A stretch of 64,000 nucleotides of DNA, taken from assembly GCA_038049695.1 (NCBI GenBank), contig CP142460.1:23315001-23379000 (forward strand), given 5' to 3'. The notes beneath the pieces are model-generated. The model was not told the origin of the DNA. It ran no database searches and was given only the letters and a program-made list of their open reading frames with translations. Numbering within the stretch: position 1 is the first letter of the stretch; each line of letters begins with the position of its first letter. Source of the stretch: Cinnamomum chago (lineage: Eukaryota > Streptophyta > Magnoliopsida > Laurales > Lauraceae). Positions 1 to 64,000 of the stretch are shown piece by piece. A program made the translations under genes and the position numbers.

Positions 1-1839
1 CATGTAGGCTCAGGGAGTGCAAGTGGAATGAGAAACAAGAAGAAGCGAAGAAGGAAATGCAACAATCTGAACCGAACTGCATTTCCCGTGCAGTTTTGGT
101 CAGCCGTCGGTCGGCTGGCGGCTAGCCGAAATCCTCATTTCGATTAACCGCGAGCTGGCCGAGCTCGGCGGTTCCCTTTCCAGAAGCTGACATTTCGGCA
201 GTGTGTATCGGTCAGCTGGTCGGTTAGCAAGCGGCTAGCCGCCATACCCCATGTCGGCTAACCGCTGGCCAACCGCGCATTTTTCGGTTCCTTTTCCCGA
301 GAGCCACATTTCAAACTGGGTTTCCGCGGTCAGCCCTACGGTCAGCTTACGGCTAACCGCCAAGTCTCAGTTCGGCTAACCGTAAGCTAACCGCAGTTAG
401 TTCGGTTTCTTTCCTAGAAGGCTGCGTTGGACCTGGACTTCCAGCGGTCAGCCTGTCGATCAGCTGTCGGCTAGCTGACCGCGAGGTGACCGAAATTGAC
501 AAATTTCCTGTTTTGAAGAGTTTTTGCAAGAATGAAAACTAGAACATGTTAAGTGGCCTTTAGCCTGATATTATGCACTCGAAACCCGAGATGTCCTTGA
601 ACTTCTAGGGCACCAATTCTGTTTTAATTCCAACATCTGGGCTTCGGTTGCACAGCGACCAACCAAAGGTCCTTGCATGAGCTTGATAGGCTTTGTATTC
701 GTACTTTGGTTTCGATATAATGAATATCATCATGTACTCGTTTTGAAGTTTAAGTACAAGCTCGTTTTGATGATGTATTTCAAGAAAAAGGGGATCACTT
801 CCTAAGCGTGTTATGCATATTAATTATGCCCTTGCTAGTCGTGTTCATCGTGTTTGATAAGTGATTTCCCCCTTTTTATCTCGACCTGTTTTGATAGTAT
901 TTCGCGTGTTTTGTGCATTCATGAATTAAGTAACACCACTGAGCTTGGACTGCCCTTTCAGTTTGATCCACTGTCTGGGGGTCCTTAAACATGTGGACTG
1001 TTTGCAGACTGGTCGTGTACTTATTACACATCGTGCGTGTCCGGTTCCGCGACCGGAATTCCTGTCTTTGTGGGAAATCGTGTCGTGCTTATATTATGTA
1101 TATCGTGCTTGTCGTGCGTGCTTGCTCTTTTCATTATATAAATGATAGAGAAAGGATGGGCTCTTTGTGGATGATAACTATTCATGATATATTACGTACT
1201 CATGCTAGTTTGTTTTAGTTTCTCAGTCATTAAGGTATTTCAAGTCAAGAATTGCTTATATGTTTTCTAAAACGTTATTGTTCATGCAATGCTCCTAAAT
1301 TGATTACCTGTCAAACCGTTGTGTTTGACCCTTGTTCGTTGGTGCCCAGGTGCAAGAGACGTTACCTTTGAGGAGGAGCTTCAGGAGGAGGCTTGTGAGC
1401 CAACCCCTGTGAGAGAGTGGCAGCCCGACGATGTCATTTAGACGTCGGGCGGGTCCTTGAGTCTCGTCATCTTTTTGTTGGGGTTTCTTTTGATTATTTC
1501 GGAGAATTGTATTGGCCTCTGTTGGCCTCTTATGGATTGTACCTAAAACTTAACTTACTTTTGTGTTAGTCTCATAACTTGAATTCTAATGGAAATGCCA
1601 TGTTAGCTTCTTTCTTTGATACATATGTCTTGTGATTATTTGTTATGACACTTAAATATTTTGTTGGTGCTCATCTTGATGTGTTTTGCTACACGCTTCC
1701 GTATATTTGATCGTGTGAGTCAGATTCTGCGTGTCTTTGGGAATCCTCACCGTGGGAACCTGTGGGAAAACAATAAACATAAACTATCTTAACAATCGAC
1801 TTGTCGCGGGCCCAGGGGATCCGTTCCGGGGTTGCGACA
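1..1839 (+). repeat. left (5') LTR, 3' part only
   Basis: The stretch aligns base for base with 7820-9688 apart from scattered transitions and one 30-bp gap, and ends in CA at 1839 directly before the primer site. Small open frames at 945-1218 recur at the same LTR positions on the right and are LTR sequence, not genes. A TATATAAA box lies at about 1134-1141. Confidence 0.95.
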
Positions 1840-1843
1840 GGAC

Positions 1844-1855
1844 TGGTATCAGAGC
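1844..1855 (+). other. primer binding site, initiator tRNA-Met type
   Basis: TGGTATCAGAGC lies four bases after the LTR end. This is the complement of the 3' end of plant initiator methionine tRNA and primes minus-strand DNA synthesis in most chromoviruses. Confidence 0.93.
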
Positions 1856-1985
1856 GGGACATGTTTCAGGCACTTAAAAGAAACTAGAACGGTCTTATTA
1901 ATGTGGCGAGGATTCGTGAGTTCGATAGATTCGTTGGTATAAGACCTTAGAAACCCTTGTACCATGATTATCGTGCACTAACTCA

Positions 1986-3200
1986 TTGTTTTACAACAAT
2001 ATGCCTCCAAGAAAAGCTCCAAATCATCATGCTTCAGGCAGTAACCAGAATGAGTCAGATGCATCTGAGACACCTACAGCCACACAGTTTCAGGAACTTA
2101 TGCAAGCCATGATAGCACAGCAAAGACAGGCCAATGAGAACCAAGCCAGATTTCAAGAACAGTTAGCTAAGAAGGATGATGAAATGGCACAAGTTCAAAG
2201 GCAGTTGTTAGAAGTGCTTCAGAACAGAAATGTAGCACCACCCGTGGGTCCACAGAAATGTAGCACCACCCGTGGGATCCTGACCCTAATGCTCTATTTG
2301 AGAAGTTTAGGAAGAGAGCACCGAAGGAATTTTCGGGCAATGAGGACCCATTGGTGGCAGATGATTGGCTAGTCAATACCGAAAAGATCTTTGATGTCTC
2401 CATGTGCACGGGTATACAGAAGGTCAACCTCACAACTTCACTATTCTACGGGCTTGCAGACCGGTGGTGGCAAACAGTCAAGGACCCATATGCAGTGATG
2501 GCTGACGAGGATGCATGGGCAGTATTCAAGACACAGTTTCAGGATAAATATATTCCCTCTCATGTCAAGAGGCAGAAGGCTATTGAGTTTCAGCAGCTTA
2601 AGCAAGGTAACATGACGGTGCTAGATTATGTCACCAAGTTTGAAAGATTGGCTAGATATGCTACCGAGTTGATTGACACTGAGAGAAAGAAGATAACTAA
2701 GTTTTTGGAAGGGTTGAACCCGATCATCATGAGAGATGTCATAGGAGTAGTTCCTCCAGCCACATATGACGAGGCAGTCAAGCGGGCTTATACTTTTGAA
2801 GATATTAACAACATGATTGTTCAGGACAGGAAGCAACACTATCAGCAGCAGAATCAGAGGCAACAGCAGAGCAAGAAGCCAAGGCAAGAACAAGTCCAAG
2901 TGAGGCAAGGGTGTGGACATTGTGGTAAGAATCATGAAACCCACGAATGCCGTAAGGCCATGGGTGCCTGTTTCAAGTGTGGGGCTATGAACCATGCAAT
3001 CAAGGATTGCCCACTACTTCAGAACCAAGGGAACAGAAACTAGCAGCAGAGACAAGTAGCTCCTCAGAACCAAGCACCAGGGCAGAATCAGATTAGACCA
3101 CCTCAGCAGCAGCAGCAGGCTAGGCAACCAGCACAGAATCAGAATGCTCATCCTCCGCAGCAGAACATACATGGCCAAGGAAGGCAGAACCAAGTACCAA
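1986..3200 (+). pseudogene. Tekay gag region (broken)
   Basis: This codes for the nucleocapsid/capsid polyprotein of the element. A glutamine-rich, probably coiled N-terminus (QELMQAMIAQQRQ) is followed by the retrotransposon gag domain (around 2350-2790, with ADRWWQTVKDP and FQQLKQGNMTVLDY) and then cysteine/histidine knuckles near 2910-3010, of which CFKCGAMNHAIKDC is a canonical CCHC. A Q/N-rich linker runs to the pol region. The frame is interrupted, so no intact Gag is made. In this family Gag and Pol are normally translated as one polyprotein. Confidence 0.88.
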
Positions 3201-3211
3201 ACAGACTACAG

Positions 3212-6200
3212 ATGCATGGACGTTTGTATTATCTCAACCGTGCAGATGCTGAAGCTGCAGGAGACGTTGTAGAAGGTAAACTTCTTGTTTGTGGGGTAGA
3301 AGCCCAGATTTTATTTGATCCTGGATCCACACATTCCTTTGCATCTCCTAGTTTTGCTAAGATGATTGATGCACCATGTAGTGAGTTGGATTATATTTTA
3401 GTAGTGACCACTCCAGTAGGAAAACAAGTTGTGTGTAGAACCCATTACCCTAGTTGTATAGTTTTGTTAGGAGATGTTAATTTACCGGCCAACCTCATAG
3501 TTTTGGACATGCATGATTTTGATGTCATATTAGGCATGGATTGGTTAGAAGCATATCATGCCACCATGGATTGTTTTAGTAAGACCATCACATTCAGATT
3601 CCAAGGACCACAGGCAGAATTGATATTTCAGGGGAACAGGAGGAAAACTCAGGTAGGGTTTATTTCAGTTTTGAAGGCAAGCAGATTAGTGCAGAGTGGG
3701 TGTCAGGCGTTTATTGCGTTTATCACGGAGGATAAACAGTCCCAAGGGGTGGAGGATATCCCCATTGTGTGTGAATTTCCGGATGTTTTTCCAGAAGAAA
3801 TCCCGGGTTTACCACCAATTAGAGAAGTTGAGTTCACAATTGAGCTCCTTCCAGGGACAGCTCCGATCTCGATTGCACCATATAGGATGGCTCCAGCAGA
3901 AATGGGTGAGCTAAAGCTCCAATTGCAAGAATTGTTGAGCAAAGGCTTTATTAGGCCAAGTGTTTCACCGTGGGGAGCACTGGTGTTGTTTGTGAAAAAG
4001 AAGGATGGGAGTTTGAGAATGTGCATTGACTATAGGAAGTTGAACCATGTGATCGTGAAGAACAAGTATCCGTTGCCAAGGATAGATGAATTGTTTGACC
4101 AATTGCAAGGAGCAACCTATTTTTCCAAGATAGACTTGAGGTCAGGGCACCATCAGTTGAGAGTTAGAGACTCAGATGTTCAGAAGACAGCCTTTAGAAC
4201 AAGATATGGGCACTATGAGTTCTTAGTGATGCCCTTTGGTTTGACAGATGCACCCGCAATCTTTATGGCTCTGATGAACAAGGTCTTTGCAGCCTATTTG
4301 GATCACTCCACAGTAGTATTCATTGATGATGTCCTTGTGTATTCCAAGAGTAAGAAGGAGCATGAAGAACATTTGAGGACAGCGTTGAAGCTCTTGAGGG
4401 ACAACCAGTTATATGCAAAACTCAGTAAGTGCGAATTCTAGTTAGAGCAAGTTGCTTTTCTAGGCCACATCATCTCCAGAGAAGGTTTAGCAGTTGATCC
4501 AGCTAAGATAGAGGCAGTTGTTAGTTGGGTGAGGCCAAGCAGTGTGACAGAAATTAGAAGCTTTTTGGGGATAGCAGGCTACTACAGAAGATTTGTCCAA
4601 GGTTTTTCGTCCATTGCAGCCCCGTTGACAAAATTGACTAGGAAGAATGTCCCATTTGTGTGGACTGATCAGTGTGAAACCAGTTTTCAAGAGTTGAAAG
4701 GAAGGTTTACCACCACCCCAATCCTTACATTACCATCGGGCAATGACGGATTTATCGTTTACACAGATGCTTCGAATGTGGGACTGGGTTGTGTGTTGAT
4801 GCAAGAGGGCAAGGTGATTGCTTATGGCTCGAGACAGTTGAAGGACCACGAGAAGAATTATGCGACTCACGACTTGGAGTTGGCAGCAGTTGTTTTCGCA
4901 TTGAAGATGTGGAGACATTACCTCTACGGAGAGAAATTTGAGGTTCATTCAGATCACAAAAGTTTACAGTATTTGTTCTCGCAGAAGGATTTGAACATGA
5001 GGCAAAGAAGGTGGATGGAGTATATCAAAGATTATGACTTTCCAATCAAGTATCATCCAGGCAAAGTGAATGTGGTAGCTGATGCATTGAGCAGGAAATC
5101 AGTGGTTATGGCCAGTTTGAGAGGAATGAGTGTCTTACAGCAGTTTGAAGAGTTGGGTGTAGAGGTACAAACCCTAAGATTGGGTGCGATGTTAGCAAAC
5201 ATGACAGTATCAGAACCTACCTTCATTCAGAAGGTCAAGGAAAATCAGTTGCAAGACCCAGACTTGGCTAAGATAGTAGAGGTTATTGTAGAACGTCCAG
5301 ATTTTAAGATGGTGAATGGAATATTGTACTTTCATGACCGATTGTGTGTGCCAAATGTGGATGACTTGAAGAGTGAAATAATGAATGAAGCCCACAGCAC
5401 GAGATATTCTATGCATCCAGGTAGCACGAAGATGTACCACAACTTGAAGAATAGATTTTGGTGGAACAACATGAAGAGAGAGATAGCAGCTTTTGTGTCT
5501 CGTTGTCTAACTTGCCAGTTGATTAAGGCAGAGCATCAGAAGCCTCCAGGTTTGTTACAGCCTTTGGAGATTCCGGAGTGGAAATGGGAGCACATTACCA
5601 TGGATTTCGTTTCCGGTTTGCCTAATACCAAGAAGGGAAATAATGCAATTTGGATTATTGTAGATCGTCTGACAAAGTCTGCTCATTTCATTCCGATGAA
5701 GACAGGGAATATGATGCATATGGCACTACTTGCAAAGTTATTTGTTGATGAGATTGTTAGTAAACATGGTCAGCCCGTCTCTATTACTTTAGACAGAGAC
5801 AGTAGGTTTGTTTCAAAGTTTTGGAAGACTCTTCATGAGTCGATGGGTACCAAACTTCAGTTCAGCACAGCTTATCATCCTCAGACCGATGGTCAGTCAG
5901 AAAGGACGATACAGACTCTCGAAGACATGTTGCGTGCTTGTGTATTGGATTTCAAGGTTCAGTGGGATGAGTGCTTACCTCTTTATGAATTTGCTTATAA
6001 CAATAGTTACCACTCGAGCATTGGTATGGCACCTTTCGAGGCACTTTATGGTAGAAGATGCAGAACTCCGGTTTGCTGGGAAGAAGTCGGTGAACGTAGT
6101 TTTCATGGACCGACGATAGTTGGAGAGACAAGTGACAAAGTCAAGTTGATTCAGGAAAGGTTGAAGATCGCTCGAAGTAGACAGAAGAGTTATGCAGATA

Positions 6201-6658
6201 CTCGCCGAAGAGAATTACAGTTTCAGGTGGGTGACAAGGTGTTTTTGAAAGTCTCACCAGCTAGAGGGACTTTGAGGTTTGGACAGAAGGGCAAATTGTC
6301 TAGAAGATTTATTGTTCCGTATGAGATTTTGAGCAATATTGGAGATGTTGCGTATAGACTTGCGTTACCGCCGGAACTCTCCGGGGTGCACAATGTATTT
6401 CATGTTTCTATGCTCAAGAAGTATGTTTCTAGTCCTTCGCACATTCTATAGTATGAGCCATTAGAGATTCGGGAAGATGCCTCGTATGTGGAAAGGCCGA
6501 TCAAGATCATTGACACCAAGGAGCAGGAATTGAGAAACCGGACTATTCATTGGGTCAAGGTACTTTGGAAAAATCACGAGCCAGAGGAAGCCACCTGGGA
6601 ATTGAGAGAGCAAGTGCAGAGGAAGTATCCACAGCTTTTACCAGAGGTAATTATTTGA
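3212..6658 (+). pseudogene. Tekay pol region: protease, RT, RNase H, integrase, chromodomain (broken)
   Basis: Domains in order: aspartic protease with [10 protein letters not shown] near 3317; reverse transcriptase around 3900-4500 with MPFGLTDAP and the active-site [10 protein letters not shown] near 4320; RNase H with [10 protein letters not shown] near 4760; integrase with an HHCC zinc module (5390-5520) and a DDE core including [14 protein letters not shown] near 5600 and [13 protein letters not shown] near 5870; a GPY/F-like segment; and a chromodomain at about 6530-6620 (VKVLWKNHEPEEATWE). Chromodomains of this type direct integration towards marked chromatin. The region is broken at a few points. 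The chromodomain ends about 40 bp before the polypurine tract, leaving almost no 3' untranslated internal DNA. Confidence 0.92.
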
Positions 6659-6682
6659 TTTATTTGGTGGACCAAATATCCT

Positions 6683-6695
6683 AAGGGGTGGAGGA
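6683..6695 (+). other. polypurine tract of the Tekay element
   Basis: AAGGGGTGGAGGA lies directly before the TG that opens the right LTR, the position where plus-strand synthesis is primed. Confidence 0.88.
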
Positions 6696-7914
6696 TGTTA
6701 GACCCCGACCCAGACCAAGTTGATTAGTGTGCGATTAGTATGTGTACAGTCCTAAGTGAGTTTAGTGGTCGTTGGGTTAGAAGTAATTAGTTTAGTCTTG
6801 GACATAGCTTTGGGAATTTTGAGAACGTTTAGTATTAGTCTGACACACTCAGGAAGGCCTGAGTGCCCGTGTAAGCTTGGGTAGATCGTATCGATTTCCG
6901 TGTGATTGTGATTTTGATTTCATTCGAATGATCTTTCTATGTGTTACAACTTTCGTTTTAAGCCCATTCATGTTTGAAGCCCAAAAACCCATGTTTTGTC
7001 CCAAAGAGGGTAAAATTGTCTTTCTTGCACAAATCTGGACACAATTTTTGAGATCTCAAAATCATATCAAAAATATACTTTTTGGAAACTAGATATTTCG
7101 ACGATCGTTTTATCCTTCTTCGTCGTAGTCATCCGAGGCCCACAAGATCGTGTTTTGGTCATTTTAAGTTCAAGTCATATGGGCCCCACTTGCAAGTGCC
7201 TCAAGTTAACTCATCTCTCCCCTCTCTACTCTTTTCATTCACTTTACCAAAATCCTGCAACTCTCTTGACCTAGAGTGTGAAACCCTTCTTTTTCTTCCT
7301 CTTCATTCCTCTTGCATGCTTTAGCTAGAGAGCTCCAAAAAGGATTCCAAAATCATCATCTTCTTCATCTCCATGCAAGCTCTCTATCAATACAAGTTTC
7401 TTGGAGCTTCTTGTGGAACAAGCTCTACATTGTCTTCATTCCTTCTTGTGTGGCCATTTCTAGGTAAGAGCTTCAATCCATACTTTCCATGAAACCTTTT
7501 TTTAGCTCTTAAAGATCTTATTTTTCATTTGGAAAACCCTTTTTGTTCAAATGGTTCTTTGTTTCTATTTTGAGTGAGTTTGTGTAGTTTTCTTGGGTTT
7601 TTGTAGTTCTTTGGATTAGCATAAGTGAAGTGCTTGAGAAGGAGTGTTTTAACATTGGTCAAGGCAAGTAATCTCTATAGGACCTTTTTGCATGTGCATT
7701 TTAAGCTTCATTGTTGTTTAGAAATTTGCATATAAATATGTTTATAAGCTTCATGATCATGTTTTCCTTGGATTGAATATTTGAGTTTGGGAAAAATATG
7801 TGTTTTGTCCCTTGGAGAGCATGTAGGCTCAGGGAGTGCAAGTGGAATGAGAAACAAGAAGAAGCGAAGAAGGAAATGCAACAATCTGAACCGAACTGTA
7901 TTTCCCGTGCAGTT

Positions 7915-8340
7915 TTGGTCAGCCGTCGGTCGGCTGGCGGCTAGCCGAAATCCTCATTTCGGTTAACCGCGAGCTGGCCGAGCTCGGCGGTTCCCTTTCC
8001 AGAAGCTGACATTTCGGCAGTGTGTATCGGTCAGCTGGTCGGTTAGCAAGCGGCTAGCCGCCATACCCCATGTCGGCTAACCGCTGGCCAACCGCGCATT
8101 TGTCGGTTCCTTTTCCCGAGAGCCACATTTCAAACTGGGTTTCCGCGGTCAGCCCTACGGTCAGCTTACGGCTAACCGCCAAGTCTCAGTTCGGCTAACC
8201 GTAAGCTAACCGCAGTCAGTTCAGTTTCTTTCCCAGAGGGCTGTGTTGGACCTGGACTTCCAGCGGTCAGCCTGTCGGTCAGCTGGCGGCTAGCCGCTAG
8301 ACCTTAGTTCGGCTAGCCGACACCTGACCGCGAGGTGACC
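7915..8340 (+). repeat. palindrome cluster inside the Tekay LTR
   Basis: Within about 420 bp there are four perfect copies of CGGCTAGCCG (7938, 8051, 8287, 8310), one of CGGTTAACCG (7960) and many one-off variants (CGGCTAACCG, CGGTTAGC, GGTCAGC). The left LTR has the matching cluster at about 96-490, with a 30-bp loss that removes one palindrome block. Function is not known. Confidence 0.85.
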
Positions 8341-8983
8341 GAAATTGACAAATTTCCTATTTTGAAGAGTTTTTGCAAGAATGAAAACTAGAACATGTTA
8401 AGTGGCCTTTAGCCTAATATTATGCACTCGAAACCCGAGATGTCCTTGAACTTCTGGGGCACCAATTCTATTTTAATTCCAACATCTGGGCTTCGGCTGC
8501 ACAGCGACCAACCAAAGGTCCTTGCATGAGCTTGATAGGCTTTGTATTCGTACTTTGGTTTCGATATAATGAATATCATCGTGTACTCGTTTTGAAGTTT
8601 AAGTACAAGCTCGTTTTGATGATGTGTTTCAAGAAAAAGGGGATCACTTCCTAAGCGTGTTATGCATATTAATTATGCCCTTGCTAGTCGTGTTCATCGT
8701 GTTTGATAAGTGATTTCCCCCTTTTTATCTCGACCTGTTTTGATAGTGTTTTGCGTGTTTTGTGCATTCATGAATTAAGTAACACCACTGAGCTTGGACT
8801 GCCCTTTCAGTTTGATCCACTGTCTGGGGGTCCTTAAACATGTGGACTGTCTGCAGATTGGTCGTGTACTTATTACACATCGTGCGTGTCTGGTTCCACG
8901 GCCGGAATTCCCGTCTTTGTGGGAAATCGTGTCGTGCTTATATTATGTATATCGTGCTTGTCGTGCGTGCTTGCTCTTTTCAT

Positions 8984-8991
8984 TATATAAA
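8984..8991 (+). promoter_or_regulatory. candidate TATA box in the right LTR
   Basis: TATATAAA within a T-rich stretch about 700 bp before the LTR end. It is kept in both LTR copies. A promoter further upstream in this long LTR is also possible, so the assignment is tentative. Confidence 0.45.
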
Positions 8992-9688
8992 TGATAGAGA
9001 AAGGATGAGCTCTTTGTGGATGATAACTATTCATGATATATTACGTACTCATGCTAGTTTGTTTTAGTATCTCAGTCATTAAGGTATTTCAAGTCAAGAA
9101 TTGCTTATATGTTTTCTAAAACGTTATTGTTCATGCAATGCTCCTAAATTGATTACCTGCCAAACCGTTGTGTTTGACCCTTGTTCGTTGGTGCCCAGGT
9201 GTAGGAGACGTTACCTTTGAGGAGGAGCGTCAGGAGGAGGCTTGTGAGCCAACCCCTGTGAGAGAGTGGCAGCCCGACGATGTCATTTAGACGTCGGGCG
9301 GGTCCTTGAGTCTCGTCATCTTTTTGTTGGGATTTCTTTTGATTATTTCGGAGAATTGTATTGGCCTCTGTTGGCCTCTTATGGATTGTACCTAAAACTT
9401 AACTTACTTTTGTGTTAGTCTCATAACTTGAATTCTAATGGAAATGCCATGTTAGCTTCTTTCTTTGATACATATGTCTTGTGATTATTTGTTATGGCAC
9501 TTAAATATTTTGTTGGTGCTCATCTTGATGTGTTTTGCTACACGCTTCTGCATATTTGATCATGTGAGTCAGATTCCGCGTGTCTTTGGGAATCCTCACC
9601 GCGGAAACCTGTGGGAAAACAATAAACATAAACTATCTTAACAATCGACACGTCGCGGGCCCGGGGGATCCGTTCCGGGGTCGCGACA

Positions 9689-9840
9689 CCCTGAACCTCT
9701 AGACATGGACTAGAATTCTATATTCAACCAAACTCTGAAAGTCAGAAGTTGATGAAGCTGCACTAGAAGGTCAAGCACAATTTCAAGAAACAACTCAAAA
9801 TTTTAGAGTAGGTAAAGATCTTAAACTCAAAAGTTAAATA
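9689..9840. other. flank of the Tekay element, unassigned
   Basis: Single-copy-looking AT-rich DNA directly after the LTR. No coding potential or recognisable repeat was seen. The first bases CCCTG would be the target duplication if the left flank, outside the window, matches. Confidence 0.4.
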
Positions 9841-10370
9841 AAATAGAGTAGAATTAACTCGAAGTGAAGTTGCTCAGACATGGGGAGCTAGGACCCACTC
9901 TAACCAGTCTCTAGGGATCCTGTTAAGACAAAGTCTACCCCAAACTCAAAGAACAACTTGCAGAGGTATTCCCCTAAGGTTTTAAAGAAATTAAAGGCCA
10001 TTTGAACCCAGATCTAGCCCAAAGCAGTCCAATATAGGGTTTGTTGGACATGTCAAATTGGGACCCACTTTGATCCACTTCTGAAGGTCAAACCATGGTA
10101 AAAGCTTCCTTGATGCTCAATAACAAGTGCCATAGTGATTTCCCATAGTTTCAAAGCAATTAGAAACCATTTAGACCAAGGTCCAATTCAAGGCAAAAGT
10201 AACCATATATGGAGGCTGAAACTCACATTTGACCAACTTATAAAAGTTAAATGATGGTAAGATCTTTCTCAAAGTCCAAGAACATCTCCAAGAAGGGTTC
10301 CCCAAAGTTTCAAGGCCATTAGAGATCAGTTGGACCCAAAACTCCCATATTGACCTCCTATGTCAGACAA
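9840..10370. repeat. degenerate tandem repeat, about 155-175 bp per unit, at least three units
   Basis: The same order of words recurs: a phrase like TCAAAGAACAACTTGC, then a gap, then TTTCAAGGCCATTAGA, then a TTGGACCCA-like end. Instances of the third phrase lie near 9970, 10146 and 10300. Units are well diverged. They sit directly upstream of a TATA box, so this could be the U3 of an old LTR or a repeat-containing promoter. No coding sequence is seen. Confidence 0.6.
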
Positions 10371-10475
10371 AAGCCAGTTTGGTTGGACATGGGCATGTAG
10401 CTAGTGTTTTTCCGCGCTTTTTTAAATTGTGGCTCCTCGAAATCACTTGGAACTTCGGCAACTGCTCTCTTGGCC

Positions 10476-10483
10476 TATAAATA
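10476..10483 (+). promoter_or_regulatory. TATA box following the 9840-10370 repeat
   Basis: CCTATAAATACACC is a strong plant TATA context, followed by a C/T-rich, gene-leader-like stretch to about 10640. No open reading frame of note follows, so it may be the promoter of an unrecognised LTR or a dead gene. Confidence 0.5.
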
Positions 10484-13291
10484 CACCTCTTGGGCGATCA
10501 TTCAAGGCTCTTAGACAATCTCTTAAAGCATTTTACACTCTATAGACTTAAGACTCTCAAAGGGATTTTCTTCCTCCTTCACATCTCTCTTCAACTACTT
10601 GAAGTTCTACTACTTCTAGGCCTTACAACACATTACCATATCCTCTAAAACTCAATCTTTAGCTTGTAGAAGTGCTCCTCCAGAGGAAGAAACTGAATAT
10701 TTGTGGTCTTACCAATCACTACCAACCCAAATCTATGTCTGCATAATCGTCTTCTTTGATTTTCTTATTTAAAGGAGCATGCAAATCCCTACATTCAAAG
10801 TTCTATTGTGCATGCCCTCTTAGACATCATTTTGATTTTCCATACACAAGGACTCAGTGTGACACAACCTTGGATATTCAATGGCACAAAAACCAGCAAC
10901 TCCCTTGGATTGTACAAACATGGTCATTGAAACAAAATTGATGATTTCCAAAGATCAATGTTAATCAAAACCAAACTTCACCCATCAAACCATTTGGTAA
11001 AAGCATCCTAAATCAATGGCAGGGGCATATCAGGACCTTGGAAGCCAAATCTAGGAGAAAACTTAAGAGAATAATAGAAAAGCCGACAGGTACTAGAGAG
11101 CCATGTCCAACCAAAATCAAAATTTTCGAACACGAGCTCATAGAACCCTTTTTTGTAGTCCTTTTATTATATTTTGGTCAGTTTCCTTGCTTTTTATTCA
11201 TTTTTTATTTAGTTTGAAACCATCTAGAGCTAGATGGAGGAGTTGTAAGAATGAGTTTGCAGACAATTTGCATCCATAAGTCCTAGGACAAGAACCCATG
11301 CAATATGAATTTGAAAAATGACTGCAAGTTTCTCTTATTTTATGCATTTGAATTTTGTGAGTTAGACACTTCAAATCTTCACAATTTTCTTCCAACACAC
11401 AGTAGAAGCCGCCCAACCACTTTTTTTTTTACTTTCATGGATTCCAAATTGGTGATCCAAACGGGTCATATTCCTTACAAGTGTCAAATACTCTAAGCCA
11501 TTCAAATTTCACATTTTAAATCTTTATATTTTTTGAGGGATTAATGAAAAACATCAAACAAATCTTGATCTATGACTCTGATTTTTATGCAACTTTGTGC
11601 CCCTCAATTCATGATTTGTTCCGTTCAATAATCTCATGCTAATGATAAGCATCATGATGTTTAGCTTCATCTCACAAATCTTAGATTCTTGAGACCCTTG
11701 TGGAAAGCAGAAACACGTCTAAACACAAAACCATTGGTGGTTAACATTCACCCATGAAAATGATGATTTTGACAAACATGTTAAAGTGTTTCACATACAT
11801 GACACTTGCCTATGGAAAAAAAAACATATGAAACCTTCACATATGTAAAACTCATTTTCAAATGTCCTTGACAAAATTTTTATAGCGTTGAAACAATACT
11901 TGGTTAGTTCATTTTGGCAGCTTCCTTTGCAGCATTTGTGAGAACTGAAGTTAAGGCTTTTAGATGCATATTTCCTTTAGAAGGCGTTGATCGTCCAATC
12001 TTAAGTTTTTTGGACATCCCTTGGTTAAACCTTTTGTTCTTCCTTGTCCGATAACCTTTGTTCAATGTAACATACTTCTGTATTGGGTTGAATACACAGT
12101 GCAATTACCAAATCTTATTGACTTCAGATGGCATGATACCCATGCCATAACAATCCCATCAACACTGGCAAAAAAGATTTTTGACATGCCAGTTGGATCT
12201 ACTACATCCGATCAATAGTCACTGTTATTTATCACATCTATAATAAGCACCTGATAAAATTATTGATCATGTCATCATGAAGACACGACAATAATGTTGT
12301 TTTCTTTCCTCTAGGATTTATTAGACACATGCAATGCAACTCATGCGCATCACTGATATATCAGACAACTGCATCTATAAAATATTCCAACCATGGCCCC
12401 ACTCTAGATGGAGTCACAACAATCATAACTAGTAGCCATAATTAGACAGTTAATTAAGAGCATGGTCATGGATGGGTCTGGATCAATATTGCTTAAACTT
12501 GGTTAATTTTGTTCAATTATTAACCCTTTTCATTTGGGTCCCATGAAATAGACAGCTACAATGATTTATAGGTGGTCTAAATTCAATTAGTTGAGAATAA
12601 GATGGGATGGTTGAGCTTAACCAATCAATTGGACCTATAAAATGCAAGATCAATTAAGTGAAATTACATGGACAAATTAGATCATCAAGATTTTCAATTT
12701 ATTGTGGTAGATCTGCATTGGGGCCCATGATTTGAAAGATGTGAAGTTGAGGGAATGCAAATGGCGGCAAATAAAACCATAGTAGACGGCATCTGTTATT
12801 TAATTCTCAATATCCCTTTTTGGCACTTTGTCTTGGCAATGGATTTGATAGGATTTTCCCCAACTTTCTACTCTTCAAGGCTGGCAATTAAGACTGCGTG
12901 CATGGTAGAAGACTAGTCACATGACTCGGGGCTGGGGTCAATATATGAGAGGCGGATGAGCTTAATAGCAGATGACAAGTTGGAAGGAACGCCCACTTGA
13001 AAGAGGAAGTTGCAACGACTTTCATGATACTCTGCCAGAGACCCTTGTATCATAAAAATGCACATGTCAACATTGTTAAAGAGTCAGACTACTTGGCCCG
13101 ATTTTGGGGACCGGGTGCTCCCCAAAGGGATCCAACGGTCCCCCCGGTCTCCAAAATCGGACCGAACAGACTTTCTGATTGTTAAAACACCTAAATGGGA
13201 CCCATGTTTCTGTAAGAATTGTGGGCGAGGAAGTGTTTTTGAGAACAAACTTCTAATGGGGTTGTTTACTAACTCTAGTTGGCGATTTATA
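10484..13291. other. unassigned intergenic DNA
   Basis: AT-rich DNA with only short, unconvincing open frames. I recognise no protein domain. A lysine/arginine-rich frame on the minus strand (11904-12104) has no motif that I can name. The stretch ends at the 5-bp duplication that flanks the Tat element. Confidence 0.5.
13097..13160. repeat. short imperfect inverted repeat
   Basis: CCGATTTTGGGGACCGGG and CCCCGGTCTCCAAAATCGG face each other across about 26 bp and would form a GC-rich hairpin with roughly 18-bp arms. It may be a relic of a small inverted-repeat transposon. Confidence 0.55.
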
Positions 13292-13296
13292 CTATT
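13292..13296. repeat. target site duplication CTATT, left copy
   Basis: CTATT precedes the TG of the left LTR and recurs at 24715-24719 after the CA of the right LTR, which proves that 13297-24714 is one insertion. Confidence 0.93.
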
Positions 13297-13983
13297 TGTA
13301 AGTGCCTAAAAATTACGGGCTTGATTATTAAAGGATTAAGCTCTTGGTTTGGAGATCTTGGGAAGATGAGGGGAAAGGATCGAGCCTCCGATGACCTGAA
13401 AGAGAGAGACAGCGAGTCAGAGCCCCTGACTATAGGCAGCCGAAGGCCCTCCGACGCTCAAGTTAGTGTAGGAACTGAAAGAGAATGGAGAAGAAGAGGT
13501 CTGGGAGGGAGACGGATTGCGTACCTTACATGGTTTTCCTTCATGCTATATATAGACGTGATAGTCATCATTGGATTGACCCCTTGAGGGGACGGGAGTC
13601 CTATCAGAGTGTACTCTTATCTCCTGAGTGGGGGTAGGTGAAAAGAGAGTGTCCCATCGGACCATCATTCCACGCCTATAGACATGACCCTGAGATAAGG
13701 TGTGCCCCTTATCTAGGTCCGGCGCCCACTCTGCCTGTCAGTTCGCCGTTTCCGTCATGACAGCGCATTTATGGCTGAGTGACAGGGACCGAGATCGGGC
13801 AGAGGTTGAGACCGGGCAGAGGCTCAGACCGAGGTCGGGACTAGTGATGAAGCCACCGAGACTCGCTCCATGATTATTCCGAGATGGCGATGCGGCTGAT
13901 CTTGGGTGGTACCGAGACCAATGGTAAACCGAGACTGGGAGATGGCCCCACCTAAATCCGTGAGCACAAAACGACCCCACACA
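13297..13983 (-). repeat. 3' LTR of the Tat element (left in the window)
   Basis: Begins TGTAAGTGCCTAAAAATTAC and ends CCCCACACA on the plus strand. It aligns over its whole length with 24017-24714, apart from a short indel in a GGCTG repeat. It contains repeated CCGAGGTCGG-like words. Confidence 0.95.
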
Positions 13984-13999
13984 ATTGTCCCCTAGCTCT
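13984..13999 (-). other. polypurine tract of the Tat element
   Basis: Read on the minus strand, AGAGCTAGGGGACAAT ends at the LTR boundary. The same tract is seen beside the LTR of the related fragment at 27986. Confidence 0.8.
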
Positions 14000-14305
14000 C
14001 GACCTCTTGGGCCTTATCCGAGGTCGGGAGATAAGATTCGGAAGTGATGAGGCCGTCTTTTCGTATCTTGCTTTTATGAGATTCTCATCATGATGCCCCT
14101 TCGTCTGCCCTAGGCAATAAATAGGGCACCATAATTGCTTTGCCCTGTCAAGCACGTGGGACGCCGTTCCGTATGCCCGAGGTAATAAATGTCATACCAG
14201 AGGCGTGGTGGGAGGCGGACCGTTGCCGCCACGTGGAGTCCTTTGTCTGGGCGGTCGCCGGGATCGAAGCGATGCGTGGCAGGGTAATCAAGAGGGGCGT
14301 CCCTC

Positions 14306-14313
14306 TATAAAAA
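14306..14313 (+). promoter_or_regulatory. TATA box of the antisense gene
   Basis: CTCTATAAAAATGG lies 299 bp before the ATG at 14605 and is followed by a C/T-rich leader. The related copy at 28373 has TATAAATA in the same place, 218 bp before its ATG. This indicates a promoter inside the element, reading against gag-pol. Confidence 0.7.
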
Positions 14314-14604
14314 TGGAAGCGCCCCCTTCCCTTTCTCTTTTACCTTAGCTGTTTGTCTGAGAAGGAGAGCTCTGTTGAAGACGAAGTTCTGCCACAGATT
14401 TTGCTGAAGAACGAACCAACTGATCTCGGGAACTTTTCTTTCTAGCCTTCTGCTTCTTCGTCCTCAGTAATCTTCAGCATCCTTTCTGTGAGTTCCATCT
14501 TCTCTCTCTGCTATTTCTTTGTGCCTCCTTTCTTCTCTTCGCTTTCAGAGGGTTTTTGGTCCCTTAGGGTTTTTCCATTTCTCGCCTCCTTTTGTTTTAA
14601 GAAA

Positions 14605-16981
14605 ATGGGGATCTATAGCCATTGGTTGGAGGGTCCAGCAGCCCTGGAGGCTTTTAGGTCGTCGTTTAAGATCCCGGCTGATGTCCTGGTGAAACCTGAC
14701 GACCTCGGGGGCCTTCCTGATGGCCTTTCCCGGTACAAGAACTGGATGCCTTTCTCCCTGCTGTCGGTGTGCGAAGGCGGGGTCAGGTTCCCTATCCACC
14801 CGCTCCTCCGGTCCTGCCTTAATGCGTGGCACATCTGCCCCTTCCAGTTGATGCCAAATGGTTTCAAGATTGTAATGGGCGTGGCGGAGCTGAACTGGAT
14901 CCTCGACATCGACCTCGGGGTGCATGACATAGAAGATGTCTATGACATCTGTAAAGCTGCAGGGGGTGAGGATTCTTATTACCTCCGGGTGAAGGCCAGG
15001 CGTCGGCCCCTGGTGAACGCCCTAGAAGATTCGAGTAAATATGCCGGGGATGAACGGATCGTGGTCTCGGGGAATTGGGAGTTCAGGGGGACCAAGACCG
15101 AAGAGGAGCGGAGAATCCAGGTCCCACGGAGACCTGGAACCCCTCCCAGTAAACACCTGTCCTTCTAGGTTTATTCGTGCTGTTTTTTCTCGTTGTTTAT
15201 GCCGAGCTGACGCCTTTGCTGTTCTTCGCGTAGGTATTCAGAAAAGGAGAGAGAGGCCAGCTTCAACAAGTGGAAGAGGAACGACGGGTGGTTGGAGAAG
15301 ATCTGCAATTACCACGGTCACCACGATCGAGCTGCCTTCGCATTGCTTGGGTACAAGTCACGGTACCGGTCTTATACCAGTAAGACAGCCGAGGTCCCCC
15401 TTGAGCCAGTAGGGGAGATCGTACTCGCGCTTGCCGAGACCAGCGGCCAAGCCACGGAGCCCCAAGGCCCAATTATTATCCCCGACAGCCCCCCTCACTC
15501 CCGAGGTCAAGAAGAGGAGGAGATGGACAGACAACGCCCTCCCTTGAAGAGTCTGGGGGCCATGATCTTCGGGGGCCGAGCTCCCCCCGCCTCCAAGCGT
15601 GCCCCCAGGGGGTCAGGCGCCTCCCACGGCTCTGCAGCGGCCGTTTCCTCCGGCTCGTCGGGAGCAGCAGGGGCTTCCTCCACCAAAGCTAAGAAGGGGA
15701 GGTCGGTAGAGCCCCCCAAGGTCATCCGGCTTTCCAAGGAGCCTCGCCCGCTTAAGGATAGCAAGCCGCGGGTGGTGGAGGCCGAGAAGGAGGCTCCGCC
15801 GCCTCCTCCACCAAAGGATGCCTCGGCCAAAACCGCAGGAGCCGGGAAGGAGGGCGATGGGGCCCCTCCCGAGATGAGGCCTCGTGTAGGGGGCGAGGAG
15901 GAGAGGCTCCCGGAAGCGAAGCTGCAGGCCCGACTTTCTACGCCGGTGCCTTAGAGGCCTAACTTCGACCTCAACCCTAACGAGCCCATGACCATGGGAG
16001 AGCGGCTGGGGAACAGCTGGGAGTCGGTCGTGGATCTTGCTCGGGGATGTGCCCTCCCCATGGACATGGAGAGGCATAGAAGGGCCGGAACGATGGGCCT
16101 GCTCCATCAAACGATGAGGGCGTCGCTTGAGGTAACTTCCCCCATCCTGCTTTCGAATTTCTGCCTCTTGGTTGCCTGATTCGATTCCCTTACTATTTTT
16201 TATCTTTCTGCAGAATGTACAGAGGCTTTAAGTAGTGATGGAGAGGCGGGTGGAAACCGCTGCCCAAGTGGCCGAGATGGAGAAGGAGAAGAAGAAAATG
16301 GGGGCTGCGCTGGAGGCGAGCGCAGCGGAAATAAAGAAGTCGGACGGGAAGCTCGCCCAATACGCAACGGAACAACAGGCGGCGAAGACTGAGATCATTA
16401 AGTTGCGGGGCGAGAATAAGAATTTGAAGGGCGCCGTTGATGACAAGGCAAGGAGGGTGGTCCAACTGGAGGCCGAGCTTGCCCAGAAGGGGGCCGAGCT
16501 TGCCAAGAGGGAGGTCGAGCTCGCCCAAAAGCAAAACGAAGTGGCTGGGAAGGAGGCCGAGCTCGAGGCTTCTAGGAAAGAGAGGGCCGATGTCGAGTCC
16601 ACCCTGCGAGCCCAAGTCACAAAAGCTTACTAGGATGGGGTGGACTGGGCATCGGAGGAGTATGTGGCTCAAATCACGGATCTGAGCCCGGTGCTGTTTG
16701 AGATGGGGTGTAAGGAGGCCCTTTGCAAGTACGGGGTTGCCGAGGACGACCCCATATTCGCGAACCTTCTCCAATTCCAACCTGCAGTACCGAGCTCGGA
16801 GTCAGAGCCTGGCTCCAATCCTCCTGAGGCCCCTACCGAAGTCCCAGGCGTACCTCCCCTGCTTCCGACCCCCGCCGAGGTCGAGACTGCCCAGGTTCCC
16901 CTTACGACTCCTCCATCTGATGCTCCTGCCTCGTCCGATCCTCCAGAGTCGAATAAGGATGCGGCGCCCGAGAAGCAATAG
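14605..16981 (+). pseudogene. antisense gene of the Tat element (Transposase_28-type domain, coiled coil)
   Basis: The first exon (14605-15148) encodes the domain annotated in plants as putative gypsy-type transposon, with MGIYSHWLE at the start and FPIHPLLRSCL, LMPNGFKIVMGVAELN and DIEDVYDICK further on. A 93-bp intron (15149-15241, GT...AG) is supported by a similar intron in the copy at 28591. The second block continues with KWKRNDGW and a basic, proline/alanine/glutamate-rich segment. A third block (about 16235-16633) is a long heptad coiled coil (EAELAQKGAELAKREVELAQ), and the last (about 16640-16980) is acidic and proline-rich. Additional introns probably separate these blocks. The start at 14605 is chosen because the domain begins there and the related copy starts with the same MGIY. 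The gene looks broken at about two places. Its role is unknown; similar antisense genes occur in Tat-clade elements. Confidence 0.75.
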
Positions 16982-16999
16982 GATTTTCTTTTTCTTTAT

Positions 17000-17554
17000 G
17001 TATTTTTGTTTTTTCTGTTTTTCTGGAATGTACAAAGCTTCTGTAACCATTCTTCTATCAATGAAAAATGAACTTTCTTTTTAAATCTATCTCCAGCTGC
17101 TTTCTTATTTCTTTCCTCTTGCAATGGTGTGTGGATGTCCTGATGACCAAGACTTGTAAGTGGCTGAGGTCGGTAATGAAATCAGATTTTAATCAATCTT
17201 TCCATCTCGGGATGAGGAACCCCTCTAGCTCTTGAATCTCCCGAATTACCTGAGTTGGCGAGTTCATTAGGCAGGCTTTGTTGCCTCTTGATCGATGGTT
17301 GGGCTTCGATGGCCCGCTCCTGAGGGTAGAATCTTAGGAAGAGACCATAGTTAGTTTGTACTACACCCCGAGATGCGGCCTTCTTGTTGAAGAGCCAGGG
17401 CTGTGCCCTTAGGTGACCCGAAGGGTCTGGATTGAGCTCACAGGCTGGCCGAGTTCCACGTCTTCAGATATTTGGCCCTTTTTATGTCCTGAGGGGATGG
17501 TCTGTCGTCTGAGAGATTGTGGTGAGGAGCAGAGTTCTGGCACTGTAGCCGGTT
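17000..17554. other. spacer between antisense gene and tandem repeat
   Basis: T-rich sequence follows the end of the antisense gene, with AATGAAAAATG-type sequence near 17060 that could serve polyadenylation. The remainder has no coding potential and is 3' non-coding DNA of both genes. Confidence 0.5.
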
Positions 17555-17971
17555 TCAAGGAGGCTGGCGTGAGGGCCGAAGCCTTGGGGGAGTTGGCCCT
17601 GTGACCGAACTCAAAGAGGCTGGCGCGAGGGTCGGAGCCTTGGGGAGTTGGCCCTGTGACCGAACTCAAAGAGGCTGGCGTGAGGGCCGGAGCCTTGGGG
17701 AGTTGGCCCTATGACCGAACTCAAAGAGGCTGGCGCGAGGGCCGGAGCCTTGGGGAGTTGGCCCTATGACCGAACTCAAAGAGGCTGGCGCGAGGGCCGG
17801 TGCCTTGGGGAGTTGGCCCTATGACCGAACTCGAAGAGGCTGGCGCGAGGGCCGGTGCCTTGGGGAGTTGGCCCTGTGACCGAACTCGAAGAGGCTGGTG
17901 CGAGGGCTGGAGCCTTGGGGAGTTGGCCCTGTGACCAAACTCGAAGAGACTGGCGCGAGGGCCGGAGCCTT
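17555..17971. repeat. 55-bp tandem repeat, about 7.5 units
   Basis: AGTTGGCCCT recurs at 17591, 17646, 17701, 17756, 17811, 17866 and 17921, exactly 55 bp apart. Units are GC-rich and nearly identical. Since 55 is not a multiple of three, the open frames that cross it are artefacts. It lies after pol, in the 3' region where Retand elements carry amplified tandem repeats. Confidence 0.95.
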
Positions 17972-18046
17972 GTTCATAACTCAAACGACATAAGGCAGAT
18001 TTCCTCCAAAAGATCATTCTTTATTGATTTATTATTTCGAATACAA

Positions 18047-21000
18047 CTAGAAGTAATACTTCTTGAGATGCGCAGCATTCCATGGTCGTGGCAACTCTTT
18101 GCCATCCATCCCCTCAAGTTTGTAGGCCGACCTCCCAGAGCCCGAGATCACTTTAAAGGGGCCGAGCCAATTCGGCGTGAGTTTGCCTTCATTAGGATCT
18201 CTATCTGCTGGAAGTGCTCTTTTTAGGACTAGCTCTCCAACTGAGAATCTCCTCTCCTTGACCCTCTGATTGTATCCTCTGGATAGCTGCTGCTGATAGG
18301 AGGCCAGACGCACGGATGCCGCTTCCCTTCGTTGCTCGGCCAGGTCGAGCTCTCTGGCAAAGCTGATCTCGTTCTGCCCTTGATCGAAGAGGTTCGTCCT
18401 TAATGTCGGGAGGCCGACTTTGAGAGGGATCACGACCTCCATCCCATAGGCCAGTGAAAAAGGAGTCGCTGAAGTGGACCGCCTCGGGGTGGTTCTGTAT
18501 GCCCAAAGGACACTCGACAATTCTTCTACCTACCTGCCTTTAGCTTTATCAAGCCTTTTTTTGAGTCCATCCAGCACCACCTTGTTTGAGATCTCTGCTT
18601 GCCCGTTGCTCTGTGGGTAGGCCGGAGTCGCGTAAAGGTTCCTCATACCGTGCTCCTGGCAGAAGTTTCTGAAGAGTTTTGAATCGAACTGGGTCCCGTT
18701 ATCCGAGACCAGAGCTCTGGGGATCCCGAACCTTGTGACGATGTTTTTCCACACAAAATTCTTCGTGTCGTGCTCGGTGATGGAGGACAAGGCCTCTGCC
18801 TCTATCCATTTTGTGAAGTAATCAATGCCTACCATCAACCACCTTTTGTTCCCTGGACTGCGGTGAAGAGGACCCACGATGTCCAGCCCCCACTGAGCGA
18901 AGGGCCACGGACTGGAGAGGGGACTCAGGTCCCGAGCTGGCTGATGCAGGGAATGGGAGAACTTCTGGCATTTTTCACACTTTCTGGCGTAGAGCTGGGC
19001 ATCTTTCTGCATGTAGGGCCACCAATAGCCCTGGCTAATAGCTCTGTACGCCAGTGATCTTCCTCCGATGTGGCTTCCACAGATTCCTTCGTGAATTTCA
19101 AAGAGGAAGTCTTCCACCTTGCTTGGGTGGACGCATTGAAGATATGGTCCTGAGTAGGATTTTCTGTAGAGTTTTTCATCTGGGGATAGCCAAAAGTGAG
19201 CCGCTTTTACCCTGACCTTGTCAGCTTCATTCCTGTCTTCGGGGAGCTTATCCTCTTTTAGGAATGTTATGATCGGGTCCATCCAGCTCGGGCCGAGATC
19301 AGTGCACAAGACTTGCCGAGCTGGAAGGAGCTCTATGCTTGGTTTGGTTAATGTCCCCACATCGACCGTTCTTTTTTTCCCTGCTTCTACGGCTGATGCC
19401 AAGTTGGCTAGGGCGTCTGCGTGGCAATTGGATTCCCTGTCGATCTGCCCGACTTCAGCTTTTTCGAACTGGGAGAGGAGCTGTCTGGTGTGGGCTAGGT
19501 AGGCTGCCATCCTTTCGTCTCGGGCTTGATAATCTCTGCTCAGCTGGTTCGTCACCAACTGGGAGTCGCTGAAGACTACAAGCCGACGTGCCCCCAGTAT
19601 CCTCGCGCTACCGAGACCCGCAATCAGTGCTTCGTACTCCGCTTCATTGTTTGATGCCTTGAAGTCGAGGGTTAGTGCCTGTTCTATGACTAGTCCTTCT
19701 GGGGATTGGAGGACCACGACGGCGCTAGCTCTTCTGGATGTTGACGATCCGTCGACGAAGACTTTCCAAGCTGACTCGAGGAATTTTATCCAGGACTGGT
19801 CTTCTACGGCCTCGGTTTCAGCTCCGTTATTGCCCTTGGAGTCCCCCAGTTCGGTATCGAGCGAGGTCGGTGCCGAACTAGGAGAGGTGAATTCGATGAT
19901 GAAATCTGCTAGGACCTGTGCTTTGATCGCCGTTCTGGGTTGATATCGGACATCGAATTGCCCCAGTTCGACGGCCCACTTGGAGATTCGGCCAGAAAAG
20001 TCCGCCTTTCTGAAAAGGGATTTGAGTGGGAACTCCGTGACGACCACCACTGTATATGTCTGGAAGTAATGGGAGAGCTTGCGAGAGGCGCTGATGAGCG
20101 CCAATGCCAGCTTTTCGAGTGGCAGATACCTAGTCTCGGCATCGAGCAGGGTCTTGCTGGTGTAGTAGATGGGGTGTTGCTGCTTCTCGTTCTCTCGAAC
20201 CAACACCGAGCTCACTGCATTGTCCGAGACTGCGAGGTATAGATAGAGAAGATCCCCTTGTGACGGAGTGGATAATAGCGGTGGTGAAGAGAGGTACTCC
20301 TTGAGTTTGTCCAGTGCCAAATCACATTCAGGGGGTCCATTGGAGCTTGGAACTCTTCTTCAGGAGCTGAAAGAAGGGTCGACATTTGTCCGACGCTCGA
20401 CTGATGAAACGGTTGAGCGCAGCAGCCATCCTTGTGAGTCGTTGGACTTGCTTGGCCGAGGTGGGGCTCTTGACAGCCTGTATAGCTGTGATCTGGTCTG
20501 GATTGGCCTCAATCCCTCTTCTGGTCACTAGGCTTCCCAGGAACTTGCCAGACCCGACACCAAACGCGCACTTGGAAGCGTTCAGTTTGAGCTGGAACTT
20601 TCTGAGGACGGCGAATGTCTGGCGCAGGTCCGTCAGATGGTCCTGGGACTTTTTAGATTTGACCACCATGTCATCAATGTAGACTTCCATCGTCTTCCCG
20701 AGCTGGCTCTGAAACATCTTCGTTACCAGCCTCTGATACGTTGCCCCAGCGTTTTTCAACCCAAAGGGCATCACCTTATAACAGTAGATGCCTTGAGGCG
20801 TTATGAAAGCAGTTTTCTCCTCGTCGGACCTGTACAGTGGGATCTGGTGGTAGCCTCGGTAGGCGTCCAGGAAGCTCATTCTGTCATGCCCCGAGGTGGT
20901 GTCGATCATCTGGTCGATTTTGGGTAGGGGGAAACTGTCCTTGGGGCACGCTTTGTTGAGGTCGGTGAAGTCCACACAGACCCTCCATTTGCCATTCTTC

Positions 21001-22050
21001 TTCTTCACTACCACCGTGTTGGCTAGCCACTTGGGATAGTGTACTTCGCGGATGGCTCCAGCCTCGAGGAGCTTCTCCACCTCTTCGATCACTGCTTCTG
21101 TTTGCAGGACCCCTGTTTTGCGAGCTTTCTGCATAACGGGCTTATGACCGGGATCCGCATTCAGCTTGTGACACATGACCTCAGGGTCAATCCCGGGCAT
21201 CTCATATGGAGTCCAGGCGAAGACATCTTTATTCAGAAGTAGGAAGTCTAGCAGTTCGGCCTTCTCAGAGTTGGGGAGCTGGCTACCCAGTAGGAAGTAG
21301 CGCTTGGGGTCCTCGGGACTGATTCTAACCTCGGTGAGTTCTTCTATACTTTTCTGCCCCGCTGTCCGCCTGACATCCTCAATCTCAGCTTCGAGTTCGG
21401 CCATATGCACTTGTTCCGGCTCCACCTCTCCAGGTGTTACGGCTACGGGGCACTCTCTGGCCATCTGCTGATTTCCCCACACGGTTACTATCTCGGTCCC
21501 CCCACCAGGCTTCTCTAGCGGAAACTTGAGTTTTTGATTAAGGGTGGAGGGCACTGCCTCCATGGCATGTAGCCAACTTCGCCCCATTATCACATTGTAG
21601 GGAGACGGCGCGTCCACTACCATGAAGTCTGCCATCTTCGTGGCTCCTCCTATCCGGACTTCCAGTGTAATCCTTCCCTTGGGGTATACTGGCTTGGCGC
21701 TGAATCCTACCAGAGGGACGCGAGCTTCCTGTAGATCGGTCTCGGTCAAGCCGAGCTGCTTGAAACAGCTGTAGTAGATGATCTCGGATGAGCTTCCCGG
21801 ATCTACGAGGACATGCTTCGTAGTATAGTTGTTGAGCCGCAAGGTGAGGATGAGGGCGTCATTGTGGGGGAGCAGGACCCCTCTCAGGTCTTCCTCCGAG
21901 AACCAGATCTTGGGCTTTTCCCTCCTAGCCCTCTTTGGAGCGCCTTCCAACTCTGCCGACATCACCTGCTTGCCATGGGCGGCCCTCCTGGCCTCTGACT
22001 GAGCTTGGGCACTTTCCTTACCCGGGGCGGGAGCCAGGTGGATGACGTTG
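18047..22050 (-). pseudogene. Tat pol region: protease, RT, two RNase H domains, integrase (broken)
   Basis: In coding order: aspartic protease with HVLVDPGSSSEII near 21800 and VIMGRSWL near 21585; reverse transcriptase with WRVCVDFTDLNKACP, MPFGLKNAGATYQ and active-site VYIDDMVVKSK near 20680; a first RNase H (about 19886-20250) with degraded look; a second, archaeal-type RNase H (about 19395-19765) with WKVFVDGSS and NNEAEYEALIAGL; integrase with HEGICGSH and CEKCQ zinc ligands near 19090-18970, the first catalytic Asp in WGLDIVGPL near 18883, VSDNGTQF and GQAE, and a C-terminal segment with LGPFKVI near 18120. The dual RNase H is diagnostic for the Tat clade. The region is broken at about two points. 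Confidence 0.92.
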
Positions 22051-23965
22051 ATGATACCTGCGGGTTCATCGCTGTCCTGGTCATCACTGGGTGGAGCGCG
22101 CTGCTGAGCTCGGTTGACCCTTTCTTCCTTCTTGATGTACTCTCGGAGGTGTCCGTCCTTGACGAGCTTTTCGAAGTGGGACTTTAGTGCAAAGCAGTCC
22201 TTGGTCATGTGCCCGTGCTGCTTGTGATAGGAGCAGTTCTTACTTCGTTCTCGGGTAGACGGGTCACTCTTCATCGGCTGTGGCCATTGGAAGTAAGGTT
22301 CGGCCTTGATCTTGTTCAGAATTCTGTAAATAGGCTCCTTGAAGACAACGCTGATGGCTCTGTAAGGATCGCCGGCAGGCTCGGGCTGGGACCTCGGTCT
22401 CTTGCTGCTGTCCGAGGAGATTGAGAAAGAACGGGCGGTCCTCTTCTTATCCAACCTCGGTCCGGTGAACGTCCCTTCCCTCCTGGAGGCTTGGTTCTTC
22501 TGCGGGAGTTCGAATCGCTCTTTGTCGTGGGCTTCGTCCTCTTCCTGCTCGATGTACTGATTCACCCTCGCCATTAGTGCCTTCACTGTGGCCACAGGGT
22601 TTCGGACCAGATCCTTGCGGAGCTCGTTTCCAGGAAGTAAGCCCTGTCGGAAACACATGATGGCGATGTCATCGTTGGCGTCAGTGATCTGGCTATATAT
22701 GGTCCAGAATCTCCTGGCGAAAGCGGTGATACTCTCGCCGTCCTTCATCCGGATTGCCATGAGGTTGCCGTCCGTCTTCGGGATGACACGGTGTGCTTGG
22801 AACTTTCCGATAAAGGAACTCCGGAGCTGCCGCCAGCTTGAGACCGACCCAGGGGGAGTGCACAGAACCATTGGAGCGGGAGGTCGCCCAGACTGGACGA
22901 GAAGACCCTACAGTTCAGGAGACCGACGTCCCCCCAAACCGACATCCGCTGAGTGAAATGTCGTAGGTGTGCTTCTGGGTCCGAGGCCCCGTCATAGAGG
23001 ACGAACCTCGGGACGCTGAATCTCTCGGGGAGAGAGAAATCTTTAATTTCCTGCGAGAAGGGGGACATGCCCTGATCGTCCTCTTCGCGTTCATTAGTTT
23101 GGTCCCGGGCGTACCCGATCTCGGCCAAATGGGCCTGGACCTCCTGCTTGACGTAATGGTCCAGCAACTCCTTGAGGTCTGTCTGGTCATCTGGTCTCGG
23201 TGATTTTTGCTCGCGCCTCGATCCCCTGAGGCCACTAGGCAGATGACTGCTGCTCGAGCCTTCCTTCTCATAGCGATATCTCCTTCTGCTGTTGAGGACC
23301 TGCCTCAGGTCTCGGTTGCCCGGGTGGGCCTGCTGTCGCCGGGGAGGTGGACCACGAGACTTCCTCTCATTCATTTCGAGCCGTTCCTCTAGACGAAGAA
23401 TCACCTCCTCTTTATCTCGGAGGGCCTGGTTCTGGGCATCGAGCTCTTTGAGCAGGGGGTTGTCATCTCTGGCTCCATGGGTTTGATGAAAAGACTGGTC
23501 GTCATCGCGGGTGCGATGGTGGGATTGATGGGACCTCGCCCTGACGGGGGTCTTGCCTCGTCGTCGAAGGTCCGCCGTGGAGGCGTTCTGCTGCGGACCT
23601 CCGTGTGGCCACTCACCAGTGTGGTGAGGAGTCTCACGACGACTATCTTGGCGGAGGCGCGTGGTCATGGGCCGAGACGAAGAGTCCGACTGGACGATGC
23701 CATCCACGTATACGGCATCCGACTTTCTCCCAGACCTCCTCTGGCGCGGGGTCCCTGATGGCTCCGGCCTGATGGGAGGAACCCCCGTCGGTCCCGGAGG
23801 GGGAAGAAGAGCAGAACGAAGGCCAGGGGGTGGTTCCGGAAACACCGGCTGGGACAGTTGCGACTGCAAGAATGGTGAAAATGTAGGTTGCTCTGGTAGC
23901 GGGAAGGACGATGCTTTTCGGGGCTTCGATGGTCTTCCGCCACCGTATTTGGTCTTTGGAGGCAT
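22050..23965 (-). pseudogene. Tat gag region (broken)
   Basis: The region starts with MPPKTKYGGG, a proline-rich N-terminus and a basic, arginine-rich middle (RSHQSHHRTRDDD). A coiled segment and the retrotransposon gag domain follow (FSVPRFVLYDGASDPEAHL near 23000, FRQGLLPGNELRKDL near 22640) and a non-canonical knuckle, CSYHKQHGHMTKDC, near 22230. The last has His in place of the second Cys, as is common in Tat Gags. Its ATG is 51 bp from the LTR, giving a very short leader. The region is interrupted. Confidence 0.85.
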
Positions 23966-23997
23966 GGCTTCTGTAGAGGCTTTGGCACAGATCCTGT

Positions 23998-24014
23998 TCC
24001 CACAGACGGCGCCA
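23998..24014 (-). other. primer binding site of the Tat element
   Basis: Minus-strand TGGCGCCGTCTGTGGG starts two bases inside the LTR edge. The TGGCGCCGT core is the type used by other Tat elements, reported as complementary to an arginine tRNA; the tRNA is given from memory. Confidence 0.75.
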
Positions 24015-24016
24015 AC

Positions 24017-24714
24017 TGTAAGTGCCTAAAAATTACGGACTTGATTATTAGAGGATTAAGCTCTTGTTTGGAGATCTTGGGAAGATGAGGGGAAATGATC
24101 GAGCCTCCGATGACCTGAAAGAGAGAGACAGCGAGTCAGAGCCCCTGGCTATAGGCAGCCGAAGGCCCTCCAACGCTCAAGTCAGTGTAGGAACTGAAAG
24201 AGAATGGAGAAGAAGAGGTCTGGGAGGGAGACGGATTACGTACCTTACATGGTTTTCCTTCATGCTATATATAGATGTGATAGTCATCATTGGACTGCTC
24301 CCTTGAGGGGACGGGAGTCCTATCAGAGTGTACTCTTATCTCCTGAGTGGGGGTAGGTGAAAAGGGAGTGTCCCATCGGACCATCATTCCATGCCTATAG
24401 ACATGACCCTGAGATAAGGCGTGCCCCTTATCTAGGTCCGGCGCCCACTCTGCCTGTCAGTTCGCCGTTTCCGTCACGGCAGCGCATTTATGGCTGCGTC
24501 TATGGCTGAGTGACAGGGACCGAGATCGGGCAGAGGTTGAGACCGGGCAGAGGCTGAGACCGAGGTCGGGATTCGTGATGAAGCCACCGAGACTCGCTCC
24601 ATGATTATTCCGAGATGGCGATGCGGCCGACCTTGGGTGGTACCGAGACCAATGGTAAACCGAGACTAGGAGATGGCCCCACCTAAATTCGTGAGCACAG
24701 AATGACCCCACACA
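24017..24714 (-). repeat. 5' LTR of the Tat element (right in the window)
   Basis: TG...CA ends on the plus strand and homology to 13297-13983 over the full length. Followed by the target duplication CTATT at 24715-24719. Confidence 0.95.
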
Positions 24715-24719
24715 CTATT

Positions 24720-25807
24720 GGACCCTTCTTTTATTTTTAAGGTAAAGAAAAGAGAATTCATATCAGGAGGAGCAAAGAGAACAAGAGAAATAAATAGGTA
24801 CACACAAAAAAAATGGCAAAAATATTGGACCACTTGCTAGAGGATTTTAACTACCTGAGCATTGGAGATCTGGATTTGTTCGGGTTGCATAAAGATGAAA
24901 CAGAAAGGGCTTGTTCGTGTAAAGCCGCGGCTAAAGAAAGTGGGAGCAAAGTAGAGCCCTCTAAAATCTAAGGAAGCCATGAAAGAGGAAAGGAGATGTG
25001 GATCCTTTTCCACCAAAATCATGCTGCAAAGACATGACCTAGGAATTTGGCCAGAACCAATATTTTAGGTTTCTTTAATAATAGGATTTGTTCGATCCAA
25101 TTAATGACCATGTCAGATCCTAATCCACTTCTGATCAGTTGGAAATGTTCTCAACATTTTTCTAAATTTTTTTAACTTATCATTTTTAGGGCTAAAATCA
25201 TTGCTATAATCATGAAAGATCTGGATCCAGATCTAGATTGGAATAGAACTCAAGGATCCAAGTTTCAGATATGGATCCTGGATGTTGGGCCTATTTTAGA
25301 TCTAAATTCCTACTTAAGCTATTGAATTGCTCGTTGGATCTAGATTGTACTGAGATTGGACTCAAACCCTACCCGATTGACATGCCTCGTTTCTGATTCT
25401 AAATGGTTCCAAACTGTTCAAACTATACTGTTCATCAAGGATGGGTCAGAAAATCCTAGGAAAAATGGATATTCCGGTGATCCAATCAACATGGACTGAC
25501 TACCTTTGGTTGACAATTTGTACAATATCGAAGGGGATGCCAATTTGTGACCAGATCAAGCAACCCAACCCAACCTGATAATTAAAGGTTCGGGTTGACC
25601 ATTTTCAACTGAGTTGGTTTTTGTTAACATTCCTAACTCAATTTGTAATGGTTGGGTTTAACATGGACCCGCTATTGTTATTTGATATCCATTAACCAAC
25701 TTGAGTCCTACAAAATGAATCATGACTCACCCAGACAGATTTCTATATTAATGGTTCACATTGACCTTTTAACTTTTGGGCTTGTGTCTGGTCCTCATTT
25801 TCACATG
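24720..25807. other. unassigned intergenic DNA
   Basis: AT-rich DNA with recurrent words such as GATCTGGATC and GGTTGGGTTTAA. I see no coding region or terminal repeats. The same character continues at 26500-26911, so 24720-26911 is one target interrupted by the solo LTR. Confidence 0.45.
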
Positions 25808-25812
25808 ACTAA

Positions 25813-26494
25813 TGTGTGGGGTCGTTCTGTGCTCACGGATTTAGGAGGGGTCATCCTCGAGTATCGGTTACCATTGGTCTCGGTACCACCCAAGGTCGGC
25901 CGCAACGCCGTCTCGGAAGAATCATAGGGCAAGTCTCGGTGGCTACGTCACGAGTCCCGACCTCGGTCTCAGCCTCTGCCCGATCTCGGCCCCTGTCACT
26001 CAGCCATTAATGCAGCCATAAATGCGCTGCCGTGACGGAAACGGTGAACTGACAGGCAGAGTGGGCGCCGGACCTAGATAAGGGGCACGCCTTATCTCAG
26101 GGTCATGTCTATAGGCGTGGAATGATGGTCCGATGGGACACTCCCTTTTCACCTACCCCCACTCAGGAGATAAGAGTACACTCTGATAGGACTCCCGTCC
26201 CCTCAAGGGAGCAGTCCAATGATGACTATCACGTCTATATATTGCATGAAGGAAAACCATGTAAGGTACGCAACCCGTCTCCCTCCCAGACTTCTTCTTC
26301 TCCATTCTCTTTCAGTTCCTACACTGACTTGAGCGTCGGAGGGCATTCGGCTGCCTATAGCCAGGGGCTCTGACTTACTGTTTCTCTCTTTCAGGTCATT
26401 GTAGGCGCGATCCTTTCCCCTCATCTTCCCGAGGATCTCCAAACCAAGAGCTTAATCCTCTAATAATCAAGTCCGTAATTTTTAGGCACTTACA
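25813..26494 (+). repeat. solo LTR of the Tat/Retand family, 682 bp
   Basis: TGTGTGGGGTCG to GGCACTTACA, the reverse complement of the LTRs at 13297 and 24017, flanked by the 5-bp duplication ACTAA (25808-25812 and 26495-26499). No internal sequence remains, so it arose by recombination between the two LTRs of a former full element that had inserted in the opposite orientation to its neighbour. Confidence 0.95.
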
Positions 26495-26499
26495 ACTAA

Positions 26500-26911
26500 T
26501 AAATGGGTCGGGTTCAAATTGAGCCTGTACTTGCTACCACAGTGATCAACCAAACTAACTCAGTTAATATATTGGTTGGGTTTAAATTGAGCTCATTCTT
26601 GTTTTTTTACTAATGAATCAACTTGAACCAGACTAACTGCACTATGCCTCAGTCCAGGAATTAGCAACTGGTTGGGTTTGGTACATCTTTGCGTAAATCT
26701 GCTTGACTCGTACTTGCCCCATCCTAGACCCCCTCCCTATGGACAATGTGGAAAATATCATAATAGGTATAGATGCTATGTTTTTTTGCTAGAATAATAG
26801 ATGCTCTTTTTTTTTTCTTTTGCTAGAATAATAGATGCTTCACCCCAAATAAAAGAAAGAAATAAAGCAAGAAATGATAAAAATGAAAAACACACAACAA
26901 TAGATGATAAA
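26500..26911. other. unassigned intergenic DNA
   Basis: Continuation of the target of the solo LTR. It includes a small tandem duplication (about 26776-26840) of the phrase TTTTGCTAGAATAATAGATG. No gene is seen. Confidence 0.45.
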
Positions 26912-27280
26912 TGTAAGACACCGATCCTTGATTATGTGATCAATAACTAATTAATTATATTTGAATATCAACTAAGTGAGTTTAGATGTTAAGTAACTAG
27001 TTTTGAGGGTTAATTTAGTTTGGGGAATTTTGGAATGTTTTGAGAGCTTTCGGACTCAATTTAGTGCCTTTAAGGAGCTAGTTGAAATTTTGGAAAAAGT
27101 TGGGGGTGGGTTTGAAATTTTAGAAAGTTGTGATTTTTAGGTTCGTTGGAAAGAAATGATTTCGAGAAACCTTCGTTCTTGGCCCATACCTATCTGACAT
27201 CTAAATGACCCTCGTTTTGTCGAGTTGCTTTTCACTTAAGTTGGGATGCGAAATTGTGAATGTCATTTCCAAGAGAAAGG
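26912..27280 (+). repeat. probable fragment of a Tekay-type LTR, 5' part
   Basis: Begins TGTAAGACACCGATCC and shares order and wording with the first 400 bp of the LTRs at 6696 and 46636 (AAGTGAGTTTAG, TTTGGGGAATTTTGG, GGTTCGTTGGAAAG). It stops where the Tat LTR at 27291 begins. Divergence from the other two is high, so it represents a third subfamily or an old copy. Confidence 0.5.
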
Positions 27281-27290
27281 CGACACTAAC

Positions 27291-27985
27291 TGTAAGTGTC
27301 TAAATATTTACGGACTTGATTATGTGGATATAGAACTTCTTAGGAATGATCAAATGCCTGAGACCTGAAAGGGAAGGAGAAGCAAAGGTCAGAGACCCTG
27401 GCTGCAATCAGCCAAAGGCACTCCGATGCCTTAGTTAGTTCAACAACTAGACAAAGGATGAATGAGTGAAGAAGAATGGTGAGTTTTAGAGTATGGGTGT
27501 AAAACATTGCATGTAAGTGCTGTGTTTATGCGTACCTTCTCGGGATTTGCTCCTTGTATATATAGGCCAAGAGTTGACTTTTTGGGGTAGGGTCCCATCA
27601 GACCTTAACCTGACGTCTTGGGAATAGAGCCCCATTGGACCTCACACTGGTTTACCTTAGAGGCAGAGTCCTATCGGACCTTACCTTGATGTAGACGTAG
27701 CTGTCGGATAATGATAACTTCTTATCTCGATCCGAGGCATGTCACCATCAATCAACACGTTCTGTAACGCAGTTGAGTCTCCTCTGTAGGAGTATAGTTG
27801 CAGTTGATTAAGAGTCAGTGCCCGTCTCGGTTAACCGAACTAAAGATGATATCGAGGTCACAGACCTCGGTAATGAAGCATTCTGGCACTGTTGCCGAGA
27901 TGAAAAAGGCCGAGATCAGGATATGCCTTGTTGGTACCCTTAACAAAACCAACATAATCTCGGTATTAGGAAAATGTCCCACACA
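27291..27985 (-). repeat. 3' LTR of the second Tat/Retand element
   Basis: Starts TGTAAGTGTCTAAATATTTA and ends CCCACACA, with the same order of blocks as 13297-13983. It is followed by a polypurine tract (AGTCCCCTAGC on the plus strand). Confidence 0.85.
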
Positions 27986-28372
27986 AGTCCCCTAGCTTCT
28001 GACTTCTTAGAGTTCTGCAACTCTTTGAGGTCGGGAGCTAAGTAGTATGATGGGAGAATCTTCTGGATATTAGGCTTGAAGCTCGCATTGCGTTGCATCT
28101 CGGTGTCAGTTGACGACATCTGATCTCTATCACGATGTCGCTTCATTTGCCTGAGATAATTAATAGCATGTCAATGTCGCTTCGCCTACCCGAGGCGATC
28201 AATAACACGACGGTGTCGCTTCTTCTGCCCGAGGTGATTAATAGCGCATCGATCGATGCAGCAGGCATACCGGTGGCATCACGTGTCAACGCCTAATTGG
28301 TCATCCAATCGTTTCGAAGAGACGTGTCTAGTACTCAAAACGGTGCGAATTCGAAATGGCGCCTCTTGCCAT

Positions 28373-28380
28373 TATAAATA
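28373..28380 (+). promoter_or_regulatory. TATA box of the second antisense gene
   Basis: ATTATAAATAGAGG, 218 bp before the ATG at 28591, with a C/T-rich leader. It matches in position the box at 14306 although the surrounding sequence has diverged. Confidence 0.7.
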
Positions 28381-28590
28381 GAGGTGCCCCTCTCTCATTC
28401 TCCACTTTTGCATTCGGAGAAGAAAGAGGGACTTGCAGAAGAAAGGTCTTTGCCGAGGTCGAAATATCCTTCAAGTTTAACCTCGTCCGTCTTTCCTTTT
28501 GTAAGTTTTCCGTTTTGTCTATTTCCATTTCCTTCTTTCGTCTAGGGTTTCTTCCCTCTTTTCCTTCCTTCTTTCAAGTTTCTCCAAACG

Positions 28591-29428
28591 ATGGGCATCT
28601 ATAGGCACTGGTTGGAAACTCCAGTGGCCACGGCCGAATTTAGGGCTAGGTATGGGGTACCTGACGATGTTCAGGTTAGGCTAGACGACCCCACAAACCC
28701 TTTTGATGGCCACACTTTCACCAACGGTTGGATGTCGTTTCCTTTAGTGACCATAGTTGAGGGTGGGGTCCAGTTTCCCTTTCACCTTCTCCTTAGGACC
28801 TGCCTTAGTAAATGGCACCTCTGCCCCTATCAACTGATGCCAAACGGCTTCAAGATCATTATGGGTGTTGCCAAGCTCAATAGGATCCTCGGCATTAACC
28901 TCGGTGTTAATGACATCGAGGACGTCTACGACCTGTGCAAGTCCAAAGCTGATAAAACTTACTACCTCAGGGTAAAGGTGAACTAGGAGTGTCTCGTCAA
29001 CGCTTTGGAGGAATCCAATAAGTATGCCGGGGATGATCGTCTGTTCGTCTCGGGTAACTAGGAATTCAGAGCGGCCGAGACCGAAGTGGAGAGGGCGTTC
29101 AGAGTTCCCCGTGGCTTTGGGACCCCCCGAGTAAATACTCACACTCTTTTAAATTTTTCTTTCCTTGCATTTTTCTTTTTGTTTTTCTGCCGAGCTTATA
29201 TTTTCTGTTTGCCATGCAGAGATCCGTCAGAGAAGACAGGAGGCCAAGCGGGTTGGCTGGTCAAGGAACGAAGACTGGTTTCGAGTGTTGTACCGATACC
29301 GAGGTCACACTGGTCGTGCCGCGTATCTTCTTTTGAATTACGAGCCGAGGTACCAGTTATTTATCAAGAGGAGGACCGGACAACCTCAGCCAAGGGTAGA
29401 GCACCAGGCCGAAGCAGAGCAGCCTTAA
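28591..29428 (+). pseudogene. antisense gene of the second Tat/Retand element, 5' part
   Basis: The product starts MGIYRHWLE and keeps the Transposase_28-type features FPFHLLLRTCLS, LMPNGFKIIMGVAKLN and DIEDVYDLCKS. An intron of about 89 bp (29131-29219, GT...AG) sits at the same place as in the copy at 14605, followed by a block with RNEDWFRVLYRYRGH. Acidic, serine-rich sequence follows and the homology stops near 29770. The gene is broken and truncated. Protein identity between the two copies looks far higher than that of surrounding DNA, which suggests past selection on it. Confidence 0.75.
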
Positions 29429-29800
29429 GACGAACCCGAAGCCCGGGTCGTTCGAGGGAGTACTTCCGCTCCCGTGAGCTCTTCGAGGTGCGACATAGAG
29501 ACCGCCGAGACCGACACTTCAAGCACCTCCACTCGTTCTAGCTCAGAGGAGGAAGAAGATAAGGAGCGACACCGACCTCCAGTGGCGGTCAAGAACTTGG
29601 AGGCTTTGGCATCCTCGAGCCCCTTTGGCCCCCTCGACCTCTGCGGACGCTCCCACCCCCGCCCCTGCTCCTGCTCCTTCTTCAAGTTTGGAAGTTCGGC
29701 AGCGCCCTGCCGAAACCGCGCAGGAGGGGGCTTGGGCGGAAAAAAGGGCCAGACTCGAGTGCTCCAGCCCATCCAAATCCCTGTACAAATTCATTACTTC

Positions 29801-32633
29801 GCCTTAGATTGGACCACATATGCCTTGGATTAAACTATGGTCCCTCCCTCTGCATTCGAAAATTAAACTCTTTCTATGGAAGGGTTTGTAGAACATACTG
29901 CCTATGCGGGCACGCCTCCAGAAGTATATCCAATCCATAAATCCGATTTGTGTCCTTTGTCATCTTCAACCGGAGACAAATGATCACCTGTTTTGCTCAT
30001 GCGCTACAACCACTAATCTCTGGTAGTCCACAACACGCTCCCATCTGCTCACAGAAAAACCTCCCCTATGAATAACTGGTTCTTGTACTAAACCTCTAAA
30101 TCCCAAGTTCCACTGGCCTGGATGTGGTGGTATCTTTGGAAAGCCCAGAACCATATCTTATTTAGAGATCAACCTTGGCACCCACCTTCCATCCTTAAAC
30201 AGGGCACCAAGGCTATCCATGAATGGCAAATCGGAACCGACACGTTGAAGGATGTTGATGTAATAAATTGATTAATTTCTTTATTTATCAATAAAATCAT
30301 GCTTTCCTTTCATGAGATGAATGGTGTTTATTACTTAATGCACATGGCCAATACATATGACATAATGGTTCATGAGATGAACCGGGTCCCATTAGTATAT
30401 TAGATGTGATATATGTATATGGATGAGATCCACATACGGGAGATATATGTCGCAAATCTTATACTTAAAAATATCTTTACAACCATTGATGAGTCTGGGC
30501 ATCTCATTTGATAAGGTTGCAGCACTTTGATCACTATGAGATAGTGTGATTTGTCTCGATTATCAGAATGTAAGATTTTGGATCATAGTGATGGTACATT
30601 GGATGTATTGAAGGACCATGAGAAGCACCTTATGAAATACTGTCTCGATTTAAGGACTGCTCTCATAATTCCCTAGCAATAGGCTCTCAATCCTGAGACA
30701 TTGATGAACTCAAGTTTCTGTCTATTCATTTGCTTTGAGTCACCAATGAATGAGGCCAACTATAGGTCAACACCTCGATGTCTTGGGTACATGGTAGTAG
30801 GACTGTGGGAACATACAATGATCAAGATGAAATCTATCTATATTATCCCCTTGTGCCAATTAATGGATTTATCATTAGTAAGTGCGCACCCATCTCGATT
30901 AAGAGTTAATTGGATGGTACTGATGATCACTGTGATTAATTGGGGCTCAAGGATAATAAGATGTGGATCTAAGATTGGATGGGACAGATTTATTCCAATT
31001 GATCCATGGATATTGATAGAGGAGCCTACTTGTGGTAATTGGGAAGTTTAGGGTCTTTATTGTAATTTATTCCTAAGATTGGAGTGCAATTGCATTTATA
31101 TAGTGTGTTATTTGCAATTAACTGTGGGCCCGGATTGCACTTGAGATGTGGGGTCGCGTGTCCCAGTTGGAGTCAGCTTTCTAAGGATTCCCTAGTGGTC
31201 CCCACACTAGCCCAAGATATAAGAAAGTTACTAATCTTACTTGAACTCTAAAAGGAAGGAATTAGAAAGTTACTATTTCTATTTGAAGTGTGACTTCTAA
31301 TAGTGGTAATAGTAAGCTACTAATTTGTGTGGAAGTGTGACTTCTAATGCAATTAGTAAGAGAGTCTTAAGAGGAGATTTGAGGCTATATAAAGGGGAAG
31401 AATCCCCCTTGGACGTCCATCCTTGGTATTCATGCCCAAAACATCTCTTGTGCAAGAGTTGTACATCTATCCTCTTTCTCTCTCTCTTCTAGTTCTCTTC
31501 TAGTTTCCTTAGAGTTTCTAGTAGGGTCATCTCTTGGAGATCCCACCCATCTTCTTGAGAAAAGAGATTTGATAGAGGGTCATAGCGTGGAAGACAACAA
31601 GGTCTTGGAGATCTCTAATTGCTTCAAGAAGAGTTCTTGTTCTAGTTGACTGTCTTCTCCTCGATTAGCGCACTACCGGGCTCCAAAGGTATAATCTGTT
31701 TCTCCTCTTGTGATAGATTATTTTGTTACAAGTAGTTGTTGATTGCTATCTTCTAGATAAGTTATATTGTTGTACATGATTGATGAGAAGGAGGGATTGC
31801 ATCCTGGATTGGGTTATAGCCTTCTGGATAGTTGATCCCTGAGTCAAGTGGGTCAAAAAGTTTTGAAAACCTATCCACGAGGCCCACCTACTTCCAACAA
31901 TTGCCATAGGCCAACTGAATGCGGAGACATGGAAACCACCTCCACCATCTTATCTCAAGCTTAATGTTGATGGATCCTTCCATCAACAGAGCAACACTTC
32001 CGGCATTGGAGGAATCCTTCGAGACCACAAGGGCTCCTAAATTCATGCGTTCGCTTCTGCGACTGCGGCGGAGTCAAAGATGAAATCCAAGCTCTCCTTT
32101 GGGATGCAACCTATGCCTCCAACTCAAAATCCAGAATGTCATCTTTGAAGGTGACTCATTCCTAGTTTGGAATCATCTTTCCTCTGACACAGCTCTGCTT
32201 TGGAAAATTATGCCGATCTTGAAGAAAGTCCACGTCGCTTTATCACAAATTCCTAAATGGCAGTTCACTCTTTTCAGACGTGAATCCAATAGGATGGCTG
32301 ACTCACTTGCTAAGCTGAAACCGCACCACGAAATCACTTTCAGATCTACTCTGCCTCTTCATTTACAAGATATCTACTTATAGGAAATTTCTATGCAGGA
32401 TGTGCAAATGCTGAACATGGGGGCTTTGCACCAGGAAGTAACTCAGATGGTGACTAGTTTGCGGAACAACCAGAAGACTTTTTTAACATTCCAAATGGGG
32501 AAAGCACGTAAAGGATTTTTGTATGACATTTTGGTCTCATTAGCCCCTTCTTATACTGTAACTGGTCCCATGGGACCCCTTGTTGTTTCCTTTGTTTGGC
32601 ATTAATGATATCCCCTATTTCAATAAAAAAAAA
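29801..32633 (+). mobile_element. plant L1-type LINE, 5'-truncated, split by an LTR insertion
   Basis: The part before the inserted LTR encodes the zinc-finger region that follows plant LINE reverse transcriptases (WIKLWSLPLHSKIKLFLWKG near 29824, then CVLCHLQPETNDHLFCSC). The part after it (31904-32340) encodes the C-terminal RNase H (YLKLNVDGSF, GIGGILRDHKGS, FEGDSFLVWNHL, ESNRMADSLAKL). A 3' untranslated stretch ends in an A-run at 32625-32633. The reading frame has in-frame stops near 29888 and 32038 and a frameshift near 32100. The endonuclease and polymerase are absent, as usual for 5'-truncated LINE copies. Confidence 0.85.
30246..31899 (+). repeat. LTR (solo or fragment) inserted in the LINE
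   Basis: About 1.65 kb of non-coding DNA ending CCCACCTACTTCCAACA. It is homologous, in inverted orientation, to the solo LTR at 38315-39863, which fixes it as an LTR. A TATATAAAGG box lies at 31386-31393 with a C/T-rich leader. The first 30-40 bp of the relative are missing and I see no target duplication, so the 5' edge is uncertain. Short open frames inside it, such as 30701-31051, are not genes. Confidence 0.75.
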
Positions 32634-32726
32634 TGTTAAAAATTGAAATGACGACGTAAGCACACTAAGCCACCTCATATCTCTCTACATTTAAGATCTC
32701 TGACATGGACTCCAACTACAGGAAAC
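32634..32726. other. spacer between LINE and MITE
   Basis: Short unassigned stretch after the LINE A-tail. Confidence 0.4.
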
Positions 32727-32911
32727 GGATCCCCTGTTTAGTCCAAACAAGGAAATTTTCCCTGTTTGGACCAATCAGGGGGTGCCACATGGGAATGAAT
32801 TTTTTTTTATTGAAGGAGATGGGATGTCATTGATTTGACGTCCTCTTCCCATGTGGCATCCCCTGATTGGTCCAAACAAGATTTCCCTGTTTGGTCCAAA
32901 CAGGGGATCTG
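32727..32911. mobile_element. MITE-like inverted-repeat element, about 185 bp
   Basis: Two arms of about 70 bp face each other: GGATCCCCTGTTT, CCCTGTTTGGACCAATCAGG and TGCCACATGGGA on the left are mirrored on the right by TCCCATGTGGCA, CCTGATTGGTCCAAACA and AAACAGGGGATC. The loop is only about 45 bp. It has no coding capacity. Such structures fold into long hairpins and are often processed into small RNAs. A target duplication was not identified. Confidence 0.8.
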
Positions 32912-33409
32912 ATCCCCAGCTACAAGCCAAGTTGGGTGTTTTCTAAAAGGGTAAATTAGCGATAGATCCCTGATTATTGGGCTATAAAGTCTCGAGTACA
33001 GAGTATAACTGTTTAAGGCCTAAGGTCCCTTGCGCATGAGATTAATTCGGGCGGTGGTCCCTTGCATGACACATCATACTTTTTTATGACAAATTTGCTC
33101 TTCTAACCGTTTGAATGGGAGTCGTGCAATCTAATCCTGGTTTATAGCTTGAGCTCATTGTCTTTCCTTGATTACTGACGAATTTAAATGTCATAAGATG
33201 AGTTTTGGATCAAATTCCAAATTTTGAATTAGAGGGATTAATGATTGATGGAATTTCACATAGAATTTCTCAGTTTCTAGAGCAGGTCGTTTGTAGTGCG
33301 TGAGGATCCTTTTTCTTCTTTTTTTTCTTGTTCTTATTCTTCTGACGTTGCTACAAAGCACAATTCTTCTTAATATGAGTTTATAGATCTGATTCACAAC
33401 AAACTCAAA

Positions 33410-33625
33410 ATTCATCATTTCAATGAAATTCTTGAGGTAAGGATTAATGTTTTGATCTGAATTTTAGTTTAAATACTTCTTTTAATCTTGCTTTCTGAAA
33501 TTATTTCTTCTTTTGTTCTCAGTATTTCTGTTCTGATCTGAATAAAAGCAAACTCAGATTTTATCATTTCAATCAATTTCTTGAGGTAAGGATGAATGTT
33601 TTGATCTATTTTAGTTTAAGAAGAT
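33410..33625. repeat. 149-bp tandem duplication in the MULE leader
   Basis: The phrase CTTGAGGTAAGGATTAATG at 33431 recurs at 33580 with a few changes, with matching flanks. Each copy contains GAGGTAAG, a good splice donor, so the two may be duplicated leader exon/intron junctions. Confidence 0.65.
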
Positions 33626-33659
33626 CTTTAAATCTTGTTTTTTTAAATCTAGTTCGTTC

Positions 33660-33990
33660 TAGATGTGATTGAAATCAAATTTAGATAAATTCAGCTGTTA
33701 ATGTTGGATAAATTCATTTCAAACTCATATAAATCCATTTTAAAAGTCAGATAAACTCACTTCAAACTTTGATGAATTCATACCAATTACAGTCAAAGTA
33801 ACACCAAATTCAGATAAATTGATGCGAAGGTGAGATAAATTTACTTCAAATGCAGTTTAATCGATTTTATAAATAGATAAAATCATGTCAAACTTAGCTG
33901 AATTCATCTTTGTTAGATAAATTCGTATCATATAACTTCATATCAAACGCAGATAAAATGACACGAAACTGATATAGAGTCATGCGAAGT
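33660..33990 (-). repeat. degenerate motif array, family ATGAATTTATCTGA, minus orientation
   Basis: Read on the plus strand the words are CAGATAAATTCATTTCAAAC and variants (AGATAAACTCACTTCAAA, AGATAAATTGATGCGAAG, AGATAAATTCGTATCA). There are about 13 imperfect copies at spacings of roughly 20-35 bp. Their reverse complement is the same motif that fills the non-coding DNA of the MULE at 41644-58301. Confidence 0.8.
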
Positions 33991-34043
33991 GAGAGAGTAT
34001 TTTAGCTACAAATGTTGATGTGTTTTGATTTTATATTTATTTT

Positions 34044-35092
34044 TTGTATGCAGTGTTTAAAATGGCAAAACCGATTATGCTTCTTTGTAAGTTTGGTATG
34101 TTTACCAATGTTGTTATTTTCATTGATAGTATGAGAATGGATGATTTGGTTAACCAAATTTGTTGCAAACGGAAGACTTTGTTGCCCAACAATGTCTGTT
34201 TCACATATGCATTGCGTGGGCACCCGAGGTGTATACTTGACAATGACAGAGACTTGTTGAGCTTATCTATGTTGGCAGTTTCATTAGATTGGATCACGTT
34301 GATGTCTTTTATTTGTATCTGAATTATCTGAATATGGTAATGAGGACAATGAGGATAATGTGGGTGAATTTTGTGAAGACAAAATGGCAGTAGTGGCTAC
34401 AGATGTAGAGACAAATTTGCTTCCACAGTTTTGTTCACACAGGGAGAAGTTTCTTCTTTCTTCGGATTGCGTGAACGGTATTAGTCATGTTGGACAGAGG
34501 TTTGAAGGTGGGGCTTCTGAATTTTGGTATGTGCTATGCAAATATTCGATTGAGGTTGGGTTTGAGTTTGTGTATGTCAAGAATGATAAAGTAAGGATCA
34601 CAACTGTATGCTCTCATCGTAAAGCCTAGGATTGTATGTGGCGTGTTCATGCATCGCTTGAGAAGTCTAGTGGTTTTTTCTGCGTAAGGTCATTTGATAA
34701 TGAGCATACTTGTGGAGCAGCAGTTCATACATCTAAGAGTAGCCGGATTAGCTCTGAAATTGTTGTTGATTTAATGATGGATCATATTCGAGAGAAGCTA
34801 ATGACCAGACCCATTGATGTTGTGCATTATTTCCATGCAAATCATGGATTGACTATTACATATCATCATGCATGGTGGGGGGTTGAAATAGCCAGAAATA
34901 AGTTGTATGGTGATACATCACTTTCTTTTGACCATCTTCATTGGTACATTAATGTTGCTATGGAGACAAATCCAGGCAGTCTATTTGTATTAGATAACGA
35001 TGAATCTACCATGTGCTTCAAGCGTTTGTTTGTTTCATTTAATGCTTCGATTCGTGGATTTAATTATGTTCGTCCGCTATTGTTTCTAGGGT
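34044..35092 (+). pseudogene. MULE transposase, N-terminal half
   Basis: The 34044-34322 block has the N-terminal domain usual in MURA-like proteins (VCFTYALRGHPRCILDNDRDL). From 34360 come an acidic linker, then the MuDR DNA-binding domain (VGQRFEGGASEFWYVLCKYS, KVRITTVCSHRKA, then CMWRVHAS) and the following region (NEHTCGAAVHTSK, ITYHHAWWGVEIARNKLYGD, METNPGSLFVLDNDE, CFKRLFVSFNASIRGF, VRPLLFL). A TAG stop at 34627-34629 interrupts the DNA-binding domain, and the first two blocks are in different frames, which could be an intron. The family would continue with the DGT catalytic block, but here the sequence changes to copia gag at about 35092. The result is non-functional. Confidence 0.85.
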
Positions 35093-36445
35093 ATGAGGGT
35101 ACAGACATGGTGAAGCAAGCTAAATTGCAAAGGCTGACTAAAGAATTTGGAAACATTGTGATGGAAGAAGATGAGACCTTTGATGTTGAATGATATTGTC
35201 AATTTTGTTTTCATTCTAGGTAAAAAAGTACCAGAAAACAAGATTGTCAAGAAAATTCTGAGGTCTTTACCTTCAAAGTTCGGTTTTAAAGTTGATGCTA
35301 TTGAAGAAAATAAGAATCTGGATACCCTCAAGGTAAATCAGCTGGTTGGAAATCTTCAGACATTTGAAGCAAACTGTTTGGATATAGGAAAATCAAAAGA
35401 TAAAGGTATTGTTTTGAAAGCCATCTTAGAATCAAGAAAGAAGCCTAAAAAGAAAACTGAGTCTGATTCTGAATCTGAGACTGAAGACAATATGGCTGAG
35501 TTTATGAAATGCCTCAAGAAATACATGGAGACAAAACAAGCCAATTGGAAGAATTCCAAATCTGAGAAGAATGATCATGCAAAAGGGACAAAGTGTTTTG
35601 AGTGCCAAGGCTATAGTCACTATGCTAATGAGTGTGCTAACAAGAAAAAGGGTACAAAGCAAAAGGCGCTCAACACAACTTGGGATGAAGAGTCTTCTGA
35701 AGAAGAAAAGGTAGAAGAAAAAGATCCCGGGGATGATCCTTCAGATAATGTAAATGGCAAGTTTGTGGCGTTCATAGCCGAGTCTCTATCTAACAATGAT
35801 TCTGATAAAGATAATTATGATGAGATGTCAGATCAAGAGAAAGATTGGGAAGAGTTGTACCATACTACCTATGCATCAGGATGACTAAGTATGGTAACAA
35901 GATCACTATCAAGTTCAAGGCTGCTCAAGAAGAAAATTCTGCATTGAAGATTGAATTAGAGCAAGCGCTTAAACAACTTCATCTTTTGAAAAGTCAGAAA
36001 AACTCTTTGGCTGGAAATTTGACTATTGATGGTCCAAAACTTGAGAAGGCTGAAAAAGAAGTAGTGAATCTGAAAAAAGAGATAGTGATGATGAAAGTTG
36101 AAAATCAAGACCTGCAAGGAAGACTGAAGATCACTCTGTCTGGGTTAGAAGTAAAACAAGCATCTCTAAACAAGATGAACACTGGTTCGAAGACTCTTAC
36201 GAACATCTTGTGCAGTTAGAAGTCTTATTTTGACAAAAGCGATCTCGGTTATGATTATTATATCCACTTTAGGTATTAAAGGTAAAATAATTTTTGTTTC
36301 AAGTGGTGCATATACTACTCCACATGCTACACATGTTAATAATGTGATGAGTAGTACCAAGAAAAAGAATGTGTCACACGCTGCAACATTCACTTATCAT
36401 CATTGTAGATTAAAAGGACACATTCGTCCCATTGCAAGAAGCTGA
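35093..36445 (+). pseudogene. copia gag region, C-terminal two thirds (broken)
   Basis: The UBN2 domain begins mid-way (YEGTDMVKQAKLQRLTKEF near 35090) and continues with KIVKKILRSLPSKF. A CCHC knuckle (CFECQGYSHYANEC near 35600), a serine/aspartate-rich acidic region, and a coiled coil (about 35900-36180, ALKIELEQALKQLHLLKSQK) follow, then a second knuckle-like motif (HHCRLKGHIRP near 36400). This order matches large copia Gags of the SIRE/Tork type. It is interrupted. Confidence 0.8.
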
Positions 36446-36449
36446 ATGT

Positions 36450-36937
36450 CTACCAAAGACTAAGCAATGGCTAAAGAATTTTTCGCCACCCAAGACGGCT
36501 CAAATTTGGGTAAGAAGTCTGAGTTTGCTCATACTTTGCTGAAAGATCAAACTACACAAGTATGAGTGGCTACATATAACAAGCCTTGATCAAGAAGATC
36601 AAGCTCCCACCCCCAGTGCTGCTACGAAGATACATTCAGGGGGAGTTGTTATTAAGGGGGAGCTATTGATCCTAATTGACAAGAAAGCTGCATGTTATTA
36701 TCTTTAGCTTTGTCATTTATGGACAAAAAGGGGGAGAAAGGTGACAGATCAAGGGGAGAACAAGAAGTTTAGAGGAAGTCAGGGACATTGCAGATCTACA
36801 TTTGCTGATTGCTTATTTTTTGTGATGATTGCCAAACTTTTTTTAAAAACAATGTATTTTGGGTTTTATTTTGTTTTGGGTAGATCAAATTGTATTGTCT
36901 TAAGAAGTTTTGTCCATGAATTGTCAAAGGAGGAGAT
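36450..36937 (+). other. copia 3' non-coding region with repeated G-rich tracts
   Basis: AGGGGGAGTTG (36637), AAGGGGGAGC (36655), AAAAGGGGGAGAAAGG (36727) and CAAGGGGAG (36749) precede the tract AAAGGAGGAGAT at the LTR boundary. These look like duplicated polypurine tracts. Confidence 0.6.
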
Positions 36938-37851
36938 TGTTAGGATTTTGAGTGCTGGCTGAATTCATGGGTTGGACAAAACTCTGGGTCTTTTGAGTTG
37001 TAACTTTTATTTAGAAAAGGACTCTGAAGATTGAAGAATGGAAAGACTCTAAGAAGAAAGTCTGAAAGAATTAAAAGAAGAAAGCTGGAAGAAAAATTGC
37101 TGAAATTCTGGATAAAAAAGAATGGGGTCCACTTGAGTGACCACATCATCCGCTCAAGCGGACAAAGTCAGAATAGCTAGACGCTGAAACAGAACCTCAT
37201 TCGCTCGAACGAATGGAAGGTCTGCTTGAGCGGACAAGGTGATAGTGTCCAAGTTTATTTAGAAACTTATTTCTAATCGTACCCAAACTACTTGTTTTAA
37301 TCCTAATCTAGTTAGGGAACCTTAAGCACGTCCTAAGGGCTATTTAAAGGACTCAAGGGCTATTCTAAAGCTACACCTCACCTCTCAAAGTTCTGAGTTA
37401 AAGATTATTATTGAGAGAATTCTTCTCTAGAGATTTATTAAGAAGTTATGCTGCCAAGTTCTCTAGAGCCAGTTTCTTCTGCATCCTTCATTGAAGATTG
37501 TTTTCTTGCGTAGAAGATTTGAGGAGTTAAGTGAGGGATTGAGTCTGTTGCAATCAGCGGTGTGAAGTTGTTGAAGCGTGAAGCGACAGAAGGTAACTTC
37601 AGTCCTTAGGTAGGGGATATCTCGAGAGGAAATATGAGTTTCTTGAAATTGCGAGATTCACAGTGCTTGATTATTGATTTAGTTCAGATCCGTGGTTTTT
37701 CACCCGGTTAGGGTTTTCCATGCAAAATCTAGTGTCCTTGTGGTGTGTGCTTGTGATTTTAATTCGCTACATTGTTGTTTATTGTTGCACACTTTTGGGG
37801 TTGATTTATTGAATAGACCAATCTAGAGATCTCGCCCTCCCTAAACTTTCA
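36938..37851 (+). repeat. 3' LTR of the copia fragment (right end tentative)
   Basis: TGTTAGGATTTTGAGTG follows a polypurine tract. A near-palindrome cluster lies at 37148-37235 (TCCGCTCAAGCGGA, ATTCGCTCGAACGAAT, TGCTTGAGCGGAC), then a CTATTTAAAGG TATA-like box at about 37341. A terminus at ACTTTCA (37851) is proposed by analogy with the copia LTR at 42552. No target duplication could be paired. Confidence 0.6.
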
Positions 37852-38309
37852 ACTCTCTTATTGGAAAAGAAAAGAAAACAATCTCTCTCTTTCCCACTCT
37901 TAACAAGAGCACTCGTTTTAGGATCAATGGCTTCTCTTCTTCTCTCAACACAACTCTCTTTAGTTGCTTCTTAAGATTATTTGATATAAAGAAGAGAATG
38001 GGGTTTAAGAATCTTCACCCTCACACATGTGAGTCATACATTCTGACTTAAGTAGAAAACCCAACTTGGGCCTTCACTCGAGGATAAACCTAAATGACCC
38101 AACAATTTGGTCATGCCTCACATTTGTTCATTCTTGTTCATCATTATTACATATTTCGCAGCATTAGTTTATGTCTGTATTTGCAAGATTACTAGGATGA
38201 TCACGTCCACATATATCTTCTGTTAGATCCATTTCGTTTTTGTATAGCTTTTATTATTCTACTAGCGCTGTACGTTTACATTCAGTACTTTATTTTAATG
38301 CTTCATGTT
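37852..38309. other. unassigned DNA left of the solo LTR
   Basis: C/T-rich then mixed sequence with no coding potential. It continues across the solo LTR into 39869 onwards. Confidence 0.4.
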
Positions 38310-38314
38310 ATGTA

Positions 38315-39863
38315 TATTGGAAGTAGGTGGGCATCGTGGACAAATATTCAAAACTTTTGACCAACTTAAAGCAGGGATTAAATATCCATAAGGCCAAGAA
38401 CCCAATCCCAATATCTAAAACCCTAATCTCATGCATTAAGATCAAAGATCTATTAAAAAGACAGATCAAGAAACAAGTAAGCAAAAAAGATTTACTAAAA
38501 TAAATAAGTTATAGATCTATACCTTTGGAGCTTGGTTGTGCTCTTGGAATCTTTATTCTCTATGAAAACCTTTTTTGCCGATATGATCTTCTTCGCTTTT
38601 GTGTTCCTCCACACTATGATCTTCTTATAGAGAACTTCTTAAGGAGAATGGTGGGATCTCAAGGATAAGAAAACCCTAGCACTCTAGAAGGAAACCAGAG
38701 GAGAGAGAGAGTAGGAAGAGAGAGAGGCTCTTATGAAATTATGTATAGAGATCTCTAACCCTCTCCTCTTAGTCCAGAATTAGAAGTCTCACTTCTATTC
38801 ATAGTATATATGTTCTACTCCTCTTTTCTTTAGACTTCCAACTAGATTAGTAACCTTCTCTCATTAGGTCTAACATGGGGACCATTAGGGATTCCATAGA
38901 ATCTGGCTCCAACTGAAAATTTGGACCCCACATTATCTCTTGCGAACTATGGACCCACAGTTAATTGCAAATAACTCCACTATATAAATGCAATTGCACT
39001 CCAGTCTTAAGATCATTTACAAGAAGACCCTAATCTTCCCAGTTACTGCAAGTAGGCCCCCTTATCAATTATATCCATGGATCTATTGTAATAAATCTGT
39101 CCAACCAAATTAGATCAACATCTTATTATCCTTATGACCAAATTAATTACAGTAATCATCAGAAACCATCCAATTAACTCTTAATTGAGATGGGTGCGCA
39201 TTTACTAATGATAAAATCCATTAATTGGCACAAGGGGATATTAAGGGGATAGATTCCATCTTAAGAATTATATGTTCACATAGCCCAACAACCACATACC
39301 TAAGACACCGAGGTGTTGACCTACAATTGGCCTCACTCATTGGTGACTCAAAGTAAATGCATAGTAGAAACTTGAGTCCACTAATCTCTCAGGATTAAGA
39401 TCCTATTTCTTGGGAATTATGAGAGCAGTCTTTAAATTAAAGACATATTTGCATAAGGTGCTACTTATGGTCCTTCGGTTCATCTAATGTATTAGCACAA
39501 CAATCCAGAGTCTTACACTCTAATGATTGCGACAAATCACACTATCTCATAGTAATTGTATTGCTACAACCTTTTCAGATGAGAAACCTAGTCTCATTAC
39601 TAGTTATGAAAATACTTGAAGTATAAGATTTGTGATCCATGTCTCCTGTATCTGAATCTCATCCATACACATGGATTACATCTAATACACTTGTGGGATC
39701 CGGTTTATCTCATGAACCATCATGTCATTTTGTATTGATTATGTGTAATCATAAAATAAAATACCATTCATCACATGAATAAAATATTAAAAATGTAAAT
39801 TAATTAATAAAATAAATCAATTTATTCGGATCATCCACTAGATTGAGGAAATACAATCTAACA
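38315..39863 (-). repeat. solo LTR, 1549 bp, inverted relative of 30246-31899
   Basis: On the minus strand it begins TGTTAGATTGTATTTCC and ends CCCACCTACTTCCAATA. It is flanked by the 5-bp duplication ATGTA (38310-38314 and 39864-39868). The final CA has become TA, a change that cytosine methylation favours. It is non-coding throughout, and its family beyond LTR retrotransposon is not determined. Confidence 0.88.
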
Positions 39864-39868
39864 ATGTA

Positions 39869-41643
39869 AACTAAATCGGTTGCTTGCTAGACTTCTAAGT
39901 CTAATGCTACACTTGGTGTGAATAGGCTATAGGTACACAATCCGCTTGCGTAAAGGTAAGGTGGTTGCTTTGGAACCGCGGGTTAGCTAGAGAGCTGCAT
40001 TGAGAACCTTGTTACATGTGTTGGGAGCTGACGCACCTTTTGATCTAGTTTCCTAATTTCCTGTATCTTCATATTGGCCCTTGTTGGCGTAAGGTTGTCA
40101 CAGTTAAGGGTTTTAAAACATGTTGTAAATTGTACCTTGGCGACTTTAATATTATACCTTGCTCTGTTATCCCCCGTCGCTTTGGAAAAATCTTAAATTG
40201 GTTAGTATATCTGACTTATGGAATTAGGGGTTGATTTAATATCTCAGTCACGGCCTGTAATTCGATAGAGCCTAGGAATCCGGGATGTGAGACTAGGCCC
40301 GCCTCATCTAATGAAATCCTCTTGTACGAGACATTGCCAAATCTTACTACATTATAAATGGGGTTCACTGTAAGATTGAACTTACACAAAATACATAAAG
40401 AACATATCATAAAAGCTTATTATTTTGTATATAAGGGCTACTTTCTGCGTATTATCCATTTCAATTCAAAGAGTAAACTTGTGGAGTTCAAATTTTTAGC
40501 CACTGCAAATAGAAATATAATTATTTTCTCTTAAAATATGCTACTTTTGTACGTCTCAACTAAAACAAAATTTTCTCTTATGACCATTATTCATCCCTAA
40601 CAATTAAACACCTTTTTATTTTTTTTGGTGATTCTTATCTAGATGAATGCAATGGGCCCTAGATTCAACTTAATTTTTAAGTTTGATATTTCACTCCAGT
40701 TTGACTTATGCAAATTGAAACCAAACTTTTTTAGTAAATCACATCACTCAAATCTTTCTATTGAATTTATATTGCATTATATGCCTTAGAAGTTAGAAAG
40801 GTCTTGATGTATAATCTCATGGTGTTTTATCCAACTTCAATCTCATGGTGGGGCCAATTCATGATAGATTAAAATTTGGCCAGGTTCCATAAAAAAGGAG
40901 GTAAGTCATGACTCAAGTGTGGTTCATACCAATTCATGGGCCCATTGTTACTACAAGGTTTGAAAAGGGAGAGATGGTCCGTACTTTCCATTGCTGGTCC
41001 CATTGTTATAAGGTTGCCTATTCAAACTAAAAACTGAGCGAGAAGAAGACGGCAATCTTCAAAAAAAAAAAAAAAAAAAATTAATGCATAAAAAATAATA
41101 CCTATTATTTTCTTTCGTTTCTTCATTTTAAAGTGAGCAGCGTCTCCTTAGTATCTTCTTTCGTATAAATTTCACATTAAAACTTTCACATTATTATCTT
41201 CTTTCATTTTTACCTATGTTGTAAAAATGCTGAAATTTCACATTAGAAATCTTTTCCCATTGCACAAATGAAGAGCAGCTTTGACGCCATCATTCGAAGA
41301 AACGGTTTTCAATTGCACGTTCTCTAAGAAAACTGTTTTCGATTGCACATTTTCTTACTATTTTTTTTTCTTTTCCCCATGAAGAAGTGCCGCACTTGAA
41401 CTGCTAAAAAAATAGTACCAGTTATACACAAACATTCCGAATAAGAAAATGGGGATTGGTGAGAGAAAGAGAGAGAGAGACTTCTATAGATGTGAAGGGA
41501 TAATTTACTTCAAAATAACTATAAGAAAAGATTGTGATTAGAAGACATCCAATGGAAATAACACTTAAAATATGAAAGGACAATTCTAACTTACATCACT
41601 TCATTAAAATATTATTTAAATAAAGTAGTAAATATTGTATTAT
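39869..41643. other. unassigned intergenic DNA
   Basis: The first 500 bp resemble U5-like retrotransposon DNA (GGGTTAGCTAGAGAGC, CCTAGGAATCCGGGATGTGA), so 37852-40350 may be an old LTR split by the solo LTR. The remainder is AT-rich, with a poly-A run near 41060 and a GA-repeat near 41465. No gene is seen. Confidence 0.45.
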
Positions 41644-42189
41644 TTTAGAAAGGGGCTTTTGGCCATAGGTCCCTCATCATTTTTGCTTTTACAGCCTAAG
41701 GTTCACAATATTTTATCGTACCGGCAATAGTCCTCTCATGAAAATGACGGAGTGAAAAAGACGAAGAGGCCCCTGTACACGTCAGCAAAAAGGCTCCGCT
41801 TAAAACCGCTTGAAACCATTTCATAGAAGCAGAAATCAGATTCATATGAATCGCAGAAGCAAAAGGCGAAAATGAAGGAAACTGCAAAAGCTAGAAGCAA
41901 ACTCAATTGATCGAATACCTCCATCATCTGAATCGTCCTCATTTTAAGGTTAGAAAAACTACTTCCATTCCTAAAAATAAGATGTACAATACATTTTCTT
42001 CTAAAAAAAAAACTAAAAACCTAATTTGATTTCGTTCTTCTCTAATTTTATCTATTCTTTATACTCAACTCTATGTAGACAATGGCTACAACAAATTCCT
42101 CGATTACCTCACGTCAAGAGAAAAAGCAAGAGAAAGTGCAACCAAAGAAAGAACAAGGTCAATCAAAAAATAGAGAGGGTTTTCTCAAT

Positions 42190-42546
42190 TTTAAAATCAT
42201 TTTATCTGACTTTGAAATCTATTTATCTGAGTTGTCGATCTTAGTCTGATATCAAATAAAAATGACTTTAAATGAATTTATCTGCACATTACATGATTTT
42301 ATCTGAATTTTAATTGCTATCAACTATGACACAATTTAATCTAATTTTCTTCTGAATGTATCTGTGATTCTTATAAAATACTATGAGTTTGGTATGATAA
42401 TAAGTGGATTTCGCATGAATTTATTTGAATTTGAAATGTATTAAACTTTTTTTTAAAAAAACTTTTTCTGAGTTTGCTGTTAATTTATTTGAGTTTTTGT
42501 ATATGTTATCGAACTTTGGCATGAACTTATCTGACTTTAAATTAAA
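42190..42546 (+). repeat. degenerate motif array, family ATGAATTTATCTGA, first block
   Basis: About a dozen imperfect copies in 350 bp, for example TTTATCTGACTTTGA, ATTTATCTGAGTTG, ATGAATTTATCTGC, ATGAATTTATTTGAATTTG and ATGAACTTATCTGAC. The copia element inserted in the last copy, and the array resumes at 52000. Confidence 0.85.
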
Positions 42547-42551
42547 CTTAT

Positions 42552-43365
42552 TGAAAGTCCTGGGATCCTAACCCTAGAGGGGGGGGGGGGGGGGGGTGAA
42601 TAGGGTGAGCTACAAGTTAGTGACCAATTATGCCCAATTTTAACTTCTTTAAAGTAAACTAGTCACAAGTGATGATTATCAAACAAAATGCGGAAGCTAA
42701 AAAGAATCACCACAACGCATTCACCATCACACAATGATTTATAGTGGTTCGGCCTCAATGCCTACATCCAAGGAGGGCCTCTTTATCCTCTTCAATTTCT
42801 TTAGGAATGAGACACTATTTATAGCCAAAAACTGCCCAACAGCTAGTCCTCGGTCGACCCCATGACCCACGGGTCGAGTTGGCCTTCAACGGTAAAAAAT
42901 TTGACCGTTTGAAAAAGTAGCCAACGGCTCTTTCCCGGTCGACCACGCAGTGGGCTCGGTCGACCGAGCATACTGTAGGTCGACCCGGGCCCAGGGACCA
43001 AATTCTCTTAAAATTCATATTTCAAAGTATTTCTTTAAGGGAACTTTTGGGCCACTGAATCAAGCTTGGAAACATGGTTTAAATCAAACTAAGAGGATTA
43101 AAGTCATGTAAACATAAAAAGCCTAAATTCATTTGAAAGATTTAAAACATAGGCTAGCTTGATTTATAAAAATTCTTTTTAAATCTAATTACATCCAAGT
43201 TAAAAAAAAAAAACATGCATAAATCAAGATTTCTACAAGTCTTAAAAAACAATACATGTATAAATCAAGATTTCAAGTTTTTCTAAATCAATGCATATGT
43301 GTAAATTCAAATGATACTAGAATGATAATGCATCCATCAAATTGCAATACACAAAATCCCTAACA
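42552..43365 (-). repeat. 3' LTR of the pol-less copia (left in the window)
   Basis: TGAAAGTCCTGGGATCC to ATCCCTAACA, with an 18-G run at 42579-42596, CTATTTATAG (a minus-strand TATA box) at 42815-42824, and a GGTCGACC palindrome cluster (42850-42985), including CTCGGTCGACCGAG at 42955-42968. The adjacent tract AAAGGGGGAGAT (minus strand) at 43366 onwards is the polypurine tract. Confidence 0.93.
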
Positions 43366-45414
43366 ATCTCCCCCTTTGCAATTTGATGGCAACTCACTCA
43401 CCACTGAATATACACACTAAGTCTTCAGCCCCCCCTAAGCTGGACAAGTCTTGAAATCTCTTGGATGCTTTTTCTCTTAGCTTGGGCTCTTGGACTTTTT
43501 CTTCATTCTTCTTGATGCTTGGAGCTTAATCATTCTTCAAGCTTTCTCTTCTTCTTTCATTCTTTAGCTCCAAAGCTTTCTCTTCTTTCAGCTCTCCCCC
43601 TTTGACCATGCACTCTCTCCCTTTGGCAAGATATGCATTCTCTCTCCCTGTAGAAGATCATACAAAATCTCCCCTTAGGAAGCTTGGACATTCTCTTCCC
43701 CTTTAGACAACTTGAATGGTCTCTCCCCCTTTGACATTAAATTGCAAAGGTACCTACACACATGAAATAAGGAAAATACCTTTTAGAAGCACATGTTAGC
43801 AAAAGAAATCGAAAATGAAATACATAACAGGTTATCATGTATGGTTAGTAGGCTAAAAGGGTTCAAAGCCAATATAAAGGTCAATTTGATCAAAACTAAT
43901 ACTTTCTATGAAGGTTTACACTCCCCCTCAATCCATTCTCTCCTTTTGTCAAACTTTTGACATAGATATAACTATTTGGTGCAAGAAGAAGATGGTTTAA
44001 CCAATTGAGGGTCAACTTCAAGGAAATGATTAGACACGTTTAACTATAGAGCACAATATGATCAAATTACCAAAAGAGAGCAAGGTCAAGGAGAAAAGCG
44101 ATCATGGATACCAATTGGAAAAACAAAGAATACCAATTGAGATTCAAAGATAAGTCTATTAAAACAATCACTCTAAAATGGAGTTATAAAGGATATAACT
44201 ATTAAGATAAATCCAAATTAGAGCTATCCATGATATTATGGGGTTTACTAAACATAGCATCAATTAATTTAACTATGAAAATCATATGCTATGAAAGTTT
44301 TGAAATCATTTCATTCAATAAAAAAATATGACTATCATGTGCAAGATGAGTGAAATGAAATTCAAACATGAAGCCAACCTCAACTAATAACCAACCAAGA
44401 TTATGAATATATAAACATGGTGGTAATGAGATTTACCTATATGAGCAAGAGAGGTGGCAAACATGAAAATTATGATGCTAATGAAATGTGACATGGAATA
44501 AAAATATGTGACTATGAAATTCAATATAATGTACACAAGGTCTATCACATTCTCAAGATAAGACATCATTTGGATATAAAATCAATCGAAAATTATATTA
44601 AATGAAACTAATTGAATATGACAACATGATTAATAGCAAGGATGTGACAAACACAAAATTCCATCAAGCATCATAAAAGGATATTCACCACTTTTAAAGA
44701 TATAACTAATGAGCATAGTGATGAACAAGATAAATTGCAATGCAAAAAGGATATAACTTGGTAATGCATGTAATTTTCAAGGTGACAAAATCATATGAAT
44801 TCAACAACTAAGATACCCATCAAACATATAGATATACGAGGGATGGATTTCAAAGAGTTTCATATGATCAAGATTACTACTATGATGTTGAAACATGTAT
44901 AAGGATGACATCACTTAGAGAATATACATGAATCAACATCATAACCATCCATAAAAAAAAGACTAGAAAGCATAAAGGATGGATTTGAGTTCTAGTATGG
45001 TATCTACAAATATAAATAAGATCACAACCATACATGGAACCAAATGACATTTGCATATAAAAAGAATATAACTAAATAAGCAAAGATGCAAATGGCTTAT
45101 AACAACAATCGATCATGAATAATCTAGCTATGAAAGCTTTTGTAATCACAATCAATTGAACATCAATAGAAATGTAATGCAAGAGATATAACTCAAAGTG
45201 AGCAAAAAACAAATCTAACATGATGAAATTATAATCAAATGATTTTGAAAACCATGAAATGTAACTAGAGATGTACATGAAGACAAAATCAATTGATCAT
45301 AAAGAAACAATGCATTTTAATAAATGTAACTATCAATGAACAAAATGCAAATGTATCGTGACCAACAATATGATTTAACTATAAAGGATAGGTTGGTCAA
45401 GGAGGTTCAAGGCC
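43366..45414. other. 3' non-coding half of the pol-less copia, with a degenerate repeat
   Basis: AT-rich DNA with no coding potential. The first 400 bp are rich in CTCCCCCTTTG-type tracts. From about 43960 to 45380 the word GATATAACTA and close variants recur many times (near 43968, 44187, 44694, 44747, 45059, 45180, 45256, 45318), about 50-120 bp apart, often with AAAAGG before and GAGCAA after. Confidence 0.6.
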
Positions 45415-46630
45415 TTAAGGTTTGTCTAAGTATCTAACTTTAGGAATCCACCTAAGGTCTTGAGAGGGTTGATCTTTGAGGTCTAGTTTAGAAGTCCCAC
45501 CAACTTTAGGAGATTTGACTTGATAAATTTTGAATTTGGACTTATCACCATGATATTTAGCTTTGGCTAAATTCAGTTTAGATTGGTGATTAGTCTTTTG
45601 AGGTTGGTGAGTTTGTTTCTTAGGGGATTGATTCATTTTTCTTTTCTTCTTATTTTCTCCCTTTATTTGACTTTTGAATTTTAAATTTAACTTTGTTACT
45701 TTCTTCAAAAGTTCTTTCATGTGTTGATTTAAGGGAGATAGGTTGAGAAGCTTTTTGTTCATAGATTCTTTTAAACTTGGTTTAACTTGTTTAAACTTTT
45801 TAGAATCTATCTTAGGAGACTCCATTTTAATTGATTTAACTTGTTTAATCTTTTTGGAGTCTTCTTTGATTTTTAGTGTCTTACCCTTCATAGATTTAGA
45901 TTCTACCTTTTTGGGTTCATAGATGGGTTTAGACACATGACTTCTTCTTCTTAGTTTGCACTCAAACTTAAAATGCCCTTCAATACCACAATAATTACAT
46001 TTAGTCATGGGCAAGGAAGAATGAGTACTAGAGAATGAGGACTCACTTTTCACAAATGTGTTGGTGAAGCTAGGGTCATGTGAAATATTCCTATCAAATC
46101 CAAGACCCGTCCTATCTCTTTGAGATTTACCCAATTTAAATAACTTTTCAAATTTCTTTTCACCTTGGGTAAATTGCACTCATACTTTTGTTTGTAGCTT
46201 TCAAGTTGAGTGACTTGGTTTATAAGGATTGAATTTTCATTTTTAACTTTTAATAGTTCATTTTCAATTTCCTTATATTTGATTAGTTCTTCATGAGCAA
46301 GTTTTAAATCAAATTTAAGTTCATTAATAACTTTAGATCCAAGTTCTAGAGTTTTTATCTTATTTTGAGAATTAGATAGATTTTCCTTAGAAATGGTCAA
46401 CTTGGATTCTAGGTTGTTAATGTTTTTGTCTTGCCTTTGTAATTGATCTCTTAGTTTTGAATTTTCCTTTTTAAGATCATCATTTCTTATCTTTAATTCA
46501 TTTAGATCTTCTTTAATATTAGATAGGTTATGCAAAGAGATCATAAACTTAGAGTCTAAGCATTGTATAACTTCTTCGTTTTCTCTAAGTTCATCTTTTA
46601 AAGAAACTAATTCTTTGTTTAGATTTTTAG
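45415..46630 (-). pseudogene. Gag-like coding region of the pol-less copia, C-terminal part
   Basis: Read on the minus strand from the nested LTR: a long coiled coil (LKKENSKLRDQLQRQDKNIN, LESKLTISKENLSNSQNKIK), then KRGLGFD-like sequence, a CCHC knuckle (CNYCGIEGHFKFEC near 45985) and a strongly basic, lysine-rich tail ending VRYLDKP at 45415. No UBN2 domain, protease or later pol domain follows. The remaining part of the same region lies at 50778-51010. It is broken at about one place besides the nested insertion. Confidence 0.75.
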
Positions 46631-46635
46631 ATTCT
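46631..46635. repeat. target site duplication ATTCT, left copy
   Basis: ATTCT lies before the TG at 46636 and again at 50778-50782 after the CA at 50777, framing the nested solo LTR. Confidence 0.93.
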
Positions 46636-49600
46636 TGTGAGAACCCGACCCCTAATCTCTTGGATTAGTGTTGTTTTATTTGTGGATTAGTTTTTTTTAG
46701 TGGGATTAGTATTTGTTGGGTTGAGTTTGTGAGCTAGAATGATTTTTCTCTAGTTTTGGGGAATTTTGAGGGCCTTTGTGATTAGTGGGACCCTTTGGGG
46801 GTTCTTTTAGTGACTTTGCGTGTGATTGGGAGGTTATTCGAAATTCCCAATAACTCTTGTTTTAGCCTCATTTGACTTATTTTGTTATTCTCTACAACTT
46901 TCGTGTTCACTCCGTACCCATTCGAAGCTCCGAAAATCAGTTTTTCCAGTCCGGAGGGCAAAATCGGTCTTTTCACATTGAATCTGGACCCAAATTTCGA
47001 GATCTCAGAACCATGCCAAAATTATACTTTTTGGAAACTAGATTTTATGAGAAACATTTTTCTCTTCTTCGTCGATCACATCCGAGGCCCACAAATAGAT
47101 GTTTGACCCTTGGCAAGTTTTAAGTGTGGTGGGGCCCACACCCACCCATTATAAGATGTCTCTACCCTCTCTTTCTCCCTCATTTCTCCACTCCATCGGC
47201 TGCAACTCCCCAGCTACAGTGCCAGCAGCCATTCTTCTTCTTTTCTTCCATTTCTCTTGCTCTAATGGAGCCTCCAAGCCACCAATCCGATGAGGGAACT
47301 CCGGCAACTTCTTCTCCTTCATCTCCTCTCTTGTTTGACACCATTTTCGTGGGAAACCAACGTGGGCAGCCCCTATTGCAAGCTTCTTCTTGTTGACTCA
47401 TGACTCTAGAGGTAAGGACTCCTTCCCATTTTCCTTGGATGTGCAATGGCTTTCCCTTAAGTTCTATTTCCTAGCTTGGTTTGAGCCCATTCCTTGTCTT
47501 TCATTTGTTTGACCCATTTTAGGGTTTGTTTTGGGGTTTTTGTAGAGATTGTTGATCTTGAGTTTGAGAGGTGATTAGAGGCTTGATTTGCTAGATTGGA
47601 ACCCAAGGCAAGTGGATGAATGGATGGTTTGAATGTTATCAAAGTTTTATGAGAAATCCTAGATTTATTACTTGTTCTTGATAATTTGACATATGCTTCA
47701 CATATGCTTCTTGCTATATTTCTATTGATTTCGAAAATGCATATTAATGGTTTTTGTTCTCTCTTGTTAAACCTCTTGGAAATATATGCATTCCATTGGT
47801 CAAAGTTTGCTCATATGGTTTTATAAGGAATAGGATTGGTTTTGCCATTAAAAGTTATGTTTATTAGTTGCATTGATTTGAAGTAAGATGCTCATTTGAT
47901 GAGTTTTGCTAAATCATCCATTGAAATGGAAATGTGATCAATAGACTTTGTTTATCCATAGATTTTGGCTCAAATGAACCCTTGCATATGACTGGGATTC
48001 TTCTCCTTGTTTGGGGTTAAATGTGGGAAAGGAGGTGTTTAAATTTAATTTTTCATTAGAGTTTTAATGAGAATTTTAAGTGATTATGGAAGAAAAATGT
48101 TAGTGGTTTAAGTGTCGGAAGGAAAGGAAAAAGGGGAGAAAAATCAAGTCTTTCCCGGACCTGCTATACGCCCAGGTCCGATCGATCAGACATGCAGGCT
48201 GATCGATCGGACTGTCGTTAACTGTGAGGCTTTTCGAGCTGATCGATCGGACTGTCATCCGATCGATCGGACCTGTCCGTAACTGGGACAGGAATTCAGC
48301 CCAGTGAAATTTGATATTGTTTTTTTTTTTTGAAACAATTGTGCTTTCTATGAGTCCTAGGGGTATATACATTAGTGTTAAGACTAATTATGCCCTAATC
48401 TAAGGTCTTCAGGACTAGGGAACTAAAAGAAAAGAATGGTGATGATTTAGGCACTAATTCTTGGTTCTAGGTGGGACCTTGGCTACCCTCCTTGGACTCA
48501 TTTGACCATATGTGAGGGCATCTTGAGCCGATGCTCTTCACGGTTGGTTCGGATGCATCGAAGTTCAATCTATTTCAATCTTGAACGGGATGGAACGACA
48601 CGATATTTTCTTCATACCTAAACGCAAGGTCTATTTCCTTGGGTATCGTGAATTCTATTCCTTTCGGTGACTGAGTAGGTTGCTCGATGGTTCCGGGTTA
48701 ACATCATACTTAGGATGGACCGTTTATAGTCTTGATCTTCTATGGTAACACCTAGTCCTAACCATAAGCTCATTTTAAGTTTTAAAAATAATAAAAGTGC
48801 ATAAGGAGCCCGAAATGTCTTCAAACTCAAAGAGTACCAAGTGATTATTATAATCGACATACGGGACCCCTATTCACTTAAATAAATCTTGAAACCAGTA
48901 TTTTTACCCGAAATTGTAATAGTTCATTGTTTCACCTCATTTCCAAGATTTGCATCACATGACTTGTTTTCCCGAAAGCATTGAAGTTACACTAGTAACA
49001 ATTATTTGTCCCGGAATGTATTGCCCGACATGAAATGACAGCGTGCCCTTGAGCACCCTCGTTTTACCCGTTTATTTATTGTACTTGATTTACTTGCATA
49101 TGTCCCGATTTGTTATTTGACCTATGAGTCGGCATCACTAAGCTTGGATAACCTTGTCGGTTTGATCCACCGACTTGGAGATCCCCCTCCCGTCCCGCCA
49201 GCTGCAGTTTGGATCCCGATACCCGGTTATTGCCGTGGTCCCGTCCCGATACCCGGTTCGCTACCGTGGTCCCGTTCCCGTATATTTATATTGTATATAT
49301 GATTTACGTTGAGTCTCCTCACCTTGTGTGACTGAGACCAACGTCCCGTTATACTCTTGTCACTTCGGTGATAGAGGACTTAGCTTTTTGTGATTGCCAT
49401 CTTGCCAGTTCCCGATTCCTTGGATACCCGACACGTTTTATATTGCTTACTTGCTTTCCGATAAATGATTCGTTTCCTTTATGAAAGTTGTTATTTAAAC
49501 AAGTGTTCATATTCTCCAATGTAAATTCAGTTATTATTATATTGTTTTATGTTCTTTGTACACGCACATGTTTTAAATGAATGCCGGTTGGGTGAATACC

Positions 49601-50777
49601 CATGCTTTTACTTATGTTTCAAACGATCAATGATTTTGCTAGATTTATATGATTACACATGTTTTAAAGGAATACCCGAATTGTTAAATATTCGTGCTTT
49701 GTTTTGAATGACATTTGGTTTGTCAGATATCTATGTGTATACCTGTTTTAAATGAATACCCGAATTGTTAAATATCCATGCTTTGAAATACGTTTTAAAT
49801 GACACGCGTTTTGCCAGATTCCTATGTTTATACCTGTTTTTAAATGATACCCGATTTGTTGAATACCCATGCTTTGAAATATGTTTAAATGAACTTTAGT
49901 TCTGTCAGATTTCTTTGGTTACACATGCTTTAAATGAATACTCGGTTTGTTGTATACTTATGTTTTTACTTAAGTCTCAAATGAACGTTTGTTTTGTCAA
50001 ACCACTATATTTACACATGTTCCCGACGAACACCCGATTGTCAAATATCTATGCCTTTATGGATGATGTAAATGACCAGACATTTTATTAGATCTTAATG
50101 TTTTTCCCACGTTTGAAACGAATACATGTTTTGTCCGAGATCCATGATTTTTCACCCGATTAATTATATGCAGCATTTGATCGAATAACATGATTTATCT
50201 TATGTTTTATTCTTCAGTATATTTGTTATCTTTTCATCCACCTGCCAGACCGTCGTGTCTGACCCACTACTTTTGGTACTCAGGTTCAGATTTCTTCGTC
50301 CCGAGATGAGTGCTTGGGTTGGCTGTGGAGCCATGTTTTGCAGGTTGTTTTGTCGGCTATGTCATGTAGACATTGAGCTTGACATCGGAGCTACGTCATA
50401 TTTGGGGTAGTGATTATAGCTTATTGTTGTATGGATTTTATTAGCCTTTTTCTTGGGATTCTTAATTAATGTACATTGATAATTGTAACTGGAACATATA
50501 TGGGAATGTAATATCCTGTTACTGTCAGCTCTGTAATTTATTGTGATGGTTTACTCCAGTCTGATATGATTCTTGATATGATAGCTATATGCTAAAGGTT
50601 GAGTGCGACGCGGAATCCGATGGCCACGGACTCCGGGTCGCAACGCCACGAAAGCTTCTGCAAAATATCCAGAATGTGTTGGAATGTGTTGTCTTCATAT
50701 ACGCGGATCTTGGGAGAAAAATATATTTATGCTTAATCCCATTCGCGCCCCCGAGGTTCCGGTTTGGGGGCGTGACA
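46636..50777 (+). repeat. Tekay-type solo LTR, 4142 bp, nested in the copia element
   Basis: TGTGAGAACCCGACCCC to GGGGGCGTGACA with flanking ATTCT. Blocks are shared with the LTR at 6696-9688: TACTTTTTGGAAACTAGAT (about 47025), CATCCGAGGCCCACAA (about 47080), and the CCTGCCAGACCGTCGTGTCTG phrase (about 50240) that matches 9155. Landmarks include a CATTATAAGA box (about 47147), a GATCGATC palindrome cluster at 48170-48275, and a series of CCCGA(A)TTGTTAAATA-type repeats with a roughly 90-bp period between 49560 and 50160. All open frames within it are incidental. Confidence 0.93.
48170..48275. repeat. GATCGATC palindrome cluster
   Basis: GTCCGATCGATCAGAC, CTGATCGATCGGAC (twice) and the perfect palindrome TCCGATCGATCGGA (48258-48271) occur within about 105 bp. 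Confidence 0.85.
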
Positions 50778-50782
50778 ATTCT

Positions 50783-51010
50783 TCTCTTAATTTTTTATTT
50801 TTCTTATTAAGCTCTAAGGACAAAGTATATAATTCCTCATAGGCTTGTTGAAGGTTATCTTCATTATAATCATTTTCTTCTTCTTTTAAATCAAATTGAG
50901 ATTCATTAATTTAAGGGTTTGAATCTCCAATAGAAGGAAGAAGGAGGGGTCTAGAAGAATCTACACAAGAATCTAAACAATCTATAAAAGTGGAATCCAT
51001 TCTAATGATT
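50783..51010 (-). pseudogene. Gag-like coding region of the pol-less copia, N-terminal part
   Basis: Read on the minus strand, an ATG near 51000 opens MDSTFIDCLDSCVDSS, followed by an acidic stretch and AYEELYTLSLELNKKNKK, which leads into the nested LTR. The start is an inference from position after the leader. The element lacks the UBN2 domain that copia Gags normally have here. Confidence 0.6.
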
Positions 51011-51042
51011 TTCATGAAAGCACAACATAGAGCATGAGGGTT

Positions 51043-51140
51043 TTGACTCTAGGTTTTTACACCTAATCAAGAGTTCCAAAACACTTGGGTCTTGACTCTA
51101 GGTTTTTACACCTAATCAAGAGTTCCAAAACACTTGATCC
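51043..51140. repeat. 49-bp tandem duplication in the copia leader
   Basis: TTGACTCTAGGTTTTTACAC and the following AAGAGTTCCAAAACACTTG occur at 51043 and again at 51092, with almost no change. It lies between the primer site and the gag start. Confidence 0.9.
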
Positions 51141-51156
51141 TAAAATAGAGCATGAG

Positions 51157-51170
51157 GCTCTGATACCAAT
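51157..51170 (-). other. primer binding site of the pol-less copia
   Basis: On the minus strand TTGGTATCAGAGCC follows the LTR end, matching initiator tRNA-Met. Confidence 0.9.
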
Positions 51171-51999
51171 TGAAAGTCCTGGGATCCTAACCCTAGAAGG
51201 GGTGAATAAGGAATAGGGTGAGCTACAAGTTAGTGACCAATTATGCCCAATTTTAACTTCTTTAAAGTAAACTAGTCACAAGTGATGATTATCAAACAAA
51301 ATGCGGAAGCTAAAAAGAATCACCACAACGCATTCACCATCACACAATGATTTATAGTGGTTCGACCTCAATGCCTACATCCAAGGAGGGCCTCTTTATC
51401 CTCTTCAATTTCCTTAGGAATGAGCCACTATTTATAGCAAAAAACTGCCCAACGGCTAGTCCTCGGTCGACCCCATGACCCCCGGGTCGACCTGGCCTTC
51501 AACGGCCAAAAATCTGACCGTTTGAAAAAGTAGCCAACGGCTCTTTCCCGGTCGACCGCACAGTGGGCTCGATCAACCGGGTCCATGGGCTCGGTCGACC
51601 GAGCATACTGCAGGTCGACCGGGGCCCAGGGACCAAATTCCCTTAAAATCCATATTTCAAAGTATTTCTTGAAGGGAACTTTTGGGTCACTAAATCAAGC
51701 TTGGAAACATGGTTTAAATCAAACTAAGATGATTAAAACCATGAAAACATAAAAAGCCTAAATTCATTTGAAAGATTTAAAACATAGGCTAGCTTGATTT
51801 ATAAAAATTCTTTTCAAATCTAATTGCATCCAAGTTTAAAAAACAAAACAGGCATAAATCAAGATTTCTACAAGTCTTAAAAACAATACATGTATAAATC
51901 AAGATTTCAAGTTTTTCTAAATCAATGCATGTGTATAAATTTAAATGATGCTAGAATGATAATGCATCCATCAAATTGCAATACACAAAATCCCTAACA
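51171..51999 (-). repeat. 5' LTR of the pol-less copia (right in the window)
   Basis: Same ends as 42552-43365. The G-run is only four bases here. A minus-strand TATA box lies at 51428-51437, and the palindrome cluster (51470-51625) has CGGTCGACCG at 51549 and CTCGGTCGACCGAG at 51590. This copy has a further 27-bp block in the cluster. Confidence 0.93.
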
Positions 52000-52004
52000 C
52001 TTAT

Positions 52005-52440
52005 CTCTGTATTTCTATGAATTTATCTGTGTTTTATGTTAATTAATCTGTGTTTGCTGTCAATTAATCTAAGTGTGACTTGAATTTATCTAAATTTGAA
52101 AGTAATTTATCTCAGCTTGCTGTGCATTTATATTAATTTGATCTGAACTTTTTTTTTAACTTTGATGTGAGTTTATATGAATTTATCTGTGTTCCAAATC
52201 ATAACTAGTTCACAAAAAAGTTATGTACCATTTATATGAATTTTTTCTGCATTTGATATAAAATTATCTGACTACATTAGGTTAGGTTTGAATAGATTTG
52301 GCTTGGTTTATATGAATCTGGTATAAAATTATCTGTCTATGGTGTGAATTTATCTGACTTTGTTATGGTTTTATCTAACTTTGCTTCTGGACTGGGATGA
52401 GTTTCATATAATTTTATTTGAGTTGTACATGTACCCTAAC
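52005..52440 (+). repeat. degenerate motif array, family ATGAATTTATCTGA, second block
   Basis: About 15 imperfect copies, for example ATGAATTTATCTGTGTTT, TTGAATTTATCTAAATTTG, AAAATTATCTGACTACA, GTGAATTTATCTGACTTTG and GGTTTTATCTAACTTTG. It is continuous with the array at 42190-42546 once the copia insertion is discounted. Confidence 0.85.
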
Positions 52441-54641
52441 AGCTGAAAGCACACAAAATAGAAAGAAGGACACCAAAAAGGGAAACCAAGCAAAGCCACA
52501 CTGGTAATTTAGATCAAACTTGGTATCAATAGTCAAACTGTTTGACAACATCAAAAGAATAATAACCGCTGCACATAAAGTTGAGCTGAAGAAGACACCT
52601 TTCTGGTTTCTTATAAATTCCATATTGAACCAAAATGTTACAGAGAATAGATGGAAAATATGATAAAGACATCATGCGAATTCTAAACACATACAACAGC
52701 GCGGAAGGAAAATTTAAAATCAGAAGCCAGTATGTGTCGTTCACATCAGATGACATCTCTCTAATATTTGGAATACCCCATGGATCAAAGACCTTAGATT
52801 TGAAATATGCAAAGAAAAAATAATCGGAATTCATAACAAGAAGATTCTCAAACATTACAAGAATATCAGCTCCAAAAATAAAGGAACAATTGAATTTTGC
52901 ACTCAATGGAGCTACCGAAGTTGATGTGGCCGATGTGTCCAAGCTAATATGCCTTTACATCCTTGTGACATTGTTTTTTTCAACACATGACAACTCAATA
53001 GGATGGCCATACGTCAGTTATGTTGAGAATTATGTTGAAATGAAAGATAATGCATGGACAGAAGAGATAACAAAGTTTCTCATGCAATCAGTTCACACTA
53101 GAAATGATGGTTCAGATAAAGTAATTGGTTGTCTATTTGCACTACCGGTAAGATAAACAAACAGCCTTTTTACATCTATAATTTTACAACTTACCAATAA
53201 ATTTGTAAATTAAACTTGACTATGTTATTGTGTCTCAATTTGAACAGTATTGGTTATGTGAACACACGTCGTTGTTGGAGCCAATCAAACCTAGTGAATT
53301 CCCTTTATTGATGAAGTGGGATCTTAAGGGCTTAAACAACGCAATGCAGAAAAACCCGCTGAATATTGAATTGAACATTCTTGATGTTAATTAATATATT
53401 GGTAAGTTGTCTAAATTTTTTTGATTAGGTAATACTATATAACAGATAGTATAGATACATTTATCTAAATTTTATATCCCTTGTTGTTATTAATAAACAA
53501 TGTCTCACACTTCAAGTAATCGTTGGTAAATTGGAGAGGACATTGCATGAAGATAAATGCTTCCTGACATATGTGAATAGGAGCAGTGCTGATGATAATC
53601 AAATAACTAAGGAGGAAGCTAAAATAAACAACAAAGAAATTATTGAAGGAGTAGAAGAAGGACATGTGCAGTATGTCGACCTTAATGATGATGTTGAGAT
53701 TAATAAATCCATTGAACAATCAAAATCAAAGGAACATGACCCCAGCTAATTTCAACTGGCCCAAACAATGGAAACATTGTTAATTTCTGAATTAGAAGAA
53801 CAAAGAGAAAATGAAGGGCAAGAAGAAATGGCCGAGACTGAAGAAAGAATTGAATTTCTCACATTTCCTTCAGAGTGGGAACAATATGAATAAACAGAAG
53901 AACAAACGGATATAGTTGTAGAGAATGTTGTAAGCGATGTAATTGGAAGCACAAGTGAATCATTGATTGGAATACCACCAACAAAGCTAGCTGAATTTGA
54001 AGGAGACAATATTAAGAAAATGTCCGAGCAAAGTCAGCCATCTCCAATAATGGAAAACACAGAAATCAAAGAAATCATTGAAGAAAAAGAAAGGGCAATT
54101 TCACTTGTTCATCAGCTAAACAGAGAGAAACAAGACTCCCAAGCTCAACTTGACAAAATCATATTTGAATTGAAAAGAGCAAAAGAAGAAAATTGTAATC
54201 TACAAAATGAAAGCATGGAATTGGGAAGAAGGCTAAGCATCTTGACCAAAGAAAGAGATGATGTGGTTTCATTAACTGGGAAGGTCATAAGTGAAAATGT
54301 TGAGCTAGAAAAAGAGAACAATAACCTGAAAAGCAAGCTCGAAAATTCATCTCTTGTGGTCAGCTCCCTTAATGAACAGCTAAAGCAACTGTAAAGTCCG
54401 GGGATCCGAACCCTAGAGGGGGGGTGAATAGGGTGAGCTTCAATTATGACCAATTTTAAACAAATTTAACTTCTTTAAATTAAACTAGTCACAAGTGGTG
54501 ATTACAAATAAAATGCGGAAGCTTAATAACAACAATCACCACAAAGCAAGCACCATCACACAAGGATTTATAGTGGTTCGGCCTCAATGCCTACATCCAC
54601 TACCGGCTTGTGATCCAACACCCCACCGGATTTCCACTATT

Positions 54642-54778
54642 TATGCTTTTCAATAGGCTAAGCAATAACCTTTACAATTATGCTTTTCAAGGCTAAGCAA
54701 TAACCTTTACAATTATACTTTTCAAGGCTAAGCAATAACCTCTACATTATGCTTTTCAAGGCTAAGCAATAACCTCTT
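54642..54778. repeat. 35-bp tandem repeat, four units
   Basis: TTTTCAAGGCTAAGCAATAA with neighbours recurs with starts of the core near 54659, 54694, 54729 and 54763. Confidence 0.92.
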
Positions 54779-55278
54779 CAACCACAAGGTTGGTTATCTC
54801 TCTAATTAGTGTCTATAATACACTTGATGGAGATTCAATTAAGCTCATTACAATGCCTCTTAATTAGGCGGATATGGAAGTGAAAAACTAACTCACACAC
54901 ACACTAAATGAATGCAAAGATGTATGCTCATGATGTGTGTGTGTGATGTCCTCAATCATTTTTAAAATGAAAGCTCATAAATGTATGCCTAAGGCTTTTG
55001 AAAGTTTTAGCTCATAAAACATTTATGATTGAGGAAATGCAAGTCACATGTTAAAAGTAACAACTTGTTAATGATGTCAAAGATTCACAAGTTGTATGTA
55101 ATTAATTAGCTCTAAACATGTGATGCATAGGGATGTCAATCAAATCAACAATGTAGCTAATAAACATAAAAATAGATTTGATTGAAATTAGGGGACAAAT
55201 CATATGTAATTATAAATACAACTTGAATATGATGTACCAATCAATGCAAAACAAGTTGTGAAACTTTAAAACAAAATA

Positions 55279-55905
55279 CATATGATTTGTAAAGTTTGTT
55301 GAATCCAAAACATAAGATACATTTGAAAGATATTTTCTTATGATGGAAAACAACAACCAAAGATTCAACCAAGTATATGAATCATGTTACATATAATTTC
55401 AAAGATTCTTTCATTAACATGATCTACTCAGATTTACCAAATAAAGTACTACTTGGATTGAATCAATGGTGATGCATCCAAAACAATAGATCAATTCAAA
55501 ACATAAAACATGCTAAGGACACGACACATCATAGTTTAACATGCTACTAAAGTTTTACCAAAGATAAAGCAAAAACATGAAAACATATGATTTGTAAAGA
55601 TGTTGAATCCAAAACATAAGATAGTTTTGAAAGTGATTTTCTTATATTGAAAAACAACAACCATAGATTCAACCAAGTATAGGAATCATGTTACATATAA
55701 TTTCAAAGATTCTTTCATTAACATGATCTACTTAGATTTACCAAAAATAAAGTACTACTTGGATTGAATCAAATGGTGATGTATCCAAAATAATAAATCA
55801 ACTCAAAACATAAAACATGTTAAGGACACAACACTTCATACGTAGTTTATCATGCTACAAAAGATTTACCAAAAATAAAACAAAGCATGAAAACATATGA
55901 TTAAG
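55279..55905. repeat. about 305-bp tandem duplication inside the solo LTR
   Basis: CATATGATTTGTAAAG at 55279 recurs at 55584, and CATATGATTAAGG at 55894 starts a third, partial unit. Whole units share phrases such as AACAACAACCA and TTCAAAGATTCTTTC. Confidence 0.9.
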
Positions 55906-56869
55906 GAAAGTAGAGCCTACTTGGTGATTTAACTTCATTAATCCAAACTTTAGCTTTCCTAATGATCCCCTTAATCCCTTAGTTCATTTCCCTTTGATTT
56001 GTCTCAAAACCCCTCAAGGAGGGCCTTAAAATTCCCAACTATTGGCAAAGGAAAGAACTCATATATATAGCAAAAACAGTCCAACGGCTAGTCCCCGGTT
56101 GACCTGGCAGCAGGGCTCGGTCGACCTGGCCTTCACAATGGCTATATTTCTGACCGTTGGAGCTTCAGAGACCCTGTTGACCTGGGACCCGGTTGACCGG
56201 CCACACTGCTGGCCGACCCCCTGGGACCAAAATTCCCATAATTGCATATTTTCAAAGTATTTCTTGGGGGAACTTTTGGGCCACTAAACCAAGCTTGGAA
56301 ACATGTTTTAAATCAACCTAAGATGTTTAAAAACATGAAACACAAAAAGCCTAAAATGATTTGAAAGATTTAAAACATAGGCTTGCTTGATTTCTAAAAC
56401 TCTTTTAAAAAACAAATGCATCCAAGTTTTAAAAGCAAATCATGCATGAATTAATACTTTTACAAATCTTAAAAGCAATGCATGAATAAATCAAGATTTC
56501 AAGTTTTTATAAATCAATGCATATGTGTGTAAATCAAATGATGCTTGAATGATTATGCATCCATCAAATTACAATCTACAAAATTCCTAACAGCAACTAC
56601 AGCAGCTATCGAAGAGAAATTCTTCAAGAGCTGCACACGCAGAAGAGGTATTAAAAGTATTGAAATATAAAGTGCAATAACCGAGGCATCAAATTTTGAA
56701 TTAGAAAACAAGTTAAAAGAAGCTATACTTCTTCATGCAGGCATAGAGATAAAATTGGTTGAAAAGAGTTTGAAATTTTTTTATCATCCAATAGCAAAAC
56801 AAATGATGGGGGAGCAGCCTCCTCAACCAACAAACAAAAGTAAAACTGAAAAGGTATTTCTGACTTTTC

Positions 56870-57062
56870 AAATGAATTTATCTGAGCCTTAGATGATTTT
56901 ATAGAGGTCTGATAAGAGTTTATTTAATTTTGACATGAATTTATCTGAGATTGATATGAATTTGTGGTTTATATTTCAATTTCTCTTAGTTTGGTAATGA
57001 ATTTATTTGAATTTTCTATGAAGTTTTGGGTGTGTTTGATAAAAATTTATTTGACTATTGTA
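56870..57062 (+). repeat. degenerate motif array, family ATGAATTTATCTGA, third block in an intron
   Basis: About eight imperfect copies (ATGAATTTATCTGAGCC, ATGAATTTATCTGAGATTG, ATGAATTTATTTGAATTT). It follows a GTATTTCTG splice-donor-like site and lies between coding pieces of the Ulp1-like gene. Confidence 0.75.
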
Positions 57063-57516
57063 TGATTGCACTTCAATTCTATATTTAAATGGAGCATTAC
57101 ATATTAATGGATACTTCAGGTTAAAAAGGTGCCACAATAATCATCAATGGTCAAACGAGTAAAGAAGCGATGAGAAGCAGCATCAAGCAATATTCCAGAG
57201 CCAGAATAGAAGAAGGCTAAGAAGCAAAAGAATGTACTAAAAGATAAAATGGTTGCTCAGTCAGATGACTTTGTTGACATAAATGAGTAATTGCAGCTCA
57301 AAGCTACCACTAAATCAGAGAAGAAGAAACCATTTAAGCTCCCAAAAAACTCAATCACCAAACTGTTGAATGAAGCTGATAAGAAGAATTTAAAGCTCAT
57401 ATATGACACAGAAGGATATAAGTAAGTTGATATCATGTATAACTCTAGAAAGTTGTCAGTAACATTATAAACAATCTAATAACATTTCACATGTACAATT
57501 GTAGTGCAACAGTTTA

Positions 57517-57535
57517 GGGGGGGGGGGGGGGGGGG
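57517..57535. repeat. 19-G homopolymer
   Basis: An uninterrupted run of G in AT-rich DNA within the Ulp1-like gene region. It could form quadruplexes, or its length could be unreliable. Confidence 0.9.
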
Positions 57536-58301
57536 TGGAGAAAGTGAAAACAATGTGTTGTATGAGGACAAAATTGCAATCCTATCTAGCACTGATATAT
57601 CAAGTAGTGTAAGAAACCTACTACAATAATATCGTATGTTTATTGAATGTTTAAATAATATCTGTTTTAAAACGTACGTAACGTTATGTATCTGTAATCC
57701 ATCAGGTTATTGATAGTTATACACAAATGCTATACAAGGAGCAAACAAACCTTGAAAATGATCTCAATAAATTGCGAAAGGAGGGCCTACAGGAGGACGA
57801 AAAATCATATTTCATCAGTAGCCTTTGCTAGGTAACACAAAAAAACTTTTTGCCATGTCTGCAATGGATTTCACTAAATGACATTAATACTCTTAAATTC
57901 TATATTGTGTAGACAATGCTCACTGTTGAAAACAAAAATATGAGAGAAACCATCCTCAATCATCAGATCTCACCATATAAAATGCAGAATCATAGATTCG
58001 TCCACTTTCCAATGAACTCTAATGGAAAGAACAAAAATACAGCACCATTCCATTGGACTCTATTACTACTTGATTGAAAACAAGGCCAGTGGATGTGTTG
58101 TAATTTGAGATACTATGGAGAGTTTTAATGAAGTGTCAGGCATGATTATGTGTTGGAATTACTGTCAACACATTGTCACAAATATTGCAAACAAGTAAGG
58201 TGCAGTACAGCAACACAGCTATGAACCAAATGTTGTTGTGCAAATATCTTCACATCTATCATCTGGATTAAAAAGTGGTCAACATGACTTTTGTGCATCA
58301 G

Positions 58302-59416
58302 TGAGAGGACTTGATTTTTGGTTTTGGAATCGGGTCGATCTGACTTTTGGTTTTAAAGTTATGGCCCGGACAGCGGGACAACTCTGCCTCCATTCAGGTT
58401 GCTGTTTTCTTTAACCAGTAAGCTTCATGGTGTTTTTACTCTATCTTCCATTCAGTCTGGGTTAAATCTCAAAACATGAAAGTTGTAGCCCTCTGATATA
58501 TCTTTCATTTGGCTCAAGAATCATGTCATTTCGAGCTCGGAAGAGGAAGTTACGAATTTTCTAATGGGGATATATTTTGCAGTTTTTCTGCACTACGAGA
58601 TTAATATATCTTCTTGGTAGGCTGTTGTAGGTCCCATTTAGTGCTGGATAGTAATAAGCAGATGGCCCATCATACTCATCTGATTCAAATGGTAAGTCAG
58701 CCTAGCCAAAACGAGAATTGCATGATGGGTTCGTTTGCTTGGCAAGAAAATCAAAAAGATATTCCTCCTATCTTGTTGGAGTGAGCAACTTTCTCTATTG
58801 GCTTGAGATCCAACTTTTTAGGATCTGAATATGATGAGATTTTGGAGTTGGCGAGAGAGCTTGCAATGAGATACTTCTGAGATTTCTTTACAGCAAGTCA
58901 AGAAGAAAAGCCACATCAAGAAGATGGTTCTTCATCAGCAGTTCTCTTAGATAAGTTTTTTTAATTCATATTTATTGAAAATCTGATTGTAAGGGTTTTT
59001 GAGAGAGAAAGAGAGACTGTAGTGAGGAAATCTGTAAAGGGTTCTTCACTTTTCATTGTAAACGACAGTGGGTGCTGTTCGTAAGTTTGGTGATTCTGTC
59101 TGTTGGTGCAGAAGAATTATAAGGGGGTTGGTGCTTCCTAGATAGTGGGTGCTATCTAAAACAGGGGTTGGTGCTCCTTGTTGTTGGTGCAACTAAATTG
59201 TGCAATAAGATTTAGACTGGTCTCGGATCGGTGTCCGGACTGTCGTTTTGCACCGTGGACGTAGCCTTCGGGTGAACCACGTTATATTGGTGTCTGCATG
59301 TGATTGCTGCTTGTTTATTGTTTCTTTGTACATCTTGTTAACTCAGTAATTGGGTCAAATTTAAAGAAACCACTGATTCACCCCCCCCCCCCTCTCAGTG
59401 GTCCCGTGATTCAACA
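58302..59416 (+). repeat. 5' LTR of the right-hand copia (left edge tentative)
   Basis: TGAGAGGACTTGATTTTTGG is taken as the start because coding homology to the Ulp1-like gene stops there. The end CCGTGATTCAACA is fixed by the primer site. A run of 12 C lies at 59381-59392, shortly before the end. Between 59050 and 59200 the word GGGTTGGTGCT and variants recur about four times. Confidence 0.7.
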
Positions 59417-59418
59417 CT

Positions 59419-59430
59419 TGGTATCAGAGC
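59419..59430 (+). other. primer binding site, initiator tRNA-Met type
   Basis: TGGTATCAGAGC two bases after the LTR end. Confidence 0.93.
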
Positions 59431-59484
59431 CAAGTTCCTCTAGCAAGCTTTAACACGCTGAGGGTGTTTTTTCGTTTGAATCAC

Positions 59485-61370
59485 ATGGCATCCAATACTG
59501 GGAACAGCAAGGCACCTCTGTTTGACGGGACTAACTATTCTTTTTGGAAGTTAAGAATGCATGCCTACATCAAGTCTCTAGGTTATGATGTTTGGGAGAC
59601 TGTCAAGGTCGGCTACAACACGTCAGTCACACCAACTGATGCTACAATGAAAAAGGCAGCAGACAACGACTCCAAGGCGCAGAACGCTTTGTACAGTGGC
59701 CTTGTCGACAGCGAGTTGGTGAAGGTGATGACATGTAAATCTGCCAAAGAGGTATGGGACAAGTTGCAGAGCATCCATGAAGGAGATGACAGAATTAAAG
59801 AGGCAAAACTTCAGACTCATCGTGGACAATTTGAGTCACTTCGCATGGAGGAAAGTGAGAACGTTGATTCTTTCATGCAACGAGTCAACGAAATCATCAA
59901 TGCCATCAGGGGACTGGGGGAAGAGATCAAAGAACCAGTTATCATCAAGAAGGTTCTAAGATCACTTCAACCTCGGTTCGATTCAAAAGTCTCTGCCATT
60001 GAAGAAGCCAAGGACCTGAACACGTTCTCCATGGAAGAATTGCATGGTACTCTCACAGCCTATGAGATGCGCATAGGAAAGACATCTCCAACTGACAGAG
60101 AGGCAGCCTTCAAAGTACTGAAGAAGGAAAAAGGTACTGATGCTGATGATGAGCTTGAGGCTCAATTCGTCAGAGGATTGAAGAAAGGCAGCAACGGAAA
60201 GTACAAAGGGAAGCTACCTTTTAAGTGCTTCAATTGTGGTGGCGTTGGCCACTTTGCTACGAAGTGTCCATTCAAGGACAATGATGAAGAGGACTCTAAT
60301 ACTATTAAGAGTCAGAGGAAGCAGAGGTTCAACAAAAGAGGCAAGACAAAAAGTTTCATCAGCCAACACAATGAAAGCATGTCTGAAACTTCAGACAATG
60401 ATGACACAGAAGAGTCCACTGAAGCCCTCTTCATAGTCACTGTTGAGGAAGTTGAACTGAAGGCTGATGATAATGAAACCGAGGTGAACCTCGTAGAAGA
60501 ACTCAACTCGGCAGAAGAAGCCGATGTCGGATCAAAAGCAGATGAGACCGAGAGCAATCTCGGAGGAGAACTCATCTCGGCAGATTCTGATGATGAAGCC
60601 GAGGTCGACCTCGAAGGAGAACTCATCTCGGCACTTGAAGAATTAAGTTTGGAGAGAAAATCTGGTAAGAAAAATCTGAAACTTCTCCATGACTGTGAAA
60701 ATTCTATCATTGCTTTAAAAACTGAAGTAGAGGAATACAAGAGGACCATAGAAGTTCTAGAAATTCAAATCAGTACCAAAACTGAGAAAGTGGTGAAACT
60801 TGAGAGTGAAATCCTTGGAGCAAGGGCTGAAAATATAAAAATAAATCAAAAGCTCAAGGAATTTCAAGCAATCAATGGAACATTGAAGCTGAATGAACTA
60901 CTGAAAGTTCAAAGGCCTGCACACTTCAGATTCGGTCTAGGATTTGAGAGTGGAGAATCCTCTAAGATTGCACCTCCTGAAAAGACAAAGTTTGTGAAGC
61001 CCACCCAACCTGAAAAAGAGTCCATTCATGTGAGAAAGGTAATGAAGACTAACCAGCCACAAAGAAGATTCAAATTTTATGGTTACTGTTATCATTGCAA
61101 TAAGTTTGGACATAAAATTGCTGAATGTGGACTGTATGCTAAACCTAGTAGGATTGTAACTAGGAACCCTTTCTCAATCCTAAGTAGCCAAAACATTGAG
61201 TGCCATAAGTGCAATAATTATGGTCACTTGGCTAGGGACTGTAGGTTGCAAATTGATAACCAATTTCAGGTTAATAAGGAGCCCAAACTGGTCACGGCTT
61301 GGAGAGCAAAGAAAGTTGCAGGAAAAGTCAAAGATTCTCTCATTGTGCAAACTGCTTTCAATGCACAAAA
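59485..61370 (+). pseudogene. copia gag region
   Basis: Starts MASNTGNSKAPLFDGTNYSF, the usual N-terminus of copia Gag, so the ATG at 59485 is preferred to an upstream one at 59464. The UBN2 domain (about 59600-60060) includes KVLRSLQPRFDSKVSAIEE. Knuckle CFNCGGVGHFATKC lies near 60230, then an acidic region with a threefold repeat (60475-60634), a coiled coil (60640-60900), and two more knuckles, CYHCNKFGHKIAEC near 61090 and CHKCNNYGHLARDC near 61202. Three knuckles with coiled coil between are a large copia Gag architecture. It is open in the window and continues into pol without a stop, as the family's single polyprotein. Confidence 0.88.
60475..60634 (+). repeat. threefold acidic coding repeat in copia gag
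   Basis: ETEVNLVEELNSAEE, ETESNLGGELISADSDD and EAEVDLEGELISALEEL are successive versions of one unit, starting at 60475, 60544 and 60595. The DNA repeats CCGAG, CCTCG and AACTCATCTCGGCA, so the amplification is recent at the DNA level. Unit lengths (69 and 51 bp) are multiples of three. Confidence 0.85.
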
Positions 61371-64000
61371 GAACTCTGCACCATGGATCCTTGACAGTGG
61401 GTGTTCAAGTCACATGACTGGTGACAAAGCAAAGTTCACAAAGCTACAGCAATTTGAAGGTGGCACTGTGAAATTCGGCAACAATGACGGTGCTAAAATA
61501 TGTGGCAAAGGCACTGTTCAGCTGAAAGAAGGCAAGATCCGATCTGAGGAAGTGTTGTACGTGTCTGGACTAAGACACAATCTGCTGAGTGTTAGCCAAA
61601 TCTGTGACAAAGGTCATGAAATCGTCTTCACAAAGAATGGTTTCACCATCAAGAAGAACAGCAATGGCAAAACAATGGCTACAGGGTCAAGAACTACTGG
61701 TAATCTCTACACCTTGTCTAATGGGTTGGAGAAATCCTGTCTAATAAGCCAAGCTGAGGAAAGCTGGCTATGGCACAAGCGGTTAGGACATCTCAACTTT
61801 GACAACATGTCTAAGTTGTGTGCTTCAAAGGCGGTGAGAAATTTTCCAAAAGTTAGCAAACCCGCCAACCCGATATGTGACTCATGTCAAAAAGGCAAGC
61901 AAACACGAGTCACATACAAAACAAAGGAGCACCACACGTCCAAGCCTCTGGAACTTGTGCACACAGATCTCTGTGGACCAATGCGGACTCAAAGCACAAA
62001 TGGAGATGAGTACTTTATGCTCTGTATTGATGATTATACTCGCATGACATGGGTTTTATTTTTTAAAACATAAACATCAAGCACTTGATCGGTTCAAAGT
62101 GTTTAAAGCACAGGTTGAGAACATGCTAGGGAAGCGAATCAAGACGCTAAGGTTTGATCGTGGAGGCGAATTCACATCTGAAGAATTCACCAAGTTCTGT
62201 GAGCATCATGGCATTCAACGGCAATACTCAGCCCCTAGAACTCCACAGCAGAATGGAGTTGTTGAACGCAAGAACCGCACCGTGCAGGAGATGGCACGCA
62301 CTATGCTGGTTGAGAGCAAATTGGCTGATAAATACTGGAAGGAAGCAATCCATACAGCTGTGTATATACAAAATCGCTGCATGATCAGGCGATTTGAAAA
62401 TAAGACGCCATATGAGCTATGGTTTGGAAGGGCAGCTTCAGTTAAGCACTTCAAGATATTCGGCAGCAAGTGCTTCATTAAGCGACTTGAACAGAATCCG
62501 GGCAAGTTCGAAGAAAGAGCTGATGAAGGTATATTTTTGGGCTATTCTGCCACTAGCAAAGCATATAGGTGTCTTAACAAAAGAACCAGAAAAATCATAG
62601 AAAGTGCTGATGTTAGAATTGATGAACATCATGAACCCATGCATATCATCCAAGAAGAAAGTCCAGTTCATGAGGACATGGATGAATCGGATAATGAAAA
62701 GTCTGAACCTCATGGTCTTGAAGGACCAAAGGCTGAACCTGATGATACTGAGAAATCAAGCTCAGAAGATGCTACTCCAAGGAAACATAGCACTTGGGTC
62801 AAAAAACACCCTAAGGATCAGATAATTGGAAATCCGAAGGCTGGTGTTCAAACTAGACATAGTGTGGGGAACACTTTCTCACTAGTATCAATGGTCGAAC
62901 CCAAGACAGCAGCTGAAGCAAGCCTTGATGAAAACTGGCTAAAGGCTATGCATGAGGAGTTAGAACAAATAGAGAAAAACTCCACTTGGGAATTAGTTCC
63001 CAGACCCTCTGACAAGAATGTTATTGGAACTAAATGGGTCTTTAGAAATAAGCTGAATGAAGATGGTCAAGTGGTAAGAAACAAAGCAAGGTTGGTTTGT
63101 AAAGGCTATGCTCAAGTTGAAGCATAGATTTTGAAGAGACCTTTGCACCAGTAGCTCGTCTCGAAGCTATTCGAATGTTCCTTGCATTGGCTGCATACAA
63201 AAACTTCAAAATTTTTCAGATGGATGTGAAGTCAGCCTTCTTGAATGGGCTGCTAGAAGAAGAGGTCTACATTGAGCAGCCTGACGGTTTTGTTAGTGAC
63301 AAAAGTTCAGACTTGGTGTGTAAGTTGAGGAAGGCTTTATATGGCTTGAAACAAGCACCGAGGGCCTGGTATTCGCGACTGGATAATTACCTTCGCAAAA
63401 TTGGTTTCGGCAAAGGACTGGTTGACAGCAATCTCTATGTCAAAACAGAACAAGACAAACAACTGGTTGTCATAGTTTATGTAGATGACATAATTTTTGG
63501 TGGCAATGACGAGGAGATGTGCAGACTCTTTGCAGAAGAAATGAAGAAAGAATTTGAGATGTCCATGCTTGGAGAGCTGAGTTTCTTCCTTGGTCTTCAT
63601 GTACAGCAGTTGAAGCATAGCATCTTCATATCACAGTTAAAATACATCAAAGAGATGCTGAAACGCTTCAACATGGAGGACAGCAAGCCTGTAAGCACGC
63701 CTATGTCCACAGGCACAAAGCTAAGCAAGGATGACAAGGCTCCATCTGTTGATCACACTACTTACAGATCCATGATTGGGAGTTTGCTCTACCTGACAGC
63801 TACAAGACCGGACATTCTACAGGCCGTGTGTATGGTGGCACGATTTCAGTCTTCCCCAACTGAAGAGCACCTTACAGCAGTGAAGAGGATATTTCGATAT
63901 CTAAAGGGCACTATGGAGCTCGGAATATCGTATCCCAGAGGTAAATCCTTCACTCTTGTTGCATATTCTGACGCTGATTGGGCCGGCTGTGTCGATGATC
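61371..64000 (+). pseudogene. copia pol region: protease, integrase, RT, start of RNase H
   Basis: Protease active site WILDSGCSSHMTG near 61384; GAG-pre-integrase LWHKRLGHLNFDNMSKL near 61768; integrase with HTDLCGPMRTQS near 61958, FDRGGEFTSEEF near 62155 and PQQNGVVERKNRT near 62240; reverse transcriptase from NVIGTKWVFRNKLNEDG near 63020 through [11 protein letters not shown] near 63220, [16 protein letters not shown] near 63338 and the YVDD active site at 63478-63489; and the RNase H beginning SDADWAG near 63968 at the window edge. About two breaks are visible. Confidence 0.9.

Follow-up and report, generated by a model that had tools for sequence, protein, structure and literature searches.

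A Ulp1-bearing MULE family of Cinnamomum chago with helix-phased motif arrays and VANC-like anatomy

We have analyzed a MULE family represented in a 64,000-nucleotide stretch of the Cinnamomum chago genome, hereafter the window. Its members are two-gene elements with 9-bp target-site duplications (TSDs) and no long terminal repeats, and both their introns and their intergenic DNA carry arrays of AATTTATCTGA phased with the helix. The copy in the window is a dead, inverted and twice interrupted member of this abundant family. Judging from sequence, the family probably works like the VANDAL/VANC system of Arabidopsis, that is, by sequence-specific anti-silencing with a new motif. The term VANC-like refers here to a likeness in anatomy and not to membership of VANDAL/VANC. 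A preliminary description of the window had read the arrays as possible recognition sites of an anti-silencing protein, a reading that the present analysis partly supports. For an abundant transposon family, this offers a candidate reader gene together with the word that it may target and the rule by which the sites are phased.

The broken copy in the window

By sequence comparison with its relatives, among them copies A to D, the window MULE is a broken copy, split by an inversion and interrupted by two later insertions. Its parts are as follows.

32940-32948, minus strand: 9-bp TSD TTTCTAAAA beyond the 3' end of the MULE, matching the 9 bp at the 5' end as reverse complement
32949-35089, minus strand: displaced 3' part of the MULE (homology to copy B 11569-13948, reversed; TSD match)
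33661-33950, minus strand: array 4, preceding the transposase remnant (5 matrix sites run with the element and 1 against it; 0.12 expected by chance)
34030-35089, minus strand: transposase remnant of the 3' part, homologous to copy A 14252-15312 (transposase domains found in copy A)
41643-41651, plus strand: 9-bp TSD TTTTAGAAA at the 5' end of the MULE, identical, once reverse-complemented, to the 9 bp beyond the 3' end
41652-58095, plus strand: 5' part of the MULE, holding the two later insertions (79-90% identical to copies B and C by blastn)
42190-42546, plus strand: array 1 (9 sites with the independent matrix described below, all forward; 0.14 expected by chance)
42552-51999: LTR retrotransposon within the array, foreign to the MULE (97% identical terminal repeats; junctions; TSD CTTAT at 42547-42551 and 52000-52004)
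52000-52440, plus strand: array 2, the continuation of array 1 (10 matrix sites, all forward; 0.10 expected by chance)
52508-54389, plus strand: accessory gene, coding parts for the N-terminal domain and coiled coil, with stops and introns (frames; homology to copies B, C and A; relatives)
54390-56592: second TG...CA insertion, foreign to the MULE, splitting the accessory gene (TSD GCAAC at 54385-54389 and 56593-56597)
56593-56854, plus strand: further part of the accessory gene, ending at a putative splice donor (homology to copy B; donor read by eye)
56870-57062, plus strand: array 3, in an accessory-gene intron (5 matrix sites, all forward; 0.07 expected by chance; intron read by eye, in agreement with copy A)
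57914-58095, plus strand: beginning of the Ulp1-like exon, containing a stop and truncated where homology ends (homology to copy B)

The preliminary description had placed the element at 41644-58301. Its 5' end is at 41652, homology to its relatives stops at 58095, and its 3' end lies at 32949-35089, in a part whose displacement we infer to be the result of an inversion. The insertion at 54390-56592 is related to the LTR of the retrotransposon at 42552-51999. A MULE with a Ulp1-type gene had been correctly recognized, but that gene is broken, with its Ulp1 exon lying after array 3 and cut at 58095.

Motif arrays had been reported at 42190-42546, 52005-52440 and 56870-57062, and all three were recovered. 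Allowing ATGAATTTATCTGA as many as 3 mismatches on either strand gives 9, 10 and 4 forward sites in these stretches, against 0, 1 and 1 reverse sites. An independent motif matrix, for which four copies elsewhere in the genome supplied all 250 training sites and which was applied with a score cut-off of 8, found 9, 10 and 5 forward sites and 0 on the opposite strand, against means of 0.14, 0.10 and 0.07 under a Markov-1 null; at the same score, the control regions of the window gave 0 forward and 1 reverse sites (1-30000) and 1 and 0 (43400-51200). The total is about 24 sites in the three stretches, not the approximately 35 copies first counted, and the spacing, given as roughly 20-35 bp, is often 21 bp or a multiple thereof. 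Nor are these three separate places, as had been supposed: the first two are a single array cut apart by the LTR retrotransposon, and a fourth array lies on the other strand, within 32949-35089. As the array region is intron 1 in subfamily-2 copies, array 1 of the window probably occupies that intron of the accessory gene too. The arrays had been viewed as flanks between which the gene sits; array 3 is inside one of its introns.

Genes, motif and array design in the family

Gene matches to the family number at least 150 in the genome. In the same genome, a rubisco large-subunit query met only partial matches, most of them short or with stops, on contigs of nuclear size. Full copies of the family are about 10 kb long, and in them a Ulp1-type gene is convergent with a MULE transposase, arrays lying both within introns and ahead of the transposase. 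The TSDs match as reverse complements at 9/9 positions in the window, and at 8/9 in copies B and C and 9/9 in copies A and D (A and D by eye). No inverted-repeat match was found between the ends of copy B at E 1e-3, and end similarity in the family is weak (about 25 bp, by eye). The transposase of copy A, to which the window remnant is homologous, is of MULE type, with matches to PF10551 (9e-12), PF03108 (2.6e-6) and SWIM (5.5e-7).

For the accessory protein, a composite of exons from copies B and A matches PF02902 with an E value of 2e-8. The 94-aa Cys-bearing exon of copy A by itself has no family match, and support for a Ulp1/C48 domain is moderate for this reason. The 255-aa exon and the coiled-coil exon have no Pfam match up to E 10, DUF1985 and DUF287 included, and the N-terminal domain is likewise unmatched in Pfam. 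A DUF1985 search of the genome gave no match, and its control equally gave none. The window family has no match to the plant mobile domain; a profile comparison with that domain covered 38 columns (E 0.0041, probability 8%) and is to be read only as a lead. The AlphaFold2 model of the 255-aa exon has a mean pLDDT of 53 and a pTM of 0.59, and a Foldseek comparison of this model with the PDB returned nothing at E 0.001 or better.

The motif proved to be concentrated in this family, as the preliminary description had anticipated. Across the genome there are 548 occurrences of the exact 14-mer and 19 of the reversed word, and all of the 14 clusters inspected, among 32, belong to the family. De novo word counts in related copies also recovered it: TTTATCTG ranks first in subfamily 2 (335 vs 2.0; reverse complement 0) and ATTTATCT in subfamily 1 (61 vs 1.2; reverse complement 39 vs 2.4). 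The two subfamilies share a common core despite 33-39% protein divergence, and thus provide no evidence that motif and protein co-evolve within the window family. Multi-match clusters are single-stranded in 21/21 cases, and those linked to a gene lie on the strand of the gene in 11/11, the genes being those among the matches listed. All three clusters remote from any gene among the matches listed are also of the window family; two of them, each holding more than 50 exact cores, are deletion derivatives which have lost most coding sequence and kept the arrays.

Within arrays, the best spacing period in a scan of 8-40 bp was 10.4 bp over 408 pairs and 10.5 bp over 2131 pairs, and 20- and 22-bp steps are present. 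The core TATCTGA is 0.91-0.97 conserved, compared with 0.76-0.85 for the spacer, in 7/7 arrays, which share history. This conservation, the helical phasing and the keeping of arrays in gene-deleted copies were further anatomical predictions that held. Sites in the reverse orientation number 14 in copy B and 27 in copy C. It is very improbable that the arrays are neutral minisatellites, expanded by slippage and functionless. Their copy number does differ among copies, with 15-30 sites upstream of exon 2 in 20/21 loci and no site there at the remaining locus, L019, but the greater conservation of the core speaks against this reading, as does the fact that one core recurs across several separate arrays within an element and across two diverged subfamilies.

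Array position bears on another reading, in which the element's own transposase would bind the arrays, for synapsis or promoter control. We consider this unlikely. Window arrays 1 and 4 are about 0.5-0.7 kb from the two element ends and one array lies upstream of the transposase, as such a role would have it; moreover, Spm TnpA and MuDR MURA are element-encoded proteins themselves tied to methylation loss of their own families (PMC10398659), as proposed here for the accessory protein. MURA is a transposase acting on TIRs (PMC10398659), whereas the arrays of the window family are largely internal and its accessory gene is separate. Against a transposase role, arrays occur in internal introns and, in copy A, also between the genes, at kilobase distances from both ends (in subfamily 1 the between-gene array is nearly absent, copy B having 2 sites there), and those of the second class described below sit mid-element.

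Any 21-bp tandem unit yields a 10.5-bp periodicity without selection. The 21-bp unit, 7 codons long, also gives rise to open frames on the minus strand that reach 180 aa; a coding repeat was considered and rejected, and the reading frame is not kept in the arrays, because 20- and 22-bp steps occur.

Proposed mechanism and known systems

Under the anti-silencing reading that we favour, the accessory protein would bind the arrays via its non-Ulp1 part, many molecules lining one face of the helix. Once bound, it would strip silencing marks off the element and reactivate the element genes, and it would act in trans on deletion derivatives that retain arrays; motif specificity and density would limit the effect to the family. 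Gene-less copies with arrays are natural trans-tests.

Ulp1-type VANCs are reported to vary in domains. For KIU, Sasaki 2022 (EMBO J) reportedly describes helical periodicity and gene-less client copies, as in the window family. KIU, the Ulp1-carrying VANC genes of VANDALs, share with this family a Ulp1 domain on the accessory protein and family-specific motifs in non-coding DNA (PMC13317346), although genome and motif are different; the likeness is one of described features. VANDAL21 (Hiun)/VANC21 and VANDAL6/VANC6 of Arabidopsis are, like the window family, MULEs with degenerate terminal repeats and a 9-bp TSD, in which introns and the DNA upstream of the transposase gene hold dense, same-oriented short motifs of varying copy number (PMC5735166). 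Their motif, however, is YAGTATTAY or AGTTGTCC/AGTTGTAC rather than AATTTATCTGA, and their genes are VANA, VANB and VANC (PMC5735166) rather than the two seen here. Unlike VANC21 and VANC6, the window accessory protein has a Ulp1-like C-terminus and no Pfam match to DUF1985 or DUF287.

Ulp1-bearing MULEs of grapevine also resemble the window family, with a Ulp1-like region that is sometimes opposite in orientation to the transposase, and others are cited from melon and rice (PMC2528002). The word "tandem" is absent from the text of the grapevine paper as accessible, which under that word holds no motif arrays.

Plant mobile domain/Ulp1 MULEs

A second class of MULEs, with plant mobile domain/Ulp1 genes, has clear arrays at 13 of the 16 loci sampled. 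The motifs differ from that of the window family and are mostly palindromic (GTCGATATCGAC, CCGATATCGG and others); the arrays sit mid-element and adjoin the 3' end of the plant mobile domain/Ulp1 gene. L054 has 3 palindromes only, its TRF match being a different repeat, and L060 a weak repeat; L056 has no array in the 2 kb taken, though its Ulp1 exon is 97% identical to that of L047. L042 has no transposase frame of at least 100 aa, and L043 is the one negative control.

In this class the motif follows the protein clade, each Ulp1-MULE clade having its own; among the clades are L041 with L057, L042 with L051 and L059, L046 with L052, L053 and L055, and, singly, L045 and L047. The expectation that the motif tracks the accessory-protein subfamily is thus borne out here but not in the window family, where two subfamilies have one core. 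A host factor would not explain such clade-specific motifs. It is accordingly improbable that a host or element factor binds the arrays so that they act as enhancers of transcription, as splicing elements or as boundaries, with methylation unaffected, even though intronic and promoter-proximal placement would suit this and core conservation and phasing would suit any cooperative binder.

Self-targeted anti-silencing may, we tentatively suggest, be general to Ulp1-bearing plant MULEs, with at least two designs in one genome. One would use the CpG-poor, helix-phased, directional 21-bp arrays of the window family, and the other CpG-rich palindromic arrays whose motif arms vary in parallel with the protein from one clade to the next. 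On this view, the plant mobile domain that these MULEs have captured would act as the module that targets anti-silencing. MULE-borne plant mobile domains (PMC5418596, PMC6446971) are the closest known counterparts of the second class and differ from the window family, which has no match to that domain. Ikeda et al. speculated that they may serve anti-silencing (PMC5418596), and the accessible portions of these papers mention no array or target motif. Among titles and abstract openings in the literature we met no arrays in plant mobile domain/Ulp1 MULEs, and we do not claim that they are unpublished. Motif arms that follow the protein clade make the speculation of PMC5418596 directly testable, and the second class supplies several protein-motif pairs for learning how specificity is encoded.

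Sequence change within these arrays bears again on the minisatellite reading. Palindrome columns change less than the other columns of the same arrays (23/948 vs 145/2370, summed over 8 of 12 loci, the other 4 being without a perfect-palindrome column and L052 without a unit), which argues against neutrality. CpG transitions, at 0.061 per site, are just 1.7-fold other C/G transitions (0.037), which is evidence neither way and alone no proof of protection or selection. The array of L047 is CpG-poor, with an O/E of 0.26.

Motif arrays in the window element

Four arrays of the motif ATGAATTTATCTGA (core TATCTGA) are associated with the MULE in the window, and the element is interrupted by two insertions:

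42190-42546, forward strand, array 1
52005-52440, forward strand, array 2
56870-57062, forward strand, array 3
33681-33928, opposite strand, array 4
42552-51999, LTR retrotransposon within array 1/2, TSD CTTAT
54390-56592, second insertion, splitting the accessory (Ulp1-type) gene, TSD GCAAC

Across the genome (1.06 Gb, 14 contigs), in which the window is C10:23315001-23379000, ATGAATTTATCTGA has 548 exact occurrences, versus 19 for the reversed word. Allowing up to three mismatches, arrays 1-3 contain 9, 10 and 4 forward sites versus 0, 1 and 1 reverse sites; array 4 has 11 on its own strand, and 9 further sites in the window fall outside the four arrays. When 250 sites from four other copies, with the window sequence excluded, were used to build a 20-bp matrix, it found 9, 10, 5 and 5 sites in arrays 1 to 4 (opposite strand 0, 0, 0 and 1), where the null means were 0.07-0.14. 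Control stretches of 30 kb and 7.8 kb yielded 0 forward/1 reverse and 1 forward/0 reverse sites. The arrays that the preliminary description placed in three stretches are thus real, but they hold about 24 motif copies by our count and not the roughly 35 proposed.

Comparison with two relatives, copies B (C9) and C (C4), which show 93-94% identity across the aligned parts, demonstrates that arrays 1 and 2 are a single array. Homology to B ends at window 58095 and picks up again, reversed, at 35089-32949. The 9-bp sequences flanking the element, TTTTAGAAA before the 5' end and TTTCTAAAA beyond the 3' end, are perfect reverse complements of each other. On the simplest reading of the sequence, a single MULE insertion would later have been divided by an inversion, one of whose breakpoints fell within the element. 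One minus-strand frame of the LTR retrotransposon weakly matches the CCHC zinc knuckle (E 0.0019, which misses the cut-off), and the retrotransposon also holds a 91-bp tandem repeat (49617-49973). Long G runs near 42580 and 57520, one within the LTR and a shorter run at the matching place of the second insertion, are possibly homopolymer expansions or assembly errors.

Anatomy of the window family

A 110-aa N-terminal piece of the accessory protein matched all 150 places scored (the best 150 of 243 candidates), the window included. Among these, 8 places at 81-91% identity form subfamily 1 (which includes B and C) and 141 at 60-69% form subfamily 2; many of the latter retain an open 255-aa exon. 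Between the two subfamilies, the N-terminal proteins differ at 33-39% of positions. In copy A, of subfamily 2, the accessory gene consists of a short exon 1, a motif-bearing intron 1, the N-terminal domain exon, a long coiled-coil exon, another motif-bearing intron and the Ulp1 exons. The array between the genes comprises about 35 units, and the MULE transposase, with matches to PF10551, PF03108 and SWIM, is on the opposite strand with an array upstream of it. Copy B likewise carries arrays in the introns and ahead of the transposase, but its intergenic stretch contains no more than 2 sites. Exons of B and A joined into a composite matched PF02902 (Ulp1) at 2e-8; the 94-aa Ulp1 exon of copy A scanned alone gave no domain match, nor did a Pfam search with the accessory N-terminal domain. 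Terminal repeats are short and degenerate, and the TSD is 9 bp (9/9 in the window, 8/9 in B and C, 9/9 by eye in A and in D, a copy with deletions).

The arrays as candidate protein targets

Unseeded word counts ranked TTTATCTG top in subfamily 2 (335 versus 2.0 expected; reverse complement 0) and ATTTATCT in subfamily 1 (61 versus 1.2; reverse complement 39 versus 2.4). In alignments of TRF units TATCTGA was conserved at 0.91-0.97 versus 0.76-0.85 for the spacer in 7 of 7 arrays, which share history. When periods of 8-40 bp were scanned, the preferred site spacing was 10.4 bp in the window copy, B and C (408 pairs) and 10.5 bp in A and the deleted copies D, E and F (2131 pairs). Part of this periodicity follows from the 21-bp tandem unit by itself; spacings of half a unit (10-11 mod 21) strengthen it further. 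Reverse-oriented sites in B (14) and C (27) speak against a protein-target reading.

The first 100 listed exact motif hits formed 32 clusters, of which 14 were looked at. Among these listed hits all 21 multi-hit clusters were on one strand only, and the 11 clusters adjoining a listed family gene were each on the strand of that gene. Three further clusters that were fetched (D, E and F) all belong to the window family. E is without the N-terminal and coiled-coil exons; D and F have a common internal deletion that took most of the accessory gene and transposase, yet 51 and 54 exact cores in forward orientation remain in them. The identical internal junction of the two deletion derivatives points to an amplified non-autonomous lineage that kept its arrays:

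C1:90271001-90279000, deletion derivative (L048)
C2:3129501-3136500, deletion derivative (L050)

In the stretches fetched upstream of exon 2, 20 of 21 subfamily-2 loci contain 15-30 sites and one (L019) contains none; where exon 1 was found (11 of 21) the sites fall between exons 1 and 2. CpG is nearly absent (O/E 0-0.17) from the arrays in copies A and D and in the window, except for window array 1 (three CpG, O/E 0.63); the coding parts of A have O/E 0.33-0.69.

Anatomy, family concentration, core conservation, phasing and array retention in gene-less copies are direct observations in the window family. In a mechanism modelled on VANC21, an Arabidopsis VANDAL anti-silencing protein, the accessory protein would read the array and lift silencing. 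Work by Sasaki in 2022 reportedly identifies the determinants as the sequence of the motif, its density and its helical periodicity, and the clients as non-autonomous copies; if so, the window family would add one more member, distinguished by a new word, to a known kind. As described in PMC5735166 and PMC10398659, YAGTATTAY is the word bound by VANC21; the motifs are densely packed, share one orientation and occur in introns and upstream of the transposase gene VANA, and VANC expression leads to loss of methylation. According to a review (PMC13317346), VANCs that carry Ulp1 (KIU) recognise motifs of their own. The well-organised window arrays are probably VANC-like, a likeness that does not assign the family to VANDAL.

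A second class of Ulp1 MULEs

What makes these data interesting is the abundance of the family, its phasing and the natural trans-tests it offers, but most of all a second class of MULEs in the same genome. This class bears on the speculation, voiced in PMC5418596, that captured plant mobile domains serve MULEs as a means against silencing. Loci were drawn from the PF02902 list (best 150 of 978 candidates scored), seven of 8 kb and ten of 2 kb. One 8-kb locus (L043) has a Ulp-type gene with neither MULE features nor array found; in the remaining 16 loci the Ulp1 exons are related, with L058 at 31-37% identity only. The plant mobile domain was matched in all four N-terminal pieces scanned, each from an 8-kb locus (L041, L044, L045, L046). 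An opposite-strand transposase-like frame is present at 5 of 6 8-kb loci and was confirmed by Pfam at both loci scanned (L041, L045).

Directly downstream of the Ulp1 gene, 13 of 16 loci have a clear tandem array (L041, L042, L044-L047, L051-L053, L055, L057-L059); three palindromes are present at L054 and a weak repeat at L060, and L056 has no array within the 2 kb fetched. The motifs are mostly palindromes centred on GATATC, or inverted pairs. The tracking of motif with accessory-protein subfamily, proposed as a test in the preliminary description, is seen in this class rather than in the window family: here Ulp1 exons at least 86% identical have common motif arms (L041, L057 and L054; L042, L051 and L059; L046, L052, L053 and L055) and more divergent clades have different arms. 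L056 and L047, with Ulp1 exons 97% identical, cannot be compared in this respect because L056 is without an array; given that identity, it is possibly a natural array-loss copy. Summed over 8 loci, perfect-palindrome columns are changed at 23/948 sites versus 145/2370 elsewhere in the same arrays. In 12 of the 13 second-class arrays measured, CpG O/E is 1.04-2.45 and higher than in both flanks, L047 being the exception.

In the Ulp1 exons of B, A, L041, L042 and L046, Asn follows the Tyr of the HW...(Y/F)(D)S motif (YNSL/YNSM), at the position where Asp is expected in Ulp1 proteases.
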